64,000 bases of DNA from Aurantiochytrium sp. KH105 (lineage: Eukaryota > Sar > Bigyra > Thraustochytrida > Thraustochytriidae), in the NCBI GenBank assembly GCA_003116975.1, contig BGKB01000159.1, forward strand, positions 1-64,000, read 5' to 3'. The stretch's first letter is position 1, and every line of letters starts with the position of its first letter. The notes beneath the pieces were generated by a model. That model made no database searches. It was not told where the DNA came from and worked only from the letters and a program-made list of their open reading frames with translations. Positions 1 through 64,000 of this stretch are shown piece by piece. The position numbers and the translations under genes are program-made.

Positions 1-218
1 CTATAGGCCTACTGCAGTATACTCTACTATGGTGGAAGCAAGCCAGGTGAAAGAAAGCCTTTGCTCGCCAATGGTCGACTTGGGCCACGGTTGTGAACTT
101 CCCGTACGAACAAAGCGAGATGTCTCGTGCACACTGACATGTGAAGCACCTTGATAACAGTAATAAATTCATTACGTCATTCATACACTCATTCAATCAT
201 CGTTCGGCCCAAGCAAGC

Positions 219-1955
219 CTATCTCGCGTCGAGCGACGCGTGTAGAAACCGGGTTGTCACGTCACAGATGATATTAAAATCAGACGGCCAGGCGCTTGTC
301 GGCCAACCAACATGGCCGCCTTCGGAAGTGAGCAGGTAAACCACGTTTGGATTGTCAAAGCGATACTCGCGCGTCTCGACGCCAATTAAGTCTGGATGGT
401 GCAGCGGATCATCGCTTGCGGCAAAGAGCAACAGGGGTACACGAATGTTGCGGCGATACTCGACGCCTTCTTGAGCGGCCTTCCAACCTGTAAAAGCTGC
501 CGCGTCGAGCGCCCGAGCGGGAGGCGGCAAGATTGAGAAAAAGTTGGTAAAGAGGTCTGTGTATGTACGGCTTGCAGCGACAGTGTCCAGATTCAGCCCT
601 GCGCCTTCGAAATCATGCCCATATCGGGCCACCACTTCGCCCAGGATTTCCGACACGATAAGTGGTTGGTATACTGCCTCGTAGCGCGCCCAGTGCAGCA
701 TGTCGCACTTGAAGCCGCCGCTCACAGCGACGCAGCCCGCAACCGATGCGGGTATTTCGTCTGCATGGCGCCCCAGCACATTGCATAACGCGATGGCACC
801 CATGGAGATGCCTGCGAGCAAGATGGGACGTTGCGGTTCCACTTCGTGCAAAAGCGCCATCGTGTCCAGCACGTCACCGGTGTCGGCTGGATTGAACAAT
901 TGCCCAACGGAAGGGACATCCAGAGAGCTCCCAAGGCCACGTGCCAAGAGTACGCATGCAGTCCATCCACGCGACGTGCATGCAGCAACAAGATCGCGCA
1001 TATAAGGTGCATTCGAGTCGCCTCCGACGCCTGCCATGAGAAGAACCACGGGCCGGGAGTCCTCATTGCCATTTACATCGCCCTCGTCTTGGATCGACAA
1101 AACCCGCTCAGGATCAGGGAAAGCCATGTCAAGCGTCACCCGATGCGGATCATGGGACGAATGTCGAGACACGAAGCTAAAGCGAGTGTACATCAAAGGT
1201 TTCGGTCTGTATGAGATAGTCGGGACTACAGTGCGCAAGTCGCCCTGAAGCATCCAGCTGGGCGCACGATAGCCTAGGTAAGCAGCAAAACTCTCGCAGT
1301 GATGCAGTATTTTCGTCATGCGCCGTTGCGCAGAGCTGCCACCAAAGTTCTTGGCACGGTACAGCCCGGGCTGCGTCTGATTTGCACCATGGCCAAGCCA
1401 ATCAAGTCGGTGCACGGGGTCTGCCGCAATCCACCGCAGCTCATTGAAGATCGTCACATCGAGCAACACAATCCATTGCAGGGCGTGCCAGCGGCTTCTT
1501 CCCTCGAGAATCTTTCGCCAGCGCCGTACAAGAGTACCCAAGACGAACACGGATGCTCCGGCAAGCCAATACGGCCTCAGCGCCGTGAACAACACTCGAG
1601 GCAAAGCCTGAAGTTTCCGCATCCCGAGCCAAAGTCGCGCCCAGGCCAGCGCCGCGCGACGCTCAAGGCTCAGCCGCGGACGTGGTGCTTCCTGAGACGA
1701 GCTGGTCACATGGTTAATGGCCTCGGCCTGGACGTTGTCCTCGTGGTCCTCGTTTGCAGGCGTCTTGGCCTTGTCTCCAACGCCTTTGCCATCGTGCACG
1801 CCTACAAACCGTGCGCCGTGCAGGGCGAGCGCGAGCGTCCACGCGTCGCGTGCTGAGGTCATCCTGTCCGGTCTTTGGTTTGGATGCGCACGCATACCCC
1901 GGGCTGGGTCACTCAACAGCACCTTCACCTTGCCGGATGAAGTCGCAGCACTCAC
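219..1955 (-). CDS. ABHD1/3-like (EMB8 family) alpha/beta hydrolase, membrane-anchored
   Basis: A 578-residue protein. The C-terminal half carries an alpha/beta-hydrolase core of the EMB8/ABHD1-ABHD3 type: an oxyanion-loop stretch PVVLLMAGVGGDSN (about 302-315), the nucleophile elbow GISMG with Ser384, an acid candidate in AASDDP (Asp515/516), and His548 in GGHVGW. A hydrophobic segment near 128-146 (PYWLAGASVFVLGTLV) resembles the single membrane anchor of ABHD3-type enzymes. Known members are phospholipases or acyl-ester hydrolases on internal membranes; the substrate here is unknown. The first 110 residues are low-complexity and poorly conserved in look, so translation could start at a later Met (for example Met112, just before the anchor). 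The gene is tandem with the TTLL9-like gene, with 80 bases between the frames. The family call is firm; the exact start is not. Confidence 0.85.
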   Translation of the reverse strand: MSAATSSGKVKVLLSDPARGMRAHPNQRPDRMTSARDAWTLALALHGARFVGVHDGKGVGDKAKTPANEDHEDNVQAEAINHVTSSSQEAPRPRLSLERRAALAWARLWLGMRKLQALPRVLFTALRPYWLAGASVFVLGTLVRRWRKILEGRSRWHALQWIVLLDVTIFNELRWIAADPVHRLDWLGHGANQTQPGLYRAKNFGGSSAQRRMTKILHHCESFAAYLGYRAPSWMLQGDLRTVVPTISYRPKPLMYTRFSFVSRHSSHDPHRVTLDMAFPDPERVLSIQDEGDVNGNEDSRPVVLLMAGVGGDSNAPYMRDLVAACTSRGWTACVLLARGLGSSLDVPSVGQLFNPADTGDVLDTMALLHEVEPQRPILLAGISMGAIALCNVLGRHADEIPASVAGCVAVSGGFKCDMLHWARYEAVYQPLIVSEILGEVVARYGHDFEGAGLNLDTVAASRTYTDLFTNFFSILPPPARALDAAAFTGWKAAQEGVEYRRNIRVPLLLFAASDDPLHHPDLIGVETREYRFDNPNVVYLLTSEGGHVGWPTSAWPSDFNIICDVTTRFLHASLDAR

Positions 1956-2035
1956 TCAGGCTGAGCCAGAATCTGAGTGGTGGCAGGTGGCGCGCTTTGT
2001 TCACAGCCAATAGTCCCTTTCGTTTTTGCTCTTGT

Positions 2036-3490
2036 TTACGGTGTCTCGCTACCGAGAGTGGACACGTAGCCCGCTTCGACGCGACGTTTGCGACCACGGC
2101 CCTCGTTAGCGGCGTCAAACATGAGGTCAAAGCCGCCAATCCGCGTCTCTTCACCTGTACGGCGACCTTCCATGTCCACGATGTCGAACATGTCGTTGAG
2201 CAAACGAAACTTTAAACTAAAGTCTTCGTCCGTGTTTGCCGCAAGCGATGGCGACGCATTGACCTCGATGAGCCAAGGCTTGAGCTGGTCGTCGATCATA
2301 ATGTCGTACCCGTAGAGCTCAAAGCAGTGCTTGTCATGAATCATCACCTTTTGCACGCTCTGCAAACTGCGAAGCACAATGTCTTCAATGTCCGCAAAAA
2401 CCTGATTCGTGCGTTCAACGCCATGCCTGGACATGAGGTACAGCTTGAGGTCGCGAAGTCCCCACTTGCCTCCCGTGGCCTTGTTGTAGTTGTCTGCCGA
2501 TTTTTGCACTGCTACGTTGGTCAAATGCACATATTGATTCGCCATGTCACTCGCAAGTGACGAGTACCGCGAGTTGCTGAAGCGGGCAAAGCCGCTCCGA
2601 TGCAAATACACCTTGAGAGGCGTGAACGAGGTGACGAGCGCATAGATTCTCAAGTCAAACTTTTTGCCACCCACGAGGTACGGATTGCAAATGTAGCGTT
2701 GAACAATGTACGACTCGACGTCGGCGTTGTCAGCCTTCCAGCGCGTCTCAGATTTCCACTTGCGAATATCGTTCAAGTTTCGAAAGAGGAAGATGCCGCG
2801 GCCCTGCGATTTGCCGATAGGTTTCATGATCCAGGTCGCTGTCGTTGCGCCCGCTTTTTTAAATGTTTCCACGAAGATGGCGTACTCTCGAGGAAGTACA
2901 AAGGTGTCGGGGAAGAACTCGTACGCGTCTGCCTCCGCGCTTCCGTCTCGTTCGAGCTGGCGCTTTTGACGTTTGAGATTTTTGATGAGGAGATCTTTGC
3001 GGCACAACTCTCGATCATTGCGATAGTGATTCACGCGCTGCCATGTTTCAAAGTGAGCGTTGTCAAAGTGATCGATGATCCAGTCGCGATCAGACCAGTG
3101 AATGTCCCAATCCATGTCGGAGTCCGTTTCTTTCCACCCGCGCTTCACCATGACCTGATACACGGTATTTCTAAAGTTCGTGCGAAAGCGTATATTGCTT
3201 GGTTCCACTGTCTGCGAATCAATGCGTGCTCTTCGAGCAGGCGCGTGAAAACCTTTGGATACTCGCGTTGAGCGTACGGGGCCCTCATCGCGGGCGTCAT
3301 CGTTTCCGTCTTGTCTCTGCTGCTGCTGATGCTGTTGCGAGGAAGAGGAAGAGGAGGAGGAGGAGGAGGAGGAGGTTATCCTCGGGTGTTGCTCCTGGTC
3401 GCCCTGCATTTTCTTGCTCGCGCTCTTGAAGGCCACGACCTTTTTCCTCTCTCCCTCTCTATCTCTCTCTCTCTCTCCTTGTTCACGCAC
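2036..3490 (-). CDS. TTLL9: TTLL9-like tubulin polyglutamylase
   Basis: A 484-residue tubulin-tyrosine-ligase-like enzyme that would add glutamates to axonemal tubulin using ATP. Residues about 100-440 follow the TTLL9 pattern: RFRTNFRNTVYQVM, DWDIHWSDRDWI, HYRNDREL, KNLKRQKRQLERD, FFPDTFVLP, the ATP-grasp Lys in WIMKPIGKSQGRGIFLF (from 220), FDLRIYALVTS (278-288), VHLTNVAVQK (321-330), and the Mg/ATP-binding acidic pair in WLIEVNASPS (Glu409, Asn411). The first 65 residues hold a Ser run and a Gln run encoded by a GGA/GAG microsatellite. Met28 (position 3409) is an alternative start just before that run. TTLL9 enzymes act in cilia and flagella, so the organism probably makes a flagellated stage. 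The gene is divergent from the repeat-protein gene at 4288. Confidence 0.92.
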   Translation of the reverse strand: MREQGERERDREGERKKVVAFKSASKKMQGDQEQHPRITSSSSSSSSSSSSQQHQQQQRQDGNDDARDEGPVRSTRVSKGFHAPARRARIDSQTVEPSNIRFRTNFRNTVYQVMVKRGWKETDSDMDWDIHWSDRDWIIDHFDNAHFETWQRVNHYRNDRELCRKDLLIKNLKRQKRQLERDGSAEADAYEFFPDTFVLPREYAIFVETFKKAGATTATWIMKPIGKSQGRGIFLFRNLNDIRKWKSETRWKADNADVESYIVQRYICNPYLVGGKKFDLRIYALVTSFTPLKVYLHRSGFARFSNSRYSSLASDMANQYVHLTNVAVQKSADNYNKATGGKWGLRDLKLYLMSRHGVERTNQVFADIEDIVLRSLQSVQKVMIHDKHCFELYGYDIMIDDQLKPWLIEVNASPSLAANTDEDFSLKFRLLNDMFDIVDMEGRRTGEETRIGGFDLMFDAANEGRGRKRRVEAGYVSTLGSETP

Positions 3491-4287
3491 TGTGCCAGCG
3501 TCGTCGCTAGGACAGAGTCTGCGTGCTGCCTGTCGCCTGCCGCCTGCCGCCCTCCCGCCCTCCCGCCCTCCGCCCTCCCTTTCCTTTATGATCCCTTTGC
3601 ATCTTGGCGCGGAACTCTTGCATTCTCTACGATTGATCCGTTGCGCGTATCCTTAGACTCGGATTCCTTGACAGCGAGTGGCCGGGCCGGGCGGCCGCCG
3701 TCCCTCAGACTTGCTACCAGATAGATGGACAAATAGCGTATCGTGTCCTGCGAAACCCGGACAGGCTGAAGGAAGAAGGAAGGAAACGCCAACGCCAGGG
3801 CCCAGACGGCCCGCTGCGAGGATCGCGCCGATTGGGGAGCTCGTCGAGTCATCGCCGTCTCCACCCGTCTTATACTTTGCAAAGGACACAATACATTGTA
3901 TACTGTGGGAAAAGGTGTGTACTGAAACGAATCCACGGCGGCGTCGCGGGAAGGACCCACACCGGTACGGTCGGGCGCGGACACGGACGAAAGAGTGGGG
4001 GAGTGTGCCCGCTCAATGCACGACTGTGATGGCGAGGAAGGAGAGTCCTGGCCGTCTGCTTGATATGCCTGCGATGTTTAGGTATTGATCGATAAACTAG
4101 AGAAGAACCAGAAGAGGACTCTGCTGCAGAAGCTCCGCGGCAGACCCGAGTGAGCGCCGCGCGAGGCGCGTGGCGAGAGAGCGGGAGCGCTCGCTCGGAT
4201 CGCGCGCGTAGACGACGAGTGGCACGCGTATTGTGGAGACACAACTACGCGCAGGGAATTCTCTTCTTGCTCGCGGCGATCGCAACC
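3491..4287. promoter_or_regulatory. Divergent intergenic region between TTLL9-like and repeat-protein genes
   Basis: No convincing gene. It holds a TC dinucleotide run just inside and before the TTLL9 start (about 3447-3480), C-rich CTGCCGCC/CCCTCCCGCC tracts (3535-3575), and an open frame running into the downstream gene from 4150 that lacks protein-like character. It presumably contains both promoters and 5' UTRs; I could not identify a specific binding site. Confidence 0.4.
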
Positions 4288-5481
4288 ATGGGCAGCGGCG
4301 CGAGCACCTTTGAGGAGGCGTGTGTTGATCCTGATCACCCGTCGCTCTCCAAGAAGGAGATCCAGGAGCTCTACGACCATCTCTCCGCCGAATACACGAA
4401 AAAGGTTGACGAGCTCGTCAAAGCTTCTGCTCATGCCAAAGAGGCTGCCGAAAATAATATCGAATACATTCATGACGAGGAGTTTACCGAGGATGAGGAA
4501 GACTATGCAGTAGACGGCTCGTACGCCGAGACTGCAAACGACATGATCGAAGAAAATGGCGAGGAAAGCCCCCGAGAACCAATCTCCGCGCGCTCCCCGC
4601 TTGGGGCCGAGCGGCGGAAACTGTACACCGGCAAGGACGTCCAGAGAAAGCTCATGGAAATTGTAATCGAAGATCAACCAAGACTTTTGAACATGAAAGT
4701 CAAGGTCAACACGAAAGCCCTCGGACTGCTCGGAGACGAGAGCCTTGATGCTGGAGCGCGCAAGTACGTCGCTGACGGCACGAAAATCACGCCCAAAGTT
4801 CTGGGAAAGCTTGGATGTGCTTTCATCATGCCTGAAAAGGCTGCCAAACGACTCGGCGACGAGGACATGACTCGATCACAGCGGCTTGCCATGATGCGCG
4901 CCGAGGAAAAGGAGGCGCGAGAGCGAGCCGATGCCAAGCGCGCAGAAATTGAGCGCATTCTTGAACTGAATCCGGAGGACGACCCTCGGCTCGCGGACTT
5001 GAGCCTGAAACAGCGTGTGAGTACTAAGGCCTTTGAGAAACTCGGCGGCTCGAGCGATGAAAAGCTCATGGAAAACGTACGGAATCAGGTGACCAAGGAC
5101 ACAACGATCTCAAAGAAGACAATCCAACTTACGGGAGATGACAAGTTGCTGCCCAAGAAGATCATGGAGCGTCGCGGCTCCGAGATGCACGCCGATCAAA
5201 TCCAGGCAATGAAACGGGCCGAGGCCAAAGCAGAAAAGGATCGCCAAAAACAATCTGCAGATAACTTGAACCAGGTGCTGAGCAAGGATGCTACGGGATC
5301 TATGATGATTGTTCCGTCGGAAGTAAAGGGAAATCCCAAGCTACTTGAGATGGCGGGCGAGGCGGCCTTTCTTCCCGAAAAGGCTAACAAGGTACTGGGC
5401 GACGAAATGAGTCCCCAGCAGCGACGACGCATGCTTGACGCGGAGCGCAAGAGTGAAAGCTTCAACTCAAATAAGAGTTAG
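4288..5481 (+). CDS. Predicted N-myristoylated internal-repeat protein, function unknown
   Basis: I do not recognise this 397-residue protein. The frame is open from 4150, but the ATG at 4288 has a good context (aaccATGG) and gives MGSGAS, a match to the N-myristoylation pattern MGxxxS, so I chose it. Residues 20-110 are acidic. The rest is three diverged repeats of about 70-105 residues. Each ends in a short charged motif: RLGDEDMTRSQRLAMMRAEE (188-207), RGSEMHADQIQAMKRAEAK (298-316) and LGDEMSPQQRRRMLDAERK (371-389). Upstream of each motif are shorter shared pieces such as PRL/PKLL, KLG/LTG and LPEKA/LPKK. The composition is hydrophilic, helical and rich in Lys and Glu. A membrane-tethered scaffold is a guess from the lipidation motif. 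A broken copy of its last 240 bases lies just downstream. Confidence 0.75.
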   Translation: MGSGASTFEEACVDPDHPSLSKKEIQELYDHLSAEYTKKVDELVKASAHAKEAAENNIEYIHDEEFTEDEEDYAVDGSYAETANDMIEENGEESPREPISARSPLGAERRKLYTGKDVQRKLMEIVIEDQPRLLNMKVKVNTKALGLLGDESLDAGARKYVADGTKITPKVLGKLGCAFIMPEKAAKRLGDEDMTRSQRLAMMRAEEKEARERADAKRAEIERILELNPEDDPRLADLSLKQRVSTKAFEKLGGSSDEKLMENVRNQVTKDTTISKKTIQLTGDDKLLPKKIMERRGSEMHADQIQAMKRAEAKAEKDRQKQSADNLNQVLSKDATGSMMIVPSEVKGNPKLLEMAGEAAFLPEKANKVLGDEMSPQQRRRMLDAERKSESFNSNKS

Positions 5482-5504
5482 CCAAGGCATAAACAATCTC
5501 CGAG

Positions 5505-5745
5505 ATTTCTGAACCAAATGTTTGAGTATGGATGCAACAAAATCGAAGATGATTGTGCTGTCGGAAGTGAAGGAGCAGTGAAGGAATTTTTCAAGCTGCG
5601 AGAGACGGCGGGCGGGTGAGGCGGCCATTCTTGGTTAAAAAAGAATACGAAGGTGGTACTGTGCGACGGAAGGAGTCCCCAGCAGCGGCAACGCATACTT
5701 GAAGCGGAGCGCAAGCGTGAAAGCTTCAGCTCACACAGAAGAGTA
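5505..5745 (+). pseudogene. Degenerate tandem copy of the 3' end of the 4288-5481 gene
   Basis: Bases about 5505-5745 align with 5241-5478 of the preceding gene at an offset near 264. Shared blocks include gatgattgt..gtcggaagt (5546-5566), ggcgggcg..gaggcggcc (about 5607-5625), gtccccagcagcg (5675-5687 against 5411-5423) and gagcgcaag.gtgaaagcttca near the end. The copy has a stop in the equivalent frame after VLSEVKEQ and several length differences, so it is not a second exon in an obvious way. It looks like a decayed tandem duplication of the host gene's own tail. Confidence 0.8.
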
Positions 5746-5946
5746 AGTCAAAACTTTTCGTGGAATAGCAACTATACCCCTAGTTTTCTATCAACCAGAT
5801 ATTTCCTGTGACAATGATGAAGATGATGATGGTGATGACGAGGACAATGCGAGAAAAACCAAGACACGAGCCAGTCTGCATCTCTTTTTTTTCTTTTCTT
5901 TTTTCGCGTCTGCAACGATGCGAAACATGCAATACCTATATTCACC

Positions 5947-8900
5947 TCACATTACTTTGCGGCGACGCGCTCGCGACGCAAGCATAGGCGCGAGAACGGC
6001 TGCAGAGAGTACAAATGCGCTGAGACGAGACCAAGACAGCCACGAGGCTCCGGCGCCTGCGCTCTGCTGCTGACTGTTCGAAGCCTTGGCGAGGACAGCC
6101 TCCCAGTCCTCGTGAGGAGGCGTCTCTCGATAGAGGTACCGCTGAAAAGATGAGAGCTTCTCCAAGAGCTCCATCCCATCACGTTTGCAAAACGCGGCGC
6201 ACACTTCGAGCTGATTCTGCGCACTTGGCTCAACTGGCGCCGGTGCGTCGGCGCCATTTGCGGAACTCGAAGCTGATCGTTTCTCGTCGCTGCTATTAAG
6301 CGAGGAGAATGATCGCGACGACGAGAACGACATCAGAGAAGCCTGCGACGCGGACCCAAAGCCACCCAGACCCATAGACCCGTTCGCTAAAGGCGGCGCA
6401 ATGATACCCATGGACTGAATTGTCTTGACGGCAGCGCGCAGCTCGACGTTCGACAGGGCTTCGACCGCAGCGACCACAGGACCAAGTGAATGGACGCCAT
6501 CCTCGTGCGAAGCATGGCGGCGCGCCCAGTCTGTAACCTCTCCCCGCGCTTGGCGGAGAATGCTCTGACGCGCAATTTCAATGACTTCCTCACGAGAAAA
6601 GGTGCCTTTGTGCATCAACGAAATGACGGCATTGAGGACTGCGCAACAGGAGCTCACTGCGGGCGCAAGAAGGACGCGAAGCATGCGCAAATGGTCTTCT
6701 GAGGCCGCGTCCGTGGACACCGCGACCTGCGCAGGACTTCCGTCTTCATGCTCAGCAACGATGCGAAGCACACTTGCTTCTGCCAAGTCCGAAAGCGCCA
6801 TGCGCAGAGCAGCGGGATCCAGATCTGCACCAGGCACGTTGTTGCGCACAAGATCAGCCACAAAAGAGGCACCTCGCAGTACGCTCTCTACCCTTACGGG
6901 CGCCCCCCGTGAAATGTTGCTCGTCTTGACTTGGAGAGCGGTTGCGACAACGCAGGCTGGCGCAAGTTTGGGGAGCAGCTGGCCACACGAGTAGCGCAGG
7001 CGAAGTCGCCGCGCTGCTTCGTCCTCGAGTTTGCTTGCTGCTTGAGAGGGAGAAGAAGAAGAAGAAGACGACGACGACGACGACGAAGGAGACGAGCCTT
7101 GCGGAGCGCATTTATCCTCTTTGATATCAATCTTAAATTCTTCTTCTTCCTCGTTCGCTTCGTCTCCTTGCAGTAGCTTAACTTCTTCTTCCTCGTCGTG
7201 GTGACCACGAGCAGCAGCAGATGCTTTAACGCTTGAGACGGTCTTGGGCACTTGCTCGTTATGCGTGGAAACGGGTGCGAGAAACGGACGCAGCACCTCC
7301 TGAGCGCGTTCAATGACTGCAATGGCATTATCGTCATCTTCAAGATCCAAGTTGGGCGGCAAGCAGGCACCAGAGGCACGAGCAAGGCGGAATAGAAACG
7401 CCATGCGTCGCAGCAGACCGGTCTCGGGGTGCGCGAGGATGTCGACATCTGCAAAAGAAGACATGTGACTGCTAGCGCTCCCCTTGCTCGTAGGTTCCTC
7501 GTTGCCCTCGTGTGCAGGTGATCCAAGGAGCGCAGCGGCCACGAAAGCAACCGGGGTGAGATAGCTGACGCGCCTCTGACCAAGGATCACATGGCGGGCG
7601 ACAGCCTTGACGTAGACTTCCTCGGGGACATAGCAGACGTCCTGTTCACCGCCGTGCGCAGCCTCGACTTCGTTGATGACCTTGCGCACAGAGATGCCGT
7701 CTGCAAAGTTTACGTAGGCCTGGCCATAGTTGGATGCGCCGAAGAGGATGCCAAGGCCGGAGCGGATGGTGCCAAAGAGAGACTCCTTTTTCTTTTTGGA
7801 GCCCAGCTGCTGCGCCACGTGGCCCTCGGTTTCGAGCGTTCGCTCGTAGTCGATGCTGCTGGGCAAGAGCGTGACATCTTCAATCGAGCCTTCGCGAACG
7901 AAGCGGACGGCCATAAGGATCATCCCGAGCTTGGGCTCGCTAATCATCCCCGTGCGGCTACGTCCGCCCTCGATGAAGACCTCGACGGGAGCGCCTTCGC
8001 GCAATTTGCGCAGCAGGTAGCCGTAAAGGACCTTTTTGTAGAGATTGTCACCGCGAAACGATCGTCGCAGAAAGAAAGCGCCCGAGTAAGAGAAGAGAGG
8101 TCCGATGACGGGGATGTTGAGGTTGTCGCCCGAGGCGATGTGCGGCACGGCAAAGTTGAAGCCAAAGTGCAAGTAAGACATGAGCAGGTAATCAATGTGG
8201 CTGCGATGCGTTGGCAAGAGCATGACTGCGCTTCCCGAGCGAGCTGCGCGTTCGAGGCCTTCGCGCGCGCGACTTACACCCTCAAGGTCGACTTCGATGG
8301 CGGAAAAGATGGCCTTCCAAAGCTTGCCGAGGATCCAGCCGAGGAAACGGACCGCAGACATCCGGCAGCGGCCCTCGATGCGACTGAGGATCTCTTTCAT
8401 GCGTTTGCTGATGAGCTGCAGACTCGAGTCGAGCTCTTCCTCGTCACCAGCGCGCCCGCAGCTGCTCTCAAACCCTTCCGAGGGGCTTTGTGTCGGTTCG
8501 ATTTCTACTTTGGCATTGTACATTTGCTGGATGGAGAGCGGTGGGCCCAAGAGGCCTCCGCCCTTGTAGCGTCCGAGTGCGAACCACAGGTCGCTGGTCA
8601 GGAGAGCGGCGATGCGGCGCCACCAAGAGATGGATTCTTCGAGCGTCGGCGAGGCGTTTTCGCGCGAGGCGCGGGTTTTCCACGCCTCGTGCATGACGTC
8701 AACGACTTGAGTCTTGAGTGCGGACCCTTGCCGGAGCATCATCCTCTCTACTTTCGTGGGGCCCGGGCCTTGAAAGAAGACGTCCCGGCGGGGTCCTCGG
8801 GGGCTCGGCGGCGACACGGCCAGCATTCCTGGCGGCGTCGGCGGCGTGGCCACGCGAATCGGCGTCGACGGCGTGCTCGCGCTGTCGGCGTCCGTCGTGC

Positions 8901-9219
8901 CTGCCGCCTCTTCCTCCTCCTCCTCCTCCGCATCGACCCGTACCGCCACCTCTTCTTCGTTCCCGATCTCCTTGGCGCGCGGCGTCGCCTTGTCCGCCTT
9001 TCCCTCGCCGTCCATCTCCTCCGGGCTCGTCGTCCCCGTCCTCGTCGTCCTCGTGGTCCTCGTCGCCGTCGCCGCGCTCAGGTCTCCTCCTCCGGCCCCG
9101 CCCTCGGCCGCGCGCTTCTCCATCTCCTGCTGCCGCCGCCGCTGCCGCTGCCGCTGCTGCCGCGGCGCGCCGCGCGCGAGCGGCTCGGGCGCCACGGCCT
9201 CCTGCGCGCCGGGCGTCAT
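5947..9219 (-). CDS. Glycerol-3-phosphate / DHAP acyltransferase (PlsB-GPAT-GNPAT type)
   Basis: A 1,090-residue acyltransferase that would catalyse the first acylation of glycerol-3-phosphate (or dihydroxyacetone phosphate) in glycerolipid synthesis. The LPLAT motifs stand in order: HRSHID (catalytic His338 and Asp343), GAFFLRRSF (380-388), FIEGGRSRTG (415-424) and PKLGMI (429-434). This spacing and wording match the mitochondrial GPAT/GNPAT/PlsB branch rather than the small AGPAT branch. Residues 1-150 are low-complexity (Arg/Gln, Thr, Glu). A region around 650-780 is also acidic and Ser-rich. The long C-terminal part ends in a hydrophobic stretch (about SRLSAFVLSAAVLAPML) followed by a basic tail, a likely tail anchor. 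It is longer than usual GPATs (about 800-830 residues), mainly through these linkers. Whether G3P or DHAP is the acceptor cannot be decided here. Confidence 0.9.
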   Translation of the reverse strand: MTPGAQEAVAPEPLARGAPRQQRQRQRRRQQEMEKRAAEGGAGGGDLSAATATRTTRTTRTGTTSPEEMDGEGKADKATPRAKEIGNEEEVAVRVDAEEEEEEEAAGTTDADSASTPSTPIRVATPPTPPGMLAVSPPSPRGPRRDVFFQGPGPTKVERMMLRQGSALKTQVVDVMHEAWKTRASRENASPTLEESISWWRRIAALLTSDLWFALGRYKGGGLLGPPLSIQQMYNAKVEIEPTQSPSEGFESSCGRAGDEEELDSSLQLISKRMKEILSRIEGRCRMSAVRFLGWILGKLWKAIFSAIEVDLEGVSRAREGLERAARSGSAVMLLPTHRSHIDYLLMSYLHFGFNFAVPHIASGDNLNIPVIGPLFSYSGAFFLRRSFRGDNLYKKVLYGYLLRKLREGAPVEVFIEGGRSRTGMISEPKLGMILMAVRFVREGSIEDVTLLPSSIDYERTLETEGHVAQQLGSKKKKESLFGTIRSGLGILFGASNYGQAYVNFADGISVRKVINEVEAAHGGEQDVCYVPEEVYVKAVARHVILGQRRVSYLTPVAFVAAALLGSPAHEGNEEPTSKGSASSHMSSFADVDILAHPETGLLRRMAFLFRLARASGACLPPNLDLEDDDNAIAVIERAQEVLRPFLAPVSTHNEQVPKTVSSVKASAAARGHHDEEEEVKLLQGDEANEEEEEFKIDIKEDKCAPQGSSPSSSSSSSSSSSSPSQAASKLEDEAARRLRLRYSCGQLLPKLAPACVVATALQVKTSNISRGAPVRVESVLRGASFVADLVRNNVPGADLDPAALRMALSDLAEASVLRIVAEHEDGSPAQVAVSTDAASEDHLRMLRVLLAPAVSSCCAVLNAVISLMHKGTFSREEVIEIARQSILRQARGEVTDWARRHASHEDGVHSLGPVVAAVEALSNVELRAAVKTIQSMGIIAPPLANGSMGLGGFGSASQASLMSFSSSRSFSSLNSSDEKRSASSSANGADAPAPVEPSAQNQLEVCAAFCKRDGMELLEKLSSFQRYLYRETPPHEDWEAVLAKASNSQQQSAGAGASWLSWSRLSAFVLSAAVLAPMLASRARRRKVM

Positions 9220-10900
9220 GCGCGCGGCTCCCTGCCTCGCGTCGCGGGTTTGCTGCGCTGTGCCTTGCTCTGCGCGGCTCGCTCTTGCTCTGCTTGCTCT
9301 GCGCGGCTGCGTGCGCGATGCGGCGATGGCGGCCGAGAAACCGCGGCGCGCGGCCTGGAAACCCGCCCCGCCGCGCAGAAAGAAAGAAAGCGTGCACGCC
9401 GCGGCAGCGCGAAGAGCGAGCGGAGCGGAGCAGAGGCCGCGCGAGGAGAGCGGAGGAGCGGAGCGGAGAGGAGAGGAGCAGGAGGCCGGGAGAGAGGAGA
9501 GAGGAGAGGGCGCGATGGATGTGGTGCGGCTGTGAAGATTAATTAGATGAGGTGTGCCAGGTTACGCCGGCGGCCTCGCGCGGTTTCGATGGGCAATGAG
9601 GCGAGGCCGGAGAGGCCGGCCGACCCCGCGCGCGACCTCGGGCGCGGCCTCGGCAGCGACGCCGGGCGCGAGCCGCGCGCGCAGGAGCGGGGAGGGAGAC
9701 GCTGCGGCCTGGCGGGCGGCGCGGCGAGATCGGTCGCGGACGGGAGGGACGAGGCGGGATGCGCGGGATGAGGACTTGGGGAGTGAGCGCGCGGGTGGCA
9801 CGTGCACGCGCGCGCTAGCCACAGGTGCAGCTGCAGCAAGAGCAAGAGAAACAGCAACAGCAGCGAGAGAAACAGAAACAGCAGCAGCGACGCGGAGAGG
9901 AGGTCTGTGGCCGGGTGTTCGTGGCGGACTCGGAGGCAGACGGGTTGCGTCGGCGAGGTTATGACGGCCGGCCTCGAGTGGCAGTGGGTGACGATGAGAG
10001 AGGTGTTGTCGCGACGCGTGGCGCATTCATTGGGTCAAATGAGTGAAAAGCCAAGCCAAACCAAAAACAGCGAAGAAAAAGAAAAGAAAAGCAAAGAAAG
10101 TCGAAGCAATCTGCGCTGCTCTCGTTGCGGCGGTTCCTCTCAGCAGCTGCACTGCTGCAACCGCTTTGTCAGGCCGGCTGCGCCGACGCGGGCCTCGGGA
10201 AGGAGCTCGAAGGGAAGAGGAAGAAGATTCGAAGCGGCTGTTCCTGCCGCCGCAGGTGCGAAGGAAGGACCTCGGGCGAAGGAATGGTCGCACGGACCGC
10301 CTTTCGATGCGGTAGTTGTAGCTTTGGGGTCCATGACGTAAGCGAGGGGAAAGAATGGAGCCCAAAGATCAGGTAGGCGAGGGGAGGCGAGGCGAGGCAG
10401 TGACACCGCTGAAGAACGAGGGATCGAACGAGGGATCGATCGATGGCTTCCTCGGCCGCGGTCGGAAAAGCACGTGCGCAGTGACCCTGGACCTACCTAC
10501 TACATGATGCTTTGGATGAGTGAAGATGCAGGTCGTTGGTTTGCTTTTTTAGGGTCAGAGGTGCGTGTCATGCACCCTTCGGTCCAGAGGCAGAAGGAAG
10601 GCGGGGCGATGGAGCGAAATCGTCACCCGAAGGAGCCTCTCTCTGTCATGCAAGTATATGAACCGTTGCCGGATGCGACGGAAAGTACAAGGCTACCAGT
10701 AAGTACAGCCAACCTTTTGTTCCTTGGCGCTCGCTACACCCAGCATACTTTCTCGCCACGACAGTAAATCTAGAAAGGCGTATCAATCAAAAGTATACCA
10801 AGAAGCTAACCTACGAACCAAGACCAAAGTCAAGTCAAAAAGAGGTCAGGAAAGATTTTTTATCTACAATTGACAGACGTTCTGCTGCGACTGCCTTTTA
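9220..10900. other. Intergenic region with no recognisable gene
   Basis: About 1.7 kb between the start of the GPAT gene and the end of the membrane-protein gene. It holds purine-rich GC tracts (9400-9520), CAG/AGC-rich sequence (9825-9900), a 12-base direct duplication gaacgagggatc at 10414-10425 and 10426-10437, and an AT-richer part from 10760. The short open frames are arginine- and serine-rich and look like chance reading of GC-rich DNA. The GPAT promoter presumably lies in the left part. Confidence 0.4.
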
Positions 10901-11917
10901 TCATGTACGATCCATGAATTGTGTGCCAAGGTCAGAAAGAAGAAGCACCCACACAAAAAGGTCCACAATGGCACTAACGAGTCCGGTTGTATAAAGCATA
11001 CCATACTTGAGGTTCTCCCAAAGAAGCTCTTCCTTTCCGTGCTTCGAGTCCTTTTCTTTGGAGTGCGAATTACCTTTGGTGGACTGCGAGTCTCTTCCTT
11101 TGGGCGCCGACTGCTGGGACTGGTGAGACTCGCTGTCCTTCGCTAATTCAGACGTGTCTCCGCTTGCAGTTGTCAAAGCTGAAGACTTCCTTCCGTCCCC
11201 CTTCGGCTCTGTGGATACTTTTGCTGTGAAACAGAAACAGAAGACGCGTCTAAATTCGCCTCTGTCCTTGACGAGTATGCTGACGATCCAAAAGGGCAAG
11301 AACAGGCCATAAACAAGCATGAGAAATGGAAAAATCACCACTTGCACAGATGTGTACAAGCACAACAAAAGCAGACGAGCGCATACGTCTGACCGGTGAA
11401 GCGAGTATTTTGTGACACCGATGACGATGTCAAAGATGTTCGTGATGGTTCCGAAAATGAGGAAGATGATAATGGCCGGGTCCTTGCTGGTCACCTCGCG
11501 GACGCCCTCGAACATGATCAAAGAGATGGAAGCCAATGTAAGAGAAAACGAGCCAAGGACGTTCTCTGCGATCTCGAAGAAAATGTCACCAATGATTGTG
11601 GAAGAATTGTGCCGATGCGCAGTGCGGAGAAAGAGGAAAAGCAGAATGAGCACCGAGTAGACGATAAACACCCAGCCAAGTGTGGCCTGAAAGGGGAGAG
11701 TATTGATGCCAGTGAGCAAGAGAAAGATTGGCTCCGCCGCCGCCGTCAAGCAAGCGTGCACGTTCTTTTTGCTTTCCTTGAGGTGCTCTACATCCCCCTC
11801 ATCGCATTTGTCGTTGGGGCCCTCCTTCTTCTCTTTGTCACGAGCCTTCCCGGAACCATTGCCCTGTGTATGAAAGCTGATCAAGAAATGCGGATTGGTA
11901 TGCTCGGAACCTGACAT
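10901..11917 (-). CDS. Multipass membrane protein, function unknown
   Basis: A 338-residue protein that I do not recognise. After a hydrophilic N-terminus (1-55) come about five hydrophobic segments: AEPIFLLLTGINTLPF, TLGWVFIVYSVLILLFLFL, a long FSLTLASISLIMF stretch, AIIIFLIFGTITNIFDIVIG, and LLLLCLYTSVQVVIFPFLMLVY leading into LFLPFWIVSILV. A Ser/Lys-rich loop of about 70 residues follows, then one more helix near the C-terminus (MLYTTGLVSAIVDLFVWVLLL). No catalytic or transporter motif was seen. The start at 11917 (MSGSEHT) lies just after an AT-rich and CT-rich leader. Composition and clean frame make it a real gene; the role is open. Confidence 0.7.
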   Translation of the reverse strand: MSGSEHTNPHFLISFHTQGNGSGKARDKEKKEGPNDKCDEGDVEHLKESKKNVHACLTAAAEPIFLLLTGINTLPFQATLGWVFIVYSVLILLFLFLRTAHRHNSSTIIGDIFFEIAENVLGSFSLTLASISLIMFEGVREVTSKDPAIIIFLIFGTITNIFDIVIGVTKYSLHRSDVCARLLLLCLYTSVQVVIFPFLMLVYGLFLPFWIVSILVKDRGEFRRVFCFCFTAKVSTEPKGDGRKSSALTTASGDTSELAKDSESHQSQQSAPKGRDSQSTKGNSHSKEKDSKHGKEELLWENLKYGMLYTTGLVSAIVDLFVWVLLLSDLGTQFMDRT

Positions 11918-12954
11918 CTTTTATTTTTGGTTCCCAGGTCCCCTCCTTCGTGTGTCTTGACCTCTCCTCTCTCTCTCTCTCTCTCCTTTTCTCTCTCGTT
12001 GTCTCGGATGGCGGTTCGGGTTTGGTGATTGCTCCGGCGTCGCTTGCATCCTTTCCAGAGCACCCGTCGATGTGATGTGAGACCAGCTGCAGGTGGCCCA
12101 CTCAAACGAGCGGACCGCCCAGCCAGTTCTCCTCGCGCGGCACGTGCGCCGCTGGCTCTGGCTCTACCGGGCAAGTGTGTCCCAGAGGGAACGAGAGGGT
12201 GATGGGGCCGTCGAGTTGTGGGTATTGTTGACCCACGAACACAATGAGTGCCGCCTCCAGCCCCCGCCCGGAACGTCCGAGTCGTTTGCGGAAGCATCTT
12301 GGAAAGCCTCATGTAATAAAGCTAGCGTATAACAGCTCAGCTGGATGCGCGCCGTGGAAGAGGTGAAATGCCAAAGCCGACGGAAGAACACCTCGTGCGC
12401 ATGACCTCCGCTCAATCCACGCCTCCATGACCTCGACTCGACTTTGTTGCAGCAACAAGAGAACGTGGGCTGAGCGCCTCCGACCCCAACCGACAGGAGT
12501 TAGGTCGGTCTCCAAGTTCTCTGGCCGAGACGTAAACGGATTGTCCTCACGTAGATTTTGCTCTCGTTCTCCGCACGCGCAGCTGGAAACCAGCATCACG
12601 TGCCTTGCGAGTTTGAGGCGCGTGACGGTGCACCTTCGACCTGCAACGGCGAACGGCCGTGTCCGTCGTTCTCCATTTTCAAGTTGGAAAGATGCGAGGA
12701 GGTTCGTCAAGATTTGGGGGGACGAAGAGCTTGCGGACAGCGAGAGCGCCAGTAGCACCTGCAGCGCGCGCGTCTTGCCAGTAAATGATTGACAAGAGAG
12801 AGAGAGAGAATTAGTTGGAGAGATGCACAGAGAGAGAGAGTGAGTGAAGACCATTACAGATCAGGGAAAATTTTCAGCAAAAAGGAACAAGGATCGATTG
12901 GCCAGCGAAAGATCGTCGGATAAGGGGGGAGGGGGGGGGGTCTCGCCTGGACCA
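11918..12954. other. Intergenic region with GA/CT microsatellites, no gene seen
   Basis: About 1 kb between the membrane-protein start and the 5-phosphatase stop. Simple repeats include a CT run near 11966-11985, a GA run at 12795-12810 and another at 12829-12841, and a G-run near 12925-12940. Open frames such as the 181-codon one on the minus strand (12309-12854) consist largely of these repeats and antisense-type composition; I do not call them. Confidence 0.4.
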
Positions 12955-15702
12955 CTACACGACAGGCTCGAAGCAGCGGCGAGGCACAAGTCCCTCCTCG
13001 GACCCGATGCGAGCCATGTACCAACCCTCGTCGTCGTCTTCCTCGGGGCAAATCGACACGACAATGGCCAAGTCTCCCTTGGAAAAGGAAATCTCGTCGC
13101 CATCGAGGGCAGTGTAATCCTCCTTGGCAATCATCTCGAGGTAAAGACTTGTGCCGAGGTAGTCCATGGACCAAGTGCGTCGCTCGTACAGCTTGCGTGT
13201 CGTGCCAACGAGAGCCTTGCGCAGGGCAAGAGTAAGACGCTGGCGACGATTCAGTTCGCGCTCATATGCGCGCTCGCGCTCCTCCGCAACGCGCATACGA
13301 TGCTCGCGCTCTGCCTTTTTGCGATCATAGCGCAAGGCCGTGGCCTTGCGCAAAGACTTGAGCGTGTTACCGACGCTAGTTCGCCGAGACTTGGTGACTG
13401 CGCCTAGCGCCTTGACGGAACTGGCCGGAAAGTAGCCAATGGACCCGTCGACCGAGCGTCGGCCGAGAAGCCAACCGTCGTCAATGTGTATTTTCTCTTC
13501 CGTGAAGAGCTCCAAAAGATCCCCTGTGCGAAAGGATATCTCCTCTGCTTCACGCGCGTTAAAGTCACGAATTGCAATCACGGTTCGCGCGGGGCGACTT
13601 GCATAGCCGTGCTCATGAGAACGAATTTCGCCCTCATCGCTGTACCAATCGCGTCCCAAAGCATCGTCCTCACCATACACCGTAGTCTCGTCCTCATATA
13701 AGGCCTCCTCATCATCATACATTGCTTGTTGATCATGGCTGCCGCCGCCAGCGCCGCTGCTGACCTTCTTTTCGAGCTCGGCGTGCGAGTTGGCGTCATC
13801 TTCGTGCTCGTAGCCGTGCCCAAGGTCAACAGTGTTGCCGTTATCGCTCGCAGTGGCAACAGAGTTTTGGTCTTCTTCTTCTTCGTGAGATGCCAGGTCG
13901 CTCAGACCACTGAGCTCCGATGCACTGCGCGAAAAGGGCCGACCGCCGTCTGACCTCGCAGAGCCAGGATCCTCAGAGCCCTTGCTCGCGCGAGACCACG
14001 TGTCCACAGACACTGTGGAAATTGCAGCCGTGAGCGCAGAACGAGTGAGATTTGGCGCTCTGAGCTCGACAAAGGGCAGAACGAATTCGGCGCCGACTGG
14101 CTTATGGTCAGAGATTAGATATTCGGGGCACGAAAAGTACGAGCATTGCTGGATACGGTTACTGGCCACGGCATCATCGAGTTTCCAGAGAATGCGATCG
14201 CACCACGATGGCGTGCGGGGCACCTTTTTCCCATTCTCTTTGAATCCGCGCGTGTCGTAGTAATTCGTGCCGGGCTGAAATTTGTACGTTGGCACAAAGT
14301 TGATGAGTCCCTCGTGGAAATCTTGAAAAACGCGTTCATGGGCACGCTCCGAAGTCAGTTGGTCGTGCTCCATGAGTCTGTGCAAGTTTTTCTGGCGCAC
14401 GAGATCGATCGTTTCCCTCCACGAGAACGAGTCGATTCGGTAGTTGAGGTCCCCAAACCAAAAAATCATATCGTGATCTCCGATTTTAATGGGTTCATCG
14501 CCGATTCTTCCGTAAGAGTACGCCAGGAGATCCGCCTGACTGGAAAAGTCCTCGCCCGCACCGCCATCGAAAGGCCCGGCCATGCCGCGCCCGCCATTGC
14601 TATTGGCGGCACCGTCGCCACCGAAAGGTCTACCGATTGGCGGCCGCAAGCTTCCAGCACGTTTTGACAACGATTGACTGATGCGACCCAGGCTCCGGCC
14701 CGCCTTGGTGTTTTGTGCCTTGGCTCGAAAGCGGCCCATTCGCGTCGAGGGCGTAGAAGACGGAGACAAGGATCGCATATCGGACCCTGCCTCCGCGTCT
14801 CCTGAGGCCAAGCTCTCCTCGGCGTCCTCTTCGCCGCCGCCGCCGCCGCTGAAGCCGCCGCCGCTATATTCGCCGCGAAAGTCATCGTTTACTTTCGATT
14901 CCATTTCGAGCTCCTCCACGTCGCCGTACGGAGAAGGTGATTGGCCTCGATCAGCTTCTTCGTGAACGTCCGCATCCGTAAAGGTAGCCGTCGCGTAGCG
15001 CGCGAGACCTAGCGCAGACTCGACCAGCGAAGAAGACGTGTGATCATCCGCGCTCACAAGATTGCGTCCGCTTCCGGGCTGGCTTGTTTTCTCGAGACCG
15101 AGCAAGGTTTCGACGGGTACGACGCTCTTGGAAAGGAATTCCTTGGAGTTTTTCAGATCAAGAGGCGCAAATCGCAGTCCGTGGTATATGTTCGTAAAGT
15201 CTGCATTGCGTTTGACAACCTCTTTTTGGTGTGCGCTGAGGTGGCTCCCCACGAAGCACATGGCTTTGAACTTGTGAGAGGCCGTCTGTAGGCGAAAACG
15301 GATGGCGACGGCGCCCTTGTTGCCGAGGACGCCAAAGCGGCCAACAGCGTAGTACCCAATCATGAGTCGCGATATTTTGGGCCGATGCTCTTTGCGCGTC
15401 AGGACGCACGTCATGACGCCGATGAGCTGCGAAACCGCGATGACGCTGTACTTGACGCCATCATACGGGGCGTGCGACTCGAGACAGTCAACGAACTGCC
15501 GCGCCCATACCTCGGAGGCCTCCTCGCTGCGCTTGTTCTGGACGTACGTGGTCACGTCGGAGAGCTGTACAATTTCCTGCAGCGAGACCGCGACGATGTC
15601 TGGCGCCGTCGCGGACTTGCACAGCCACTTGCGCAGGTCCTGGCCGGTCCCGAGCTTGGCGTTCACGTTCCAGGACCCCACCAAGATCCGCAGCTTGGGC
15701 AT
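12955..15702 (-). CDS. Inositol polyphosphate 5-phosphatase with two C-terminal SH3 domains
   Basis: Starting at the Met of MPKLRILVGSWNVNAK (position 15702) gives 915 residues. The frame is open 47 codons further, but that extension is GC-repeat sequence and the IPPc domain begins right at this Met. IPPc motifs run in order: SWNVNAK, PDIVAVSLQEIV, GNKGAVAIRF, FVGSHLSAH, FWFGDLNYRID, TPSWCDRILWK and SDHKPVGAEF (to about 545). These place it among enzymes that remove the 5-phosphate from PI(4,5)P2 or PI(3,4,5)P3. A disordered Gly/Ser/Asp-rich insertion of about 200 residues (about 200-400) splits the catalytic domain. Two SH3-like domains follow: about 704-767 (RDFNAREAEEISFRTGDLLE, GWLLGR, GYFPASSV) and about 850-913 (EDYTALDGDEISFSKGDLAI, GWYMAR, GLVPRRCF). 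The layout suggests recruitment to proline-rich partners at membranes, as for synaptojanin-like enzymes. Confidence 0.9.
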   Translation of the reverse strand: MPKLRILVGSWNVNAKLGTGQDLRKWLCKSATAPDIVAVSLQEIVQLSDVTTYVQNKRSEEASEVWARQFVDCLESHAPYDGVKYSVIAVSQLIGVMTCVLTRKEHRPKISRLMIGYYAVGRFGVLGNKGAVAIRFRLQTASHKFKAMCFVGSHLSAHQKEVVKRNADFTNIYHGLRFAPLDLKNSKEFLSKSVVPVETLLGLEKTSQPGSGRNLVSADDHTSSSLVESALGLARYATATFTDADVHEEADRGQSPSPYGDVEELEMESKVNDDFRGEYSGGGFSGGGGGEEDAEESLASGDAEAGSDMRSLSPSSTPSTRMGRFRAKAQNTKAGRSLGRISQSLSKRAGSLRPPIGRPFGGDGAANSNGGRGMAGPFDGGAGEDFSSQADLLAYSYGRIGDEPIKIGDHDMIFWFGDLNYRIDSFSWRETIDLVRQKNLHRLMEHDQLTSERAHERVFQDFHEGLINFVPTYKFQPGTNYYDTRGFKENGKKVPRTPSWCDRILWKLDDAVASNRIQQCSYFSCPEYLISDHKPVGAEFVLPFVELRAPNLTRSALTAAISTVSVDTWSRASKGSEDPGSARSDGGRPFSRSASELSGLSDLASHEEEEDQNSVATASDNGNTVDLGHGYEHEDDANSHAELEKKVSSGAGGGSHDQQAMYDDEEALYEDETTVYGEDDALGRDWYSDEGEIRSHEHGYASRPARTVIAIRDFNAREAEEISFRTGDLLELFTEEKIHIDDGWLLGRRSVDGSIGYFPASSVKALGAVTKSRRTSVGNTLKSLRKATALRYDRKKAEREHRMRVAEERERAYERELNRRQRLTLALRKALVGTTRKLYERRTWSMDYLGTSLYLEMIAKEDYTALDGDEISFSKGDLAIVVSICPEEDDDEGWYMARIGSEEGLVPRRCFEPVV

Positions 15703-16908
15703 CCTCTCCCGCCGCCCCGCGCTCTCGGCGCGCCCGCGAGCGAGCTCTTCCTCCCTCGCTCGCCCGCTCCCTCGCCCGCCGCCAAGCCCGCCGAGCCCGC
15801 CGAGCGCAGCCAGGCCAAGCCGCGCCACGCCACGCCACGCCACGCCAGCCGGCTTTGCTTTCTTTCTTCTTTCTCCAAGAGCTCGCCGGGCTCCCGGCGC
15901 ACGCCCACGCCTACAGACAGGCCCAGCGCGGCGCTGGACGCCTGCTTGGGTACCTCACCGCGAGGCCGCCTCCCGCCTCCTTCTCCTTCTCCGGCCGCGC
16001 TCGCTCGCCCGGCCGCGGCCGCTCGCTCGCTCGTACAGCTGCAGCACGTGCACGTGCACGTGCACGTGCGCGTACTCGCGCGCGACCTCAAGGCTCCGCC
16101 TCGGCCGTACCTCTCGCCCCGCGCCAGCGCTGCGCTGCGCTGCGGCGGCCGGAGGGAGGAAGGGAGGCGCCGCGAGCAGCTCTGCCGCGCCGCCGCGTCG
16201 CGGGCGGGAGAGGCGAGAAAGCGAGCTCGTGGTCAAGGCGCAACCCGGAGCGAGCGAGCGGATGGGAAGAGGAGAGAGAGGAAACGCAACAGCGAGAGCG
16301 CGAGGTGCGAGCGCTGGCGGCGGATTCGAGCTCGTCGGCGCGCCAGCCAGCCAGACAGACAACCAGCCAGCGAGCCAGCGAGCGGGTCTGCGGCGGCAGC
16401 GTGCGACGAGCTGCTGCTGCCTTGGCGGCGTTGCTGCGCGTGGGTGGGTGGGTGGTATGATATCGCTTGCTGCTGCTGCTGCTGCTGCTGCTGGCGGCTT
16501 GCACTCCGCGGCGCGATGGCGGGGCGCACACCCTCCCACCCACCCGCGCACACCTTTCTTCTCATAATCTGTATCTAACATTGCGCTCAAATCAGGGTCC
16601 GGTGAGACGGGTGGCGCCGGGATAGACGATACCGGACCCAGGGCGCGCGCGTCGTCACGCAACCTAACCTGGGCGGGCGCAAACCTAACCGGGTCCGCGC
16701 GACTTAACCACCGCGCCGCACGCGGGGAAGGAAGACAAGGCAGAGAGAGGGAGAGAGAGAGTTGCTGTTGGTTGCCAGGGGGTGAAATAGTTGAAGGCGT
16801 GCAGAACGCGAGCCGAGGCCCAGCGCGGCGAGAGGCGAGGCGAGGAGAGGAGAGCGAGAGCGAGTGAACAAACCAGCAACGCGAGCGACACGCGCACCTG
16901 AGGACGTC

Positions 16909-16941
<33 letters not shown>

Positions 16942-17100
16942 GCAGGAGCAAGAGCAAGAGCAAGAGCAGCAGCAGCAGCTTGCCGAGTCAACCAGTCGCA
17001 GGCCATCGCACGTACATCGCCGTTGGGCGCCGACGACTAGATCGCTAACGACCGACCAGAAGCAGGACCAAAGGACAGGCGACAGACAACTCGAACGAAG
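15703..17100. promoter_or_regulatory. Divergent GC-rich region between 5-phosphatase and HELLS-like genes
   Basis: About 1.4 kb, strongly GC- and CpG-rich near the 5-phosphatase start. It contains (TGC)n at 16468-16493 and (CAG)n at 16910-16940, a 9-base inverted repeat GGGTCCGGT (16595-16603) / ACCGGACCC (16631-16639), and two copies of AACCTAACC at 16661-16669 and 16682-16690. Long open frames in several phases are compositional. It presumably holds both promoters; the HELLS leader near 17035-17100 is AT-moderate. Confidence 0.45.
16910..16940. repeat. (CAG)n microsatellite
   Basis: About ten uninterrupted CAG/AGC units upstream of the HELLS-like gene, followed by imperfect AGCAAG units to about 16980. 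It is non-coding in my annotation. Confidence 0.9.
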
Positions 17101-19290
17101 ATGGTTGCCAAGGGCGCGAAGAAAAGCGCCAAGAGCGACACCACGGCGAAAACCCCCGAGAACGTGGACGACTCGGAGGAGAAAATGCTGAAAAAGCTCG
17201 AGGCCGAGGAGGAAAAGGCGGCCGAGGCCAACGACAAGGATTGGAAGCCCGAAGCCTCGCGCATTTCGGAGCGCCGCGCGGGAATCACAGAGGCAGAGGC
17301 GAGCCAGGCGCTCGAGCGCCTCCTCGCCAAGGCAGAAAAGTACACCCAGTTCCTCAACCGGAAACTTATGGGATCCACGCTGGAGGAACCTCGCCCCAAA
17401 CCAGAGACCGCCGCGCCTGCCTCGAAACGACGCAAAGTGTCCTCTTCCGGCGCAGGCAAACGCGTGACCGCTGACGCCACGAGTTCATCCAAGTCAAAGG
17501 ACGACGAGAACGACGATGATGCGGAAGAGATCCAGCCCTCTGTGGCGCCAGAAGACGAGCTCGACGAGCACGGCCAGCGCAGACAGCCCAAGTCGCTCAC
17601 GGGCGGGCGGCTTCGCGACTATCAGGTCAAGGGCTTCAAGTGGATGGTTGGACTCTACGAGAACGGTCTCCACGGCATTCTTGCCGACGAAATGGGCCTC
17701 GGAAAGACCGTGCAGACCGTCGCCATGATCGCTCATCTGCGGGACATGGGCGCTTACGGCCCGTACCTCATCGTCGTGCCCCTCTCGACGATTCACAATT
17801 GGGTCAACGAAATCAAAAAGTGGGCTCCTAAGATGCCCGTCCTTCTTTATCATGGCACCAAGGAGGAGCGGGCCGACATGCGCTCGCGTTTTCTCAAGCC
17901 TGCGCGCTCGAACAAACGGGATCTGAAAAAGTTCCCCGTCACCGTCACCACATACGACATCGTATGCCGTGACCGCTCCGGCCTGCAACACTGCGATTGG
18001 AAGCACATCATCGTTGATGAGGGCCACCGCCTGAAGAACCACAAGTGCAAGCTCATCCGCGAGCTCAACCAGCTCTGCGGTGGATCCGTGCTTCGCGGCG
18101 GCGCGAATAAGATTCTCCTCACAGGCACACCGCTTCAAAACAATCTTGCCGAGCTTTGGAGTCTGCTCAACTTCCTTATGCCCGAGATTTTCGATGACCT
18201 CGACTTCTTCCAGTCTGTCTTTGCCTTTGACGGCAGCCGCGGCACCGAAAACGAGCTCGTGCGCAAGCACGCCGAGGAAAACATTGTCAGCAAGCTACAC
18301 AAGATCCTTGCTCCCTTCATGATGCGCAGGCTCAAATCCGAGGTCGAAAAGCATCTTCCCAGCAAGAAGGAGGTAGTGGTGTACATTCCCATGACAGCTT
18401 CCCAGCGCGACATGTACAAATCGATTGTCGCCAAGGAGTTCGGCAAACTTCTCGAACTCGCCACCGGTAATAAGACCCAACTCAACAACGTGCTTATGCA
18501 GCTCCGAAAGTGCTGTCTGCATCCTTATCTGCACTTTGAGCCCACCGACGCAACTGGAAACTTCATCAATGACCAACGACTCATCGACACTTCTGGCAAA
18601 GTTCGTGCGCTCGACCAAATGCTCACGGCTCTCAAGGCCAAGGGCCACAAGGTGCTCGTCTTTTCCCAATTCACCTCCTTGCTCGACATTGTGCAGGACT
18701 ACATGCAGTTTCTGCGTCCCGAATGGAAGGTTTGCCGTATCGATGGAAGCACCTCGCTCGAGGATCGCAAGGCCCAAATGGATGGTTTCAACAACGATCC
18801 CGACTACTTTTGTTTTCTTCTCAGCACGAGGGCCGGAGGCGTCGGTATCAATCTTGTTTCCGCGGATACCGTCATTATCTTTGACAGCGATTGGAATCCG
18901 CATCAGGACAATCAGGCGCAGGATCGCGCTCACCGCATCGGACAAACCAAGGACGTCATGGTCTACCGTATGATTGCTGCAAATTCGATCGAGCTCAAGA
19001 TCCTCGAGCGCGCAAATAGCAAGCGCAAACTCGAGCGTGTCGTCTGCGCAAAGCAGGCCACCATCAACAACTCGGCTAAAACAACCCGTCTCGATGCGGA
19101 CGAGCTTCGCCAGCTTCTTCGCGACGACTTTACGGGCCACCACTCCGACGTGGGTGAAATTTCGGACGAGACGCTCGCCACACTTTTGGATCGCAAAAAG
19201 GTTCTCAGTGGCGAGGTGCCTCGTAGCGGTAACGGCTACGAAATTGTCGAGCACCAGGCGTCGTCGATTGTTGGCAGCGTCAACAAGTAA
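17101..19290 (+). CDS. HELLS: SNF2-family chromatin remodeller, HELLS/LSH/DDM1 type
   Basis: A 729-residue ATP-dependent remodeller. Residues 1-150 are charged with coiled-coil character, as in LSH proteins. The DEXD lobe begins at RLRDYQVKGFKWMV (about 170). It has Walker A in ADEMGLGKT (about 196-204), motif Ia VVPLSTIHNW, the Walker B variant VDEGHRLKN (from 305) and LLTGTPLQNNLAELWSLLNF. The HELICc lobe carries VLVFSQFTSLLDIVQDYM, CRIDGSTSLEDR, LLSTRAGGVGINL, DSDWNPHQDNQAQDRAHRIG and an arginine-finger region. DEGHRLKN in place of the DEAH form of other SNF2 subfamilies, and the compact length, fit HELLS/DDM1. In plants and animals this family supports DNA methylation and heterochromatin. 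The start has a purine at -3 (aagATGG), and the upstream frame holds no alternative of protein-like composition. Confidence 0.93.
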   Translation: MVAKGAKKSAKSDTTAKTPENVDDSEEKMLKKLEAEEEKAAEANDKDWKPEASRISERRAGITEAEASQALERLLAKAEKYTQFLNRKLMGSTLEEPRPKPETAAPASKRRKVSSSGAGKRVTADATSSSKSKDDENDDDAEEIQPSVAPEDELDEHGQRRQPKSLTGGRLRDYQVKGFKWMVGLYENGLHGILADEMGLGKTVQTVAMIAHLRDMGAYGPYLIVVPLSTIHNWVNEIKKWAPKMPVLLYHGTKEERADMRSRFLKPARSNKRDLKKFPVTVTTYDIVCRDRSGLQHCDWKHIIVDEGHRLKNHKCKLIRELNQLCGGSVLRGGANKILLTGTPLQNNLAELWSLLNFLMPEIFDDLDFFQSVFAFDGSRGTENELVRKHAEENIVSKLHKILAPFMMRRLKSEVEKHLPSKKEVVVYIPMTASQRDMYKSIVAKEFGKLLELATGNKTQLNNVLMQLRKCCLHPYLHFEPTDATGNFINDQRLIDTSGKVRALDQMLTALKAKGHKVLVFSQFTSLLDIVQDYMQFLRPEWKVCRIDGSTSLEDRKAQMDGFNNDPDYFCFLLSTRAGGVGINLVSADTVIIFDSDWNPHQDNQAQDRAHRIGQTKDVMVYRMIAANSIELKILERANSKRKLERVVCAKQATINNSAKTTRLDADELRQLLRDDFTGHHSDVGEISDETLATLLDRKKVLSGEVPRSGNGYEIVEHQASSIVGSVNK

Positions 19291-19623
19291 ATAAAACGCA
19301 CAAGAAGGGCAAAAGCGACCAAGATAATGAGAGAAGAAGAGATGAGTATTCCAATGTTTGCGTTGGTCGGCTGCGTCACAAGGAAAAAAGTTCATGTATC
19401 GCAGTCATCACGTAATTTTTCCTGCTGACGCATTCTCATTCTCTCTCTCTCTCTCTGTAATAGGGATGGAGCAAATGAAAAGATGTGTCTATGTTCTGCG
19501 TGGATGAATCTCTGTTGTAAGCTGATCCTTGCAACGGCGAATCGCGGTCTTCTTATGAGCAACAATTGAATAGCAACATGAATTAGGCCTACTACTACCT
19601 TGTCCATTTATTTTTTCTCCAGT
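19291..19623. other. Convergent 3' region between HELLS-like and Sfi1-like genes
   Basis: 333 bases separating two stop codons. It is AT-richer than the coding DNA, has a CT run at 19439-19457 and AATAAA-like words on both strands (for example 19290-19296 on plus), and presumably holds both 3' UTRs. No gene was seen. Confidence 0.5.
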
Positions 19624-22600
19624 CTAGAACCTCGATGCCGATGACCTCGAGAGCTGTAGCTGCAAGAGCGACTCCCGTGCACGATCTCCCACCTGTCGAA
19701 TAGACGCTGCTGCCTCGAGGCGATGTCGCTGCGAGCGCCCAGCTTGCTCATTTAAGGCATGAATACGTAATCTGCAGAATGCTTGCTGTGCATACGCCAT
19801 TGTCCACGCGTCATCGATGCGCCCCAACGCGCGCACGATTTGCCGATCTTTGCGCACTTTGACTTTCCAGGCGCGCCATGCGCCAAAGACTTTTGCTTGC
19901 TGAAGCAATTCCTTCGCCGATGCAGAAATGCGTCCTGTGCGCAGAACAAGCGATTCGTAGCGCGCGATCCTTTTGCAAGAACACGCATGCCGGGCAAGGC
20001 ACGCAAACGCAAGTCTCGTCGTACTCACTTCCCAAGACTTGAGCGTCATCACCTGCTCAACTCTTGCACGCAGCACTTTGGCGGCTCGGGCCAATTGCAT
20101 TCGTTTTCTCCACCTTGCCCAGCTCTCCTCCATCAATCGACTTTGTCTTTGTAACCTCAGTCCCTCAAAACGAACAGCCCGCTCGTGCGAGGCAGACCAC
20201 AGACGCAGTGCCCATCGTTGTTCTTGCATGGTATACACACGGACAAAGCGTTCTGCTCGCGCTCGAGACTCGCGATGGGCAAGCTGCCATCCTCGTAGTG
20301 TTCGTATTTTCAACCGGCGATCGCAAGCGCGCTTCGCTTGAACTACCAAGTGGTCGAGAAGTCTCTGTCGTTCTACAATGACCTTCCAGCGCGCCCACGA
20401 ACGCCTTATCCGCAAAGAATCGCATCGTCTTATCATCCGAGCAATCATTTGCGAACGAAGCCTTTCCGTACGCTTCAAAGCCCTTCCGGATAGACGAAGC
20501 CAGGCCTCTTCGAGTTTCCTGGCGCGAGTTCGATGAAGTTGGTCTCGTGACCAAAGACGAAAGAGCGCACATCTTTTCTCAAGAACCAAATGTTGCTGCG
20601 CCGCTTTGCTCCACATGACCTGAAAACACCACTGCTTCCAGCCGAGCTGCAGCCGCCACTGGCGCCATTTGACCAAAGTTCTCTCGACTGCACATATTTT
20701 CGTGGCATGCCGCCATAATCGAAGAAAAGCAAGACCAACTCGCCTCTTCCAATACACTTTTGTCCAGGAAAAGAGACGGCGCGTTGCACGCTCGAGAGCG
20801 GCCCCGCGCTCTACAAGTTCCTTCCAGTGACGCAGAGCATTGCGAACTGATGCTTGCAGCAAACGGCGCCGCGCGCAAGAAAGCGTCCGCGCCAATTTCT
20901 GCCATTGTCCTAACGCATCCTTGATGTGACGGAACCTCAGTCGGGAAATAACACGAGACATCAGCCGATCTCGCTGCGCCTTCTCATATACAGTGGTCTT
21001 CCATACGGCGAAAGCTGCTCTCTGCCGACCAGTCTTCCAACGCATGATGAAACCCCGGAGGGTATTCCGTCGAAACATGGCAATTTGCTCAGCGTAACCC
21101 TCTGCGACAGCATTCTCTTGCCAGATTCGAAGAGCAGAGCGGAGCCTTGAAACTTGTCCCTGCTGGAAGAGTCTGCGCAAAAACCGCATTTTCAGACCAC
21201 GTTCTTGTTCTGCAGCACGAAAATGCGCAGCGAACCGCTGCCATTGTATAAAGCCGGCATACAAGCTGCGGGCCTTCCATCTTGCTAGAAATCTATGCAA
21301 AAATTGGTGCCGAAACGAGACAACTTGTTCTGCATGCATCAAGCCCGCAGCACGTTGCTGCCACCTTTGGAATGCGGAGCGTAGCTTGCTCGTTTTCGAA
21401 TGAGAAAGAAGCCTTCGCACGCATTGCCGACGAAGCATGGTCTCACGTGCTTCCAACACCGCGGACGCGGCATACGCTTTCAACTTCAGAAATGCAGCGC
21501 GCTTATGCCGGGTCTTCCATCGTTGTACAAAGGCGCGCAGAGACCTGCGTCGTGTGACTTCAACCGTTTGTAGTTGTGAAGCTCCACGCGCATGACGAAG
21601 CAAGATCTGGAACGCCGCATACGCACGTCGTGATTTCCAGCGCCGGAGGAAGCGACGCATGGCCTCAAGGCGCACACAGATGTCGCGCTGGATACGCACA
21701 CAATTTCGCCAAAGAGACCACGCTGCGTGCAACCTTTTCTTCTGCCAACGAGCGAGACAACGCAATAGACTCGCAGAACTCCAACGCCGCTGGCTCTCCG
21801 TCATGCCAACGCTCTGCACAAGAACTGCAGAAAACGGACGAGCTGCTTCGTCTGCTAAAGCCGCATTACTTAATGCAGCACCCTCAGCTGAGATAGCTGC
21901 GGCCTTGGCCGATGTGTAAAGAGTCCACTGGCGGAATGCAAGAGCGCAACGGCGGTTCAACCAACGCCGCATGACTCGGACGGCTCGTTTCTGATGCGCC
22001 AACTTTCTTGCATTCGAGCGCAGAGCCTCAAAACCTCTTTGTGCGCCATGGAGCAGCGCGATGCGCACCACACGCTGCATGAGCCGCCTCACACGACACG
22101 CGTTTGTCTTCCATCTCTGGAATCCAGCTGCAAGTTTTGTATGGCGCGCGATATTCCACTTGCGAATTACGTGTTCCACTTGCTTGGCGCGATGACACAT
22201 CGAACGCCATCGACTCATCGCAGCTACCAAGGCGCGTCTTCGCCACCGAAGAATGATTCTTTTGCAAAGACGATTTGCTCTTGCTGCATAATCGCTAGCC
22301 CTGGTCCACTTCTTCCAAGTTTCACTGAGCACGCGCGAACGTCGAGATTGTAAAATTCGTTGCACCGCGGAGTGCATGAGCGTCATGCAGTGCGCGTATT
22401 TGGCAAGTCGAGCGAATGCCCACCGAACTGGTCCAAGGCTCCAATGCAATACCACTCTCTTCGCCACGGCGAGACGTGCCTGTGCAAGTGCAGCCTTCGT
22501 TGCCCACCCGTGCCAGGAGCGAAAAGCATTTCGAGCGCATCGTGTTTTCCATTGCTGCAAGACCTTTGCACAGACCTGTCGCCTTTGTTGCACTGCTTGT

Positions 22601-25600
22601 GCAGCAGCAATCCAGCGAGTCCATGCGTCTCGAACGAGTCGGATTCGCCATTGTAACAATACTCGTTTTAGCTCTTTTCCTGCGGGACATTGAGTCACCT
22701 TTGCAGACCAGGTGGTGAACGCAAGGTAGAGATTCTGATTGTGCCAACGTGCGAGTAAGCGCCGCACGACCTGAGCCTGGTGTTTTGCTGCGAGGCAAGA
22801 GGCTTTATACTTTTGCCAGGCAGTAGCAAGGTGACGCAGTCGCCATTGACGTAAGACCTTCTCGAGCTGCCTTGATCGCTGTGCGTTGAATCTCAGGTGA
22901 ATCAGACCTCGACGCGCGATACGCCTCGCCCATCTTCGAAGTACATCGACAAGGATCGATCTTGTTTTGCGTGACCAAGATGCCCAATGCGCAAATGCGG
23001 CAGCCTTTGCTCGATATCTATTGCGAAGAAGTGCACTGCAGCCTCTTTGAATGCGCAACGAGGCAACATCTCGCTGCGCGAGCACTTCGCGCCATGTGCG
23101 AAATGCGGTTGCGATATGCCGCCGCTCCCAGCGAGCTGCAACCTTACAAAGTACTCGATCGAACGTACAGCACTGCCGCAGCTGAGAAAAGGCTTGCGCC
23201 AATTCATGCTTTTCCCAAAACAGACAGGCTCGCCCCAGCGTTGCCTTCTTTGCATGTACCACAGATCTCCATTGCGCAAAGGTACGCCGAGTCAGTCCAT
23301 GACGCCAGCGTCCGATTGCGCTGCGCAAAGCTTGCATTTTCACGGCGTAAAAACGAGCTTCTATATCGCGTTCGCGCCAGCTGGAAAATGCTTGACGGAG
23401 CGCCCGTACGCTCCAGCGCCACATGACCCGGGAAATCAGTTTTTGCGTGCGCGCGTGCTCGTGAAGACGTGAAAACGCAGCGTGAAGACCTCTTGCTTGG
23501 AACCGGGCAATCGTTCGGCGCAATATTTGCGTTGACCTGGAATGAACATTTTTCCACTGCGCAAAGGCCGCACCTTGCTTTGCTCGGCGCCATCGCTGCA
23601 AAATGCTCTTGGCTCTGCGAAGCACCGCGGACGTAACACGTGCCTGATGCGCCCACGCTTTCCATGTGGACAGTGCAGATGCAAGCCTACGAGATTGCTG
23701 AGAGTGCAAAATCCTTAGGACGTGGCGCATGTGTGACTTTGCACGCTGCTGGCTCTGCACGGCCGCAAGCAGTCCGCGAAATGCTTTTCGTAAAAAGGCT
23801 GTTCTCCACTGAATCAGAAATAAATTGTATGTGCTCATCTTCTTTGCATGAGATTCCCACTGTGCAAATGAGCTGCGCAAACGTCGGGTCACCAACATCG
23901 CATCCAGGGTGTTCAGACGTTTTGAAAGCGAAGTTGCCGAGACCCAAATCCGGAATGACTTGTTCTGCATCCTTGTAAATGTCGCTTTCCGCAGGACTTG
24001 GAAGAGAAAGCGTGCTTTGAGGGAATGTGCCAAAAAGCTCCGGTCGCGCCAGACCCGAAAGGCCATCAACGTACGTGTGCGATCGTTGCGAGAGAAAGCC
24101 CCTTGAAAGATTGAGCACGCAAGTCGTTGACGAATGAGCTTCTCAGCGTTCTTTTGCTCGGACTCGCAACGAAGCATTGTCACATACGTCTTCCATCTGG
24201 TCAATCCGTATTGCAGCCTCGAAATCCTCACTTGCAATATTCTTGCTCGCACGCGTGCGATTCTTCGAATTTTGGTGACAGACACGTACCGGGCCCATGC
24301 ACGGTAAAAGATGCCGAGACGAACGCTGCGCCTGCGTTCGTGCCAGCCTTTCATTAAGGTCTTGTTCTTCCGCAAACGCCGCGCGCGTGCAGCCCATTTC
24401 TGAAATAGAGAACGACAGCGCTCGAGGCGTCTCGCACACGTCGCAGACTCGATGTGACGAGCGATCTTTGCTTGTCTTCTCCAGATCACCATTGCTCCTT
24501 CCAAGGTGCGACGGTAAAGACTCCAGAGATATCGTTCAAGGATCTTTTGCGTGCGCTGAAGTCGCAACCACTGCCCAAAGGCTTTGCGCAAGGCAGATCG
24601 TCTCCAGCGCCATAGAGCACGTGCGAGTACCATTCTGCAACGTGCGTGCACCCACAGCGCGCGCCACCCTCGAGCAAGCTGAGCTGTTCTACTTGCTGCG
24701 CAGACCCGGTGGCAGATTTCAAGACCAACACGAAACCGCGACTGAGAGAGCATCAACTTTGCAACACGCATATGTCGACTGTATCGTCGTGCCTTTTCGA
24801 GACGCATCATTTGGTCAGCCCGCCGTCGCCAGAGAGAGAAAAAGTGTCGCAGCGCCAGTTTGTGACTGCAAAAGTACACGAGCTTTACAAATCGACATAC
24901 GTTTCCAGCCCGGACGCCAGTGTCGCGCAAGCGCTGGAAAGCTAATCTTTTCCTGCGCTGAGTTCCATGCCTCATGGTGTTTCTTAGGAGCTTATGTCGG
25001 CGGACCATTGCACACCATGCTTGGAAAGCCGCCTTTTGAGTGTGCAGACGCCATGACCAGTGCATCCATGTCATTTGGCTCCATATGCATGAACGTCGAG
25101 TCGCCTCATTGACCTTGGTCCAAAGTTTCCAAGACGCAAAGGTCTCCGCAAGAAGCTCCCGCGCCTCGACCTGCTTGAGAGCCAGTGATGTGACCAGCTG
25201 AAACGAGTTCGAAGCGTCCATGTGTTCCGCAGTATACCATGCTTCCACAGAGCGCACACTTGCTAGACATTTCCAATGCTGAAATGCTTCGCGCTTGGCA
25301 GCCACGCGCCCACGAGCTCGTGCTTGCAATAACATGGACTGCAACAAGCGAGAGCCTCGAGCATGAGCCTGCAGCGCATTCCAACCACAACGGAGCGCAA
25401 AGAGAATACGCGATCTCACGAGACGCCCAGCTGCACGACTTGTGTGCGTGCAACGTGCCGTCCAAAGGGCCCAGATGCGAAAGCTTTGAGCCAGACGCCC
25501 CGAGGAGACTCTGCGATGCAAAGTCAATAAAGTACGACGTAAGATCTCTGTCCTGTGTCTGTAAAATTGAAGTCGAAGCTTTCTTTGGCCAGCGCGAATG

Positions 25601-28600
25601 CCGCGTTGCGCGTGCAGAGCGCCGCGCCATGCGTCAAATGCGTGCCTTTGACGAATAAGCCTCTGTGCAGTGCGTTTTTGCTTCCACGTTGTAAAATGAG
25701 CTCTTTCGACGAAAGCACGCTTTTGGGCGTTCACGCCCCTTGCTAACCTCCAGCGTACAAATGCGCTTGCGAGGTGCGCGAGCGAACAGGTACGAGCTTG
25801 GTTTGCCTGATCTCTGGCGACAAGGCGCCACGCCGTAAAGGCATCTTGAAGTCGCGATTGGCCAGCCCACAGCAAATTAGCCTCGAGACTCTGGACGCTC
25901 GACAAATACATCGACCAGAGATGCCACGCTTGATACAGTGACCGTACTTTCCATCGCGATGCCTGCCTCTGAAGCAAAGATTTTCGTCGCAAGCTCACCA
26001 AAGTATTCAGCTTCCATGCATGGAGCACTTCGCGGGCGACAAAGACCGCTTGTGCGTCCTGAAGGACAGGGCGGCGCGTGAGGTCGACCCAGTGATCCCA
26101 ATAACATGCCAATCTTGCTGACATAATTCTTTCCAGCGCCGCGCAGACGGAGTCCGACTTCTTTCTGTGTACCGTGCACGTTTCGCGTTCTTTTGCAGTC
26201 CAAACTTGCCAACGAGCGAAGCAGCTTGCTACGTTTGCGCAATGAGTGCCGTCTCCAGAGAGCGACCAGAGAATACGAAGGATTGCCCAGCGTCGCCGGT
26301 GCACCCATTGGCGCCACATTGCAAAAGTTGAAATGAGGGTCGCATGCTCAAAAGCTGCAACGTTGCACGAGATGCAGTTGCATCCGTTCAGGGACAATCT
26401 TCCGCCATCAGTGAACTGCCCCCACGTGATTGATGAGCCGGGAGAGGGCATGTCTCCAAACATGTACGTCAGGCCGGACGAGGTGGGACTCTCTGGCCAG
26501 ATTTCACGCAGAGCAGGCCTTATAGGCACCGGCGATGGGTACCTCGTACTCGAGAATGACTGCCCAGCATTGAGTTCGCGGACTTTGTTGACTTGCAAAA
26601 GTTTGCCTGTCTGAAAATGATCGGCGCGATCTGTAAAGGATCGAAAGCTCATTTGCTTTGATCTGGCTCTTTCGGGGTTTCGAAGCCTGTCTCGCGTGGT
26701 GGCTCGTTTTCGCGACGGAAGAAACTCTTGTGCAGACCAACACGTTTGCACAACCGAGGAGTTCACGTTATTGCTTTCGTTGTCATCTTTCTCACGCCCG
26801 ACAGGATTGCGGTGCAAAGAAGGAAGAGAGATGCGTGCCTCATGATTTATGTCGGACTTCGCGCCAGTTTCCTCATAGAGCTGACTGTTTGAGGAATCTA
26901 TTGAATCCAAACGTTTCAGACCTGATTTATATCTCCCGGATCTTTTGCTTTGCACCGATTCTCTCTCCTCCCACTTCTCCGCAGCCTTCGACATTTCTGA
27001 CGAGCTGGAGCGCCTCTTCATTCTCTCGATTAAAACGTCTGTCTCATGTCTGCAGCTTTGTGTGCTCATCAAAGAAGTCCTTCTTTCCCTTATCTGAGAC
27101 CTTTCATGTGCGCCTTCCGACGCGCGTCGCTGCCCGGCAGAACGAAGCCGATTTTTACTTTTGCGACTATTGCTGTGGTCAGTGCTCTGAGCAAAACGAG
27201 ATACATTGTTGGTGTGTGCGTCAGGAATTTTGTCATCCGGCATGAGAACGCTTTGGCTGCCGTGATGATCTTCCTCCTCGCTTGAATGAAATGTGCACTC
27301 CATTCCACTGCTCCGAAAGTGATCCCCATCACTTGTGGAGAGGCTTGAAGCGGCTTCGCTTTCATAATCTTGCTTTTTACCATTTCTCGATGCAGATTTG
27401 GGCTTTTTCTTCTCGAAAATCGTTTTCACTTGTCCGCGATCCTCTTGACTTGACACTCCCGTATCTTTCTCTTTCTGGTGTCTCTTCTGAGACCATCTAT
27501 CCTCGACCTCATCGATGAGCTCCGCTTGTTGTTCTTCATCTCTGTGCTTGCCACGACGAACTCGCGAGGATCGCGTGATCGCTGCAGAGACATCGTGCAC
27601 AAGATTCTCATGCGATTCTTCTTCTGTGTTGACGGCATCAAGTTTGACCACGTTTCTTTCTTCTTCAAGCTCATACAGATGGAAGTTCCCTTGTTCCTGC
27701 TGTGACTGGGAAATGTGTCTGCTTGCATTTCTTCCTCCTCGCCGTGACAAAGCATGCTGTTCATGTCCTGTCCGATGTTTATCAACCACGTCGGCAACAT
27801 TGTCTTGCTCAGTTGTGAGCCTCTCAACTTGGCCATCAGCGCATCGTTCGTGACCGAGGTGGCAAGACTTGGCTTGGTTGGTTCCTTTGCTGCGTTGACG
27901 TTGATATCCCGAGGAGTTCCTTCCTCCTCCTCGTGACAAAGCATGCTGTTCATGTACTGTCCAATGTTTACCAAGCACGTCAACAAAATCATCTTGCTCA
28001 GTTGTGAGTCTTTCAAATTTGCCATCAGCGCATCGTTCGTGAGCAAGGTGGCGAGACTTGGCTTGATTGGTTTCTTCGCTGCTTCTATGTGCTGGCCTCG
28101 TGACCTTATCAACGCTTGCCTCGACTTGGTCATCCTCGAATTGCTTCGAGGTGCATGTCCGTCTCGAAGATCGCGAAAAGTGTGCACTTGCACCTGCGAC
28201 AGGGTAGGAAGAACCAATCCCGTTCGACGCGACGTGAAGGTCGTCATCGGCTTCAGTTTGGCTTGGGCGACGGTGATGATGCTGACGTATTCTGTGAGAA
28301 CTCATTTGGCGCTTGTCGGCGTTGGTCGATGGCTCTACATCTCCATCTGAAATGTCGCTTTCAGATTGCCCAAATCGCGAAGTACGATCGGAGCGAGATG
28401 CAAAATCCCTCAAAGTATGTTCGTCAGAATTCGCAACGCCGCTTTCATCGGCCAGGCGGAATCGCACATTACTCCTTTTTCTCGTCTCTTGGTGCCCTTG
28501 GACAGCAAAACTTGTCATTTCCGACTCATTTTCGGCGTCACAAACCTTTTCGTAAGCTTGCGGTGAACGATCATTGAGCGAGCTGCTCGGGCTTGAATAT

Positions 28601-31600
28601 GAAGATGACGCACAAAACATTTCTGCCCTATGCTTCATTCTACTCTCGCGATGCTCATCGTTTTCGGGCAAATGAGCATTCTTGCTCCCCTGCCGACTGG
28701 CCTTTTTGAAATGATGCACGCGGTGCTTTGCATTTAGTTGGCGACGATTGCCGGCCAGAAAGCTACCTTGAGAAGAGCTTGCTGAAGAACTACTCGAAGA
28801 AGAGTCCGACTCCTCCTGTTGGCGCAAACTTGCGCTCTGTCTCCTGCGCGATGCTTTGTGTTGACCATTTAGATTCCTGAGATGAGCTGGATGACTTTGA
28901 GCACCCGATATCGAAGAGTGCATCCTTTGTTGCGGATGAAGCTGCGCCGAGCTATCACCGCGATCGCTCGGTTCGTTGAAATCTGACGTCTTTTGGGCTT
29001 TGTGCTGACGCCGGACCGCTCTTGCAAAACCATAGCGGAGGTGTCGGCTTCGTAGACGAGCACTTGCGGAGCCATGCGGAAAGTAAGCTCTCAAGACTGG
29101 GGTCGGTGCGCTGCCCACCGAAAACGAATCCTCCGAAAACGTCCCTCGGTGGGTTGGCGGGGACAGAGATGAACTCTCAAAACGCGTCGCAGAGTGACCA
29201 CTTCCAGAAGAATGATGCGCGGCATGAATCGGACGGCGCAGAAGCTTTTCACGGCTTGAGTAATGGGAGCGATCGGCCTCCACTGAATCACCGGCATCGT
29301 CGGACACTTCACTGTCGGTCCCAGGTCCTTGCTCAGAAAATGCGATCCCGGCACTTTGCGTATCATGCTCTCCATCATTGACGTTAGATGTGCTCACATG
29401 ACGTGCTGACAGATGACGCCGCTCACGAAGTCCTTGAGAAGAAATTTGCGCATTGGTATTGTCCTGTTCGCTTTGATGTTCCTTGAGCTGCACGTGCCGT
29501 TGATGCACATAATGGTGAGAGCTTGGTGCTGCTGTGAGAGCTTGATGCCGATACTGCCATTGCAGATGCTGGTGCTGCGAGAGATGAGGCGAATGCTTGC
29601 TCTTCTTGAATTGAAGGTGTGAAATCAGGCGCTCTGTCCGACGTCGCTCAATCGACCCGAGGCAAGCAGCAATCTTCCACGGTACGAAATAGTCGCGCAT
29701 TGTTGCCACCGTAGCCTGATGTCGTTGAACAGCATCAGTCCAGGCCCGAAGAACTCTCTTTTTTAAGCGCTTTGCACTTTCACTCGCAAGATGATGCAGC
29801 TTCTCTGGCAAGGCAATGCTTGCATAATGCCATTTTGCAAATGCTGCTTCTTGCGCAATTCGTCTGCTGCGCGCAAGCGCAATATTGACAATGCAGGCTG
29901 CTCGCCACCTTTCTGCCCTTTGCATCTGCGAAAGCTCAGCCGTGCGGGCTCGCCACGTGTGTAGCGTTGCAAGCAATCGATTTTGCGTGCGTCCCTTGAA
30001 GCGCACAAGGCAAATAAGGAGGGCGCGGTGTTTTGCAGCAACGTGCAGCAAGTGTCTTGCTTCACAAGCAAGCTTGGCAGCCAGTCTCCACTGAGAGAGA
30101 AGCTTGGAGAGCAATCGCTGTCTTTTTCGGTGAAGAAATTGAGCAACCTGGCGTTCATTTGCGGCCTGTGACTGCCGCCAATACAATGTCCATCCAATAA
30201 AAGCCTTTGTGATGACGTGTCCCATTCGTCTGGAAGCGTTCACGTGAGCCCATGTACGCCACCCTTTAAAAATATGCGACACCCACGCGTCGGTCCTCTT
30301 CTCTTGCATCGCTTTGACGGCCGTTCGAACGCGCACAAATCTCCGCCAGGACGACATACACCTCGTAAGAAGCCGTCTCCGCCTTTTCTGTTCAACGCGC
30401 AAAAGTAAGTTGGTCTCGCGAGCCCATCCACGAAGCGCGGCGCCCGCAAGAGTCCGCCGCGTAATAATAGAGACGCGAGCAATGGCCTTTTTCTGGTTTG
30501 CTCGAGTTCGCGCCGCAGCACAGAGTTGGCGTAGAGCCTCTCGGCGTATGCGCTGCCCTTGCGACCTGACGATATGACTCAGGGCAACTACTCGTCTCGT
30601 GTGCATTCGCCATCGGTCGACAGCGTCGAGCTTTTGTCTTTTGCAAGATCGAAGAATGACTCTTTTCAGGGACGTCATTCTGAGTCGATATTTGTCGAGA
30701 TTGTCCAAAGCCTGCAAGCAGCTTCGTCTTTTCACAAGACGAGCAAGCCTCTCGAGCATTCGCCCGTGTTCAAGCACTCGACGTAGCCTCGCAAAGGCGG
30801 TGCGAAGAGAACGCCGCTGATAATTCTTTGATGACCAGCAGAGCGTGCGACTGAGTTGCGCGCAGCGCTCGGCACGAAGCATAAGATGTTTCCACTGTCC
30901 AAAAGCAGCATGCACCCTTCGCGTGTGCGCTCTACCAAAGACGGCAAAGCAGCGACAGAGGCGGAATACTCGTTGCGCGAGGTGAACGTGCGCAGTAGAT
31001 AGCTTGGCAAAAGCGAATCGCAGCTTTGCGCGTGCACGAAGAGCCAAGGCTCTCTGCAATTTCTCCAGGCAAATTTGATCATGCTCCCGCGCACTTGCAG
31101 CGTGGCGTCGCAGTCGCGAAAATGCCTGAACACGAACATGCCGTTGATGTTGTCGGATCGCATGGTACAATTTGTAAAGAACCTCGACGCGACGTATGAC
31201 ATCGAGACACTCCCATGTGAGCTGAGCCTCTCCAAGCACGAGGCACCTGCGCTTCCATGTTGCAAAGTGGAGTCGCTTAAGTCGCCGACTCGCCAGAGCG
31301 CAAAGCGTCATCGCTGCACGACGATGTCGGCCTGGTACAAAGCAAGACCAACCCTCCTCATCTTTTTCTTCGCTCGATATCTCCGCCGGATGATCAGGCG
31401 AGGCAATAAAGCTAAGGGCATCACCCTCGCTGTCGGTGATCGTTGGATAGGCCTCCTCCAAAGTCTCAATGCTTGCACTTGAACGAAGCGCGAGACTTTC
31501 TTTTGCGTCCAAGGAAATCTCGTCCACATGAGAAGGTTCTGAGGAGGTCTCGTCCGCATCGGACTCAAGGTAATGGCCGCACACCCCACACAAAGTTGCT

Positions 31601-31863
31601 CCGCGAGCATTCGGCGCTCCACACGGACTACACAGGACCCATTTTGCTTGTCTCGTTCGCTGCTCCGATCGACTTAATTTTGGTGTCGCGATGCAGTCTT
31701 GATCAAACTCCATGTTTGCAGCAGCCAAGCTCAAACGCAAGGTGACTCGATCCTCGATCTTGACCACGCCTAAGCGCTCGTCCTCGCCCTCGTGCTTGTG
31801 CTCGTCAAGAGTGTCAAGCGACGCGTCCCAAGAGCCAGGCGGGCCGGAATGCTTGCCTTGCAA
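19624..31863 (-). CDS. Giant Sfi1-like centrin-binding repeat protein
   Basis: A single uninterrupted frame of 4,079 codons. Near the N-terminus a zinc-ribbon-like module CSPCGAP...LCGVCG has four cysteines (78, 81, 92, 95). Residues about 170-740 and about 1840-4060 are built from repeated helical units with hydrophobic and Trp spacing, such as LARWKARSLYAGFIQWQRFA and LRRWKSRRAYAAFQILLRHA. This is the Sfi1 centrin-binding pattern (AxxxLLxxxFxxWxxxxx-type, one unit per roughly 30 residues), so there are several dozen units. Between the arrays (about 741-1830) lies a hydrophilic Ser/Arg/Glu/His-rich disordered linker containing a 63-codon tandem duplication. Sfi1 family proteins form centrin-decorated filaments at spindle poles, basal bodies and contractile fibres. 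Yeast and human SFI1 are about 950-1,240 residues; ciliates have far larger relatives in contractile lattices. The start could be Met51 instead of Met1. No break was seen. Confidence 0.85.
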   Translation of the reverse strand: MQGKHSGPPGSWDASLDTLDEHKHEGEDERLGVVKIEDRVTLRLSLAAANMEFDQDCIATPKLSRSEQRTRQAKWVLCSPCGAPNARGATLCGVCGHYLESDADETSSEPSHVDEISLDAKESLALRSSASIETLEEAYPTITDSEGDALSFIASPDHPAEISSEEKDEEGWSCFVPGRHRRAAMTLCALASRRLKRLHFATWKRRCLVLGEAQLTWECLDVIRRVEVLYKLYHAIRQHQRHVRVQAFSRLRRHAASAREHDQICLEKLQRALALRARAKLRFAFAKLSTAHVHLAQRVFRLCRCFAVFGRAHTRRVHAAFGQWKHLMLRAERCAQLSRTLCWSSKNYQRRSLRTAFARLRRVLEHGRMLERLARLVKRRSCLQALDNLDKYRLRMTSLKRVILRSCKRQKLDAVDRWRMHTRRVVALSHIVRSQGQRIRREALRQLCAAARTRANQKKAIARVSIITRRTLAGAALRGWARETNLLLRVEQKRRRRLLTRCMSSWRRFVRVRTAVKAMQEKRTDAWVSHIFKGWRTWAHVNASRRMGHVITKAFIGWTLYWRQSQAANERQVAQFLHRKRQRLLSKLLSQWRLAAKLACEARHLLHVAAKHRALLICLVRFKGRTQNRLLATLHTWRARTAELSQMQRAERWRAACIVNIALARSRRIAQEAAFAKWHYASIALPEKLHHLASESAKRLKKRVLRAWTDAVQRHQATVATMRDYFVPWKIAACLGSIERRRTERLISHLQFKKSKHSPHLSQHQHLQWQYRHQALTAAPSSHHYVHQRHVQLKEHQSEQDNTNAQISSQGLRERRHLSARHVSTSNVNDGEHDTQSAGIAFSEQGPGTDSEVSDDAGDSVEADRSHYSSREKLLRRPIHAAHHSSGSGHSATRFESSSLSPPTHRGTFSEDSFSVGSAPTPVLRAYFPHGSASARLRSRHLRYGFARAVRRQHKAQKTSDFNEPSDRGDSSAQLHPQQRMHSSISGAQSHPAHLRNLNGQHKASRRRQSASLRQQEESDSSSSSSSASSSQGSFLAGNRRQLNAKHRVHHFKKASRQGSKNAHLPENDEHRESRMKHRAEMFCASSSYSSPSSSLNDRSPQAYEKVCDAENESEMTSFAVQGHQETRKRSNVRFRLADESGVANSDEHTLRDFASRSDRTSRFGQSESDISDGDVEPSTNADKRQMSSHRIRQHHHRRPSQTEADDDLHVASNGIGSSYPVAGASAHFSRSSRRTCTSKQFEDDQVEASVDKVTRPAHRSSEETNQAKSRHLAHERCADGKFERLTTEQDDFVDVLGKHWTVHEQHALSRGGGRNSSGYQRQRSKGTNQAKSCHLGHERCADGQVERLTTEQDNVADVVDKHRTGHEQHALSRRGGRNASRHISQSQQEQGNFHLYELEEERNVVKLDAVNTEEESHENLVHDVSAAITRSSRVRRGKHRDEEQQAELIDEVEDRWSQKRHQKEKDTGVSSQEDRGQVKTIFEKKKPKSASRNGKKQDYESEAASSLSTSDGDHFRSSGMECTFHSSEEEDHHGSQSVLMPDDKIPDAHTNNVSRFAQSTDHSNSRKSKNRLRSAGQRRASEGAHERSQIRERRTSLMSTQSCRHETDVLIERMKRRSSSSEMSKAAEKWEERESVQSKRSGRYKSGLKRLDSIDSSNSQLYEETGAKSDINHEARISLPSLHRNPVGREKDDNESNNVNSSVVQTCWSAQEFLPSRKRATTRDRLRNPERARSKQMSFRSFTDRADHFQTGKLLQVNKVRELNAGQSFSSTRYPSPVPIRPALREIWPESPTSSGLTYMFGDMPSPGSSITWGQFTDGGRLSLNGCNCISCNVAAFEHATLISTFAMWRQWVHRRRWAILRILWSLSGDGTHCANVASCFARWQVWTAKERETCTVHRKKSDSVCAALERIMSARLACYWDHWVDLTRRPVLQDAQAVFVAREVLHAWKLNTLVSLRRKSLLQRQASRWKVRSLYQAWHLWSMYLSSVQSLEANLLWAGQSRLQDAFTAWRLVARDQANQARTCSLAHLASAFVRWRLARGVNAQKRAFVERAHFTTWKQKRTAQRLIRQRHAFDAWRGALHAQRGIRAGQRKLRLQFYRHRTEILRRTLLTLHRRVSSGRLAQSFRIWALWTARCTHTSRAAGRLVRSRILFALRCGWNALQAHARGSRLLQSMLLQARARGRVAAKREAFQHWKCLASVRSVEAWYTAEHMDASNSFQLVTSLALKQVEARELLAETFASWKLWTKVNEATRRSCIWSQMTWMHWSWRLHTQKAAFQAWCAMVRRHKLLRNTMRHGTQRRKRLAFQRLRDTGVRAGNVCRFVKLVYFCSHKLALRHFFSLWRRRADQMMRLEKARRYSRHMRVAKLMLSQSRFRVGLEICHRVCAASRTAQLARGWRALWVHARCRMVLARALWRWRRSALRKAFGQWLRLQRTQKILERYLWSLYRRTLEGAMVIWRRQAKIARHIESATCARRLERCRSLFQKWAARARRLRKNKTLMKGWHERRRSVRLGIFYRAWARYVSVTKIRRIARVRARILQVRISRLQYGLTRWKTYVTMLRCESEQKNAEKLIRQRLACSIFQGAFSRNDRTRTLMAFRVWRDRSFLAHSLKARFLFQVLRKATFTRMQNKSFRIWVSATSLSKRLNTLDAMLVTRRLRSSFAQWESHAKKMSTYNLFLIQWRTAFLRKAFRGLLAAVQSQQRAKSHMRHVLRILHSQQSRRLASALSTWKAWAHQARVTSAVLRRAKSILQRWRRAKQGAAFAQWKNVHSRSTQILRRTIARFQARGLHAAFSRLHEHARTQKLISRVMWRWSVRALRQAFSSWRERDIEARFYAVKMQALRSAIGRWRHGLTRRTFAQWRSVVHAKKATLGRACLFWEKHELAQAFSQLRQCCTFDRVLCKVAARWERRHIATAFRTWREVLAQRDVASLRIQRGCSALLRNRYRAKAAAFAHWASWSRKTRSILVDVLRRWARRIARRGLIHLRFNAQRSRQLEKVLRQWRLRHLATAWQKYKASCLAAKHQAQVVRRLLARWHNQNLYLAFTTWSAKVTQCPAGKELKRVLLQWRIRLVRDAWTRWIAAAQAVQQRRQVCAKVLQQWKTRCARNAFRSWHGWATKAALAQARLAVAKRVVLHWSLGPVRWAFARLAKYAHCMTLMHSAVQRILQSRRSRVLSETWKKWTRASDYAARANRLCKRIILRWRRRALVAAMSRWRSMCHRAKQVEHVIRKWNIARHTKLAAGFQRWKTNACRVRRLMQRVVRIALLHGAQRGFEALRSNARKLAHQKRAVRVMRRWLNRRCALAFRQWTLYTSAKAAAISAEGAALSNAALADEAARPFSAVLVQSVGMTESQRRWSSASLLRCLARWQKKRLHAAWSLWRNCVRIQRDICVRLEAMRRFLRRWKSRRAYAAFQILLRHARGASQLQTVEVTRRRSLRAFVQRWKTRHKRAAFLKLKAYAASAVLEARETMLRRQCVRRLLSHSKTSKLRSAFQRWQQRAAGLMHAEQVVSFRHQFLHRFLARWKARSLYAGFIQWQRFAAHFRAAEQERGLKMRFLRRLFQQGQVSRLRSALRIWQENAVAEGYAEQIAMFRRNTLRGFIMRWKTGRQRAAFAVWKTTVYEKAQRDRLMSRVISRLRFRHIKDALGQWQKLARTLSCARRRLLQASVRNALRHWKELVERGAALERATRRLFSWTKVYWKRRVGLAFLRLWRHATKICAVERTLVKWRQWRLQLGWKQWCFQVMWSKAAQQHLVLEKRCALFRLWSRDQLHRTRARKLEEAWLRLSGRALKRTERLRSQMIARMIRRCDSLRIRRSWARWKVIVERQRLLDHLVVQAKRACDRRLKIRTLRGWQLAHRESRARAERFVRVYTMQEQRWALRLWSASHERAVRFEGLRLQRQSRLMEESWARWRKRMQLARAAKVLRARVEQVMTLKSWEVSTTRLAFACLARHACSCKRIARYESLVLRTGRISASAKELLQQAKVFGAWRAWKVKVRKDRQIVRALGRIDDAWTMAYAQQAFCRLRIHALNEQAGRSQRHRLEAAASIRQVGDRARESLLQLQLSRSSASRF
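27740..28115 (-). repeat. In-frame 189-bp (63-codon) tandem duplication inside the Sfi1-like linker
   Basis: Two adjacent copies with a period of exactly 189 bases: gtgacaaagcatgctgttcatg begins at 27744 and again at 27933. In protein, TNQAKSRHLAHERCADG...HEQHALSRGGGRN is followed by TNQAKSCHLGHERCADG...HEQHALSRRGGRN. The copies differ by scattered substitutions, so the event is not very recent, and the frame is kept. Confidence 0.9.
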
Positions 31864-32345
31864 GCTTCGCTTGACTCTCGCTCAGCCCTGCGTGTGCTGT
31901 CTCAGCTCGAAAGCAACGTGCCGCGCAGCCGCACGCGCGGCTCGCGCGGCGTGTGGCCCTACCAGGCCAGGTTTCACCTGGGGTTTTGATCTTTGAGCGG
32001 CCCGTGCGGCGCCTGCCGCCCTCGAGTGAAGATGAAGAAGGGCTGGGCCCCGGGCGAAGATGAACGTAACGGTCTTGTTGGGACAGAGAAAGAATGGGAC
32101 ACACAGCATGCAAACTCCGAGCCCAGGAGGCTTTCTGCGTGCGTGCAAACGTGCGCGCAGACGTGAGCGCACGAATACGTGCGCGCAGACGTGCGGGATA
32201 GGCCGTTGCAGAGGCAGGATCGCAAGCGTGCAGAAACACGAGCTTGCTGGTACGTAGTTGCTGTTACCTTGCTCGCCCAGTGATAAAACAGCGACAAGCA
32301 AGCGCGAGCAAGAGCTACAAAGCTTCACGGGCAAGCTGAAGGACA
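31864..32345. promoter_or_regulatory. Divergent region between Sfi1-like and actin-related genes
   Basis: 482 bases between two divergent start codons. A 17-base word acgtgcgcgcagacgtg occurs twice with a 28-base period (32149-32165 and 32177-32193) within an alternating purine-pyrimidine GTGCGC tract. It presumably carries a bidirectional promoter; no gene was seen. Confidence 0.5.
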
Positions 32346-33785
32346 ATGTCGCACGCCTTGAACACGGAAACTTGCGCGGTGCTTGACCTTGGCTCGACGT
32401 CAATCAAAGCCGGCTTTGCGGGCGAAGACCATCCAAGCGTACTCGTTCCGACAGCATTTGCGCGAGCAAGGCAAACGAGGGTCTCGCCGCGCTCATCGGG
32501 ACACCCTGGTAAAATATTGGCCGAGACGGGCAACTGGGGAGATCGACTCGGATCTGGAAAAAGAGCGAGCTCGTCTGCCGGAAATACGCACGGCATTGTG
32601 GGCATTGGAGATCATTCTCGCTTGCTTCTCGGCAAAAAGAAGCTCGAAGAGCATATCAATAATGACCTGCCCTTGGAACACCCAATTGTTCAAGGTCGGG
32701 TGGAAGACTGGGAGGGGCTAGAGCGCATCTGGGAACACACCTTCGATGAAGAGCTTGGTTTCGACGCGGAGACAGGGTGCGTCTTTCTCACAAATGCACC
32801 TTTCTGCCCCACATCAGATCGCGAGCGCATGGCAGAAATCATGTTCTCACAGTTTAATGCTCGAGGCGTCTATTTAGGGTCCAAAGCTGTAATGTCCCTC
32901 TTTTCGACAGGGCGCACACGGGGCGTTGTTACTCAGGTTGGCGGAGGACAGACGTCTGTGGTGCCAGTATTTGAGGGTTTTCCCCTCCAGCACGCCTTTC
33001 AAACGTCTCCAATCGCAGGTGTCGACCTGACAAAGTCTCTCGCAGAGATGCTGGACATGTCTCTCCCCCACGATGTAGTTCGACAAGTCAAAGAAAAGAC
33101 GTGTTGGGTTCGACATCCAAAGACAAGCTTGACCTCTCCGCACCGCCCAAGTCTCGACGCGTCACGAAAGCAAGGCCAAAATGTAAGCGGAGGCGGGGCC
33201 TCAGTCGAGGGAGGAACTGGGGCGATCGATGCTGCGGGACTACGGTATGGGAACGAGGAGGAAGACGAACGCGTCGAAACACACGTGAGATCTTCCTTTC
33301 GAACGCAAGTGGTCCCCGGCGAGACAGAAAAAGGCCCGGTCTCCTTCGAGCTTCCGGATGGGCAAATCGTGGACGTGAGTGTGAGGGCCCAGACGATGAT
33401 TCCTGAGAGCCTGTTTGCAAAGTCTGCGACTCCAAGCAGCAATAAAATTGTGGAAGCTCCAAGAGATCTCCCAAGTCTTTGCATGCAAAGCATCAATGCC
33501 TGTGACAAAACGCTCCAGCGCGATTTGCTTGGGTCGGTGGTGATTGCAGGCGGCTCGTCCATGTTCCCGGGCTTTGCGCCTCGTCTTGAAGCCGAACTCA
33601 TTACCCTAACAGGACCTTCAGGGATGGGTCCAGTTTCCGTAATCCCCGATTCGCAAAGGCGGCACGCATCCTGGATCGGCGCTTCAATGCTAGCTAGTCT
33701 CGATACGTTTTCTCAAATGGCAATCTCGCGACAGGAATGGGAAGAGCATGGCTCAAGAATCGTTCGAGCAAAGTGTTTGCAGTAG
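32346..33785 (+). CDS. Divergent actin-related protein (subfamily not assigned)
   Basis: A 479-residue actin-fold protein. The phosphate-1 loop VLDLGSTSIKAGFAGED (about 12-28) matches actin. Actin-like stretches follow: HPIVQGRVEDWEGLERIWEH, LTNAPFCPTSDRERMAEIMF, AVMSLFSTGRTRGVV and VPVFEGFPLQHA. The C-terminal third reads VIAGGSSMFPGFAPRLEAEL, RHASWIGASMLASLDTFSQM and ends VRAKCLQ, close to actin's WIGGSILASL...HRKCF. The phosphate-2 loop, normally DSGDGVTH, reads QVGGGQTS, so both acidic residues are gone. About 70 extra residues sit between KEKTCWV and SFELPDGQ. Nuclear Arps (Arp4, Arp7 and similar) often lose ATPase residues and carry insertions there, so a chromatin-complex Arp is possible but unproven. 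Confidence 0.85.
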   Translation: MSHALNTETCAVLDLGSTSIKAGFAGEDHPSVLVPTAFARARQTRVSPRSSGHPGKILAETGNWGDRLGSGKRASSSAGNTHGIVGIGDHSRLLLGKKKLEEHINNDLPLEHPIVQGRVEDWEGLERIWEHTFDEELGFDAETGCVFLTNAPFCPTSDRERMAEIMFSQFNARGVYLGSKAVMSLFSTGRTRGVVTQVGGGQTSVVPVFEGFPLQHAFQTSPIAGVDLTKSLAEMLDMSLPHDVVRQVKEKTCWVRHPKTSLTSPHRPSLDASRKQGQNVSGGGASVEGGTGAIDAAGLRYGNEEEDERVETHVRSSFRTQVVPGETEKGPVSFELPDGQIVDVSVRAQTMIPESLFAKSATPSSNKIVEAPRDLPSLCMQSINACDKTLQRDLLGSVVIAGGSSMFPGFAPRLEAELITLTGPSGMGPVSVIPDSQRRHASWIGASMLASLDTFSQMAISRQEWEEHGSRIVRAKCLQ

Positions 33786-33911
33786 TAGCGGTTGCTTAGC
33801 AGCGTATCAAACCAATTTATTTTGATTTGCAGTGTATGCGACCAGCAAGGTTGATATACATCATCTTTACATGTCCCCAAGATCAGATGGTGAGGCTTGC
33901 TTATTACAGTT

Positions 33912-36551
33912 TTAATTTGTTGCTGAACGCCCTGTGCGCGTGCGCTTCGAATGGCGGCCATGAATGTATTTGATGAGCATATTGGAATCGTTGGTTGACT
34001 GCGCCGCCTGAGATGAATCGATGTTGGAATTTCGGCGCGACTTGAAAAGGACAAGACCATAAGCGCCGCCTACACGTGAGTACAGCGACAAGATGAGAAT
34101 GCCAGTGGTTACCCAGAGCACCGAAACCGCAATACAAACCTCAATGTCAACTGCGTCAAGATTCACGAGGCCAAAGAGGATTCCGAGAATAGCGCCGACA
34201 AAGGCCGTGTTGAGCATGGCCATCCAAAGGTAGCGACTATCATAGTACTTTCCATCGACTTCCTTGGCCTGGTAGCATAGAATAAAGGTTGCAAAGATCG
34301 CAAGCCCATAGTACGCGCCAAGTGCAAGAGAATATCCATTGCTGCCGGCTGAACATGTTGTTGTGGCTCGAGGGACCTCGAGCTCGTAGCCGAGATCCAC
34401 ATCTTCGATAAAGGTGTCGTTCGCAGCAACACCTACGGTGACCATGATGATCGTGCCAAGACTCGAGGCAACCGGAAGCCACCACAATCTTAGATTGCTC
34501 ATACGAAGGTTTTCTTTGGTGGGGTGCGCCCACACTCGATACCAGTAGTAGACGCGACCCATGAAGAGACTGAGTGTCACTCCAAAGCCGCTGACAAGGA
34601 AGCCTATTTGTCGCTTGCAGCGATGCTCCGTCGTTTCACCGACCAGCGAGATGGCTGCGAGGTTCGTAAAAGTGCAGCAGAGCACAATGCAAAGATAGTA
34701 GATCCGATGCGCAGTGCGCAAGAGCTCATGCTTCCACCCATTGAAGAGGATCACGAGGATGAGAAGACCGAGAGCAACGCCAAAGAAGGCAAGCGTCTCA
34801 ATAATGATCGCCCGTGAAGAACCCTCTGGGACATACTCGCAGCGCACTCCCTCAAAGGGATCATTGTCTTCACAGTAACAGGCCTCATTAATCACGGGGC
34901 ACGGATTGCCATCACGGTCGAAATAGTGAATGTTGTAGTCGTAGTAGGCGTCAAGATTGCACTCAAGCAGAAAGATCTGGTAGCTTTCGGCCGAGCAATC
35001 TGGGCGCGTAAATGAGTATGATGGCATTGCGCGAAAAGATGCCGCACTTTCGTCATCCGGATATGTGATGAAGGGAAAGAGCTCGTCAAGAGTGATGTCG
35101 GTGCGCGCAGCTGTGACAGTATTTTCTATGGCAAGCTGATTCTGGGCAATGCTGAATCCATTGGTAGCTTGTCGCGCTCCGGAGGAAGGAAACTTGATCT
35201 TGCCGCCTGGCAGGAGACTCGTGAAGCCAGCTGTACGCTCAAGTTGCGTTCGTACCGTAGCGGTGGTAAAGTCGTCCGCAGGATCACCCGACTTGCTGGA
35301 CAAGAGTGCACCGAGAATGATGCACATAGCGTCATACCCGGTTGCCCCAAACCATGCGGGCGCAAGCTGATCGGAAGGTTCGCGAAAGAGATAACTGTCG
35401 TCGCCCGCTGCTCGCAAGTTCTCGAGTTCCTCGAGCCAGAGCTGCGCCTCGTGCTTACGCCAGGCCGTGACAAATTTCTTAGTCGCCTCCGTCTGCTGCC
35501 CGGGGCTCCACCACACCCCGGCAAATACATACCGCAGCGAACGCGCCATGTCATATGCGTCGGTCTCCGATTCAGCACCTTGGAGAATTCGCTCAAGATC
35601 AACTGTGTCGGTGCCGCGCGCTCCAAACGAGATGGCTTCAAAGCTGTGCTCAGTGTGAGCAAGGCTCCGTTGGAGGGACACGAACTCGTCCGAATGTGCG
35701 TCGATGAGTAAAAGCCAGTTGGTCTCATCTCCAACTTTGGCGGTCACATTTGCCATGAGCTCGTCAGTATAGGCCCGAAAATCGGTGTCCGATGTCGAGT
35801 CCTGAAACTCGAAAACCTGCTCGATGCCCACCTCAAATTTTGAGCTGCTGTCTGCGAATTCGAGGATAGCATCCCGGTAGTCGCGGCCGTGCGCAGCGTT
35901 CTCGTACAGCAGCGCGATCTTGTACTTGCTTTCCGTGAGTGTGCCCTTGGAAATTTCAGCATTGAGAAAGTTCATGGTGCTCGATCCAAGCAGCGAGGTG
36001 GAGGAGAGAATTCCAAAAGCAAACGACGACTTTCCGGAGTCGACCGTGAAGATAGACTCTGTTGCAGCTCCAGGGGAAATGAAGATGACGGACTTGGATT
36101 TGCAAAGTTCTGCTTTAATCTTTTCAGACGACGATGAATGACCCCCAAGAATGAATTGATTAAAACCGGCGCGCGTGGTGTCAATCCAGGTGTTCATTGC
36201 TGCCTTAATTTGGGTTTCCGACATGCCTGTCGTATCAATAAAGTCGAGATAGAGGGTCGTGCTGCCCGAGAAGTTGCTGATCTTGAGCTCGAGGGTATTG
36301 TCGGCTTCGATCAAGACGCTGCTGATCGCGCTCTGGCCTTCAGTGCGGGTCATTTCGCTGAAACTCGAACCCGATGCATGCTCAGCAAGCGCCATACGGT
36401 AGGCATGATACATGTAGACCTCTTTGCTGTCTTCTAGATCGGCATTGAGGTTCAAAAAGGCACCGAGTGCGATGTCAGCAGCGCTGCTCTGCCCGACGAG
36501 AAGCGCAACGAGCACCGCGATCTGCGCCACAACGGCGCCGCGAGCGACCAT
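33912..36551 (-). CDS. Class C GPCR-like receptor with periplasmic-binding-type ectodomain
   Basis: An 879-residue type-I membrane receptor. A signal peptide (about 1-24, ending ...VGQSSAADI) is followed by a Venus-flytrap/periplasmic-binding domain to about 520, with typical strands such as YKIALLYENAAHGRDYRDAI and PAWFGATGYDAMCIILGALL. A short Cys-bearing segment (CPVINEACYCEDNDPFEG) leads into seven hydrophobic helices from about 578 to 827, beginning IIIETLAFFGVALGLLILVI and ending CIAVSVLWVTTGILILSL. The C-terminal tail of about 40 residues is basic and Ser/Asn-rich. The architecture matches GABA-B/metabotropic-glutamate-like receptors, which also occur in amoebae and stramenopiles. The ligand is unknown. 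The stop codon lies 127 bases from that of the convergent actin-related gene. Confidence 0.88.
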   Translation of the reverse strand: MVARGAVVAQIAVLVALLVGQSSAADIALGAFLNLNADLEDSKEVYMYHAYRMALAEHASGSSFSEMTRTEGQSAISSVLIEADNTLELKISNFSGSTTLYLDFIDTTGMSETQIKAAMNTWIDTTRAGFNQFILGGHSSSSEKIKAELCKSKSVIFISPGAATESIFTVDSGKSSFAFGILSSTSLLGSSTMNFLNAEISKGTLTESKYKIALLYENAAHGRDYRDAILEFADSSSKFEVGIEQVFEFQDSTSDTDFRAYTDELMANVTAKVGDETNWLLLIDAHSDEFVSLQRSLAHTEHSFEAISFGARGTDTVDLERILQGAESETDAYDMARSLRYVFAGVWWSPGQQTEATKKFVTAWRKHEAQLWLEELENLRAAGDDSYLFREPSDQLAPAWFGATGYDAMCIILGALLSSKSGDPADDFTTATVRTQLERTAGFTSLLPGGKIKFPSSGARQATNGFSIAQNQLAIENTVTAARTDITLDELFPFITYPDDESAASFRAMPSYSFTRPDCSAESYQIFLLECNLDAYYDYNIHYFDRDGNPCPVINEACYCEDNDPFEGVRCEYVPEGSSRAIIIETLAFFGVALGLLILVILFNGWKHELLRTAHRIYYLCIVLCCTFTNLAAISLVGETTEHRCKRQIGFLVSGFGVTLSLFMGRVYYWYRVWAHPTKENLRMSNLRLWWLPVASSLGTIIMVTVGVAANDTFIEDVDLGYELEVPRATTTCSAGSNGYSLALGAYYGLAIFATFILCYQAKEVDGKYYDSRYLWMAMLNTAFVGAILGILFGLVNLDAVDIEVCIAVSVLWVTTGILILSLYSRVGGAYGLVLFKSRRNSNIDSSQAAQSTNDSNMLIKYIHGRHSKRTRTGRSATN

Positions 36552-37467
36552 GGCTGCGATGCAATCCTGGCGTTTTCTGGCGTTGCGCGTTTGTCGTCAG
36601 AATGCCCCAATGATTGTACGGGCACACTCGCTGCCGCCAGAGTTAGCAGGATTGCTTTTGTTTCAATCTGGAACATCTCAATGTCCCTCTGCATTGAACT
36701 GAGCTGGACAGGACGCTAGGGGCACAAGACCAGGACAGGACGGACAGGAGGAGAAAAGGCAAAACTCGCCAGAGCCAAGCGTCCGCGGCCCATTTGCCTG
36801 CCATACGCGAAGTTGCGATTCCAATAGTCCCTCTTCAGAGCAAACCACGTGCACGTGCGCATACACGCTGCACAACTTGGGTCAAATTCGGGACATCGCC
36901 GTCCCAGGGGCGGTCTATCGGTGCCCGGTATTGCTCTTTACTCTCTGTGAACATGTGTTTTCATTACAAGAATAAATGCGGAGGCCCAGTTTCGCGCCTC
37001 TCGTTCTTGTGAGCAAGGTGGTCAAGGGCGGCGCTCGATCTATTTGAATACACCCTCCCTCCGCCTCTCCCGTCTCATTCGGGTTTCGTTGGACGCGAAT
37101 GGCGAGGGCCTTGACGATGTGTCGAAGCTTTCCAATGCTTTTGCAACGTTGGATCGCCAGGTCGGTGACTCGGAATGATGTTTGACGATGATAATGACGA
37201 TGATCCGGTGGAGGACCGACCTTGTAGAAACTTGGCGTGACCACTTGCGACTGCGATGTGACCTCGACCCTGTGGTTGCGACGAATCGCAGGCAGCTGTT
37301 GCTGAGCTCAGGCTGCAACCATGGAGAGAGAATAAAAGGATCCAGTGAAGGAGTGATGGCAAGATTTGCATGTTAGAATGAGCCTGTTGGCCTATTATAG
37401 GTTTTACGATCGAACAAAGGGAGCTTGCAAGGCAAGAATCAATCGGTGGCCAAAAACAGGAGACGAC
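36552..37467. promoter_or_regulatory. Divergent region between GPCR-like and RPAP1 genes
   Basis: About 0.9 kb between the two start codons, of mixed composition, with AT-richer stretches near 36950-36980 and 37180-37215 and no protein-like frame of note. The open frame that continues upstream of the RPAP1 start (to 37366) does not resemble RPAP1. No specific motif was recognised. Confidence 0.4.
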
Positions 37468-40400
37468 ATGTTGCACCCCCGCGCGCGCAGCCTCGAGGAG
37501 GACCTTGAGCTGGCTGCGGCCGGAAAGCTCGGGAACGCAGGTGTCAAGGTCCTGAGCGCCGCCACAGACGCTAAGGGCGGCCGGCTCGGCGTTGAGAGTG
37601 CGGCAGATGGCCAAGATGGGGCCGAGAGTGCTTCGGCAGCCAAACCTTCGCCGCCAGCGACGGAGGGGCGGCGGCGAGTGCGCTTTGCGGTCCCGGACGA
37701 TGAAGAAGAGGGATCCGAGGATGACCCTGCAGCAAGACTTGCTGCGCACGATCGCCGTGATAGCATTCCCGGACTTCTGCAAGAAATTCAGGAACGCGAA
37801 GACATGGAGGCTACGCGACGCATGTTTCTGCCCACGTCAAGCTCACGCGATGAAAATGAAAGAAATGCCACCGGCTTCCCTCGCGCCTTCCGTGCCGTGC
37901 CTTCGACAAAGACACAGCAAGCAAAGACGCAGCAACCTCGGCAGCAGGCAGAAGGAGGTCGGAAAAAGGTGTCTCTTTTCAAGCAAATGATGCTCGAGAA
38001 ACGTGGCGAGGAAGTGCCTGTTGAGACGAATGGCGCCGCCGGAGCTTCTGCGACCGCGCGAGGAAATTCTGCGGCCTCGTCACTTACCATGCCTGAGGAG
38101 CCACCGCTCGGAGGCGGTTCGTTTTCGATTGACCGGATGTCACCATCGCAAATTGCCGAGGCGCAAGATGAAATTCGCGCCCAGTTTGACCCCGAAATCC
38201 TCGAACGATTCATGGCAAAAATGAATGGCAGCAACGCCAAAAAGGCGAGCGAAAACGCGCCCGCTACCCAAGACACGGCTGCTCAGCAACGGGCAGCTCG
38301 GGAAGAACGTGAGGCGAAACTGAAGGACTTGTCATGGATTCGCACCGAAGAACAACTTGACGAGGCCGTCAACATGCTCCCAGTCCGCGAAAGAGAAAAA
38401 CTTCGATGGACAGGTCGTATCAAAGGCCCGGCTCCCACATTCGGACCTGCAAACGTCGACGAGGAAGAATCCGAGGACCTGGCAACGCGTGCAGGGATGC
38501 AGCCCGGAGGCGCGGAATCGCTCATGTCCGCGGACTTTCGCACCTCGATTGAGTCTGCGCGATTCGATTTGGAGGGCAACTTTATCCCTCCGTCCACAGA
38601 TGAAGAAGCACAGCCCTCGGGGCATCATTCTGCGCTTTACCATCACGGCGACGAGCCTGAACGCGCTGGCTACACGATTATCGAGCTGACGCATCTTGCG
38701 CGAAGCAAGGCTGCAGCGCAAAAGACTCTGGCTCTCTCCTGCATCGCCAAGATTCTCCGCAAGCGCCACGTCAGTCTTTACGGAGAAGGGACACCGGAGG
38801 AGGCTGAACGGCGGTCCATTCTCGTGAACGGCTCACACCCTCTGTTCAGTCTTCCGGATCAGTTGGGCGTTGTGGCACGCATGGGCCTCGATAGCTCGAA
38901 CGCGTCGGTCGTTGCTGCCGCCATCGAAGCTACGGAAGCGTTTTTGGTACCTCGGCTCCATCTCGACGCTATTTTTGAGACTTCCGCATTTAGCTTGGGT
39001 CGTTTTTTGCCAGCGCACCTCCCACGTGCCCAGGGCGCCCAGGACGTCTTTGCTCGCGCCTTTGACAAAGAACGATTGCTTCCTCTGCAGGAAAGTGGCA
39101 AGAAGCAGGATTTGTCGCAGACCGAGGACGACGATGGGGACGCCGTTGCGGATACAGATGCGCTGGTCCAATCGCCGGTCGATGGCATGTTACGTATCGG
39201 CCTTATTGAGCGTATTCGCTACCTGTTCCGGGTCGACAGCAAGCTCGCAGCAGGCGTGGAGCTCGGGCGAGACCTCGTGGATCGCTGTCTTGCGATGTTG
39301 ACGACAATTGCGCTGCATTCAGACACTGGCGCCGCGTACGTTGCTCGCGCCCCAGGGCTCTTGTCCTGGATCGCCGAGCATCTGCGGCAATCTCTGGACT
39401 CTGGCGAGGGCTCGGACGCCTTTCTTCGACTCGCTTATGTGCTTTCTGCGTCGCAGCGCGAGCTTGCGCGCTTTTTGGCCCATGTGGCTGGGAAGGCGCT
39501 GCAACAGCGCGTGCTTGGAGGCACGTGGCCCTTGGCGAGGCATCTTTTGCGCGTATGGCGCGCCATGGGGGCGCTGCCGACCTCGGTGACCGACGAACAA
39601 GAGATTATTTCGTACCGCGCAAGCGGCGCCGGTGCCGCTGCTTCCGAAGGCCAGGTCAGCGATGCAACCGCAGAGATTTGGGCAGGTCGTGCCTGCGCCG
39701 AGGCTTTTATGTGTGCTCACGAGTACCTCCGAAGCGTTCGCAATGTTGGGCGGTCAGTACACGACGAGGGTCTAGCAGACGATTTGGGCCGCGTCAATGT
39801 GAAACAGACTGAACCTGTAAATTTGGTGATTGCTGATCGCGGGGTGGATGAGCTTTTTTGTGCTGTACACGCGCGTCTTGAGACGATTTTGCCGAGTTTG
39901 ATCGAAGACATGTCGCTCGTCACGGCAGATGAGGTCCTTTTGCTCCTCGATTTGCTAGTCCCATTGGTTCGGCGCGAAGACGTTCGCTCGCAGTGCTATC
40001 GTGTTTTCTTGCGGAGCGAAGTACGTAGCAACCTCGAGACCCTGCTGCTCGACGCGCAACTTCCCGAAGCGCTCGAGTCGGCCCGGTACTCGAGCACACC
40101 GTCTCTGCAGCAAATTTGCATTCAACGCACGTTCACAATGGTTTGGATTCGAGCGCTCCAGATCCTCTCGCAAGTCTTTGGTGTAGTGCGAGAGGACTCG
40201 AGCGGGGTCGAAGAAGTACACGAGGGCCTCGAGCAGCGCCGTGCCCTGCTTGCAGAAATGGTACCTGTTGTGAATCCGCGACTCACAGGTGAGGAGTGGG
40301 CTGTTTCCGAGATTGTCGCGGCGCTTTTTTCACCTGATTTGGAAATCTCAGGTTCTCGGAGCGGTGCTGGTGCGCTTCGCACGCCAATCGTCGCTTGCCT

Positions 40401-41475
40401 TGGCGGCGAGCGCGCCGTGGAAGCAAGTCGCGTGCTTATCTGCTCGGGACTCGGTATAGGTGCAATTGGCGAAGGGCTGGCTTCCCTTCGTCTCGGGCAT
40501 TATCGTGAGGGCTTGTCGCCTTCTGCGCAAAAGCTCGACACAGTTCTCGGTCGCCGATGGCAGGAAGCTCGGTCTGCATGGGTTCTTCTCCCTTTGTTCG
40601 TTGCTTTTCGGGCAGAAGGAGAAGCGATCGTTCCTCAGACGATTGCCGCTGCGCAGCAACTTTTGAACGATGGAGGTGTCGCTTCCGAGGACATGATCTT
40701 GACCATGACGCGCATCATGTCTGTCGTGGAGGCACCGTCGCTGATGGAGGAACCCAACACGCGCCGGCTGACAAGTCTCGTGAACGACGCATTTCAAGAC
40801 TTGCGTGAGGCTGCACAAGTGTCGGGGATGGACATTTGCCAGGTGCTTACCGAATCAGCCGGCAGCAAGGCCACTTTGCTCAAGCTTTGGGAAGCCTTGA
40901 TTGCCGCTTACAATGAGACTCTTAATGGACACCCTACGGCCACAGCGCTTTTACTAATCATGCTTCGCACGTCAGGGGATCGCGATTTACGGTTGATCGT
41001 TTGGAGTGAACTGGCAGATGCCAACTTGTTACGGCTTCTTCATCCATCGCAAGAATTCACCGCGCTTCCGGACGAAGAACTTTATCAGCCCGAGGAGACG
41101 TGGGATGAAATCATTCAATGCATCGCAAGATCGTTGTGCTCTAGAATTCTCACAAAGGGGAACAACGCCTATTTGTACAAGATCGCGATTCGTCTTTTGG
41201 CGCAATTCTTTTGGCTGCATTCAAGCTCTTGGAATCGGCGTCGGATATTGAAGATGCTGGTGCGTGAAGGACCTTTGGAGGAAATTGCCACCTGCGTTGT
41301 GGATCCTGTCCACCAGCGCGAGCCCGAAGCATTGCATCCAAACGCGTACCCTGCTCTTCGGGCTGTGGCACGCGAAGATGAGCTCATTCGCGCAAGAATT
41401 GCCATATCTTTTCCATCTGTACTTGCAGTGGATGAGGGCGAGGGCGAGGTTCATGTTGACCACGACGCGAGTTGA
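37468..41475 (+). CDS. RPAP1: RNA polymerase II-associated protein 1
   Basis: Starting at the ATG of MLHPRARSLEEDLELAAAGK gives 1,335 residues. I prefer this to the Met 34 codons upstream because known RPAP1 proteins begin with a similar ML..P....E.DL segment. RPAP1 helps assemble RNA polymerase II in the cytoplasm and supports its nuclear import and Mediator contact. Conserved pieces are LAAHDRRDSIPGLLQEIQER, the RPAP1_N-type block MSPSQIAEAQDEIRAQFDP...ILERFMAKM (about 220-253), and the RPAP1_C-type block ARFDLEGNFIPP...HGDEPERAGYTIIELTHLAR (about 363-430). The remaining 900 residues are helical, HEAT/ARM-like, without obvious motifs, as in other RPAP1s. The stop codon is 122 bases from that of the convergent seven-helix gene. 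Confidence 0.9.
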   Translation: MLHPRARSLEEDLELAAAGKLGNAGVKVLSAATDAKGGRLGVESAADGQDGAESASAAKPSPPATEGRRRVRFAVPDDEEEGSEDDPAARLAAHDRRDSIPGLLQEIQEREDMEATRRMFLPTSSSRDENERNATGFPRAFRAVPSTKTQQAKTQQPRQQAEGGRKKVSLFKQMMLEKRGEEVPVETNGAAGASATARGNSAASSLTMPEEPPLGGGSFSIDRMSPSQIAEAQDEIRAQFDPEILERFMAKMNGSNAKKASENAPATQDTAAQQRAAREEREAKLKDLSWIRTEEQLDEAVNMLPVREREKLRWTGRIKGPAPTFGPANVDEEESEDLATRAGMQPGGAESLMSADFRTSIESARFDLEGNFIPPSTDEEAQPSGHHSALYHHGDEPERAGYTIIELTHLARSKAAAQKTLALSCIAKILRKRHVSLYGEGTPEEAERRSILVNGSHPLFSLPDQLGVVARMGLDSSNASVVAAAIEATEAFLVPRLHLDAIFETSAFSLGRFLPAHLPRAQGAQDVFARAFDKERLLPLQESGKKQDLSQTEDDDGDAVADTDALVQSPVDGMLRIGLIERIRYLFRVDSKLAAGVELGRDLVDRCLAMLTTIALHSDTGAAYVARAPGLLSWIAEHLRQSLDSGEGSDAFLRLAYVLSASQRELARFLAHVAGKALQQRVLGGTWPLARHLLRVWRAMGALPTSVTDEQEIISYRASGAGAAASEGQVSDATAEIWAGRACAEAFMCAHEYLRSVRNVGRSVHDEGLADDLGRVNVKQTEPVNLVIADRGVDELFCAVHARLETILPSLIEDMSLVTADEVLLLLDLLVPLVRREDVRSQCYRVFLRSEVRSNLETLLLDAQLPEALESARYSSTPSLQQICIQRTFTMVWIRALQILSQVFGVVREDSSGVEEVHEGLEQRRALLAEMVPVVNPRLTGEEWAVSEIVAALFSPDLEISGSRSGAGALRTPIVACLGGERAVEASRVLICSGLGIGAIGEGLASLRLGHYREGLSPSAQKLDTVLGRRWQEARSAWVLLPLFVAFRAEGEAIVPQTIAAAQQLLNDGGVASEDMILTMTRIMSVVEAPSLMEEPNTRRLTSLVNDAFQDLREAAQVSGMDICQVLTESAGSKATLLKLWEALIAAYNETLNGHPTATALLLIMLRTSGDRDLRLIVWSELADANLLRLLHPSQEFTALPDEELYQPEETWDEIIQCIARSLCSRILTKGNNAYLYKIAIRLLAQFFWLHSSSWNRRRILKMLVREGPLEEIATCVVDPVHQREPEALHPNAYPALRAVAREDELIRARIAISFPSVLAVDEGEGEVHVDHDAS

Positions 41476-41597
41476 CCCTCTTTACGTCGATGACAACAAC
41501 GAGCTAGTAGCAGCAATGAGAAATTGGGTAAGCATTTTTTTTTTTGATGGGAATGCGTGGCACAGAGAAAAAGGAGTTGGCTCTCTTTCTCGATAAA

Positions 41598-43379
41598 TTA
41601 CTCTTCTTCTAGCAATGCATAGTTATGCAATACGCCCATACGAGGCGCTTGACCTGGCATGCTGACACAAAGTACCGGCAATTGTGCGGCCGCATCGCGC
41701 TCGGGTTGCATCGCGCCGGTTTCGAGGTCTCGTCCATTCTTTTCGTGGTCGAGAGCACGATCGCGAGCGTCGACGATAGGGTACACCGCAGAAGCTGATG
41801 CAGTGACATCAGCTTGCGCAAAGCTCGACAAGTGTGATGTTGACGATGAACTCGTCGCGATGTCCTCCTCGCTTGCGTCGAGGTAAGGCTCAAAGGAGAC
41901 GAAGCGATAGAGGTAGGCAATGCGCATGAGGAAGACAAGGTCGAAGAGCTCCGATAGAAGTCGGAGCAATGCATTTGCGCGACCGCTGTCCGCGAGAATA
42001 ATCTGGACGAGAAGTAGCACAAAGGGCGCAAAACAAAAGAAAGCGACGGTGGCTACGCGAAGGTTGCGAAATACGCTCGCAAGGTCATTGACAAAACGCT
42101 TACGACGTCGCAGTGTGTCGAGAACTGAACTTGGCACGACATTCCCCTCCGCATCATCGAGCTGGGCCTGTATGCGTGAAGACTGTTGCTGCAAAACACG
42201 GACGGTCGCAGCAGCTAGAAAGTGCGCGCTGGATGTGATCGCAACGTAGGTACAGCAGAGGAAGATCCAAGCGAGCAAACTCCGATACCAGAGCAGGTAG
42301 AGAAGCAGGGTAAATGTGAATGTTCCGACCATGCGACGGATCTTGAAAGTATCCAGGTACGAGAGGCGATGCCGCGTGATGAGCTTGCCGAGCGCGAGCT
42401 CCAACATCAGGACGAAGAGGGACGCGCAGAACGACGTGAGAAAGAGGGCGTGAATACAGTCAACTGCGACAAGTGTCGCAGCATGCGATTCTTCAGCACT
42501 GCGGAGAAATAGTCCAATGTCCAGAAAAGCCAGGGTTCCTGCCTTTAACGCGGTGATCTGCAAAATGCGGATCTGCAAATCAGTATTGCGCAAAGGCGCC
42601 CAACGGCGAATGTATGCGAAGCCTAGCGCCATGCCAAGCAGCGTCGTTGCGAGAAGAAAGAGCAAGCCGGCTCTCAGGAGCTCGCCAGCGGCGGAGTGGG
42701 CACTGAGGCCCGCTCCAGTCCGCAAGACAAAGGCTGCATGCGAATGAAGTTCAGTGAGACGTGGGGCCTGAAACTCTTGCACAAAATCACAGGCAGACAG
42801 TACAAAGTATTTCATACCATCTTGTCGAGCAGTGATGCCCTTGATTTCGGCTTCATAGACTGCAAGTGTCGTATCGTCTGCGGATTCATCGAAAAAGGAT
42901 GGGGTTTGGAGATTCAGCTTGATGCGCTCGCATACGGTGTCGTCATAATCGCGCAGCGACGAGCAAAATCCTCCATTGGAGACCATTTGACTTTCCTCAA
43001 TGTAGTAATACTCTTCTCGCGTGCATACAAGGAGCTCTGGACTAGCGTTCTCGGGATGAAAAGTTGCGAGGGCTAAAGCGCCAGCCTCTGAGGTGGCATA
43101 GGTTGCGTCTCTCCAAGAGACGGTAGCCGAGATGTTGACTTCAAACAGGTTTTCCTCTGCAACACTGAATTTGACCAGACCGAGAAGTGCATTTCCTTCG
43201 TGAAGACTCATGTCCTCGCTGACCTCGTGCGTGCGCACCTGGGAACTCAGATCATAGTTTGTCAGCGTCCAAAGAAATGCTTCGCAAGAGCGCACGCCTC
43301 CATTGTCTCGCCACCCGCTGAGCACGGCAATGGCAAGAATCCAGCAGCCTGCGAGGTCCTTGCGTCGTCGAAGCGGCAT
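41598..43379 (-). CDS. Seven-transmembrane protein with luminal N-terminal domain (GOST-like?)
   Basis: Using the Met at 43379 gives 593 residues beginning MPLRRRKDLAGCWILAIAVL, a good signal peptide. The frame is open to 43541, but that part reads through a GCAAA microsatellite and is probably 5' UTR. After the signal comes a luminal region of about 200 residues with several cysteines (LVCTREEYYYIEES, GGFCSSLRDYDDTVCERI). About seven hydrophobic helices follow, including LLRAGLLFLLATTLLGMALG, LFLTSFCASLFVLMLELALG, GTFTFTLLLYLLWYRSLLAW and ATVAFFCFAPFVLLLVQIIL. A hydrophilic C-terminal tail of about 90 residues is Ser/Ala-rich. This layout resembles the GPR107/TMEM87/Wntless (GOST) group of Golgi seven-helix proteins, but I see no diagnostic motif and keep that tentative. 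Confidence 0.72.
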   Translation of the reverse strand: MPLRRRKDLAGCWILAIAVLSGWRDNGGVRSCEAFLWTLTNYDLSSQVRTHEVSEDMSLHEGNALLGLVKFSVAEENLFEVNISATVSWRDATYATSEAGALALATFHPENASPELLVCTREEYYYIEESQMVSNGGFCSSLRDYDDTVCERIKLNLQTPSFFDESADDTTLAVYEAEIKGITARQDGMKYFVLSACDFVQEFQAPRLTELHSHAAFVLRTGAGLSAHSAAGELLRAGLLFLLATTLLGMALGFAYIRRWAPLRNTDLQIRILQITALKAGTLAFLDIGLFLRSAEESHAATLVAVDCIHALFLTSFCASLFVLMLELALGKLITRHRLSYLDTFKIRRMVGTFTFTLLLYLLWYRSLLAWIFLCCTYVAITSSAHFLAAATVRVLQQQSSRIQAQLDDAEGNVVPSSVLDTLRRRKRFVNDLASVFRNLRVATVAFFCFAPFVLLLVQIILADSGRANALLRLLSELFDLVFLMRIAYLYRFVSFEPYLDASEEDIATSSSSTSHLSSFAQADVTASASAVYPIVDARDRALDHEKNGRDLETGAMQPERDAAAQLPVLCVSMPGQAPRMGVLHNYALLEEE

Positions 43380-43517
43380 CTTGGCAGAGTAGAGCGCGGA
43401 CGAGCTAGAAGGCGGAATGCTTTTGGCACCATGATGTGTTCCTGCATGTGTGTGCCTGCGCGTGCCGCTGGAAAAAAGAAAAGAGGAGACACATGCAGAC
43501 AAATGCACACATACAAC

Positions 43518-43564
43518 GCAAAAGCAAAGCAAAGCAAGCAAAGCAAAGCAAAGCAGAGCAAAGG
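43518..43564. repeat. (GCAAA)n / (GCAA)n microsatellite
   Basis: Imperfect pentanucleotide GCAAA units with one GCAA slip, directly upstream of the seven-helix gene. It lies in the presumed 5' leader of that gene rather than in its coding part. Confidence 0.85.
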
Positions 43565-43751
43565 AGAGCGGAAAGAACAGAGAGCGCAGATGAGTGTAAT
43601 TCTTTTCTTACGAAGTTTTAGACTGGTGAACGGATCTCCGTTTCACTGTAACCGAAACATAACGTCCTTGAGGAATGGAAGGTGAGCAAAGCGCATAGCA
43701 TACAAGGAAAGTCGAGCAGAATAGACGGAGCCCAAAAAACGCTTCTTCGCG

Positions 43752-44285
43752 ATGCCGTCGCTACCCGAGTCGCTCGAGGAGCTGCCATGCCGCAGGAACG
43801 CCTTTGCTGGCACGCTTATTGGCGCAACGTGCGGCTTTCTCTTTGGGACGGGTACGTAGACGAAGCAGAGTCCGCCGCTGGAAAGAAATTGTGCATCCAG
43901 GCCGCGAAGGCTGTTTGCACGCGTGCTTGCGTTCGACTAACGTGAAGGTTGCTGTAAATGTGGCGCGATAGCGGAGGCGGGGAAGAATGCGGGCCTCACG
44001 ACGAGCGTCAATCACTTTATGACCAAGTTTCGCGACCCGGTGGTCATGCGCTTTTTTTTCAGGCAGCAGCTCGGAACGACGGCCATGTTTGCCGGCATGT
44101 TCGCCACGTACCAGACAGTTTCGTGCCTGGTGAGCGAGCAGGGCGTGGAGCGTCCTGTAGCTGTAGCTGCGGGCGCTGCCGCAGGCGTTGCTCCGTTTTT
44201 GCCTAATCGCCTTTTCCGACGTAGCTTGCCATGGGCCCTCGTCCTTGTTGGCATGGACGTGTACAGCGGTGGCATCAAGTCATAA
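43752..44285 (+). CDS. Tim17/Tim22/Tim23-like small membrane protein, spliced
   Basis: A two-exon gene: exon 1 is 43752-43851, the intron 43852-43971, exon 2 is 43972-44285, giving 137 residues. Exon 1 encodes MPSLPESLEELPCRRNAFAG followed by TLIGATCGFLFGT, which then meets an in-frame stop. A GTACGT donor after ACG G and an AG acceptor 31 bases after a CTAAC branch-like word join it in frame to EAGKNAGLTTSVNHFMTKF. Four Gly/Ala-rich hydrophobic segments follow the Tim17 pattern: NAFAGTLIGATCGFLFG, LGTTAMFAGMFATYQTVSCL, PVAVAAGAAAGVAPFL and LPWALVLVGMDVYSGG. This suggests a mitochondrial (or plastid-type PRAT) inner-membrane channel or assembly protein. The splice model is inferred; an alternative acceptor at 43947 would also keep the frame. 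Subfamily is undecided. Confidence 0.7.
43852..43971 (+). other. Predicted spliceosomal intron in the Tim17-like gene (120 nt)
   Basis: Donor G|GTACGT, branch-like CTAAC at 43937-43941, acceptor ATAG at 43968-43971. Removal restores one frame across a Tim17-like protein; phase 1. Confidence 0.7.
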
Positions 44286-44826
44286 ATGTTGGTGGTCGTT
44301 GGTCAGCGTTTATTGTCTCTCTTGTTGGAGAAAAGGGGGAAAGACGAGAGGCTCTGATAATAAGAATAAGACGAGCACAATTGTTTTTTGTCTGAGCCCG
44401 GTCTAGGTCTTTATTTTCGTCGCACTAGTGAGCGAGATCGCGGCCGACAAACTTCATCGATCGAAATTCACTTCCTTTTACTCACCCAATTCCCTTTCCC
44501 TTTCCTTTTCCCCTTCAGTTTCCAATTGGAAAAAAGAAACGAAAATAAAAATGAAACGAGGGGCAGCGAATTGACTTTGGATTGCTGAACGAGGAAAGGG
44601 TAGCCTGTCTTCAACTCTTTGTTGCTGTGCTCGATGGCAAGGGTATAAACATCTCCGACAAGCGCAGCGTGATATTAGCCAAAGAAATGGATTCCTCGTA
44701 ACCAATTGTCCTGACCCAAGTTCGTTGGCAAGTGATGTTGATTCAGGAGACGAGAAATGGCGGAAGGAGGGCCGGAGCGAGGAAACCGCAATGGAAGAAA
44801 GCCAGAGAAAAAAGATGATAAATGAA
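44286..44826. other. Convergent 3' region between Tim17-like and racemase genes
   Basis: 541 bases between two stop codons, AT-richer than its surroundings, with C/T-rich and A-rich stretches (44476-44560). No protein-like frame or RNA gene was recognised. It presumably holds both 3' UTRs. Confidence 0.45.
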
Positions 44827-46077
44827 TTAGAGCTTGGCAACAACCTTCTTGCTGAGGAGATCAGCAATCTTCGATTTGTCGACACCAAAGTCGCGCAGAA
44901 TCTCCTCCGTGTTGGCACCCGGGTCCGGGGTCTTTCCGCCCGTGAGTCCAGGCGTACGCATGAGCACGGGCGCAGGGCGCGCTTCAAACATGGAAGAGGA
45001 GTCGCCATTCTTTACGAAAGTGCCGCGCTTTTGGTTGTGCGCGTACTCCCTGGCCTCGGCAAGGTCGAGCACAGGAAAGGCACAGGCGTCAGTGCCGTCA
45101 AAGATTGCAGCCCATTCGTCGCGCGTCTTGGTCTTGAAGATGTCTGCAAAGCGCGACTTCATGGCCGGCCACTGCGCCGTATCCATTTGGCGCGGCAGGC
45201 CATCGCGTTTCGGGTCGAGACCCATACCCTCGAGAAGAAGCTTGTAAAACTGCGGCTCAATGGCACCGACGCTGAAATGCTTGCCATCCTTGCAGGTGTA
45301 CGTGCCGTAGAAGTGAGCGCCACCATCGAGAAGATTGGTGCCAACGCCGTCAAGCGAATTCTTGATCTGTCCGAGCTCAATGCCGCGGACAATGAACTGG
45401 CTCACGTACGAGGCGCCATCGACCATGGCAGCATCGATGACTTGGCCCTTGCCCGAGCGCGTGCGCTCAATAATCGCCAGCAGAATTCCAAGTGCGCACA
45501 TGAGGCCGCCGCCCGCAAAGTCGCCCAGCAGGTTAATCGGGGGCTGCGGTGACTCTCCCGCGCGGCGCAGCGCAGAGAGAATGCCCGTGACGGCAATGTA
45601 GTTGATATCGTGGCCTGCGGCCTTTTCCACCTTACCTTCGCCGCCTTGTCCGAAACCGGTCATGCGTGCGTAGATGAGCTTGGGGTTAAGAGCGCACAGT
45701 ACCTCGGGGCCGAGTCCCAGACGTTCCATGACGCCAGGACGGAAGCTGTCGGATGACATTGCATTTTAGTTGTCATTTTTCGATGTTGTTTTTCCCGACA
45801 CTTCCGAAACTTACGGCTCCACGAGCACGTCCGCCTTGGCAATGAGGGTCTTGAAGACCTCCTTTCCCTCGTCGGACTTGAGATTGATGGCGATGGAGCG
45901 CTTGCCGCGAGCAAGCGTGTCCATGTTTGGCGCGATGTCGCCCTTGTCCGAACTCCGATCCACGCGGACGACGTCAGCGCCAAAGTCGGCAAGCACCATA
46001 CCTGCAAAGGGCGCAGGGGCGAGGCCCGCAATTTCAACGACCTTGATGCCCGCAAGGGGCGCCGCATCGCCGCCCAT
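44827..46077 (-). CDS. AMACR: Alpha-methylacyl-CoA racemase, peroxisomal, spliced
   Basis: A two-exon gene on the minus strand: exon 1 is 46077-45815, the intron 45814-45746, exon 2 is 45745-44827, giving 393 residues. Joining GAG CC|GTAAGT to CAG|C TTC CGT yields ...DVLVEPFRPGVMERLGLGPE, the conserved family III CoA-transferase/racemase block. The enzyme inverts the alpha-methyl centre of 2-methylacyl-CoAs so that branched chains can enter beta-oxidation. Visible family features are IKVVEIAGLAPAPFAGMVLADFGADVV at the N-terminus, catalytic His133 in AAGHDINY, Asp163 in LLGDFAGGG and the Glu in GAIEPQFY. These are the positions of His126, Asp156 and Glu241 in the mycobacterial enzyme. The C-terminus ends AKL, a peroxisomal PTS1-type signal. 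Length matches AMACR (about 380). It is divergent from the MYST gene. Confidence 0.93.
45746..45814 (-). other. Predicted spliceosomal intron in the racemase gene (69 nt)
   Basis: On the minus strand: donor GTAAGT, an AACTAAAA branch-like word, acceptor CCGACAG; phase 2. Splicing exactly restores the conserved EPFRPGVMERLG block, which neither open frame contains alone. Confidence 0.93.
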
Positions 46078-46292
46078 CTTGTCTGGTCACCTCGTTTACC
46101 TTTGCTCTCTTCTTCGTTGGATCTCTCTTTCAAGTACTTTTGTTGCACGCGTATGCGTCCAAAACAAAAAGTCAGTCCTCCCTCCGTTTTACAAGGCGCT
46201 CTAACGTGTCCATCGCCACGTCGCACCCGAGCGTAGAAGCGCTCCTTTTGGTGTCCCGTCCCGTCCCCTCACCCACCAGGTCGTTCATCCTT

Positions 46293-46329
<37 letters not shown>

Positions 46330-47276
46330 CCCCCTCTCCTTTCTTCGCTCCTTTCCATTCTCGTGCCACCTGCACAAGCAGACACCAGAAGGTCCCTCCT
46401 CTCGCCTTCCGCCCTCCGCGTCTGCGCAGCACTCACCTTTTTCGCGTCGCCGCCCCCCTCGTTCTGGCTCTGCACGTGCGTCAAGGTCGCCTCGCCTCGC
46501 CTCGCCTCGCTCGCCCTCTTTCCTTCTCTCTCGGTCCCCCCGCCCCGCGCCGCAGTCGGACTTGACCAGCCCGCGACCCTTGCACGGGTCGGCGCGGATC
46601 TGTCGCCCCTTGTACGGGTCGCGCCCCTTGCACGGGTCGGCCGCGAGCCTGCCTGCTAAACTGCTAAAGTTACCCATAGATAAGGGAGTGGCGCCCGGCC
46701 AGCCGGCCCGCCGCCTCAGACCCGACTCTTGGCGCCGCGCTGCGCCGCGCTGCGCGGCCGCGGCGGAGGGAGCCTGCCGGCGAGCGAGCTTGCGCGCCCG
46801 CCCGCCCGCCTGCCTGTCTGTCTGTGTGCGTGCGTGCGTGCCCGCCGCGCCGGCGCGAGCGAGGGCTGTGTCTGCGCGTCTGTCGGTCGGTCGGCCAGCG
46901 GAGAGAGGGAGCGGCGCATCCATCTCCATCTCCATCTGCGTCTTCGTCATCTTCGTCTCCAGCGTCGGCACCGACCCCGACTCCGTCTCGCCTCCGCCCC
47001 GCGCGCGCGAGACCGCGCCCGCTCGCGCGCCCGCCCGCGCGCCCGCGGCTGCGTCCGCGCGCGCGCGCGCAGAAGGGGCGCACGCCAGGAGGCGTTTCGA
47101 ACGGTCGCGGCCGAGGTCGTTGTCGTTGAGGTCGCCGTCGTCGTTGACGTTGGCGTCGTTGACGTTGGCGTCGCCGAGGCCGTCGTCGCTAGCGCGGCCG
47201 CCGTCGCGTCGCGTCGAGCCGCGTCGAGCTGAGGAGCGAAAGGAGGCGAGCGGGGCAAGGCGCTGCGCTCGGAGAG
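46078..47276. promoter_or_regulatory. Divergent GC-rich region between racemase and MYST genes
   Basis: About 1.2 kb. It holds a (GCAA)n microsatellite at 46293-46326, three copies of CCCTTG[C/T]ACGGGTCG (46577-46591, 46607-46621, 46625-46639), a (CGCCT)-type run at 46491-46510, and very CpG-rich sequence from 46720 to 47220. Long open frames on both strands are arginine/alanine/proline-rich composition effects. It presumably contains both promoters. Confidence 0.45.
46293..46326. repeat. (GCAA)n microsatellite
   Basis: Eight and a half perfect GCAA units in the leader or promoter side of the racemase gene. Confidence 0.95.
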
Positions 47277-49334
47277 ATGGGCACGGCGCGGCGCGCGAGG
47301 CCGCTGCGGGCCACGGCGAGGTCGAAGCGAGCCTTTGACGCGACGCAGGACCTGAAGAAAAAGACCGCCGGCAGCAGGGACGCAGGACTTGGAAACGCGC
47401 AGGCCCGCGTCGAGGCGCGCCGTCTCCGTGGGCGCGGCATCAAATTGGTCGTCTTCCCGGGCGAGGAGGAAGAGGAGGAAGAGGTGGACGAGGACCAGAG
47501 CGAAAACCTGTTCGAGAATGAGTCGAGCGGCAACGGCGTCGAGGATCGCAGGCGCGCGCGCTCGAGAAAAGGGAGCAAGGCGCAGGAGCAGCAGCGGGCC
47601 CCGCGCAAGCTGAGGAATCATCACGTCAAGGAGACAGACTCGGTCGAATCCCGTGGGAGAAAGCGAACACGGAACAGCAGTCGGGTTGCAGGAGGAAGTT
47701 TCGCGCCGCAAGGAGACGTCACGGATAGCCTCTCGGATCACGATAACCTCAGCGGACGCACGGATGGCGGTTCCTTGTCGCCGCGGCGAAAACGTCCGCT
47801 TCGTCGCAACCGAAACAACTCTGGGCGAAATCACAAAGCCTACGTATCGGCAGAGGAAAATCAATCCGAAGGATTTCTCTCTCCGGATCTGGCACCTAGC
47901 CGCACGCGCGGACAGCAGACGTCTGCAGATTTGTCCAGCAATGAAGGGGAGAAAGAAGGAGCAGGAAAAGAGGATGATGACGACGAAGATGACGAAGACT
48001 ACAAGGAAGAAGAAGAAGAAGAAGAAGAAGAAGAAGAAGAAGAAGGCCTGGACGAGGACCAGGATGAAGGCCAGGACCAATCCGAGGCAGACTCGGCCAA
48101 AGAGAAAGCCCCGGACACCGCCCCTGTCTCTCGAAAGCCTCCTCGTCGCCGAATCACAAAGGCAGCAGCGTCCGCGGCCTCGCCAGATTCGGATGCAGCG
48201 AGCGAAACGCAAGAACGCCTGATCGACAAGGTCCAGCTCGGTGACTTTGACCTGGACGTGTGGTTCTTTTCGCCGTATCCCGCAAAGCTCTGCGCGGGGA
48301 CGGACAAACTTTTCATTTGCCAACAGTGCTTCAAGTACTTTGGCTCGGGGCATTCGCTGTCCCGCCATCGGGCCAAATGCCCATTGACGCAACCTCCAGG
48401 AACTCTTGTATACAAAGACCACGAGTCCCGTTCCATGTACGTTGTGGAGGGGAGACGCAATCGCGAATATTGCCGTAATCTGTGTCTGTTCTGCAAGCTC
48501 TTTCTCGATCAAAAGACGCTCTTTTATGATGTGGACATGTTCTACTTTTTCGTCATGGTTGTCGATGGTGCGGTAGTTGGCTATTTTAGTCGCGAGGCGA
48601 CCACAAACAAGGGCCTCAATCTCTCGTGTATTCTCACGTTTCCCCAGTATCAGAGTTGCGGGTACGGCAAGTTCCTCATTTCGGTATCCTACGCCATTTC
48701 GGTTCTCGAGGGTCGTGTAGGTAGTCCGGAGAAGCCTTTGTCCGATTTTGGGCTTGCTGCGTACCGCTCGTATTGGCGAGCGGCCCTTCTCGACTTTATT
48801 CTTGCGCGGATGCAGGCGGTACCCGCGTCCGCCATAGCGCCGGTCCGCTCTGCACGCAAACCTCGTGCTGCTCGTCCGACCTCATTCGCCGGTCTCGAGG
48901 ACGGCGACCCGGTCGACGACGCTGAAAGCCGCGGTGTTGACAATGACGAAGACGACGGCGGCGACGACGACGAGGACAACGGGGCAGATGAAGTCGAGGA
49001 CGATGAGGAAGATGACGAGGGGAAAGCGCAAAACAAGGCCTCCGACGATGACGACGATGCCGCTCGCTTTGAAGAGGCGACGAGTGTAATTGCTCTCGGC
49101 GGTTCCCTGTGGATCGACATGAAGACGTTGGCTAAGGAAACAGGCATTTCGGCGGCAGACATTCGCGACACATTTCAGCACAACAACATGCTATTGCGTC
49201 ATGACAGTCAGATCATCTTGTACATTCGCCGTGAGCTGCTTGCCAAGCATCTTCGCGCGCAACCGGGCCGTTTCTTTTGCACGCCTACACTTTTGCGACG
49301 TGACCTTTTGCCCAAGTTTGAGTCCCGACGCTGA
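47277..49334 (+). CDS. MYST-family histone acetyltransferase
   Basis: A 685-residue MYST acetyltransferase that would transfer acetyl from acetyl-CoA to histone lysines. The N-terminal 300 residues are disordered, basic then acidic, with a Glu run encoded by (GAA)n near 48006-48045; no chromodomain or PHD was seen. The HAT domain starts near DFDLDVWFFSPYP. A C2HC zinc finger lies at about 345-368 (CQQCFKYF...HRAKC). The core has the catalytic Cys451 in LSCILTFPQ, the acetyl-CoA loop QSCGYGKFL, and the general-base Glu485 in SPEKPLSDFGLAAYRSYW. An Asp/Glu-rich insertion of about 75 residues (about 522-598) splits the C-terminal part of the domain before GGSLWIDMKTLAKETGISAA. The absence of a chromodomain leaves the subfamily (Esa1/Tip60, Sas3 or other) open. 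Confidence 0.9.
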   Translation: MGTARRARPLRATARSKRAFDATQDLKKKTAGSRDAGLGNAQARVEARRLRGRGIKLVVFPGEEEEEEEVDEDQSENLFENESSGNGVEDRRRARSRKGSKAQEQQRAPRKLRNHHVKETDSVESRGRKRTRNSSRVAGGSFAPQGDVTDSLSDHDNLSGRTDGGSLSPRRKRPLRRNRNNSGRNHKAYVSAEENQSEGFLSPDLAPSRTRGQQTSADLSSNEGEKEGAGKEDDDDEDDEDYKEEEEEEEEEEEEEGLDEDQDEGQDQSEADSAKEKAPDTAPVSRKPPRRRITKAAASAASPDSDAASETQERLIDKVQLGDFDLDVWFFSPYPAKLCAGTDKLFICQQCFKYFGSGHSLSRHRAKCPLTQPPGTLVYKDHESRSMYVVEGRRNREYCRNLCLFCKLFLDQKTLFYDVDMFYFFVMVVDGAVVGYFSREATTNKGLNLSCILTFPQYQSCGYGKFLISVSYAISVLEGRVGSPEKPLSDFGLAAYRSYWRAALLDFILARMQAVPASAIAPVRSARKPRAARPTSFAGLEDGDPVDDAESRGVDNDEDDGGDDDEDNGADEVEDDEEDDEGKAQNKASDDDDDAARFEEATSVIALGGSLWIDMKTLAKETGISAADIRDTFQHNNMLLRHDSQIILYIRRELLAKHLRAQPGRFFCTPTLLRRDLLPKFESRR

Positions 49335-49978
49335 CACGCTCAAAGAGGTGTAGTCGCGCACGACTTTCCTATCGTTCGTGCTTTGAAAAAACAAACAATG
49401 AAACAAAGAAAAAAGAAAAGAAAAAGAAAAACATTTTTTCATTACTGTAATTCACTGCTCCAATGTTTACAATTTGCAAAGAAACCAACTCAAACACCGT
49501 TCTCTGCAAGATACTGCCGCTTCCTCTCTGGAAGGAAAGCTTGACTACTTTCATTGCAAGCGCCACGGTCTCTCTCTCTCTCTGCTCGGCTTTTGTTTTG
49601 TATTTTTTCGAAAGCTTGCGGTATGTCTCATTGTAATCCATTCATTCCTTTGCAAATTCCTCGAATCAACACTGATAAATGGTCCAACTTTTATTTTTCG
49701 GGTTTATGTTTTGTTTTTCTGATTGTGGAAACGTAAAGTGATTCATGGCTTGCGATGGCTTGAATAAAAAAATAAAATGCATGCTACGGGCGGGTGCTCA
49801 GATCCGCGGCTTTCGCGTCGCGATAAACGACGAGCTGACGATCTTTCTTTTTCGGAGAAGAAAAAAAGAAGAAGACGAAAAGGACCTGCCTGCGACGGCA
49901 CAGAGACAAAAGGTTTACTTACTTGCAAAGACTCTGCGTCCTTACGTTTGACCGCGCACTGATCAGAGAGCACATACT
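49335..49978. other. Convergent 3' region between MYST and PH-domain genes
   Basis: 644 bases, clearly AT-rich for this window, with A- and T-runs (49386-49440, 49850-49880) and a CT run near 49570-49582. Only short AT-driven frames are present. It presumably holds the 3' UTRs. Confidence 0.45.
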
Positions 49979-50356
49979 TTAGTCCTCATAGCCATCGTCC
50001 GCCGTGTATGCGCTGGAGAAGCGCACGATGGCGCGGCCAATGGCGCCAATCCATTCATCCTTTTCCTTTTCTGTGTCAGCGTAAAGAAAGTAGACTTCCT
50101 GCGGCGTTGCCACCTCAAAGCTGTGTCGCTTGTTGGTCTTATCTTCTGCACTCTTGACGGTGAGGCAGTCTTTGAGGTCGATTTCGCCGTGCGGAACCTT
50201 GCCGGGGCCCTCGCTAAAGTACAGCCGGTTCCCTTTGAGTACAAAGTACCGCTTACGCCACTGCTTGAGCCACTTGCTGCGCTTCGTCAGGTCCCCGGAG
50301 AAGTCGGGCTCCGAGAGGTCCACCGCGGCCAGGCCGCCTTGTGCTGCTGCCGCCAT
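49979..50356 (-). CDS. Small PH-domain protein
   Basis: The ATG at 50356 (MAAAAQGGLAAVDL) gives 125 residues, nearly all one pleckstrin-homology domain. The frame is open far upstream, but that extension is arginine-rich GC sequence. PH signatures are GDLTKRSKWLKQWRKRYFVL (basic beta1-beta2 lobe that binds phosphoinositides in related proteins), KGNRLYFSEGPGKVPHGEID, HSFEVATPQEVYFLYADTE and the closing helix Trp in EKDEWIGAIGRAIVRF. The size and wording resemble single-domain PH proteins such as plant AtPH1, which bind membrane phosphoinositides. An acidic tail (YTADDGYED) ends the protein. Confidence 0.88.
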   Translation of the reverse strand: MAAAAQGGLAAVDLSEPDFSGDLTKRSKWLKQWRKRYFVLKGNRLYFSEGPGKVPHGEIDLKDCLTVKSAEDKTNKRHSFEVATPQEVYFLYADTEKEKDEWIGAIGRAIVRFSSAYTADDGYED

Positions 50357-52141
50357 CTTCTTGCTGCGCGCTGCCGAGTGGAGATGCGCGGGGTCTCTCC
50401 TTGCTGCTCGCTGTCGCGGGCACGCCGTCCGCGCGCGCGCGCCTTGCGGTCGCTCGAGGGCCTCACTTGGGCCGGCGCCGCCGGATTGAAAGTCGCCGCT
50501 GCGCGATGCTATCGCGCGCGACCACGCGTGCGCGTGCGCTGTCTGCGCGTACCACCCGCCTCTCCGCCGGAGACCGCTCGCTCGCTCGCGCGCCCGCTCG
50601 CCCGCTCGCCCGCTCGCGCTTCTCGTCACGCACGTACGCACGCACGCTCGATTGGCGCTCTGTCTATCTGACTGACTGTCTGTTTGTCTGTCTGTCTGTC
50701 TTCTCCTCCCACTCTCTGCTTCTCTTGGCCTTGTTGGCAATAGATAAACCAAAAACAGCTCATAACTGGCAGCAGCAGCAGCAGTTGTCACAGGGGAAAG
50801 ACAAGGTGGGTGGTCGCATCGCACTGCGCCATGCCAAAAAACTGGCTGCAACTGCAGCGGCTGCGGCTACTTTCTTTTCGAGGCCGTCAGCGCGGCGTGA
50901 GAACAGCTCGTCGTGCTCGCGCTCTGGTAGAATAAGAGTCGGCTGCAGAGGAGGGGACGCTCGCTTCCGAATGGCCAGTGATCGATCGTCTACGGCGCCG
51001 TTGGTGTGGCCAAACTCTTGGCTTTGACGTGCAATATTTGAGTTCTGCTCTGCGTCTGCTGCAGCTTTTGGGCCGCCGGCAGCGATCATCTTAGTTGATC
51101 GACGCGATGGTTACATGTGAGCGCCATCATAAGCGTGCTGCTGGTGCGTGTCGTTCAGAAGGCTTCAGCACTCCGCGACGCTGACTCTGACCTCGAGGTC
51201 AGAGGTCGCGCTAACGTGCGTTCGCTCAGAAGCTCCAGCCTGCAGCAGCAGCTGCGGCAACCGCAACTACAAACCGCCATGGCGCGTCAAATGAATTCAT
51301 CCAACGTCTCCTCTTACGACAAAAGCATCACCTTCGGTCTACTACACTCTGCAGTCAACGCGACCACCTCGCTGCACCTCGCGAGGCCCTCCATTCGCTC
51401 CCTGCTCGCCTTCAACTGCACACCGGGTCCCCGCGCGCACCCTCCCTGCGAGCGGGGTCACCCGTGACCGCCTTTTCTCCTACTCTCTTCCTACCCCTTT
51501 CTCTATCCCCCTCCCCCCTCGCCGAACCGGCCAGTCTTCAGCGTGCACAGCTCGCGCTCCGTCCTCGCGCTCAAGCCTCGCTCGCCCAGCCGCGCTTGGC
51601 CTCCTCCGCTGCGGCCCGCGGCCCGCGCCCGCGCCGGCCGCGGCTCGCGTCGCGCGGCAGCCGCCGCCTCCCTCGCCGCCGCTCCGCGCGCTCCGCGCGC
51701 TCCCTCCGCTGCCGGTCGCACAGTCTCTTCGCCTCCGCGAGCCTGGTGCTTTGCGGCGGCTGGTTCGGGTCCGACAAAAGAAAGCACAGCGGCAGTGTCA
51801 GAGTGACTAACAGTAACACCAAACAGGGTTTGCGATTTCGACGGCGCCGAGACGCAGCGCCGCCTCCGCCACTCGCACGGCCGAGCAGGCCGGCGGAGAG
51901 CGCGAACGCGCAGCGGCAGAACCCGAAGCTCGCCGCGGCGCAGCAGCTGCGCCCGACCGGCCGGTCCCTCGCCCGCGGAGGCAGACGCGCGCCTCGCGCG
52001 GTGCACGTCGCGCATTTTGGCGCGGCGGCAGCGGCGCCGGAGCAGAGCGAGCGCGCAGTACCTTTTCAGGAGGCCGAGCGAGCGAGGTCGAGCGGGAGCA
52101 GCAGCAGGAGCAGCAGCAGGAGGAGCTCGCGCGCGAGCAGG
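50357..52141. promoter_or_regulatory. Divergent region between PH-domain and TPR-protein genes
   Basis: About 1.8 kb, the longest gene-free stretch here. It includes a (CGCTCGCC)-rich tract and (TGTC)n at about 50665-50701, a short CAG run at 50769-50784, and a GC-rich block from 51530 to 52140 whose open frame continues into the TPR gene but looks compositional (Ser/Arg/Ala). Both promoters presumably lie here; I recognised no RNA gene. Confidence 0.4.
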
Positions 52142-55100
52142 ATGGGCTGCACGATGTCCAAGGGGACGCACGAGGGCGGGAGGCTCGAGAACCACATGCA
52201 CCTCTCGCGCGGGCTCGGCTCGCACAAGCGCAGGACCAAGAAGCAGAGACCCGTCCCGGAGGCACCCCAGGATGAGGAGGTGCTTGCGCGCTCCGAAGGC
52301 TCTGTGTGCAGCCGCAGCAGCAGCAGCAGCGCAAGCGCCAGCGCCAACTCGGGCAACGCGGGCGCCGCGAACGCAACGACAGGCAAGCTTGGCGCGGCCG
52401 TCTCCCGTCTGGCCAAGAAAAGGAGCAGCTACGAAGGCAAGAAAGACGTTCGCCGCAAGGTGCTCTACACGATCAAATCAGAAGGCCTCGAGGATCCCGC
52501 CGCGTTCAGCCTGGCGCAGGGATCGAGCGAGGCCGCCGCCGACGTTGCCGCCAGCCTCGAGAATGAAATCGTGAGGTTCAGGGGCTTTCGCATGTCTGAT
52601 CTCAAGGAGTTCTGGCGCACTTTCGTCGCAGACGAACACGTCGTGCTTTACGAGGCAAAAAGCGACATCGCTGCGGCCCACGTCAGCATGGGACAGACGC
52701 TGTTTCGCGTCAAAGAGATGGACAGTCAAGACCGTGTCCTGTGTCGCGCCGCGTTTCGACGAGACGAAATCGAGGTCCCACTTGATCAACTTCGGAGAAA
52801 GGAAGTAGACCAGTGGACCGTCGAGGACGTGTGCAACTTTGTCGTGGTCCCACGAACAACAAAGACCGATTGCTTCTTTGAGGATACCTGCTCCGGCGAC
52901 GAGGCCTTTGGCAGGCCTTTCGAGGGCGCATTTGTCGTGCATGCGCGCCAAGCCCGCATGGCCTCGCTTGTCCAAAGCCTCGAAACGCACTTTTGCGAGC
53001 ATGGAGAACCTCTTGATAAAACTTACGTCTGGATCGACACCTTTTGCGCCAACCAGGCTCTCCTTTCGCAGGACACGCCACAGACGGATCACGCGCAAGT
53101 GACCGACTTCAAAAAAGCAGCGCGCAATGAGAGGGCCGGTCCACACGAGAGCGACCATGCTAGTCTCTTAGGACTTCGCCGCAAGTTGATTCGCTCGACG
53201 TTGCACAAAGCCCAGCGACGCTTTCAAGAGACGATTGTATTCATCGAGGACTGCCAGGATCCAGAACCCATGCGTCGAGCTTGGTGTCTCTGGGAAATGT
53301 ACGGTGCCGCAGTTGGCACAAGGCATCCTATGAACCTCGTCTTTGGCGCAGGTACTGACGCAAATGTGTCGGCCTGGCTGTGCGACGGGCGTGGCGGCGA
53401 CGAGCTCCTTCGGGCCATTTACGAGATTGACATGCGAACCATGGAGAGCCGGAACGATGGGGACCTTTCTACGATCCGCAAGGCCATACTTCGGCTGCCT
53501 GGAGGTCTGCCCGAATTCAAGGCCACTGTAGTCTGGTGTCTCTTGCGCTGGTTCCGTGAGCGCGTCGAGCAAGCGGTCATTGTCGCGGAGCGAGATGCTG
53601 CCGAACCCGCGCGAGATCGCTCGCTCGCCCATTTGCTTGTCAACGCCGGTGGATTCATGCGAAAGATGAACGAGTTCGACGTCGCATTTGGTTACTTTGA
53701 CCAGGCCGTGCGCATCTTTTCACGGATCGATGGTTCGCAAAGCGTCAACGCCGGCATGGCCAAGCATCGCGCTGCCGTCGTTCGCCATGCACAGGAACGC
53801 TACAATGAAGCCTACTCTCTCTTCGACGAGGCTCTTTTTATCAAGCGCGCCCACTATGGCAATCGACATGTGATCGTTGCCGATCTTCTTCACAACATGG
53901 CAGGCTCCGCGGCAGCGCTTCAAGAATACGAAGAGGCCGCGGAGCTCTATGCCGAGGCACTCTCTATCAAGCGGGAAAAGCTTGGTCTCGAGCATGCCTC
54001 GGTGGCAAACACGCTTCATGATCTCGCCTTTGTTCGCAGGCTGCAGGGTCAATGCGATTTGTCCCTGGCACTCTACGGTAAAGCTCTTGCGATTTACAAA
54101 AACGCTCTCGGACCTCGGGACGCCGCTGTGGCGCATACACTCAACAACATGGGGGCTGTCAAGGAGTGCCAGGGCCATTTTGACGAAGCCATTACGCTGT
54201 ACCGGGAAGCACTTTCGCTACTCCGCGAGACGCTAGGCGAGCGCCACGCTTCCGTTGCGGAACCTCCAGCACAAATGGCCGCGCTGATGGAGGCCCAGGG
54301 CAAGCACGCAGAAGCGCTCGATCTTTTGCAAGAGTCGGCCTCTATCCGTCGGGAGACCCTTGGGTCGCGGCATGAGTCAGTTGCCGACGCGCTCGAGGGT
54401 ATGGCGGTCATCAAGGATACCTTGGGCGAGCGTGATCAGTCTCTCGAGCTTTTCGCAGAGGCTCTGATCATTCGCAAAGAGTCTTTGAGCCACCCATCGC
54501 GACCACCCGTCGGAGCTGTGTCGTTTGGCGATGAAAATACGATCATATCCAGTGAGCATGATCCAAGCATCTCTTCTCCGACTCCCGCTCGATCGTCCAG
54601 CGTCTCATCGACGGTGAATAACAGAAGGCGGTCGGTCGCAGACACACTTAACAACATGGCCATCGTTTCTGGGTCACAGGGGAAGCATGACGAGGCGATC
54701 GACTTTTACGGTCAAGCTCTTGATATGTGTCGCGACACCGACGGCGAGCGCGACGTGGCGGTGGCCAACATGCTTGTGGGGATGGGTTCAGCCAAAGTTG
54801 CCCAGAACAAGTTTGACGAGGCCCTACAAATGTACAACCAAGTGCTGGAAATCAGACGCGATAAACTTGGAAAGTCTCACCTTTCTGTCGCCGATACGCT
54901 GCAGGACATTGGCGCGATTAAACATGCGCAAGGCAAGTTTGTTGAGGAGATCAGCATGTATGAGGAGGCCATGACCATTTGCAAGGTCTGCCTCGGGGAG
55001 AGACACCGAGCGGTGGCCAACGTGCACAACAACTTGGGCGGTGCTTATGATGCCCAAGGCGAATATCGCAAGGCCCTGGAACAGTACTCTGAAGCCTTGG

Positions 55101-56218
55101 ACATTTACACGGAAACAACAGAGGACAAGGATGCCGATAGCGCCATAGCCTCGACGCTCAATAACATGGGCATTGTGAAAAAGTCCCTCGGCGAGTACAG
55201 CGAGGCCCTCGCCCTCTATAAACGTTCGCTGGCGATCAAGCGCCGCATTTGGGATCACGAGGCCAACCTTTCCATCGCTGATACTACGGGCAACATTGCT
55301 GCGATCAAAGGTGTACAGGGCGACCTCTCTGGTGCGTTGGCAGACTATGAGGAGACTCTTTCCATTAAGCGCACCATCCTGGGCGCCTCGCATCTGAATG
55401 TTGCGGAGATTCTTGTCAACATGGGTGTGATGGAGAAAAATCAAGGCAGGTTTGATGACGCCCTCGAGCATTTTACCCAGGCGCTGGAAATTCAGCGTGC
55501 GCATTCGCCGCGGGATGCCCGCGTGGCGCAAACACTCAACAACATGGCTGTCGTCAAGGGTGGACAAGGTGAATACGAGGGGGCTCTTTTGCTTTGCAAA
55601 GAGGCTTTGGACATCAAACGCGAGGCTCTTGGCCCGCGCCATGACTCCGTCGCCGACACTTTGAACAACATGGCTTTGGCGAAAGAAGCGAGCGGCAACG
55701 GAGACGAAGCCTATGCGCTCTTTGAGCAAGCGCTCTCGATTCGCAAAGAAGCTCTCGGCGAGAGGCACCTTTCCGTGGCTGACATCTTGAACAACATGGC
55801 TATTGTCAAGGAGGAACAGGGAAGAGACGAAGAGGCGTGGACGCTGTACGCAGAAGCACTGTCGATCCGCAAGTCTGCGCTCCACGAGCGCCACTCGCTA
55901 GTTGCGGATTCGCTCAACAACATGGGTGCGGTGAGAAGGATGCAGGGCAAATACGATGAGGCCTTGGCACTCAATACGGAGGCCATGGATATCTATCGAG
56001 AGACCCTCAGCGAATGGCATCCATCCTTGGCGCGGTCCATGTTCAACATGGCGCTCGTGCATGAAGGACTCGGAGAGTTTGACCAAGCTCTCGAGTACGC
56101 GCAAAAATCTGAGCTCATCTGGCGCAAGACGCTCGGCGACAATCACAGAGACACGCTCAGTGCAGAGTCTCTTGTGGAGGACTTGCGATTGGCTGTTGTC
56201 GCCTCCGCTCAGGGATGA
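52142..56218 (+). CDS. Predicted acylated TPR protein with N-terminal 'WIDxFC.NQ' domain
   Basis: The ATG at 52142 gives MGCTMS, fitting N-myristoylation plus Cys3 palmitoylation, and 1,358 residues; the frame is open further upstream but that part is compositional. After a Ser/Ala-rich segment comes a folded region (about 140-490) with VVLYEAKSDIAAAHVS, TYVWIDTFCANQALLS (about 295-310), ETIVFIEDCQDPEPMRRAWC and LWEMYG (about 365-390). This resembles a domain found next to TPRs in algal and stramenopile proteins usually labelled nephrocystin- or kinesin-light-chain-like. Then come about 19 TPR units of 42 residues (about 494-1335), typically VADTLNNMA...G..DEA..LY.EAL.I....LG..H, the kinesin-light-chain type. 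A Ser-rich loop of about 45 residues interrupts after unit 7. No kinase or NB-ARC motif was seen. A membrane-tethered signalling scaffold is inferred. Confidence 0.8.
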   Translation: MGCTMSKGTHEGGRLENHMHLSRGLGSHKRRTKKQRPVPEAPQDEEVLARSEGSVCSRSSSSSASASANSGNAGAANATTGKLGAAVSRLAKKRSSYEGKKDVRRKVLYTIKSEGLEDPAAFSLAQGSSEAAADVAASLENEIVRFRGFRMSDLKEFWRTFVADEHVVLYEAKSDIAAAHVSMGQTLFRVKEMDSQDRVLCRAAFRRDEIEVPLDQLRRKEVDQWTVEDVCNFVVVPRTTKTDCFFEDTCSGDEAFGRPFEGAFVVHARQARMASLVQSLETHFCEHGEPLDKTYVWIDTFCANQALLSQDTPQTDHAQVTDFKKAARNERAGPHESDHASLLGLRRKLIRSTLHKAQRRFQETIVFIEDCQDPEPMRRAWCLWEMYGAAVGTRHPMNLVFGAGTDANVSAWLCDGRGGDELLRAIYEIDMRTMESRNDGDLSTIRKAILRLPGGLPEFKATVVWCLLRWFRERVEQAVIVAERDAAEPARDRSLAHLLVNAGGFMRKMNEFDVAFGYFDQAVRIFSRIDGSQSVNAGMAKHRAAVVRHAQERYNEAYSLFDEALFIKRAHYGNRHVIVADLLHNMAGSAAALQEYEEAAELYAEALSIKREKLGLEHASVANTLHDLAFVRRLQGQCDLSLALYGKALAIYKNALGPRDAAVAHTLNNMGAVKECQGHFDEAITLYREALSLLRETLGERHASVAEPPAQMAALMEAQGKHAEALDLLQESASIRRETLGSRHESVADALEGMAVIKDTLGERDQSLELFAEALIIRKESLSHPSRPPVGAVSFGDENTIISSEHDPSISSPTPARSSSVSSTVNNRRRSVADTLNNMAIVSGSQGKHDEAIDFYGQALDMCRDTDGERDVAVANMLVGMGSAKVAQNKFDEALQMYNQVLEIRRDKLGKSHLSVADTLQDIGAIKHAQGKFVEEISMYEEAMTICKVCLGERHRAVANVHNNLGGAYDAQGEYRKALEQYSEALDIYTETTEDKDADSAIASTLNNMGIVKKSLGEYSEALALYKRSLAIKRRIWDHEANLSIADTTGNIAAIKGVQGDLSGALADYEETLSIKRTILGASHLNVAEILVNMGVMEKNQGRFDDALEHFTQALEIQRAHSPRDARVAQTLNNMAVVKGGQGEYEGALLLCKEALDIKREALGPRHDSVADTLNNMALAKEASGNGDEAYALFEQALSIRKEALGERHLSVADILNNMAIVKEEQGRDEEAWTLYAEALSIRKSALHERHSLVADSLNNMGAVRRMQGKYDEALALNTEAMDIYRETLSEWHPSLARSMFNMALVHEGLGEFDQALEYAQKSELIWRKTLGDNHRDTLSAESLVEDLRLAVVASAQG

Positions 56219-56515
56219 TGAAGTATCGCTTCATGCTTTTTTCTAGTCGGACGAAGCGAAGAAAAAAAAATTGATGTATCGTATTTCGACAATGTTCGAT
56301 CATGTAAAAAGGAAGAAGGAAGGGCCTCTTCCTAAAAAAGAATCAAAATTGACAAAACTTGAAGGGGGAAAAATTCCACCAGCCAGGCGCGCGCAGCCAG
56401 ATATAAAGGAGAGGCTGCATGATGAGTTGAGCGCAAGATTCCAGTCGACAAACGACAAACAATTATAAAAGATATAAACAAAGCGTAGAAAATTATTTCA
56501 CAGATAGAGAAGGCT

Positions 56516-57775
56516 TTACAAGCCCCAGAGTGGGACAAACTGGTTGCTGTATGGCATGCGCTGAGGGGCGTCAAAGAAGCCGTGGTGCGCGGCTTGCATA
56601 GGATGGTGACGCCTCATCTGCGGGACGCGACGAGCTTGGTTGAAGTTCTGTCGTTGAGGCTTGCGCTTTGGGATTGTAATGCGCAACACGCCATTACGCA
56701 GCGTGTAAGTTGTAGCGAGCGGATTGACGCGAGGCGCGCTGACATCGAAGACGGCTGGCTCGCGGTTTGGCAAGCGAACTTCGAGCTCTCCTGAAGAGCG
56801 GTCAAATGCAACCTCGACGTCGCGAAGAGTCAAATCCTGAGGGACTTCGCAAAGGATCGTTGCTTCGTCGGCGTTCTCGCCAATCTTGTATCGCAGCGGC
56901 GACTGAGCGTGTGCCGGTGGGCGTTTCGTAGCGGACGTTTTCTTTCCCTTCTTTTTGCCGTGAGTGGCCTTGGGAGATCTCGCGGCGGTCTGCTCGGAAG
57001 CCTGCTTTGGCTCCGACTTGTTTTCTGGCGACTGCGTGCTCGCTTCGTTCTCGTCTGAAGTGTCCATGGCGAGCTCGCGCGATTCTTGCTTGGGTTCCAC
57101 ATCCTGCTTCTGCTGCTTCTGCTGCTGCTGCTGCTGCTGCTCCTGCAGCAGAGCGCGAAGCTCACGGTCGCGGGCGGCGAGTTTCTTGGCGCGAGCCAAA
57201 GCCTGATCCGCGCGGGGCAACACCTTGCCGTTAATGCGCTTCACGAGCTCACGACGACGCGAGCGCAAGCTCTCGTCGCCATGAGATTCGACGGCGTCGA
57301 GATTAATGAGCTCGCGCATGAGTGTCTCGACCATGACGCCGTGGTCCTCCACAAGAGACGTAGTCGCGACCTTGCTGAAGGTGCTCAAACCGCGCTTAAG
57401 CGCCTTGAGCATCCATACGTTTGCAGCTACCATCGCACTTTGTGTCCGGAAGCGCTCTCGGCTGCGCGAAACCTTGAGCGTGAGCAAGTTGACGCGCTTG
57501 CCGATCTCTTGAAGCTTGACGCGCGAGGCTTCGATCTCTTTGGCGAGTTCGTCACTCTCGCCCATCTCGCAGTCCTCGTCCTCAGCGCAGTCGTGGTCGT
57601 CTTCCTCCACAGATTCGGCACGATGCTCGGGATTTTCGGCTGCTGCTGCTGCTGCTGCTGCTGCTCCATCAGCCTCAGGTTTTGCAGTTGCGTCGAGCGC
57701 CATTTCTTCGTGGTCACTCATCACTTCCTTGATTTCTTGCTGCTGTCCTTGCTGCTGTTGTTCCTGCTGCTGCAT
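56516..57775 (-). CDS. BAG-domain / alpha-crystallin (Hsp20-like) fusion co-chaperone
   Basis: A 419-residue protein. Residues 1-75 are Gln-, Ala- then acid-rich; Met19 (57721) is an alternative start. Residues about 75-192 are helical and end in a BAG-domain signature: VMVETLMRELINLDAVESHG followed by DESLRSRRRELVKRINGKVL, which holds the Arg/Lys-rich helix that contacts Hsp70's nucleotide-binding domain in known BAG proteins. A poly-Gln run (from a CTG/CAG tract at about 57107-57141) and a Lys/Ser linker follow. Residues about 293-372 look like an alpha-crystallin domain: YKIGENADEATILCEVPQDL, VEVAFDRSSGELEVRLPN and the classic ending TLRNGVLRITIPKRK. So one chain would couple Hsp70 nucleotide exchange with client holding. 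Upstream heat-shock-element-like sites support a stress role. Confidence 0.78.
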   Translation of the reverse strand: MQQQEQQQQGQQQEIKEVMSDHEEMALDATAKPEADGAAAAAAAAAENPEHRAESVEEDDHDCAEDEDCEMGESDELAKEIEASRVKLQEIGKRVNLLTLKVSRSRERFRTQSAMVAANVWMLKALKRGLSTFSKVATTSLVEDHGVMVETLMRELINLDAVESHGDESLRSRRRELVKRINGKVLPRADQALARAKKLAARDRELRALLQEQQQQQQQKQQKQDVEPKQESRELAMDTSDENEASTQSPENKSEPKQASEQTAARSPKATHGKKKGKKTSATKRPPAHAQSPLRYKIGENADEATILCEVPQDLTLRDVEVAFDRSSGELEVRLPNREPAVFDVSAPRVNPLATTYTLRNGVLRITIPKRKPQRQNFNQARRVPQMRRHHPMQAAHHGFFDAPQRMPYSNQFVPLWGL

Positions 57776-58195
57776 GTTACTAACCCTCCAAACTACGAAG
57801 CCACTTTACTCTCTTTGCAACCTTGTTCTTATGGATGTGGTTCTTGTTTGTGCTTGCGCTGGTGCTTTTGACTCTTGCGCTTTGGTCAACTCGTAGATTG
57901 GGATCTGCAGCTGCTGCGCGCACCTGGCCCGCAAGGGCTCCCGGCCGAGACTTTTCCCGAAGGCGCGGCGGCCCTTCGCGAAGATTCTCGATTTTCCCCG
58001 AAACTTTCCCGACTCTTCGCGAAAATTCTTTATTTATTCTCTCGATTCTAGAACTTCTGTTGGCTCTGTCCGTCCAATGTATTTTGAAAGAAAAGTGTAT
58101 TTCTTCTTTCATACCCCCCACATGTGCCGGATTTTGTAGTTAGAAAAGAGAAGAACCAAATGGTAACGGGGGTTAACTAATAACTTATTGCGGGA
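57776..58195. other. Intergenic promoter region of the BAG/Hsp20-like gene
   Basis: 420 bases between the aminotransferase stop and the BAG/Hsp20-like start, both genes on the minus strand. It carries the heat-shock-element-like cluster annotated separately and AT-rich sequence near 58028-58040. No gene was seen. Confidence 0.6.
57954..58053. promoter_or_regulatory. Cluster of heat-shock-element-like sites
   Basis: Four perfect TTCnnGAA cores in 100 bases: TTCccGAA (57954-57961), TTCgcGAAgaTTC (57975-57987), TTCgcGAAaaTTC (58016-58028) and TTCtaGAA (58046-58053). Two are full three-unit elements. They lie about 180-280 bases upstream of the BAG/Hsp20-like start codon. HSF binds arrays of alternating nGAAn units in all studied eukaryotes; its action here is inferred. 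Confidence 0.75.
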
Positions 58196-59911
58196 TCAGT
58201 GGTTGGCGTCGAGCCAGGAAGCGAGGCGCTCAAGAACGTCAGGCACGTTTTTGCGACCAAATCCGAGCCGGAAACAATTCGGATCCTCGCTGAGCTGGTA
58301 GACGCTGCTGGGAAGAAGCATGATGCCGGCGTCGTTCACGAGCGCCTGGCAGAACGCCAGTGTACTCGGCCAGCGCGCCGCGAGCGCAGAACCAGCGCGC
58401 ATGCGCGGAAAGCTAATGGTTCCGGCCTTGGGTGAGGCATAGTCGAATTCGGACTGAAAACGAGAAAAGAACTTATCGACGGCCGCGAGTCCGCTGCGAA
58501 TGATTTCCATGTTGCGCGCAATAATGTTCTCGCGGTTGCGAAGTGCAATGAGGGCCAGAATCTCGGAAGGCGCAGGAGGACAAATGGTGGTGTAGTCCTT
58601 AAGAGCCTGGACCTCTGCAAGAAAGGCGGCGTCTTGCGAAGCGAGCCAGCCGATGCGCGCTCCGGGCATTGACAGCGACTTGGACACGCCGCAGAGCGTG
58701 ACCGCCTTTGCATAACGCATAAACGCCGGCATCAGCGCCGGCCCGTCAATCTCGAGACCTTGGTACATTTCGTCGCTAAACAAGTACGCATCGTTGGACT
58801 TGCAAATGTCAAGGAGTGTATCCCATTCGGCGGCCGAAAGCGTGGCGCCCGTCGGGTTGTGCGGAAAGTTCACGACAACGAGACGCGTTTGCTCCGTCAC
58901 AATTGCGCGCAAGTCGTCCACGGCAAAATTCCACTGGCCCTGGTCGTTGATTGTGGGCTCCCATTTCGACAGCTTGCACCCAATGCTGCGCGCTACCTCC
59001 ACCAGACTCTGGTAGCAAAGGCTCGGGACCACTACATGATCTCCTGCCCGCAGGAGAGTTTGGGCAGCGAGAAAGATGCCTTCCTCGGGGCACAGCACAA
59101 TGGCATTATCTGCCTCGGGAACCCAATCATTGCAGGCGGCCGCCGACGCAGCTTCGGCGTCGCGGGCGTACTGCCGTGCAATTTCTTCGCGAAGCTCGGG
59201 AAGCCCAGCAGACTCGGTGTATCCCAGGGAGAGCTTGTCCCAAAGAGCCTTGCATTCTTCGTCTGCCATTTCCAGTACTTCGCTCATGGACAAGCTTTCG
59301 CAATCCGAGCAACAAAGCAAGTGCGGCGCGGAGAATTCGTATTGGGCAAAGTATCGCTCGAGCGCAAAGGGACGCATGCGTTTGTCGTCAGCGACCTCTG
59401 TCTTGATCGTCGTTGACGCTTTGCTGGAGGCTGTAGCTACGGGCATTGCGTTCATGGCATCTACATTGACCTCGCATCCCGCTTCGCGAAGCGTCGTCAC
59501 AGCGTCTGCGAGGTTCATTTCCTTGACGAGAACGTAGTCCGTATCGTAGGTGGATACGACAAAGATGGGAATTCCGCGTGCTGCGAGCGGGGCCGAGAGC
59601 TTGGCCACAACACCGACAACTTCGAACTCGAAGGGCCCCTCTACCTTAAGCACACGCCATCCGGTCTCAACTTTTTCAGGCTCATTTTCCGCGCCTCCGC
59701 CGCGCGCCTTTTGCACGTGCGTGAGCACGTCTTCTGCGGTGCCCTTTTCTACGATGAGCGAGGTCTCGTCGCTGGTCCTAGACAGTGTAAAGAACTCGTC
59801 GCGAGTGAGCGCCTCAGTAGTTACTGCCGCCGCAAACTCTGTGTTCGTGCGGTCAACGCGCACGACGGCCAGTTCGTTTGGGAGGACTGTCAGCTTGAGC
59901 TGTGAGCTCAT
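58196..59911 (-). CDS. ACT-like (CASTOR/ACT_7 type) domain fused to a class I/II aminotransferase
   Basis: The Met of MSSQLKLTVLPNELAVVRVD at 59911 starts a 571-residue protein; the frame is open 17 codons more, but the domain begins here. Residues 1-135 match the ACT_7/CASTOR-like amino-acid-sensing fold: WRVLKVEGPFEFEVVGVVAK and GIPIFVVSTYDTDYVLVKE are characteristic. Residues about 170-570 are a fold-type I PLP aminotransferase: YTESAGLPELREEIARQY, VVVNFPHNPTGATLS, the Asp/Tyr pair in LFSDEMYQGLEI, the PLP lysine Lys411 in GVSKSLSMPGARIGW, and a late substrate-carboxylate Arg in NCFRLGFGR. It probably transaminates an amino acid, with possible allosteric control by the N-terminal domain. 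The substrate cannot be read from sequence. Confidence 0.87.
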   Translation of the reverse strand: MSSQLKLTVLPNELAVVRVDRTNTEFAAAVTTEALTRDEFFTLSRTSDETSLIVEKGTAEDVLTHVQKARGGGAENEPEKVETGWRVLKVEGPFEFEVVGVVAKLSAPLAARGIPIFVVSTYDTDYVLVKEMNLADAVTTLREAGCEVNVDAMNAMPVATASSKASTTIKTEVADDKRMRPFALERYFAQYEFSAPHLLCCSDCESLSMSEVLEMADEECKALWDKLSLGYTESAGLPELREEIARQYARDAEAASAAACNDWVPEADNAIVLCPEEGIFLAAQTLLRAGDHVVVPSLCYQSLVEVARSIGCKLSKWEPTINDQGQWNFAVDDLRAIVTEQTRLVVVNFPHNPTGATLSAAEWDTLLDICKSNDAYLFSDEMYQGLEIDGPALMPAFMRYAKAVTLCGVSKSLSMPGARIGWLASQDAAFLAEVQALKDYTTICPPAPSEILALIALRNRENIIARNMEIIRSGLAAVDKFFSRFQSEFDYASPKAGTISFPRMRAGSALAARWPSTLAFCQALVNDAGIMLLPSSVYQLSEDPNCFRLGFGRKNVPDVLERLASWLDANH

Positions 59912-60574
59912 TGTTCTTTCTTTGCTCAAAAGGTGATCTCTCTCTCTCTCTGTCTCTGGCACGGCGCGGGCTCACCGAGCTTGCGGGTCTGCCTGGCTGG
60001 CTGTCTGTTTATTTGTTCGCCTACTGGCTACCCCCGCCAGCTTGCCAGCTCTCGCTTGCTCGCGTAGAAAGCCGAAAAGCTTGATTCTTTGTTTCTTTAT
60101 TTGGTTGTGCGAATTTTGGGGTTTCCCGAGTCAGAATCTCGAAGCTTTTGTCGCCATCAAACCTTCTCGAAGTACATCCGTCGTGGCGGACGTGTTCGTG
60201 GAACTCTTCCTTGACATTTAGGAAACGTACTACATGCGAGTGTGCGCGCGCGCCACGAGGATGACGAGGCGAATCGGTTTGCAGACTTTTGACAAGAGCG
60301 CCATAGTATACGGCAGCAAGCACTCTTGGGCGCCGGCGGGATCGACCAAGAGCAGCAGCAGCACACACCAGCAATGCAGGCTTTCCATGCCAATGAATGC
60401 CAGTGAATGGATGAAATTGAAAATAGATTGCTTTGTAGGCCTATTTGCTTGGGAAAAGCCAGCCACGAAGGGAAAAAGTTGGTGTATATGTACTACATGC
60501 AAAAAAAGAAGAAGTTGGTCCGCGCCTGCCCGATGGAGACTGACGCCAAAAATTGTCATCAATCGTGTCGGCAG
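59912..60574. other. Intergenic region, promoter of the aminotransferase gene
   Basis: 663 bases between the aminotransferase start and the stop of the next minus-strand gene. A CT run lies at 59938-59956 next to the start. The rest is mixed composition without a protein-like frame; the plus-strand frame from 60407 runs antisense into the neighbouring gene and is not called. Confidence 0.4.
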
Positions 60575-61894
60575 TCATGGTGTCACTGCTGCGCACCTGG
60601 TGTAAAAGCTCTGGTCATCGCCAGCGCCTGGGAAACTTGCATGATGAAAATCTTCAAGAAGGCAAGCACGAGTGGCATCTTCTGTGAGGCACGAGCGCGC
60701 CGTCTCGTCTACGAGCAAATCGTGCCACTGTGCAATGGTCGAGGCATACACCGGCGCTGGATCAAGATGCAGGGCGTGGAAGATCTCTGCCTCGAAGCGG
60801 TCCGCGACCTGGTCGAGCGTGGCGGCGCCCAGAAGCTCCGGCTCGAAGGCGGCAGTGTGCAGGGCCTGCACCAGGACCTGGCGCCCATGTCTTCGCATCG
60901 CCGCTTCTCTTTCCCCAGGTGACGCGGCCGTCTCCGCCTCCGCCGCATCCTCCATCATATCCTCCGCCCGTCCACGCCCATCGCCCGCAGCATCGTCCGC
61001 AGCCCTGTCCGCGGCGCGCTCCTCGCCCGCCCGCGCCAGCGCGATTCCCGCGCCCCCGGCCTGGTCCGTCCCTGCTTCTCGCCATGGCCCTGCTCCCAGG
61101 CCGGAGCCCGCCGGGCGGGATGACGTCAACGTCGTCGTGGCCACAGTCATCGGCCGCATCGTCTGTGGCGCGGCGGACTGCACTTGGTGCGCCTGAGCCT
61201 GCTGCTGCTGCTGCTGCTGCTGCGCGGGCGGCTCGTCGAAGAGCGTCTCGAGCGCCGAGCGCGTGGACCGCGTGAGGTTCAAGGAGTAGCTGCGCACGCG
61301 GCCGGAGACCGCGAAGGGCTCGATGGAGGCCCGGCGCCCCGCCGCGCGCGCACGCCGGAGCCGCGCGTGCCGGCGGGGCGAGGGCGCGCACGCCGCCGAG
61401 TCCGAGAGGGACTCGCCGTCGAGGTCCGCGGCCTCGACCCCGCCATCGAGGCCCCCGAGGTCTGCGTCCCCGTCCGCCCGCGAGGTCCCGCGCGCGGCAC
61501 CGGGACCGGGCGCGGCGCGGTCCCGCGCGAGGCCGTCGTCCTCGTACGCCGCCGCGAGCAGCCGGAAGGCGCCGCGCGGCGACTTTCTGCAGCGCGTGGT
61601 ACTGCCCGCCGTCGCGGCGCCGCCGCGGCCCCTCTTGCTGTGCAGCATGCCGCTGCGCGCGCCGCGGGTTCTGCCCCGCGGCGAGGAGGCCCCGGCGCTC
61701 CCGCTCGGGCGGGACTCGCTCGCGCGGGCGCGGGGCGCGGCGGCGGCGGCGGCCTCGAGCGCCTCGAGCGCCTCGAGCGCGCCGGGCAGCGCCGCGTCGG
61801 CGTCGTCGTCGCCCATGACATTCTCCACGGCCAGTTTGAACCCGAGCCCCAGCGTCAGCAGCGCCTGCCGCGCGAACTCGGACAGCTCCGCCAT
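60575..61894 (-). CDS. Hypothetical protein with disordered middle and folded C-terminal segment
   Basis: I do not recognise this gene. The Met at 61894 (MAELSEFARQALLTLGLGFK) gives 439 residues; the longer open frame upstream is arginine/proline-rich and unlikely to be coding. The first 30 residues could form an amphipathic helix. Residues about 40-310 are low-complexity, with Ala/Arg/Gly/Ser runs and a Gln run from (CTG)n at about 61198-61222. The last 105 residues look foldable: RRHGRQVLVQALHTAAFEPE, LLGAATLDQVADRFEAEIFH and ACLLEDFHHASFPGAGDDQS. Frames on the opposite strand are equally long but less protein-like. Existence is probable, function unknown. Confidence 0.5.
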   Translation of the reverse strand: MAELSEFARQALLTLGLGFKLAVENVMGDDDADAALPGALEALEALEAAAAAAPRARASESRPSGSAGASSPRGRTRGARSGMLHSKRGRGGAATAGSTTRCRKSPRGAFRLLAAAYEDDGLARDRAAPGPGAARGTSRADGDADLGGLDGGVEAADLDGESLSDSAACAPSPRRHARLRRARAAGRRASIEPFAVSGRVRSYSLNLTRSTRSALETLFDEPPAQQQQQQQQAQAHQVQSAAPQTMRPMTVATTTLTSSRPAGSGLGAGPWREAGTDQAGGAGIALARAGEERAADRAADDAAGDGRGRAEDMMEDAAEAETAASPGEREAAMRRHGRQVLVQALHTAAFEPELLGAATLDQVADRFEAEIFHALHLDPAPVYASTIAQWHDLLVDETARSCLTEDATRACLLEDFHHASFPGAGDDQSFYTRCAAVTP

Positions 61895-63177
61895 GCCTGC
61901 CCGCCTGCCTGCCTGCCTGCCCGCCCGTCCGTCCGTCTGCGCTGCCGCGCGGCCTTGCTCTGCTGTGCCTGGGCCCGCGTCGCCTCGCCCCGCGTCGCCC
62001 TGCCTCGCGCTACGGGTCTGCGGCGTGCTTTCTTTCTTTCTCTCTGCCTGCGATGGCTTGGGCTCTCTCTGCGATGCCGCGACGACGTCGCAGATCTTCG
62101 CCCGCGGTCCTCCCGGCGGGCGAGGCCCGGCCGCTCTCTCCCGGCGGCTGCGCGGACCTGCCTCGCGGGCCGTGCTGCTCTCTCTCGCGCGCGGCCTCGC
62201 GGCCTCGCAACCTCGCGGCTCGCAACCTCGCAACCTCGCGGCCTCGAAGACGCGTCTCGGCGCGGCGGTCTCAGCTCTGCTGTTCTGCCCTGCTCTGCTC
62301 TGCGCTGCTCTGGCAGTGACCGAGCGAAGCGTTGTTTTCCTTTCCCTCCTTCACTCGAAGCCTTTTCTTTCCTTTCCATTGTTTCTCTCCCTCTTCTTTT
62401 CTTTCTTTCCTGACTTTGTTGCGAATGCCGCGTGGGACCAATTCTCGCTCCCGCCTCGCGGCCCCCTGCCCCCTCTGGGACCGGCCCTGCATGTTCACCT
62501 CAGTCGCGGCGAATCCGGAGAGGCGCGTGCGGCCCAGAGTTCGACCCGAGAGACACGCACGGGTTTATCCGTCTCTGGGACAGTTTGCCACCTGGGAACG
62601 CCAGTGGTGCGAGACGGAGCGAGGAATAAGACCTGGTTTCCCCGATACCGAGGCCGGCAGCCAGACTTTTTCTATTTCTTTATTTTTTCTTTTTTTCGGA
62701 CAAGGCGAAGAAGAAAGGCGAAGAAGAAGAAAGAAAGGCAAAGAAGAAGAAGAAGAAGAAGAAGAAGGAGCGACGGAGCCCGAGGGGAAGAGAGACAAGA
62801 CGAGCAGCTGCAGAGAGGCGAGATCGTTCTCCGGGAGACGAGGGAGGACGCGAGGCGCGCGCAGAGACCGCCCGGGCGACCGGCGACAGCCTCGACGGCG
62901 CGGGGGAGCGGAGCCAGAGCAGAGCAAGAGAGCGATCGCCACCCCGAAAAGGCCCGGAGAGCGAGCGAGCGCGCCACGCTTGATTTTGTTTGACGTGGGG
63001 CAACGACGTCACCAAGGACGCTTGCCGACCACGAGAGTGCGTCGAGCGAGGACTCCGCGGGCTCGGACGGACGCGCCGCGAGGCGAGAAGGCTCGGGTCT
63101 CCTGCGCTAGGCTGCGCAACTCTCGCTCTCGTCTTGCTCACTGACAGTCGAGGAAAAGTAGACCGAAGAGGGTAACG
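61895..63177. promoter_or_regulatory. Divergent region between hypothetical gene and UBC9
   Basis: About 1.3 kb. It contains GCCTGCCTGC units at 61895-61925, alternating CTCGCGGC tracts (62190-62250), a pyrimidine-rich stretch (62333-62420), (GAA)n at about 62737-62767 and GA-rich DNA to 62990. Long frames are compositional. UBC9's promoter and leader presumably lie in the right part. Confidence 0.4.
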
Positions 63178-63657
63178 ATGGCCGACTTCGCGAAGCGGAG
63201 ACTGACAGAGGAGCGCAAGCAGTGGCGCAAAGACCACCCGCCTGGATTCTACGCGCGACCGAAACGAAACGAGGATGGATCCACAAACCTCATGTTCTGG
63301 GAATGCGCCATTCCAGGCAAGGCTGATACCCTTTGGGAGGGGGGCCTCTTTCACATGACGTTTGCCTTCCCGGAGGACTATCCCTCATCACCCCCGAAAG
63401 TGCAGTTCGTCCCCGTCCTCTTCCATCCCAATGTGTACCCGTCAGGGACGGTATGCCTCTCCATTCTGAACGCTGACGAGGACTGGAACCCGTCGCTCAC
63501 CGTGAGACATCTCTTGCTTGGCATCCAGGACCTTCTTGACAATCCCAACCCGGACTCGCCGGCTCAGGCTGAGCCCTACAAGCTCTTCACTACCGACCTC
63601 GAAGCGTACAGGGCGCGCGTCAAGATTGAGGTTCGAAACAATCCTCCCATTTCCTAG
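63178..63657 (+). CDS. UBC9: SUMO-conjugating enzyme UBC9
   Basis: A 159-residue E2 enzyme that accepts SUMO from the E1 and passes it to lysines of target proteins, mainly in the nucleus. Length equals the family norm (158). The N-terminal helix [18 protein letters not shown] (SUMO/E1 contact), [29 protein letters not shown], the HPN motif and active site [15 protein letters not shown] with Cys93 (the same number as in human UBC9), and LLLGIQDLL...DPAQAEPY-type C-terminal blocks are all present. ATG context is aacgATGG. No introns, unlike animal UBC9. Confidence 0.97.
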
Positions 63658-64000
63658 ATTTGTGATCAAAACAGAGTATTACATGCACATTACAAAAACC
63701 TTCCTTTCTGTGATTCGAGCTTTATACTCTTCGACCATCACAATCAGTACGCATGACGCACGCGCGTCAAGGTCAGAGTAAGAGGATAAATTGTCGAAGA
63801 GGAAATATATTACTACACGCAAACCACCTTTCAAAATGATTTGTGCCTCGAGCTTCGAGCTTTAAAGCTGCGAGTTTCTGGCATCGAATTATGCGCCGAT
63901 ATAACCAATCCAAGGCTTCGGAATCAATTGAATTCAATTGGGAAATCTCGACGATCCAAAGGCCTTACCCGCGTTCTAGTTCGTGTTCTTAGCCACTGCT
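63658..64000. other. Downstream of UBC9 to the window edge
   Basis: 343 AT-richer bases with no gene seen. They include two perfect palindromes, AGCTTTAAAGCT (63858-63869) and CAATTGAATTCAATTG (63925-63940). Any gene beginning beyond the edge cannot be judged. Confidence 0.4.

Follow-up and report, generated by a model that had tools for sequence, protein, structure and literature searches.

An uninterrupted reading frame of the thraustochytrid Aurantiochytrium sp. KH105 joins a BAG domain to an alpha-crystallin-like domain (ACD) in one chain, and we read the encoded protein, with a probability of roughly 0.6, as a heat-induced co-chaperone that combines a small heat-shock protein (sHSP) domain with a BAG nucleotide-exchange domain. 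The two-domain architecture, as proposed in the preliminary description of this DNA, is supported by the Pfam BAG match, the fold of the second domain and a second open copy of the gene. From these features we infer that the gene is transcribed and induced by heat, and that its product binds Hsp70, holds clients and hands them over directly.

Reading frame and neighbouring genes

The gene was found in contig BGKB01000159.1 (assembly GCA_003116975.1), of which positions 1 to 64,000, hereafter the window, were analysed. As previously described, the frame is uninterrupted; it comprises 419 codons and runs on the minus strand from an ATG at 57775 to 56516. Its start codon is tentative, as another in-frame ATG lies at codon 19 and the length of the Q-rich N-terminus varies between the two copies. 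The features of the gene are as follows.

56516..57775, minus strand: whole frame of the BAG-ACD fusion, 419 aa, ATG start, uninterrupted
57386..57556, minus strand: long helix (predicted), residues 74-130, which runs into the BAG match and overlaps it (full-length model; low confidence at residues 101-140)
57227..57403, minus strand: BAG domain, residues 125-183 (Pfam PF02179)
56900..57160, minus strand: linker, Q-rich then S/K/E-rich, residues 206-292 (copy comparison)
56663..56896, minus strand: alpha-crystallin-like beta sandwich, residues about 294-371 (profile, fold search, shuffles)
56528..56536, minus strand: VPL close to the C-terminal end (residues 414-416 of 419), like the sHSP IxI/V motif (sequence)
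57949..58030, no strand assigned: cluster of heat-shock elements, some 174-255 bp in front of the ATG (element scan)

The spacing of 100 residues given earlier between the BAG helix and the Hsp20-type ending did not hold, as the GVL motif (RNGVL from residue 360) lies about 170-190 residues further on.

Three other frames of the window were observed. The convergent neighbour of the fusion gene (51464-56218, plus strand) is a 1584-codon frame with 13 TPR_12 stretches. At 58196-59962 (minus strand), an ACT_7 domain (residues 98-160, E 2e-22) precedes a class I/II aminotransferase (E 4.8e-40), a pairing that looked unusual. Further, a 4079-codon, repeat-rich frame with a W-R/K motif occupies 19624-31863 (minus strand), and its repeats resemble, by eye, those of the Sfi1 type.

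The alpha-crystallin-like domain and the BAG domain

On the whole protein, the HSP20 model (PF00011) matched residues 358-384 with an E-value of 0.013, and on the C-terminal 144 aa alone it gave an E-value of 0.0009 and 19.7 bits, just under the cut-off of 20.8, with the alignment limited to profile positions 75-99 of 102 (the last 25). The second domain carries the sHSP-like signature RNGVLRITIPK. When the C-terminal 130 aa were compared with the PDB by phmmer, four matches were obtained, namely Hsp26 (E 0.12), the Sulfolobus Hsp20.1 ACD, aligned along its whole length (E 0.23), and two DprA-type chains (E 1.7 and 1.8). An HMM built from four further sHSP-like proteins that this genome encodes scored the C-terminal part at 14.8 bits, a value reached by 0 of 2000 shuffles (1713 scored, the best at 6.2), and a chance HSP20 match was thereby ruled out. 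In the Pfam list, which extends to E 10 but from which filters remove most matches weaker than about 0.1, no CS profile appeared, and NCBIfam returned 0 families for two queries. The VPL at residues 414-416 is a variant of the IxI/V motif, which the available text of one report assigns to the sHSP C-terminal region (PMC8047445).

The predicted fold was clearer than the sequence. An AlphaFold model of the C-terminal 131 aa, made from the single sequence, had seven strands and a mean pLDDT of 70.5, with 10-residue blocks of 75-90 over model residues 11-80. Foldseek searching of this model against the PDB gave 562 matches at E ≤ 10 and 19 at E ≤ 0.001, the latter consisting of 17 sHSPs and two Sgt1 CS domains. 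Ranks 1-8 were all sHSPs, with the best E-value (3.2e-5) for S. pombe Hsp16.0 (3w1z, rmsd 6.0), and the geometrically closest match was 4rzk_B (rmsd 2.5 over 80 columns, TM by target 0.76). The full-length model, also made without an alignment, repeated the same sandwich at a mean pLDDT of 59.6 and a pTM of 0.26, and the best 50 fold matches listed for it were by name sHSPs or CS-type proteins. The fold search thus ruled out that the C-terminal part is a beta domain of some unrelated kind, and the Hsp20-type ending of the preliminary description proved real, if weak when judged from its profile score.

The main rival reading is that the sandwich is of the CS type (p23/Sgt1/NudC), monomeric and docking on Hsp90 or another partner, so that the protein would be an Hsp70-Hsp90 adaptor. 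In the C-terminal model, strands 42-46 and 53-56 are joined by six residues only, and the beta6 loop therefore seems to be missing. Plant and bacterial sHSPs use this loop to dimerise, and CS domains have a short connection without it. The Sgt1 CS domains at Foldseek ranks 9 and 19, followed by further CS and NudC entries, also fit a CS-type sandwich. However, the archaeal sHSP 4rzk aligned by phmmer across the loop region with single-residue gaps only, sHSPs took all of the leading fold ranks, Pfam gave HSP20 and, within the filtering described above, no CS model, and the protein resembles sHSPs both in its NGVLRITIPK signature and in its C-terminal VPL. We therefore regard the CS-like, Hsp90-linked role as unlikely and retain the sHSP-type assignment.

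The BAG model (PF02179) reached 41.5 bits over residues 125-183 (cut-off 23.4; E 1.9e-10), a significant match that bears out the BAG assignment made earlier. The "BAG-type helix" RSRRRELVKRINGKVL, from which that assignment had been made, does belong to a BAG domain, but at about residues 172-187 it forms only the end of the match. In phmmer comparison of the BAG part with the PDB, BAG4 ranked first (E 0.0058) and was followed by seven more BAG-family chains down to E 0.82, with one hemocyanin (E 0.29) among the matches. The helices of the full-length model span residues 74-130, 138-165 and 168-225, the first at low confidence, and residues 101-140 had pLDDT blocks of 41-49. BAG entries were absent among the best 50 fold matches listed for this model, so the three-helix BAG bundle is a reading of the sequence. 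Pfam found no ubiquitin-like domain in the fusion protein.

Human BAG1 contacts Hsc70 via E212, D222, R237 and Q245, according to the accessible parts of three reports (PMC6467101, PMC6013550, PMC8755836). With positions placed by hand from HMMER alignments and the human BAG1 sequence, three of these four contact positions appear to be kept in the fusion protein, as E150, D160 and R175 at the positions of E212, D222 and R237, and the position of Q245 is N182. The Botrytis protein BcBAG1 likewise keeps three of the four, lacking Glu212, and in yeast two-hybrid assays it interacts with the HSP70-family members BcBIP1 and BcSKS2 and leaves four other members unbound, as far as the available text states (PMC6467101). 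Aspergillus nidulans BagA keeps all four contact residues, yet in the accessible portion of its description it does not cooperate with its Hsp70s (PMC6013550). Judged from these two precedents, the presence of a BAG domain is no guarantee of Hsp70 cooperation.

These data bear on a second rival, in which the BAG domain tethers without exchange activity and the protein is a stress scaffold whose sHSP-like domain does the chaperone work. An asparagine at the Q245 position and the BagA precedent are compatible with a mere tether, whereas the three apparently retained contact positions argue against it, as does the BAG-containing segment (residues 80-205), which is little changed between the two gene copies (dN 0.007 vs. 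dS 0.082; 2 nonsynonymous codons of 126). A tethering role is accordingly considered quite unlikely, and an exchange domain is the preferred reading.

The second copy and the heat-shock elements

The genome assembly comprises 76.0 Mb in 367 contigs, and a second copy of the fusion gene was found on contig C31, in a stretch that is collinear with the window at 92-97% DNA identity and in which the fusion frame is open. Over 414 aligned codons, the copies differ with a dN of 0.019 and a dS of 0.10. The open frame in both copies, together with dN below dS, ruled out a pseudogene. In detail, residues 286-375 gave a dN of 0.010 and a dS of 0.044, and the last 44 residues are identical in amino acids. 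The fastest-changing segment was the linker (residues 206-285), with a dN of 0.054, a dS of 0.085, and 10 nonsynonymous and three synonymous codons; since only 41 codons differ in total, all per-segment dN/dS values are rough. No indel separates the two linkers; indels are confined to the Q- and A-rich N-terminal part. From this comparison, the linker appears to be almost freely changing between the copies.

That two adjoining genes, or a splicing event separating the domains, were read as one frame is highly improbable, because, for all that the linker is repeat-rich and weakly constrained, the whole frame is open in both copies, the linker has a codon-position GC (0.64/0.43/0.72) like that of the BAG part (0.63/0.42/0.75; coding segments compared only), and an in-frame intron, once spliced out, would leave the two domains fused all the same.

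Most of the families searched in the genome were paired, which suggests that both haplotypes were assembled, and recent duplication may instead be the source of the pairs. One such pair, an sHSP-like protein with a hydrophobic start (L013/L014, on contigs C37 and C167 of genome G000), has a polyQ stretch whose length varies from one copy to the other and is preceded by a perfect 3-unit heat-shock element upstream of the gene.

The 420-bp 5′ intergenic stretch of the fusion gene (57776-58195) contained two perfect 3-unit heat-shock elements, compared with 0.012 expected, and four 5-unit arrays that overlap one another and have two mismatches at most, compared with 0.004 expected; in first-order resampling of the stretch, each element count was reached in 0 of 1000 runs. 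Across the 64-kb window, two of the three perfect 3-unit sites precede the fusion gene (the third is at 35374), as do three of the four four-unit sites with at most one mismatch (the other is at 18439) and all four five-unit arrays. Measured from the ATG, the perfect elements start at −253 and −212 in the window copy and at −262 and −221 in the second copy, which keeps the cluster and has six 5-unit arrays.

Five-unit arrays were found in 0 of 32 other upstream regions, belonging to 16 gene pairs (sHSP, Hsp70-family, Fes1-like, HSF and BAG). These regions were the 500 or 600 bp before the longest ATG-initiated frame, from loci fetched in sets of 8 and 24, and those of L005, L006, L025 and L026 were taken from the sense frame; the control covers the sHSP, HSF and Hsp70 matches that have a locus, and some starts may be placed too far upstream. 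The cytosolic Hsp70 has perfect 3-unit elements in front of it as well (two in each copy), as have one sHSP, one sHSP-like gene and an Hsp70 that looks mitochondrial. Four-unit elements carrying no more than one mismatch precede the cytosolic Hsp70 and a single sHSP copy. As four-unit elements thus occur elsewhere too, the cluster of the fusion gene stands out by size rather than kind. Six matches to the HSF DNA-binding domain were found in the genome. The element cluster, its conservation in the second copy and the HSF domains together make heat induction of the fusion gene likely, as far as can be judged from sequence.

Proposed mechanism and known chaperone systems

The genome gave 22 matches to the Hsp70 family and two Fes1 matches over the cut-off. 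It also contains a second BAG pair (L017/L018), which ruled out the fusion as the only BAG gene. This 143-aa protein has a hydrophobic N-terminal stretch, and its BAG scores fall on both sides of the cut-off of 23.4, at 23.6 bits when the genome was searched and 22.6 bits when Pfam was scanned; it is reminiscent of yeast Snl1. Pieces of a PfaA-like fatty acid synthase scored no higher than 930 bits (cut-off 1010), with a profile that also matches in 11 of 14 control genomes; they are compatible with a stramenopile of the thraustochytrid type but are no proof of one. Scanning of viral contigs with the whole fusion protein gave 458 pattern matches and 0 relatives, and scanning of the genome contigs collection with another sHSP of the genome gave 61 pattern matches and 0 relatives.

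In the mechanism that we propose, HSF would switch the gene on under heat stress by way of the elements clustered upstream. Once made, the protein would bind misfolded clients or other sHSPs by its C-terminal sandwich, and sHSP contact could be made through the sandwich's own groove or by the VPL tail in the groove of a partner. The BAG domain would dock on the nucleotide-binding domain of Hsp70 and stimulate it to let go of ADP and client, and the linker, flexible and about 87 residues long, would allow Hsp70 to reach the held client. Hand-over of a held client to Hsp70 is made more plausible by the kept contact positions, the IxI-like motif and the upstream element cluster.

So viewed, the fusion protein would correspond, as a single chain, to animal BAG3-HSPB8, its nearest working analogue, which likewise joins an Hsp70-binding BAG domain with an alpha-crystallin-domain protein. 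In the available text of one report, BAG3 connects Hsc70 with HspB8, a separate protein (PMC4753570). The animal system thus consists of two proteins, whereas the fusion protein carries the ACD in the BAG chain itself. BAG3 further has WW and PXXP parts and IPV motifs, the latter binding in the sHSP groove.

Similar to the fusion protein, in which three of four appear to be kept, BAG1, the plant proteins AtBAG1-4 and the fungal BagA and BcBAG1 have a BAG domain with conserved Hsp70-contact positions. They pair it with a ubiquitin-like domain in the accessible parts of their descriptions (PMC6013550, PMC6467101), in contrast to the fusion protein, which has no ubiquitin-like Pfam match and has an ACD after the BAG domain. 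With S. pombe Hsp16.0 (3w1z) and the S. solfataricus Hsp20.1 ACD (4rzk), it has in common the predicted sandwich, the GVL signature and, in the variant form VPL, an IxI-like motif. Unlike typical PF00011 sHSPs, it has a low profile score, a short loop and about 293 residues, including the BAG domain, in front of the sandwich.

Among stramenopiles, oomycete BAG proteins are of similar length, four of the five in Table 1 of PMC6013550 having 336-378 aa (for example, PITG_11572 with 363 aa and SDRG_01156 with 336 aa); as they were compared by table entry only, they may share the ACD or not. The BAG-ACD fusion may be wider than the Aurantiochytrium genome. No covalent BAG-ACD protein was described in the titles and abstract starts of the literature searched, a scope apart from domain-architecture databases and most subscription papers. 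That a protist lineage made the BAG-sHSP partnership into one heat-induced, client-passing molecule, independently of BAG3-HSPB8, is a tentative proposal to which we give somewhat less than even odds.

Direct hand-over from an sHSP to Hsp70, helped by a local exchange factor, is hard to test with separate parts. In a natural fusion the ratio is fixed at 1:1 and the linker can be cut, and the question is reduced to one protein and its two halves. If our reading is true, the BAG-sHSP partnership would have been useful enough to become covalent.
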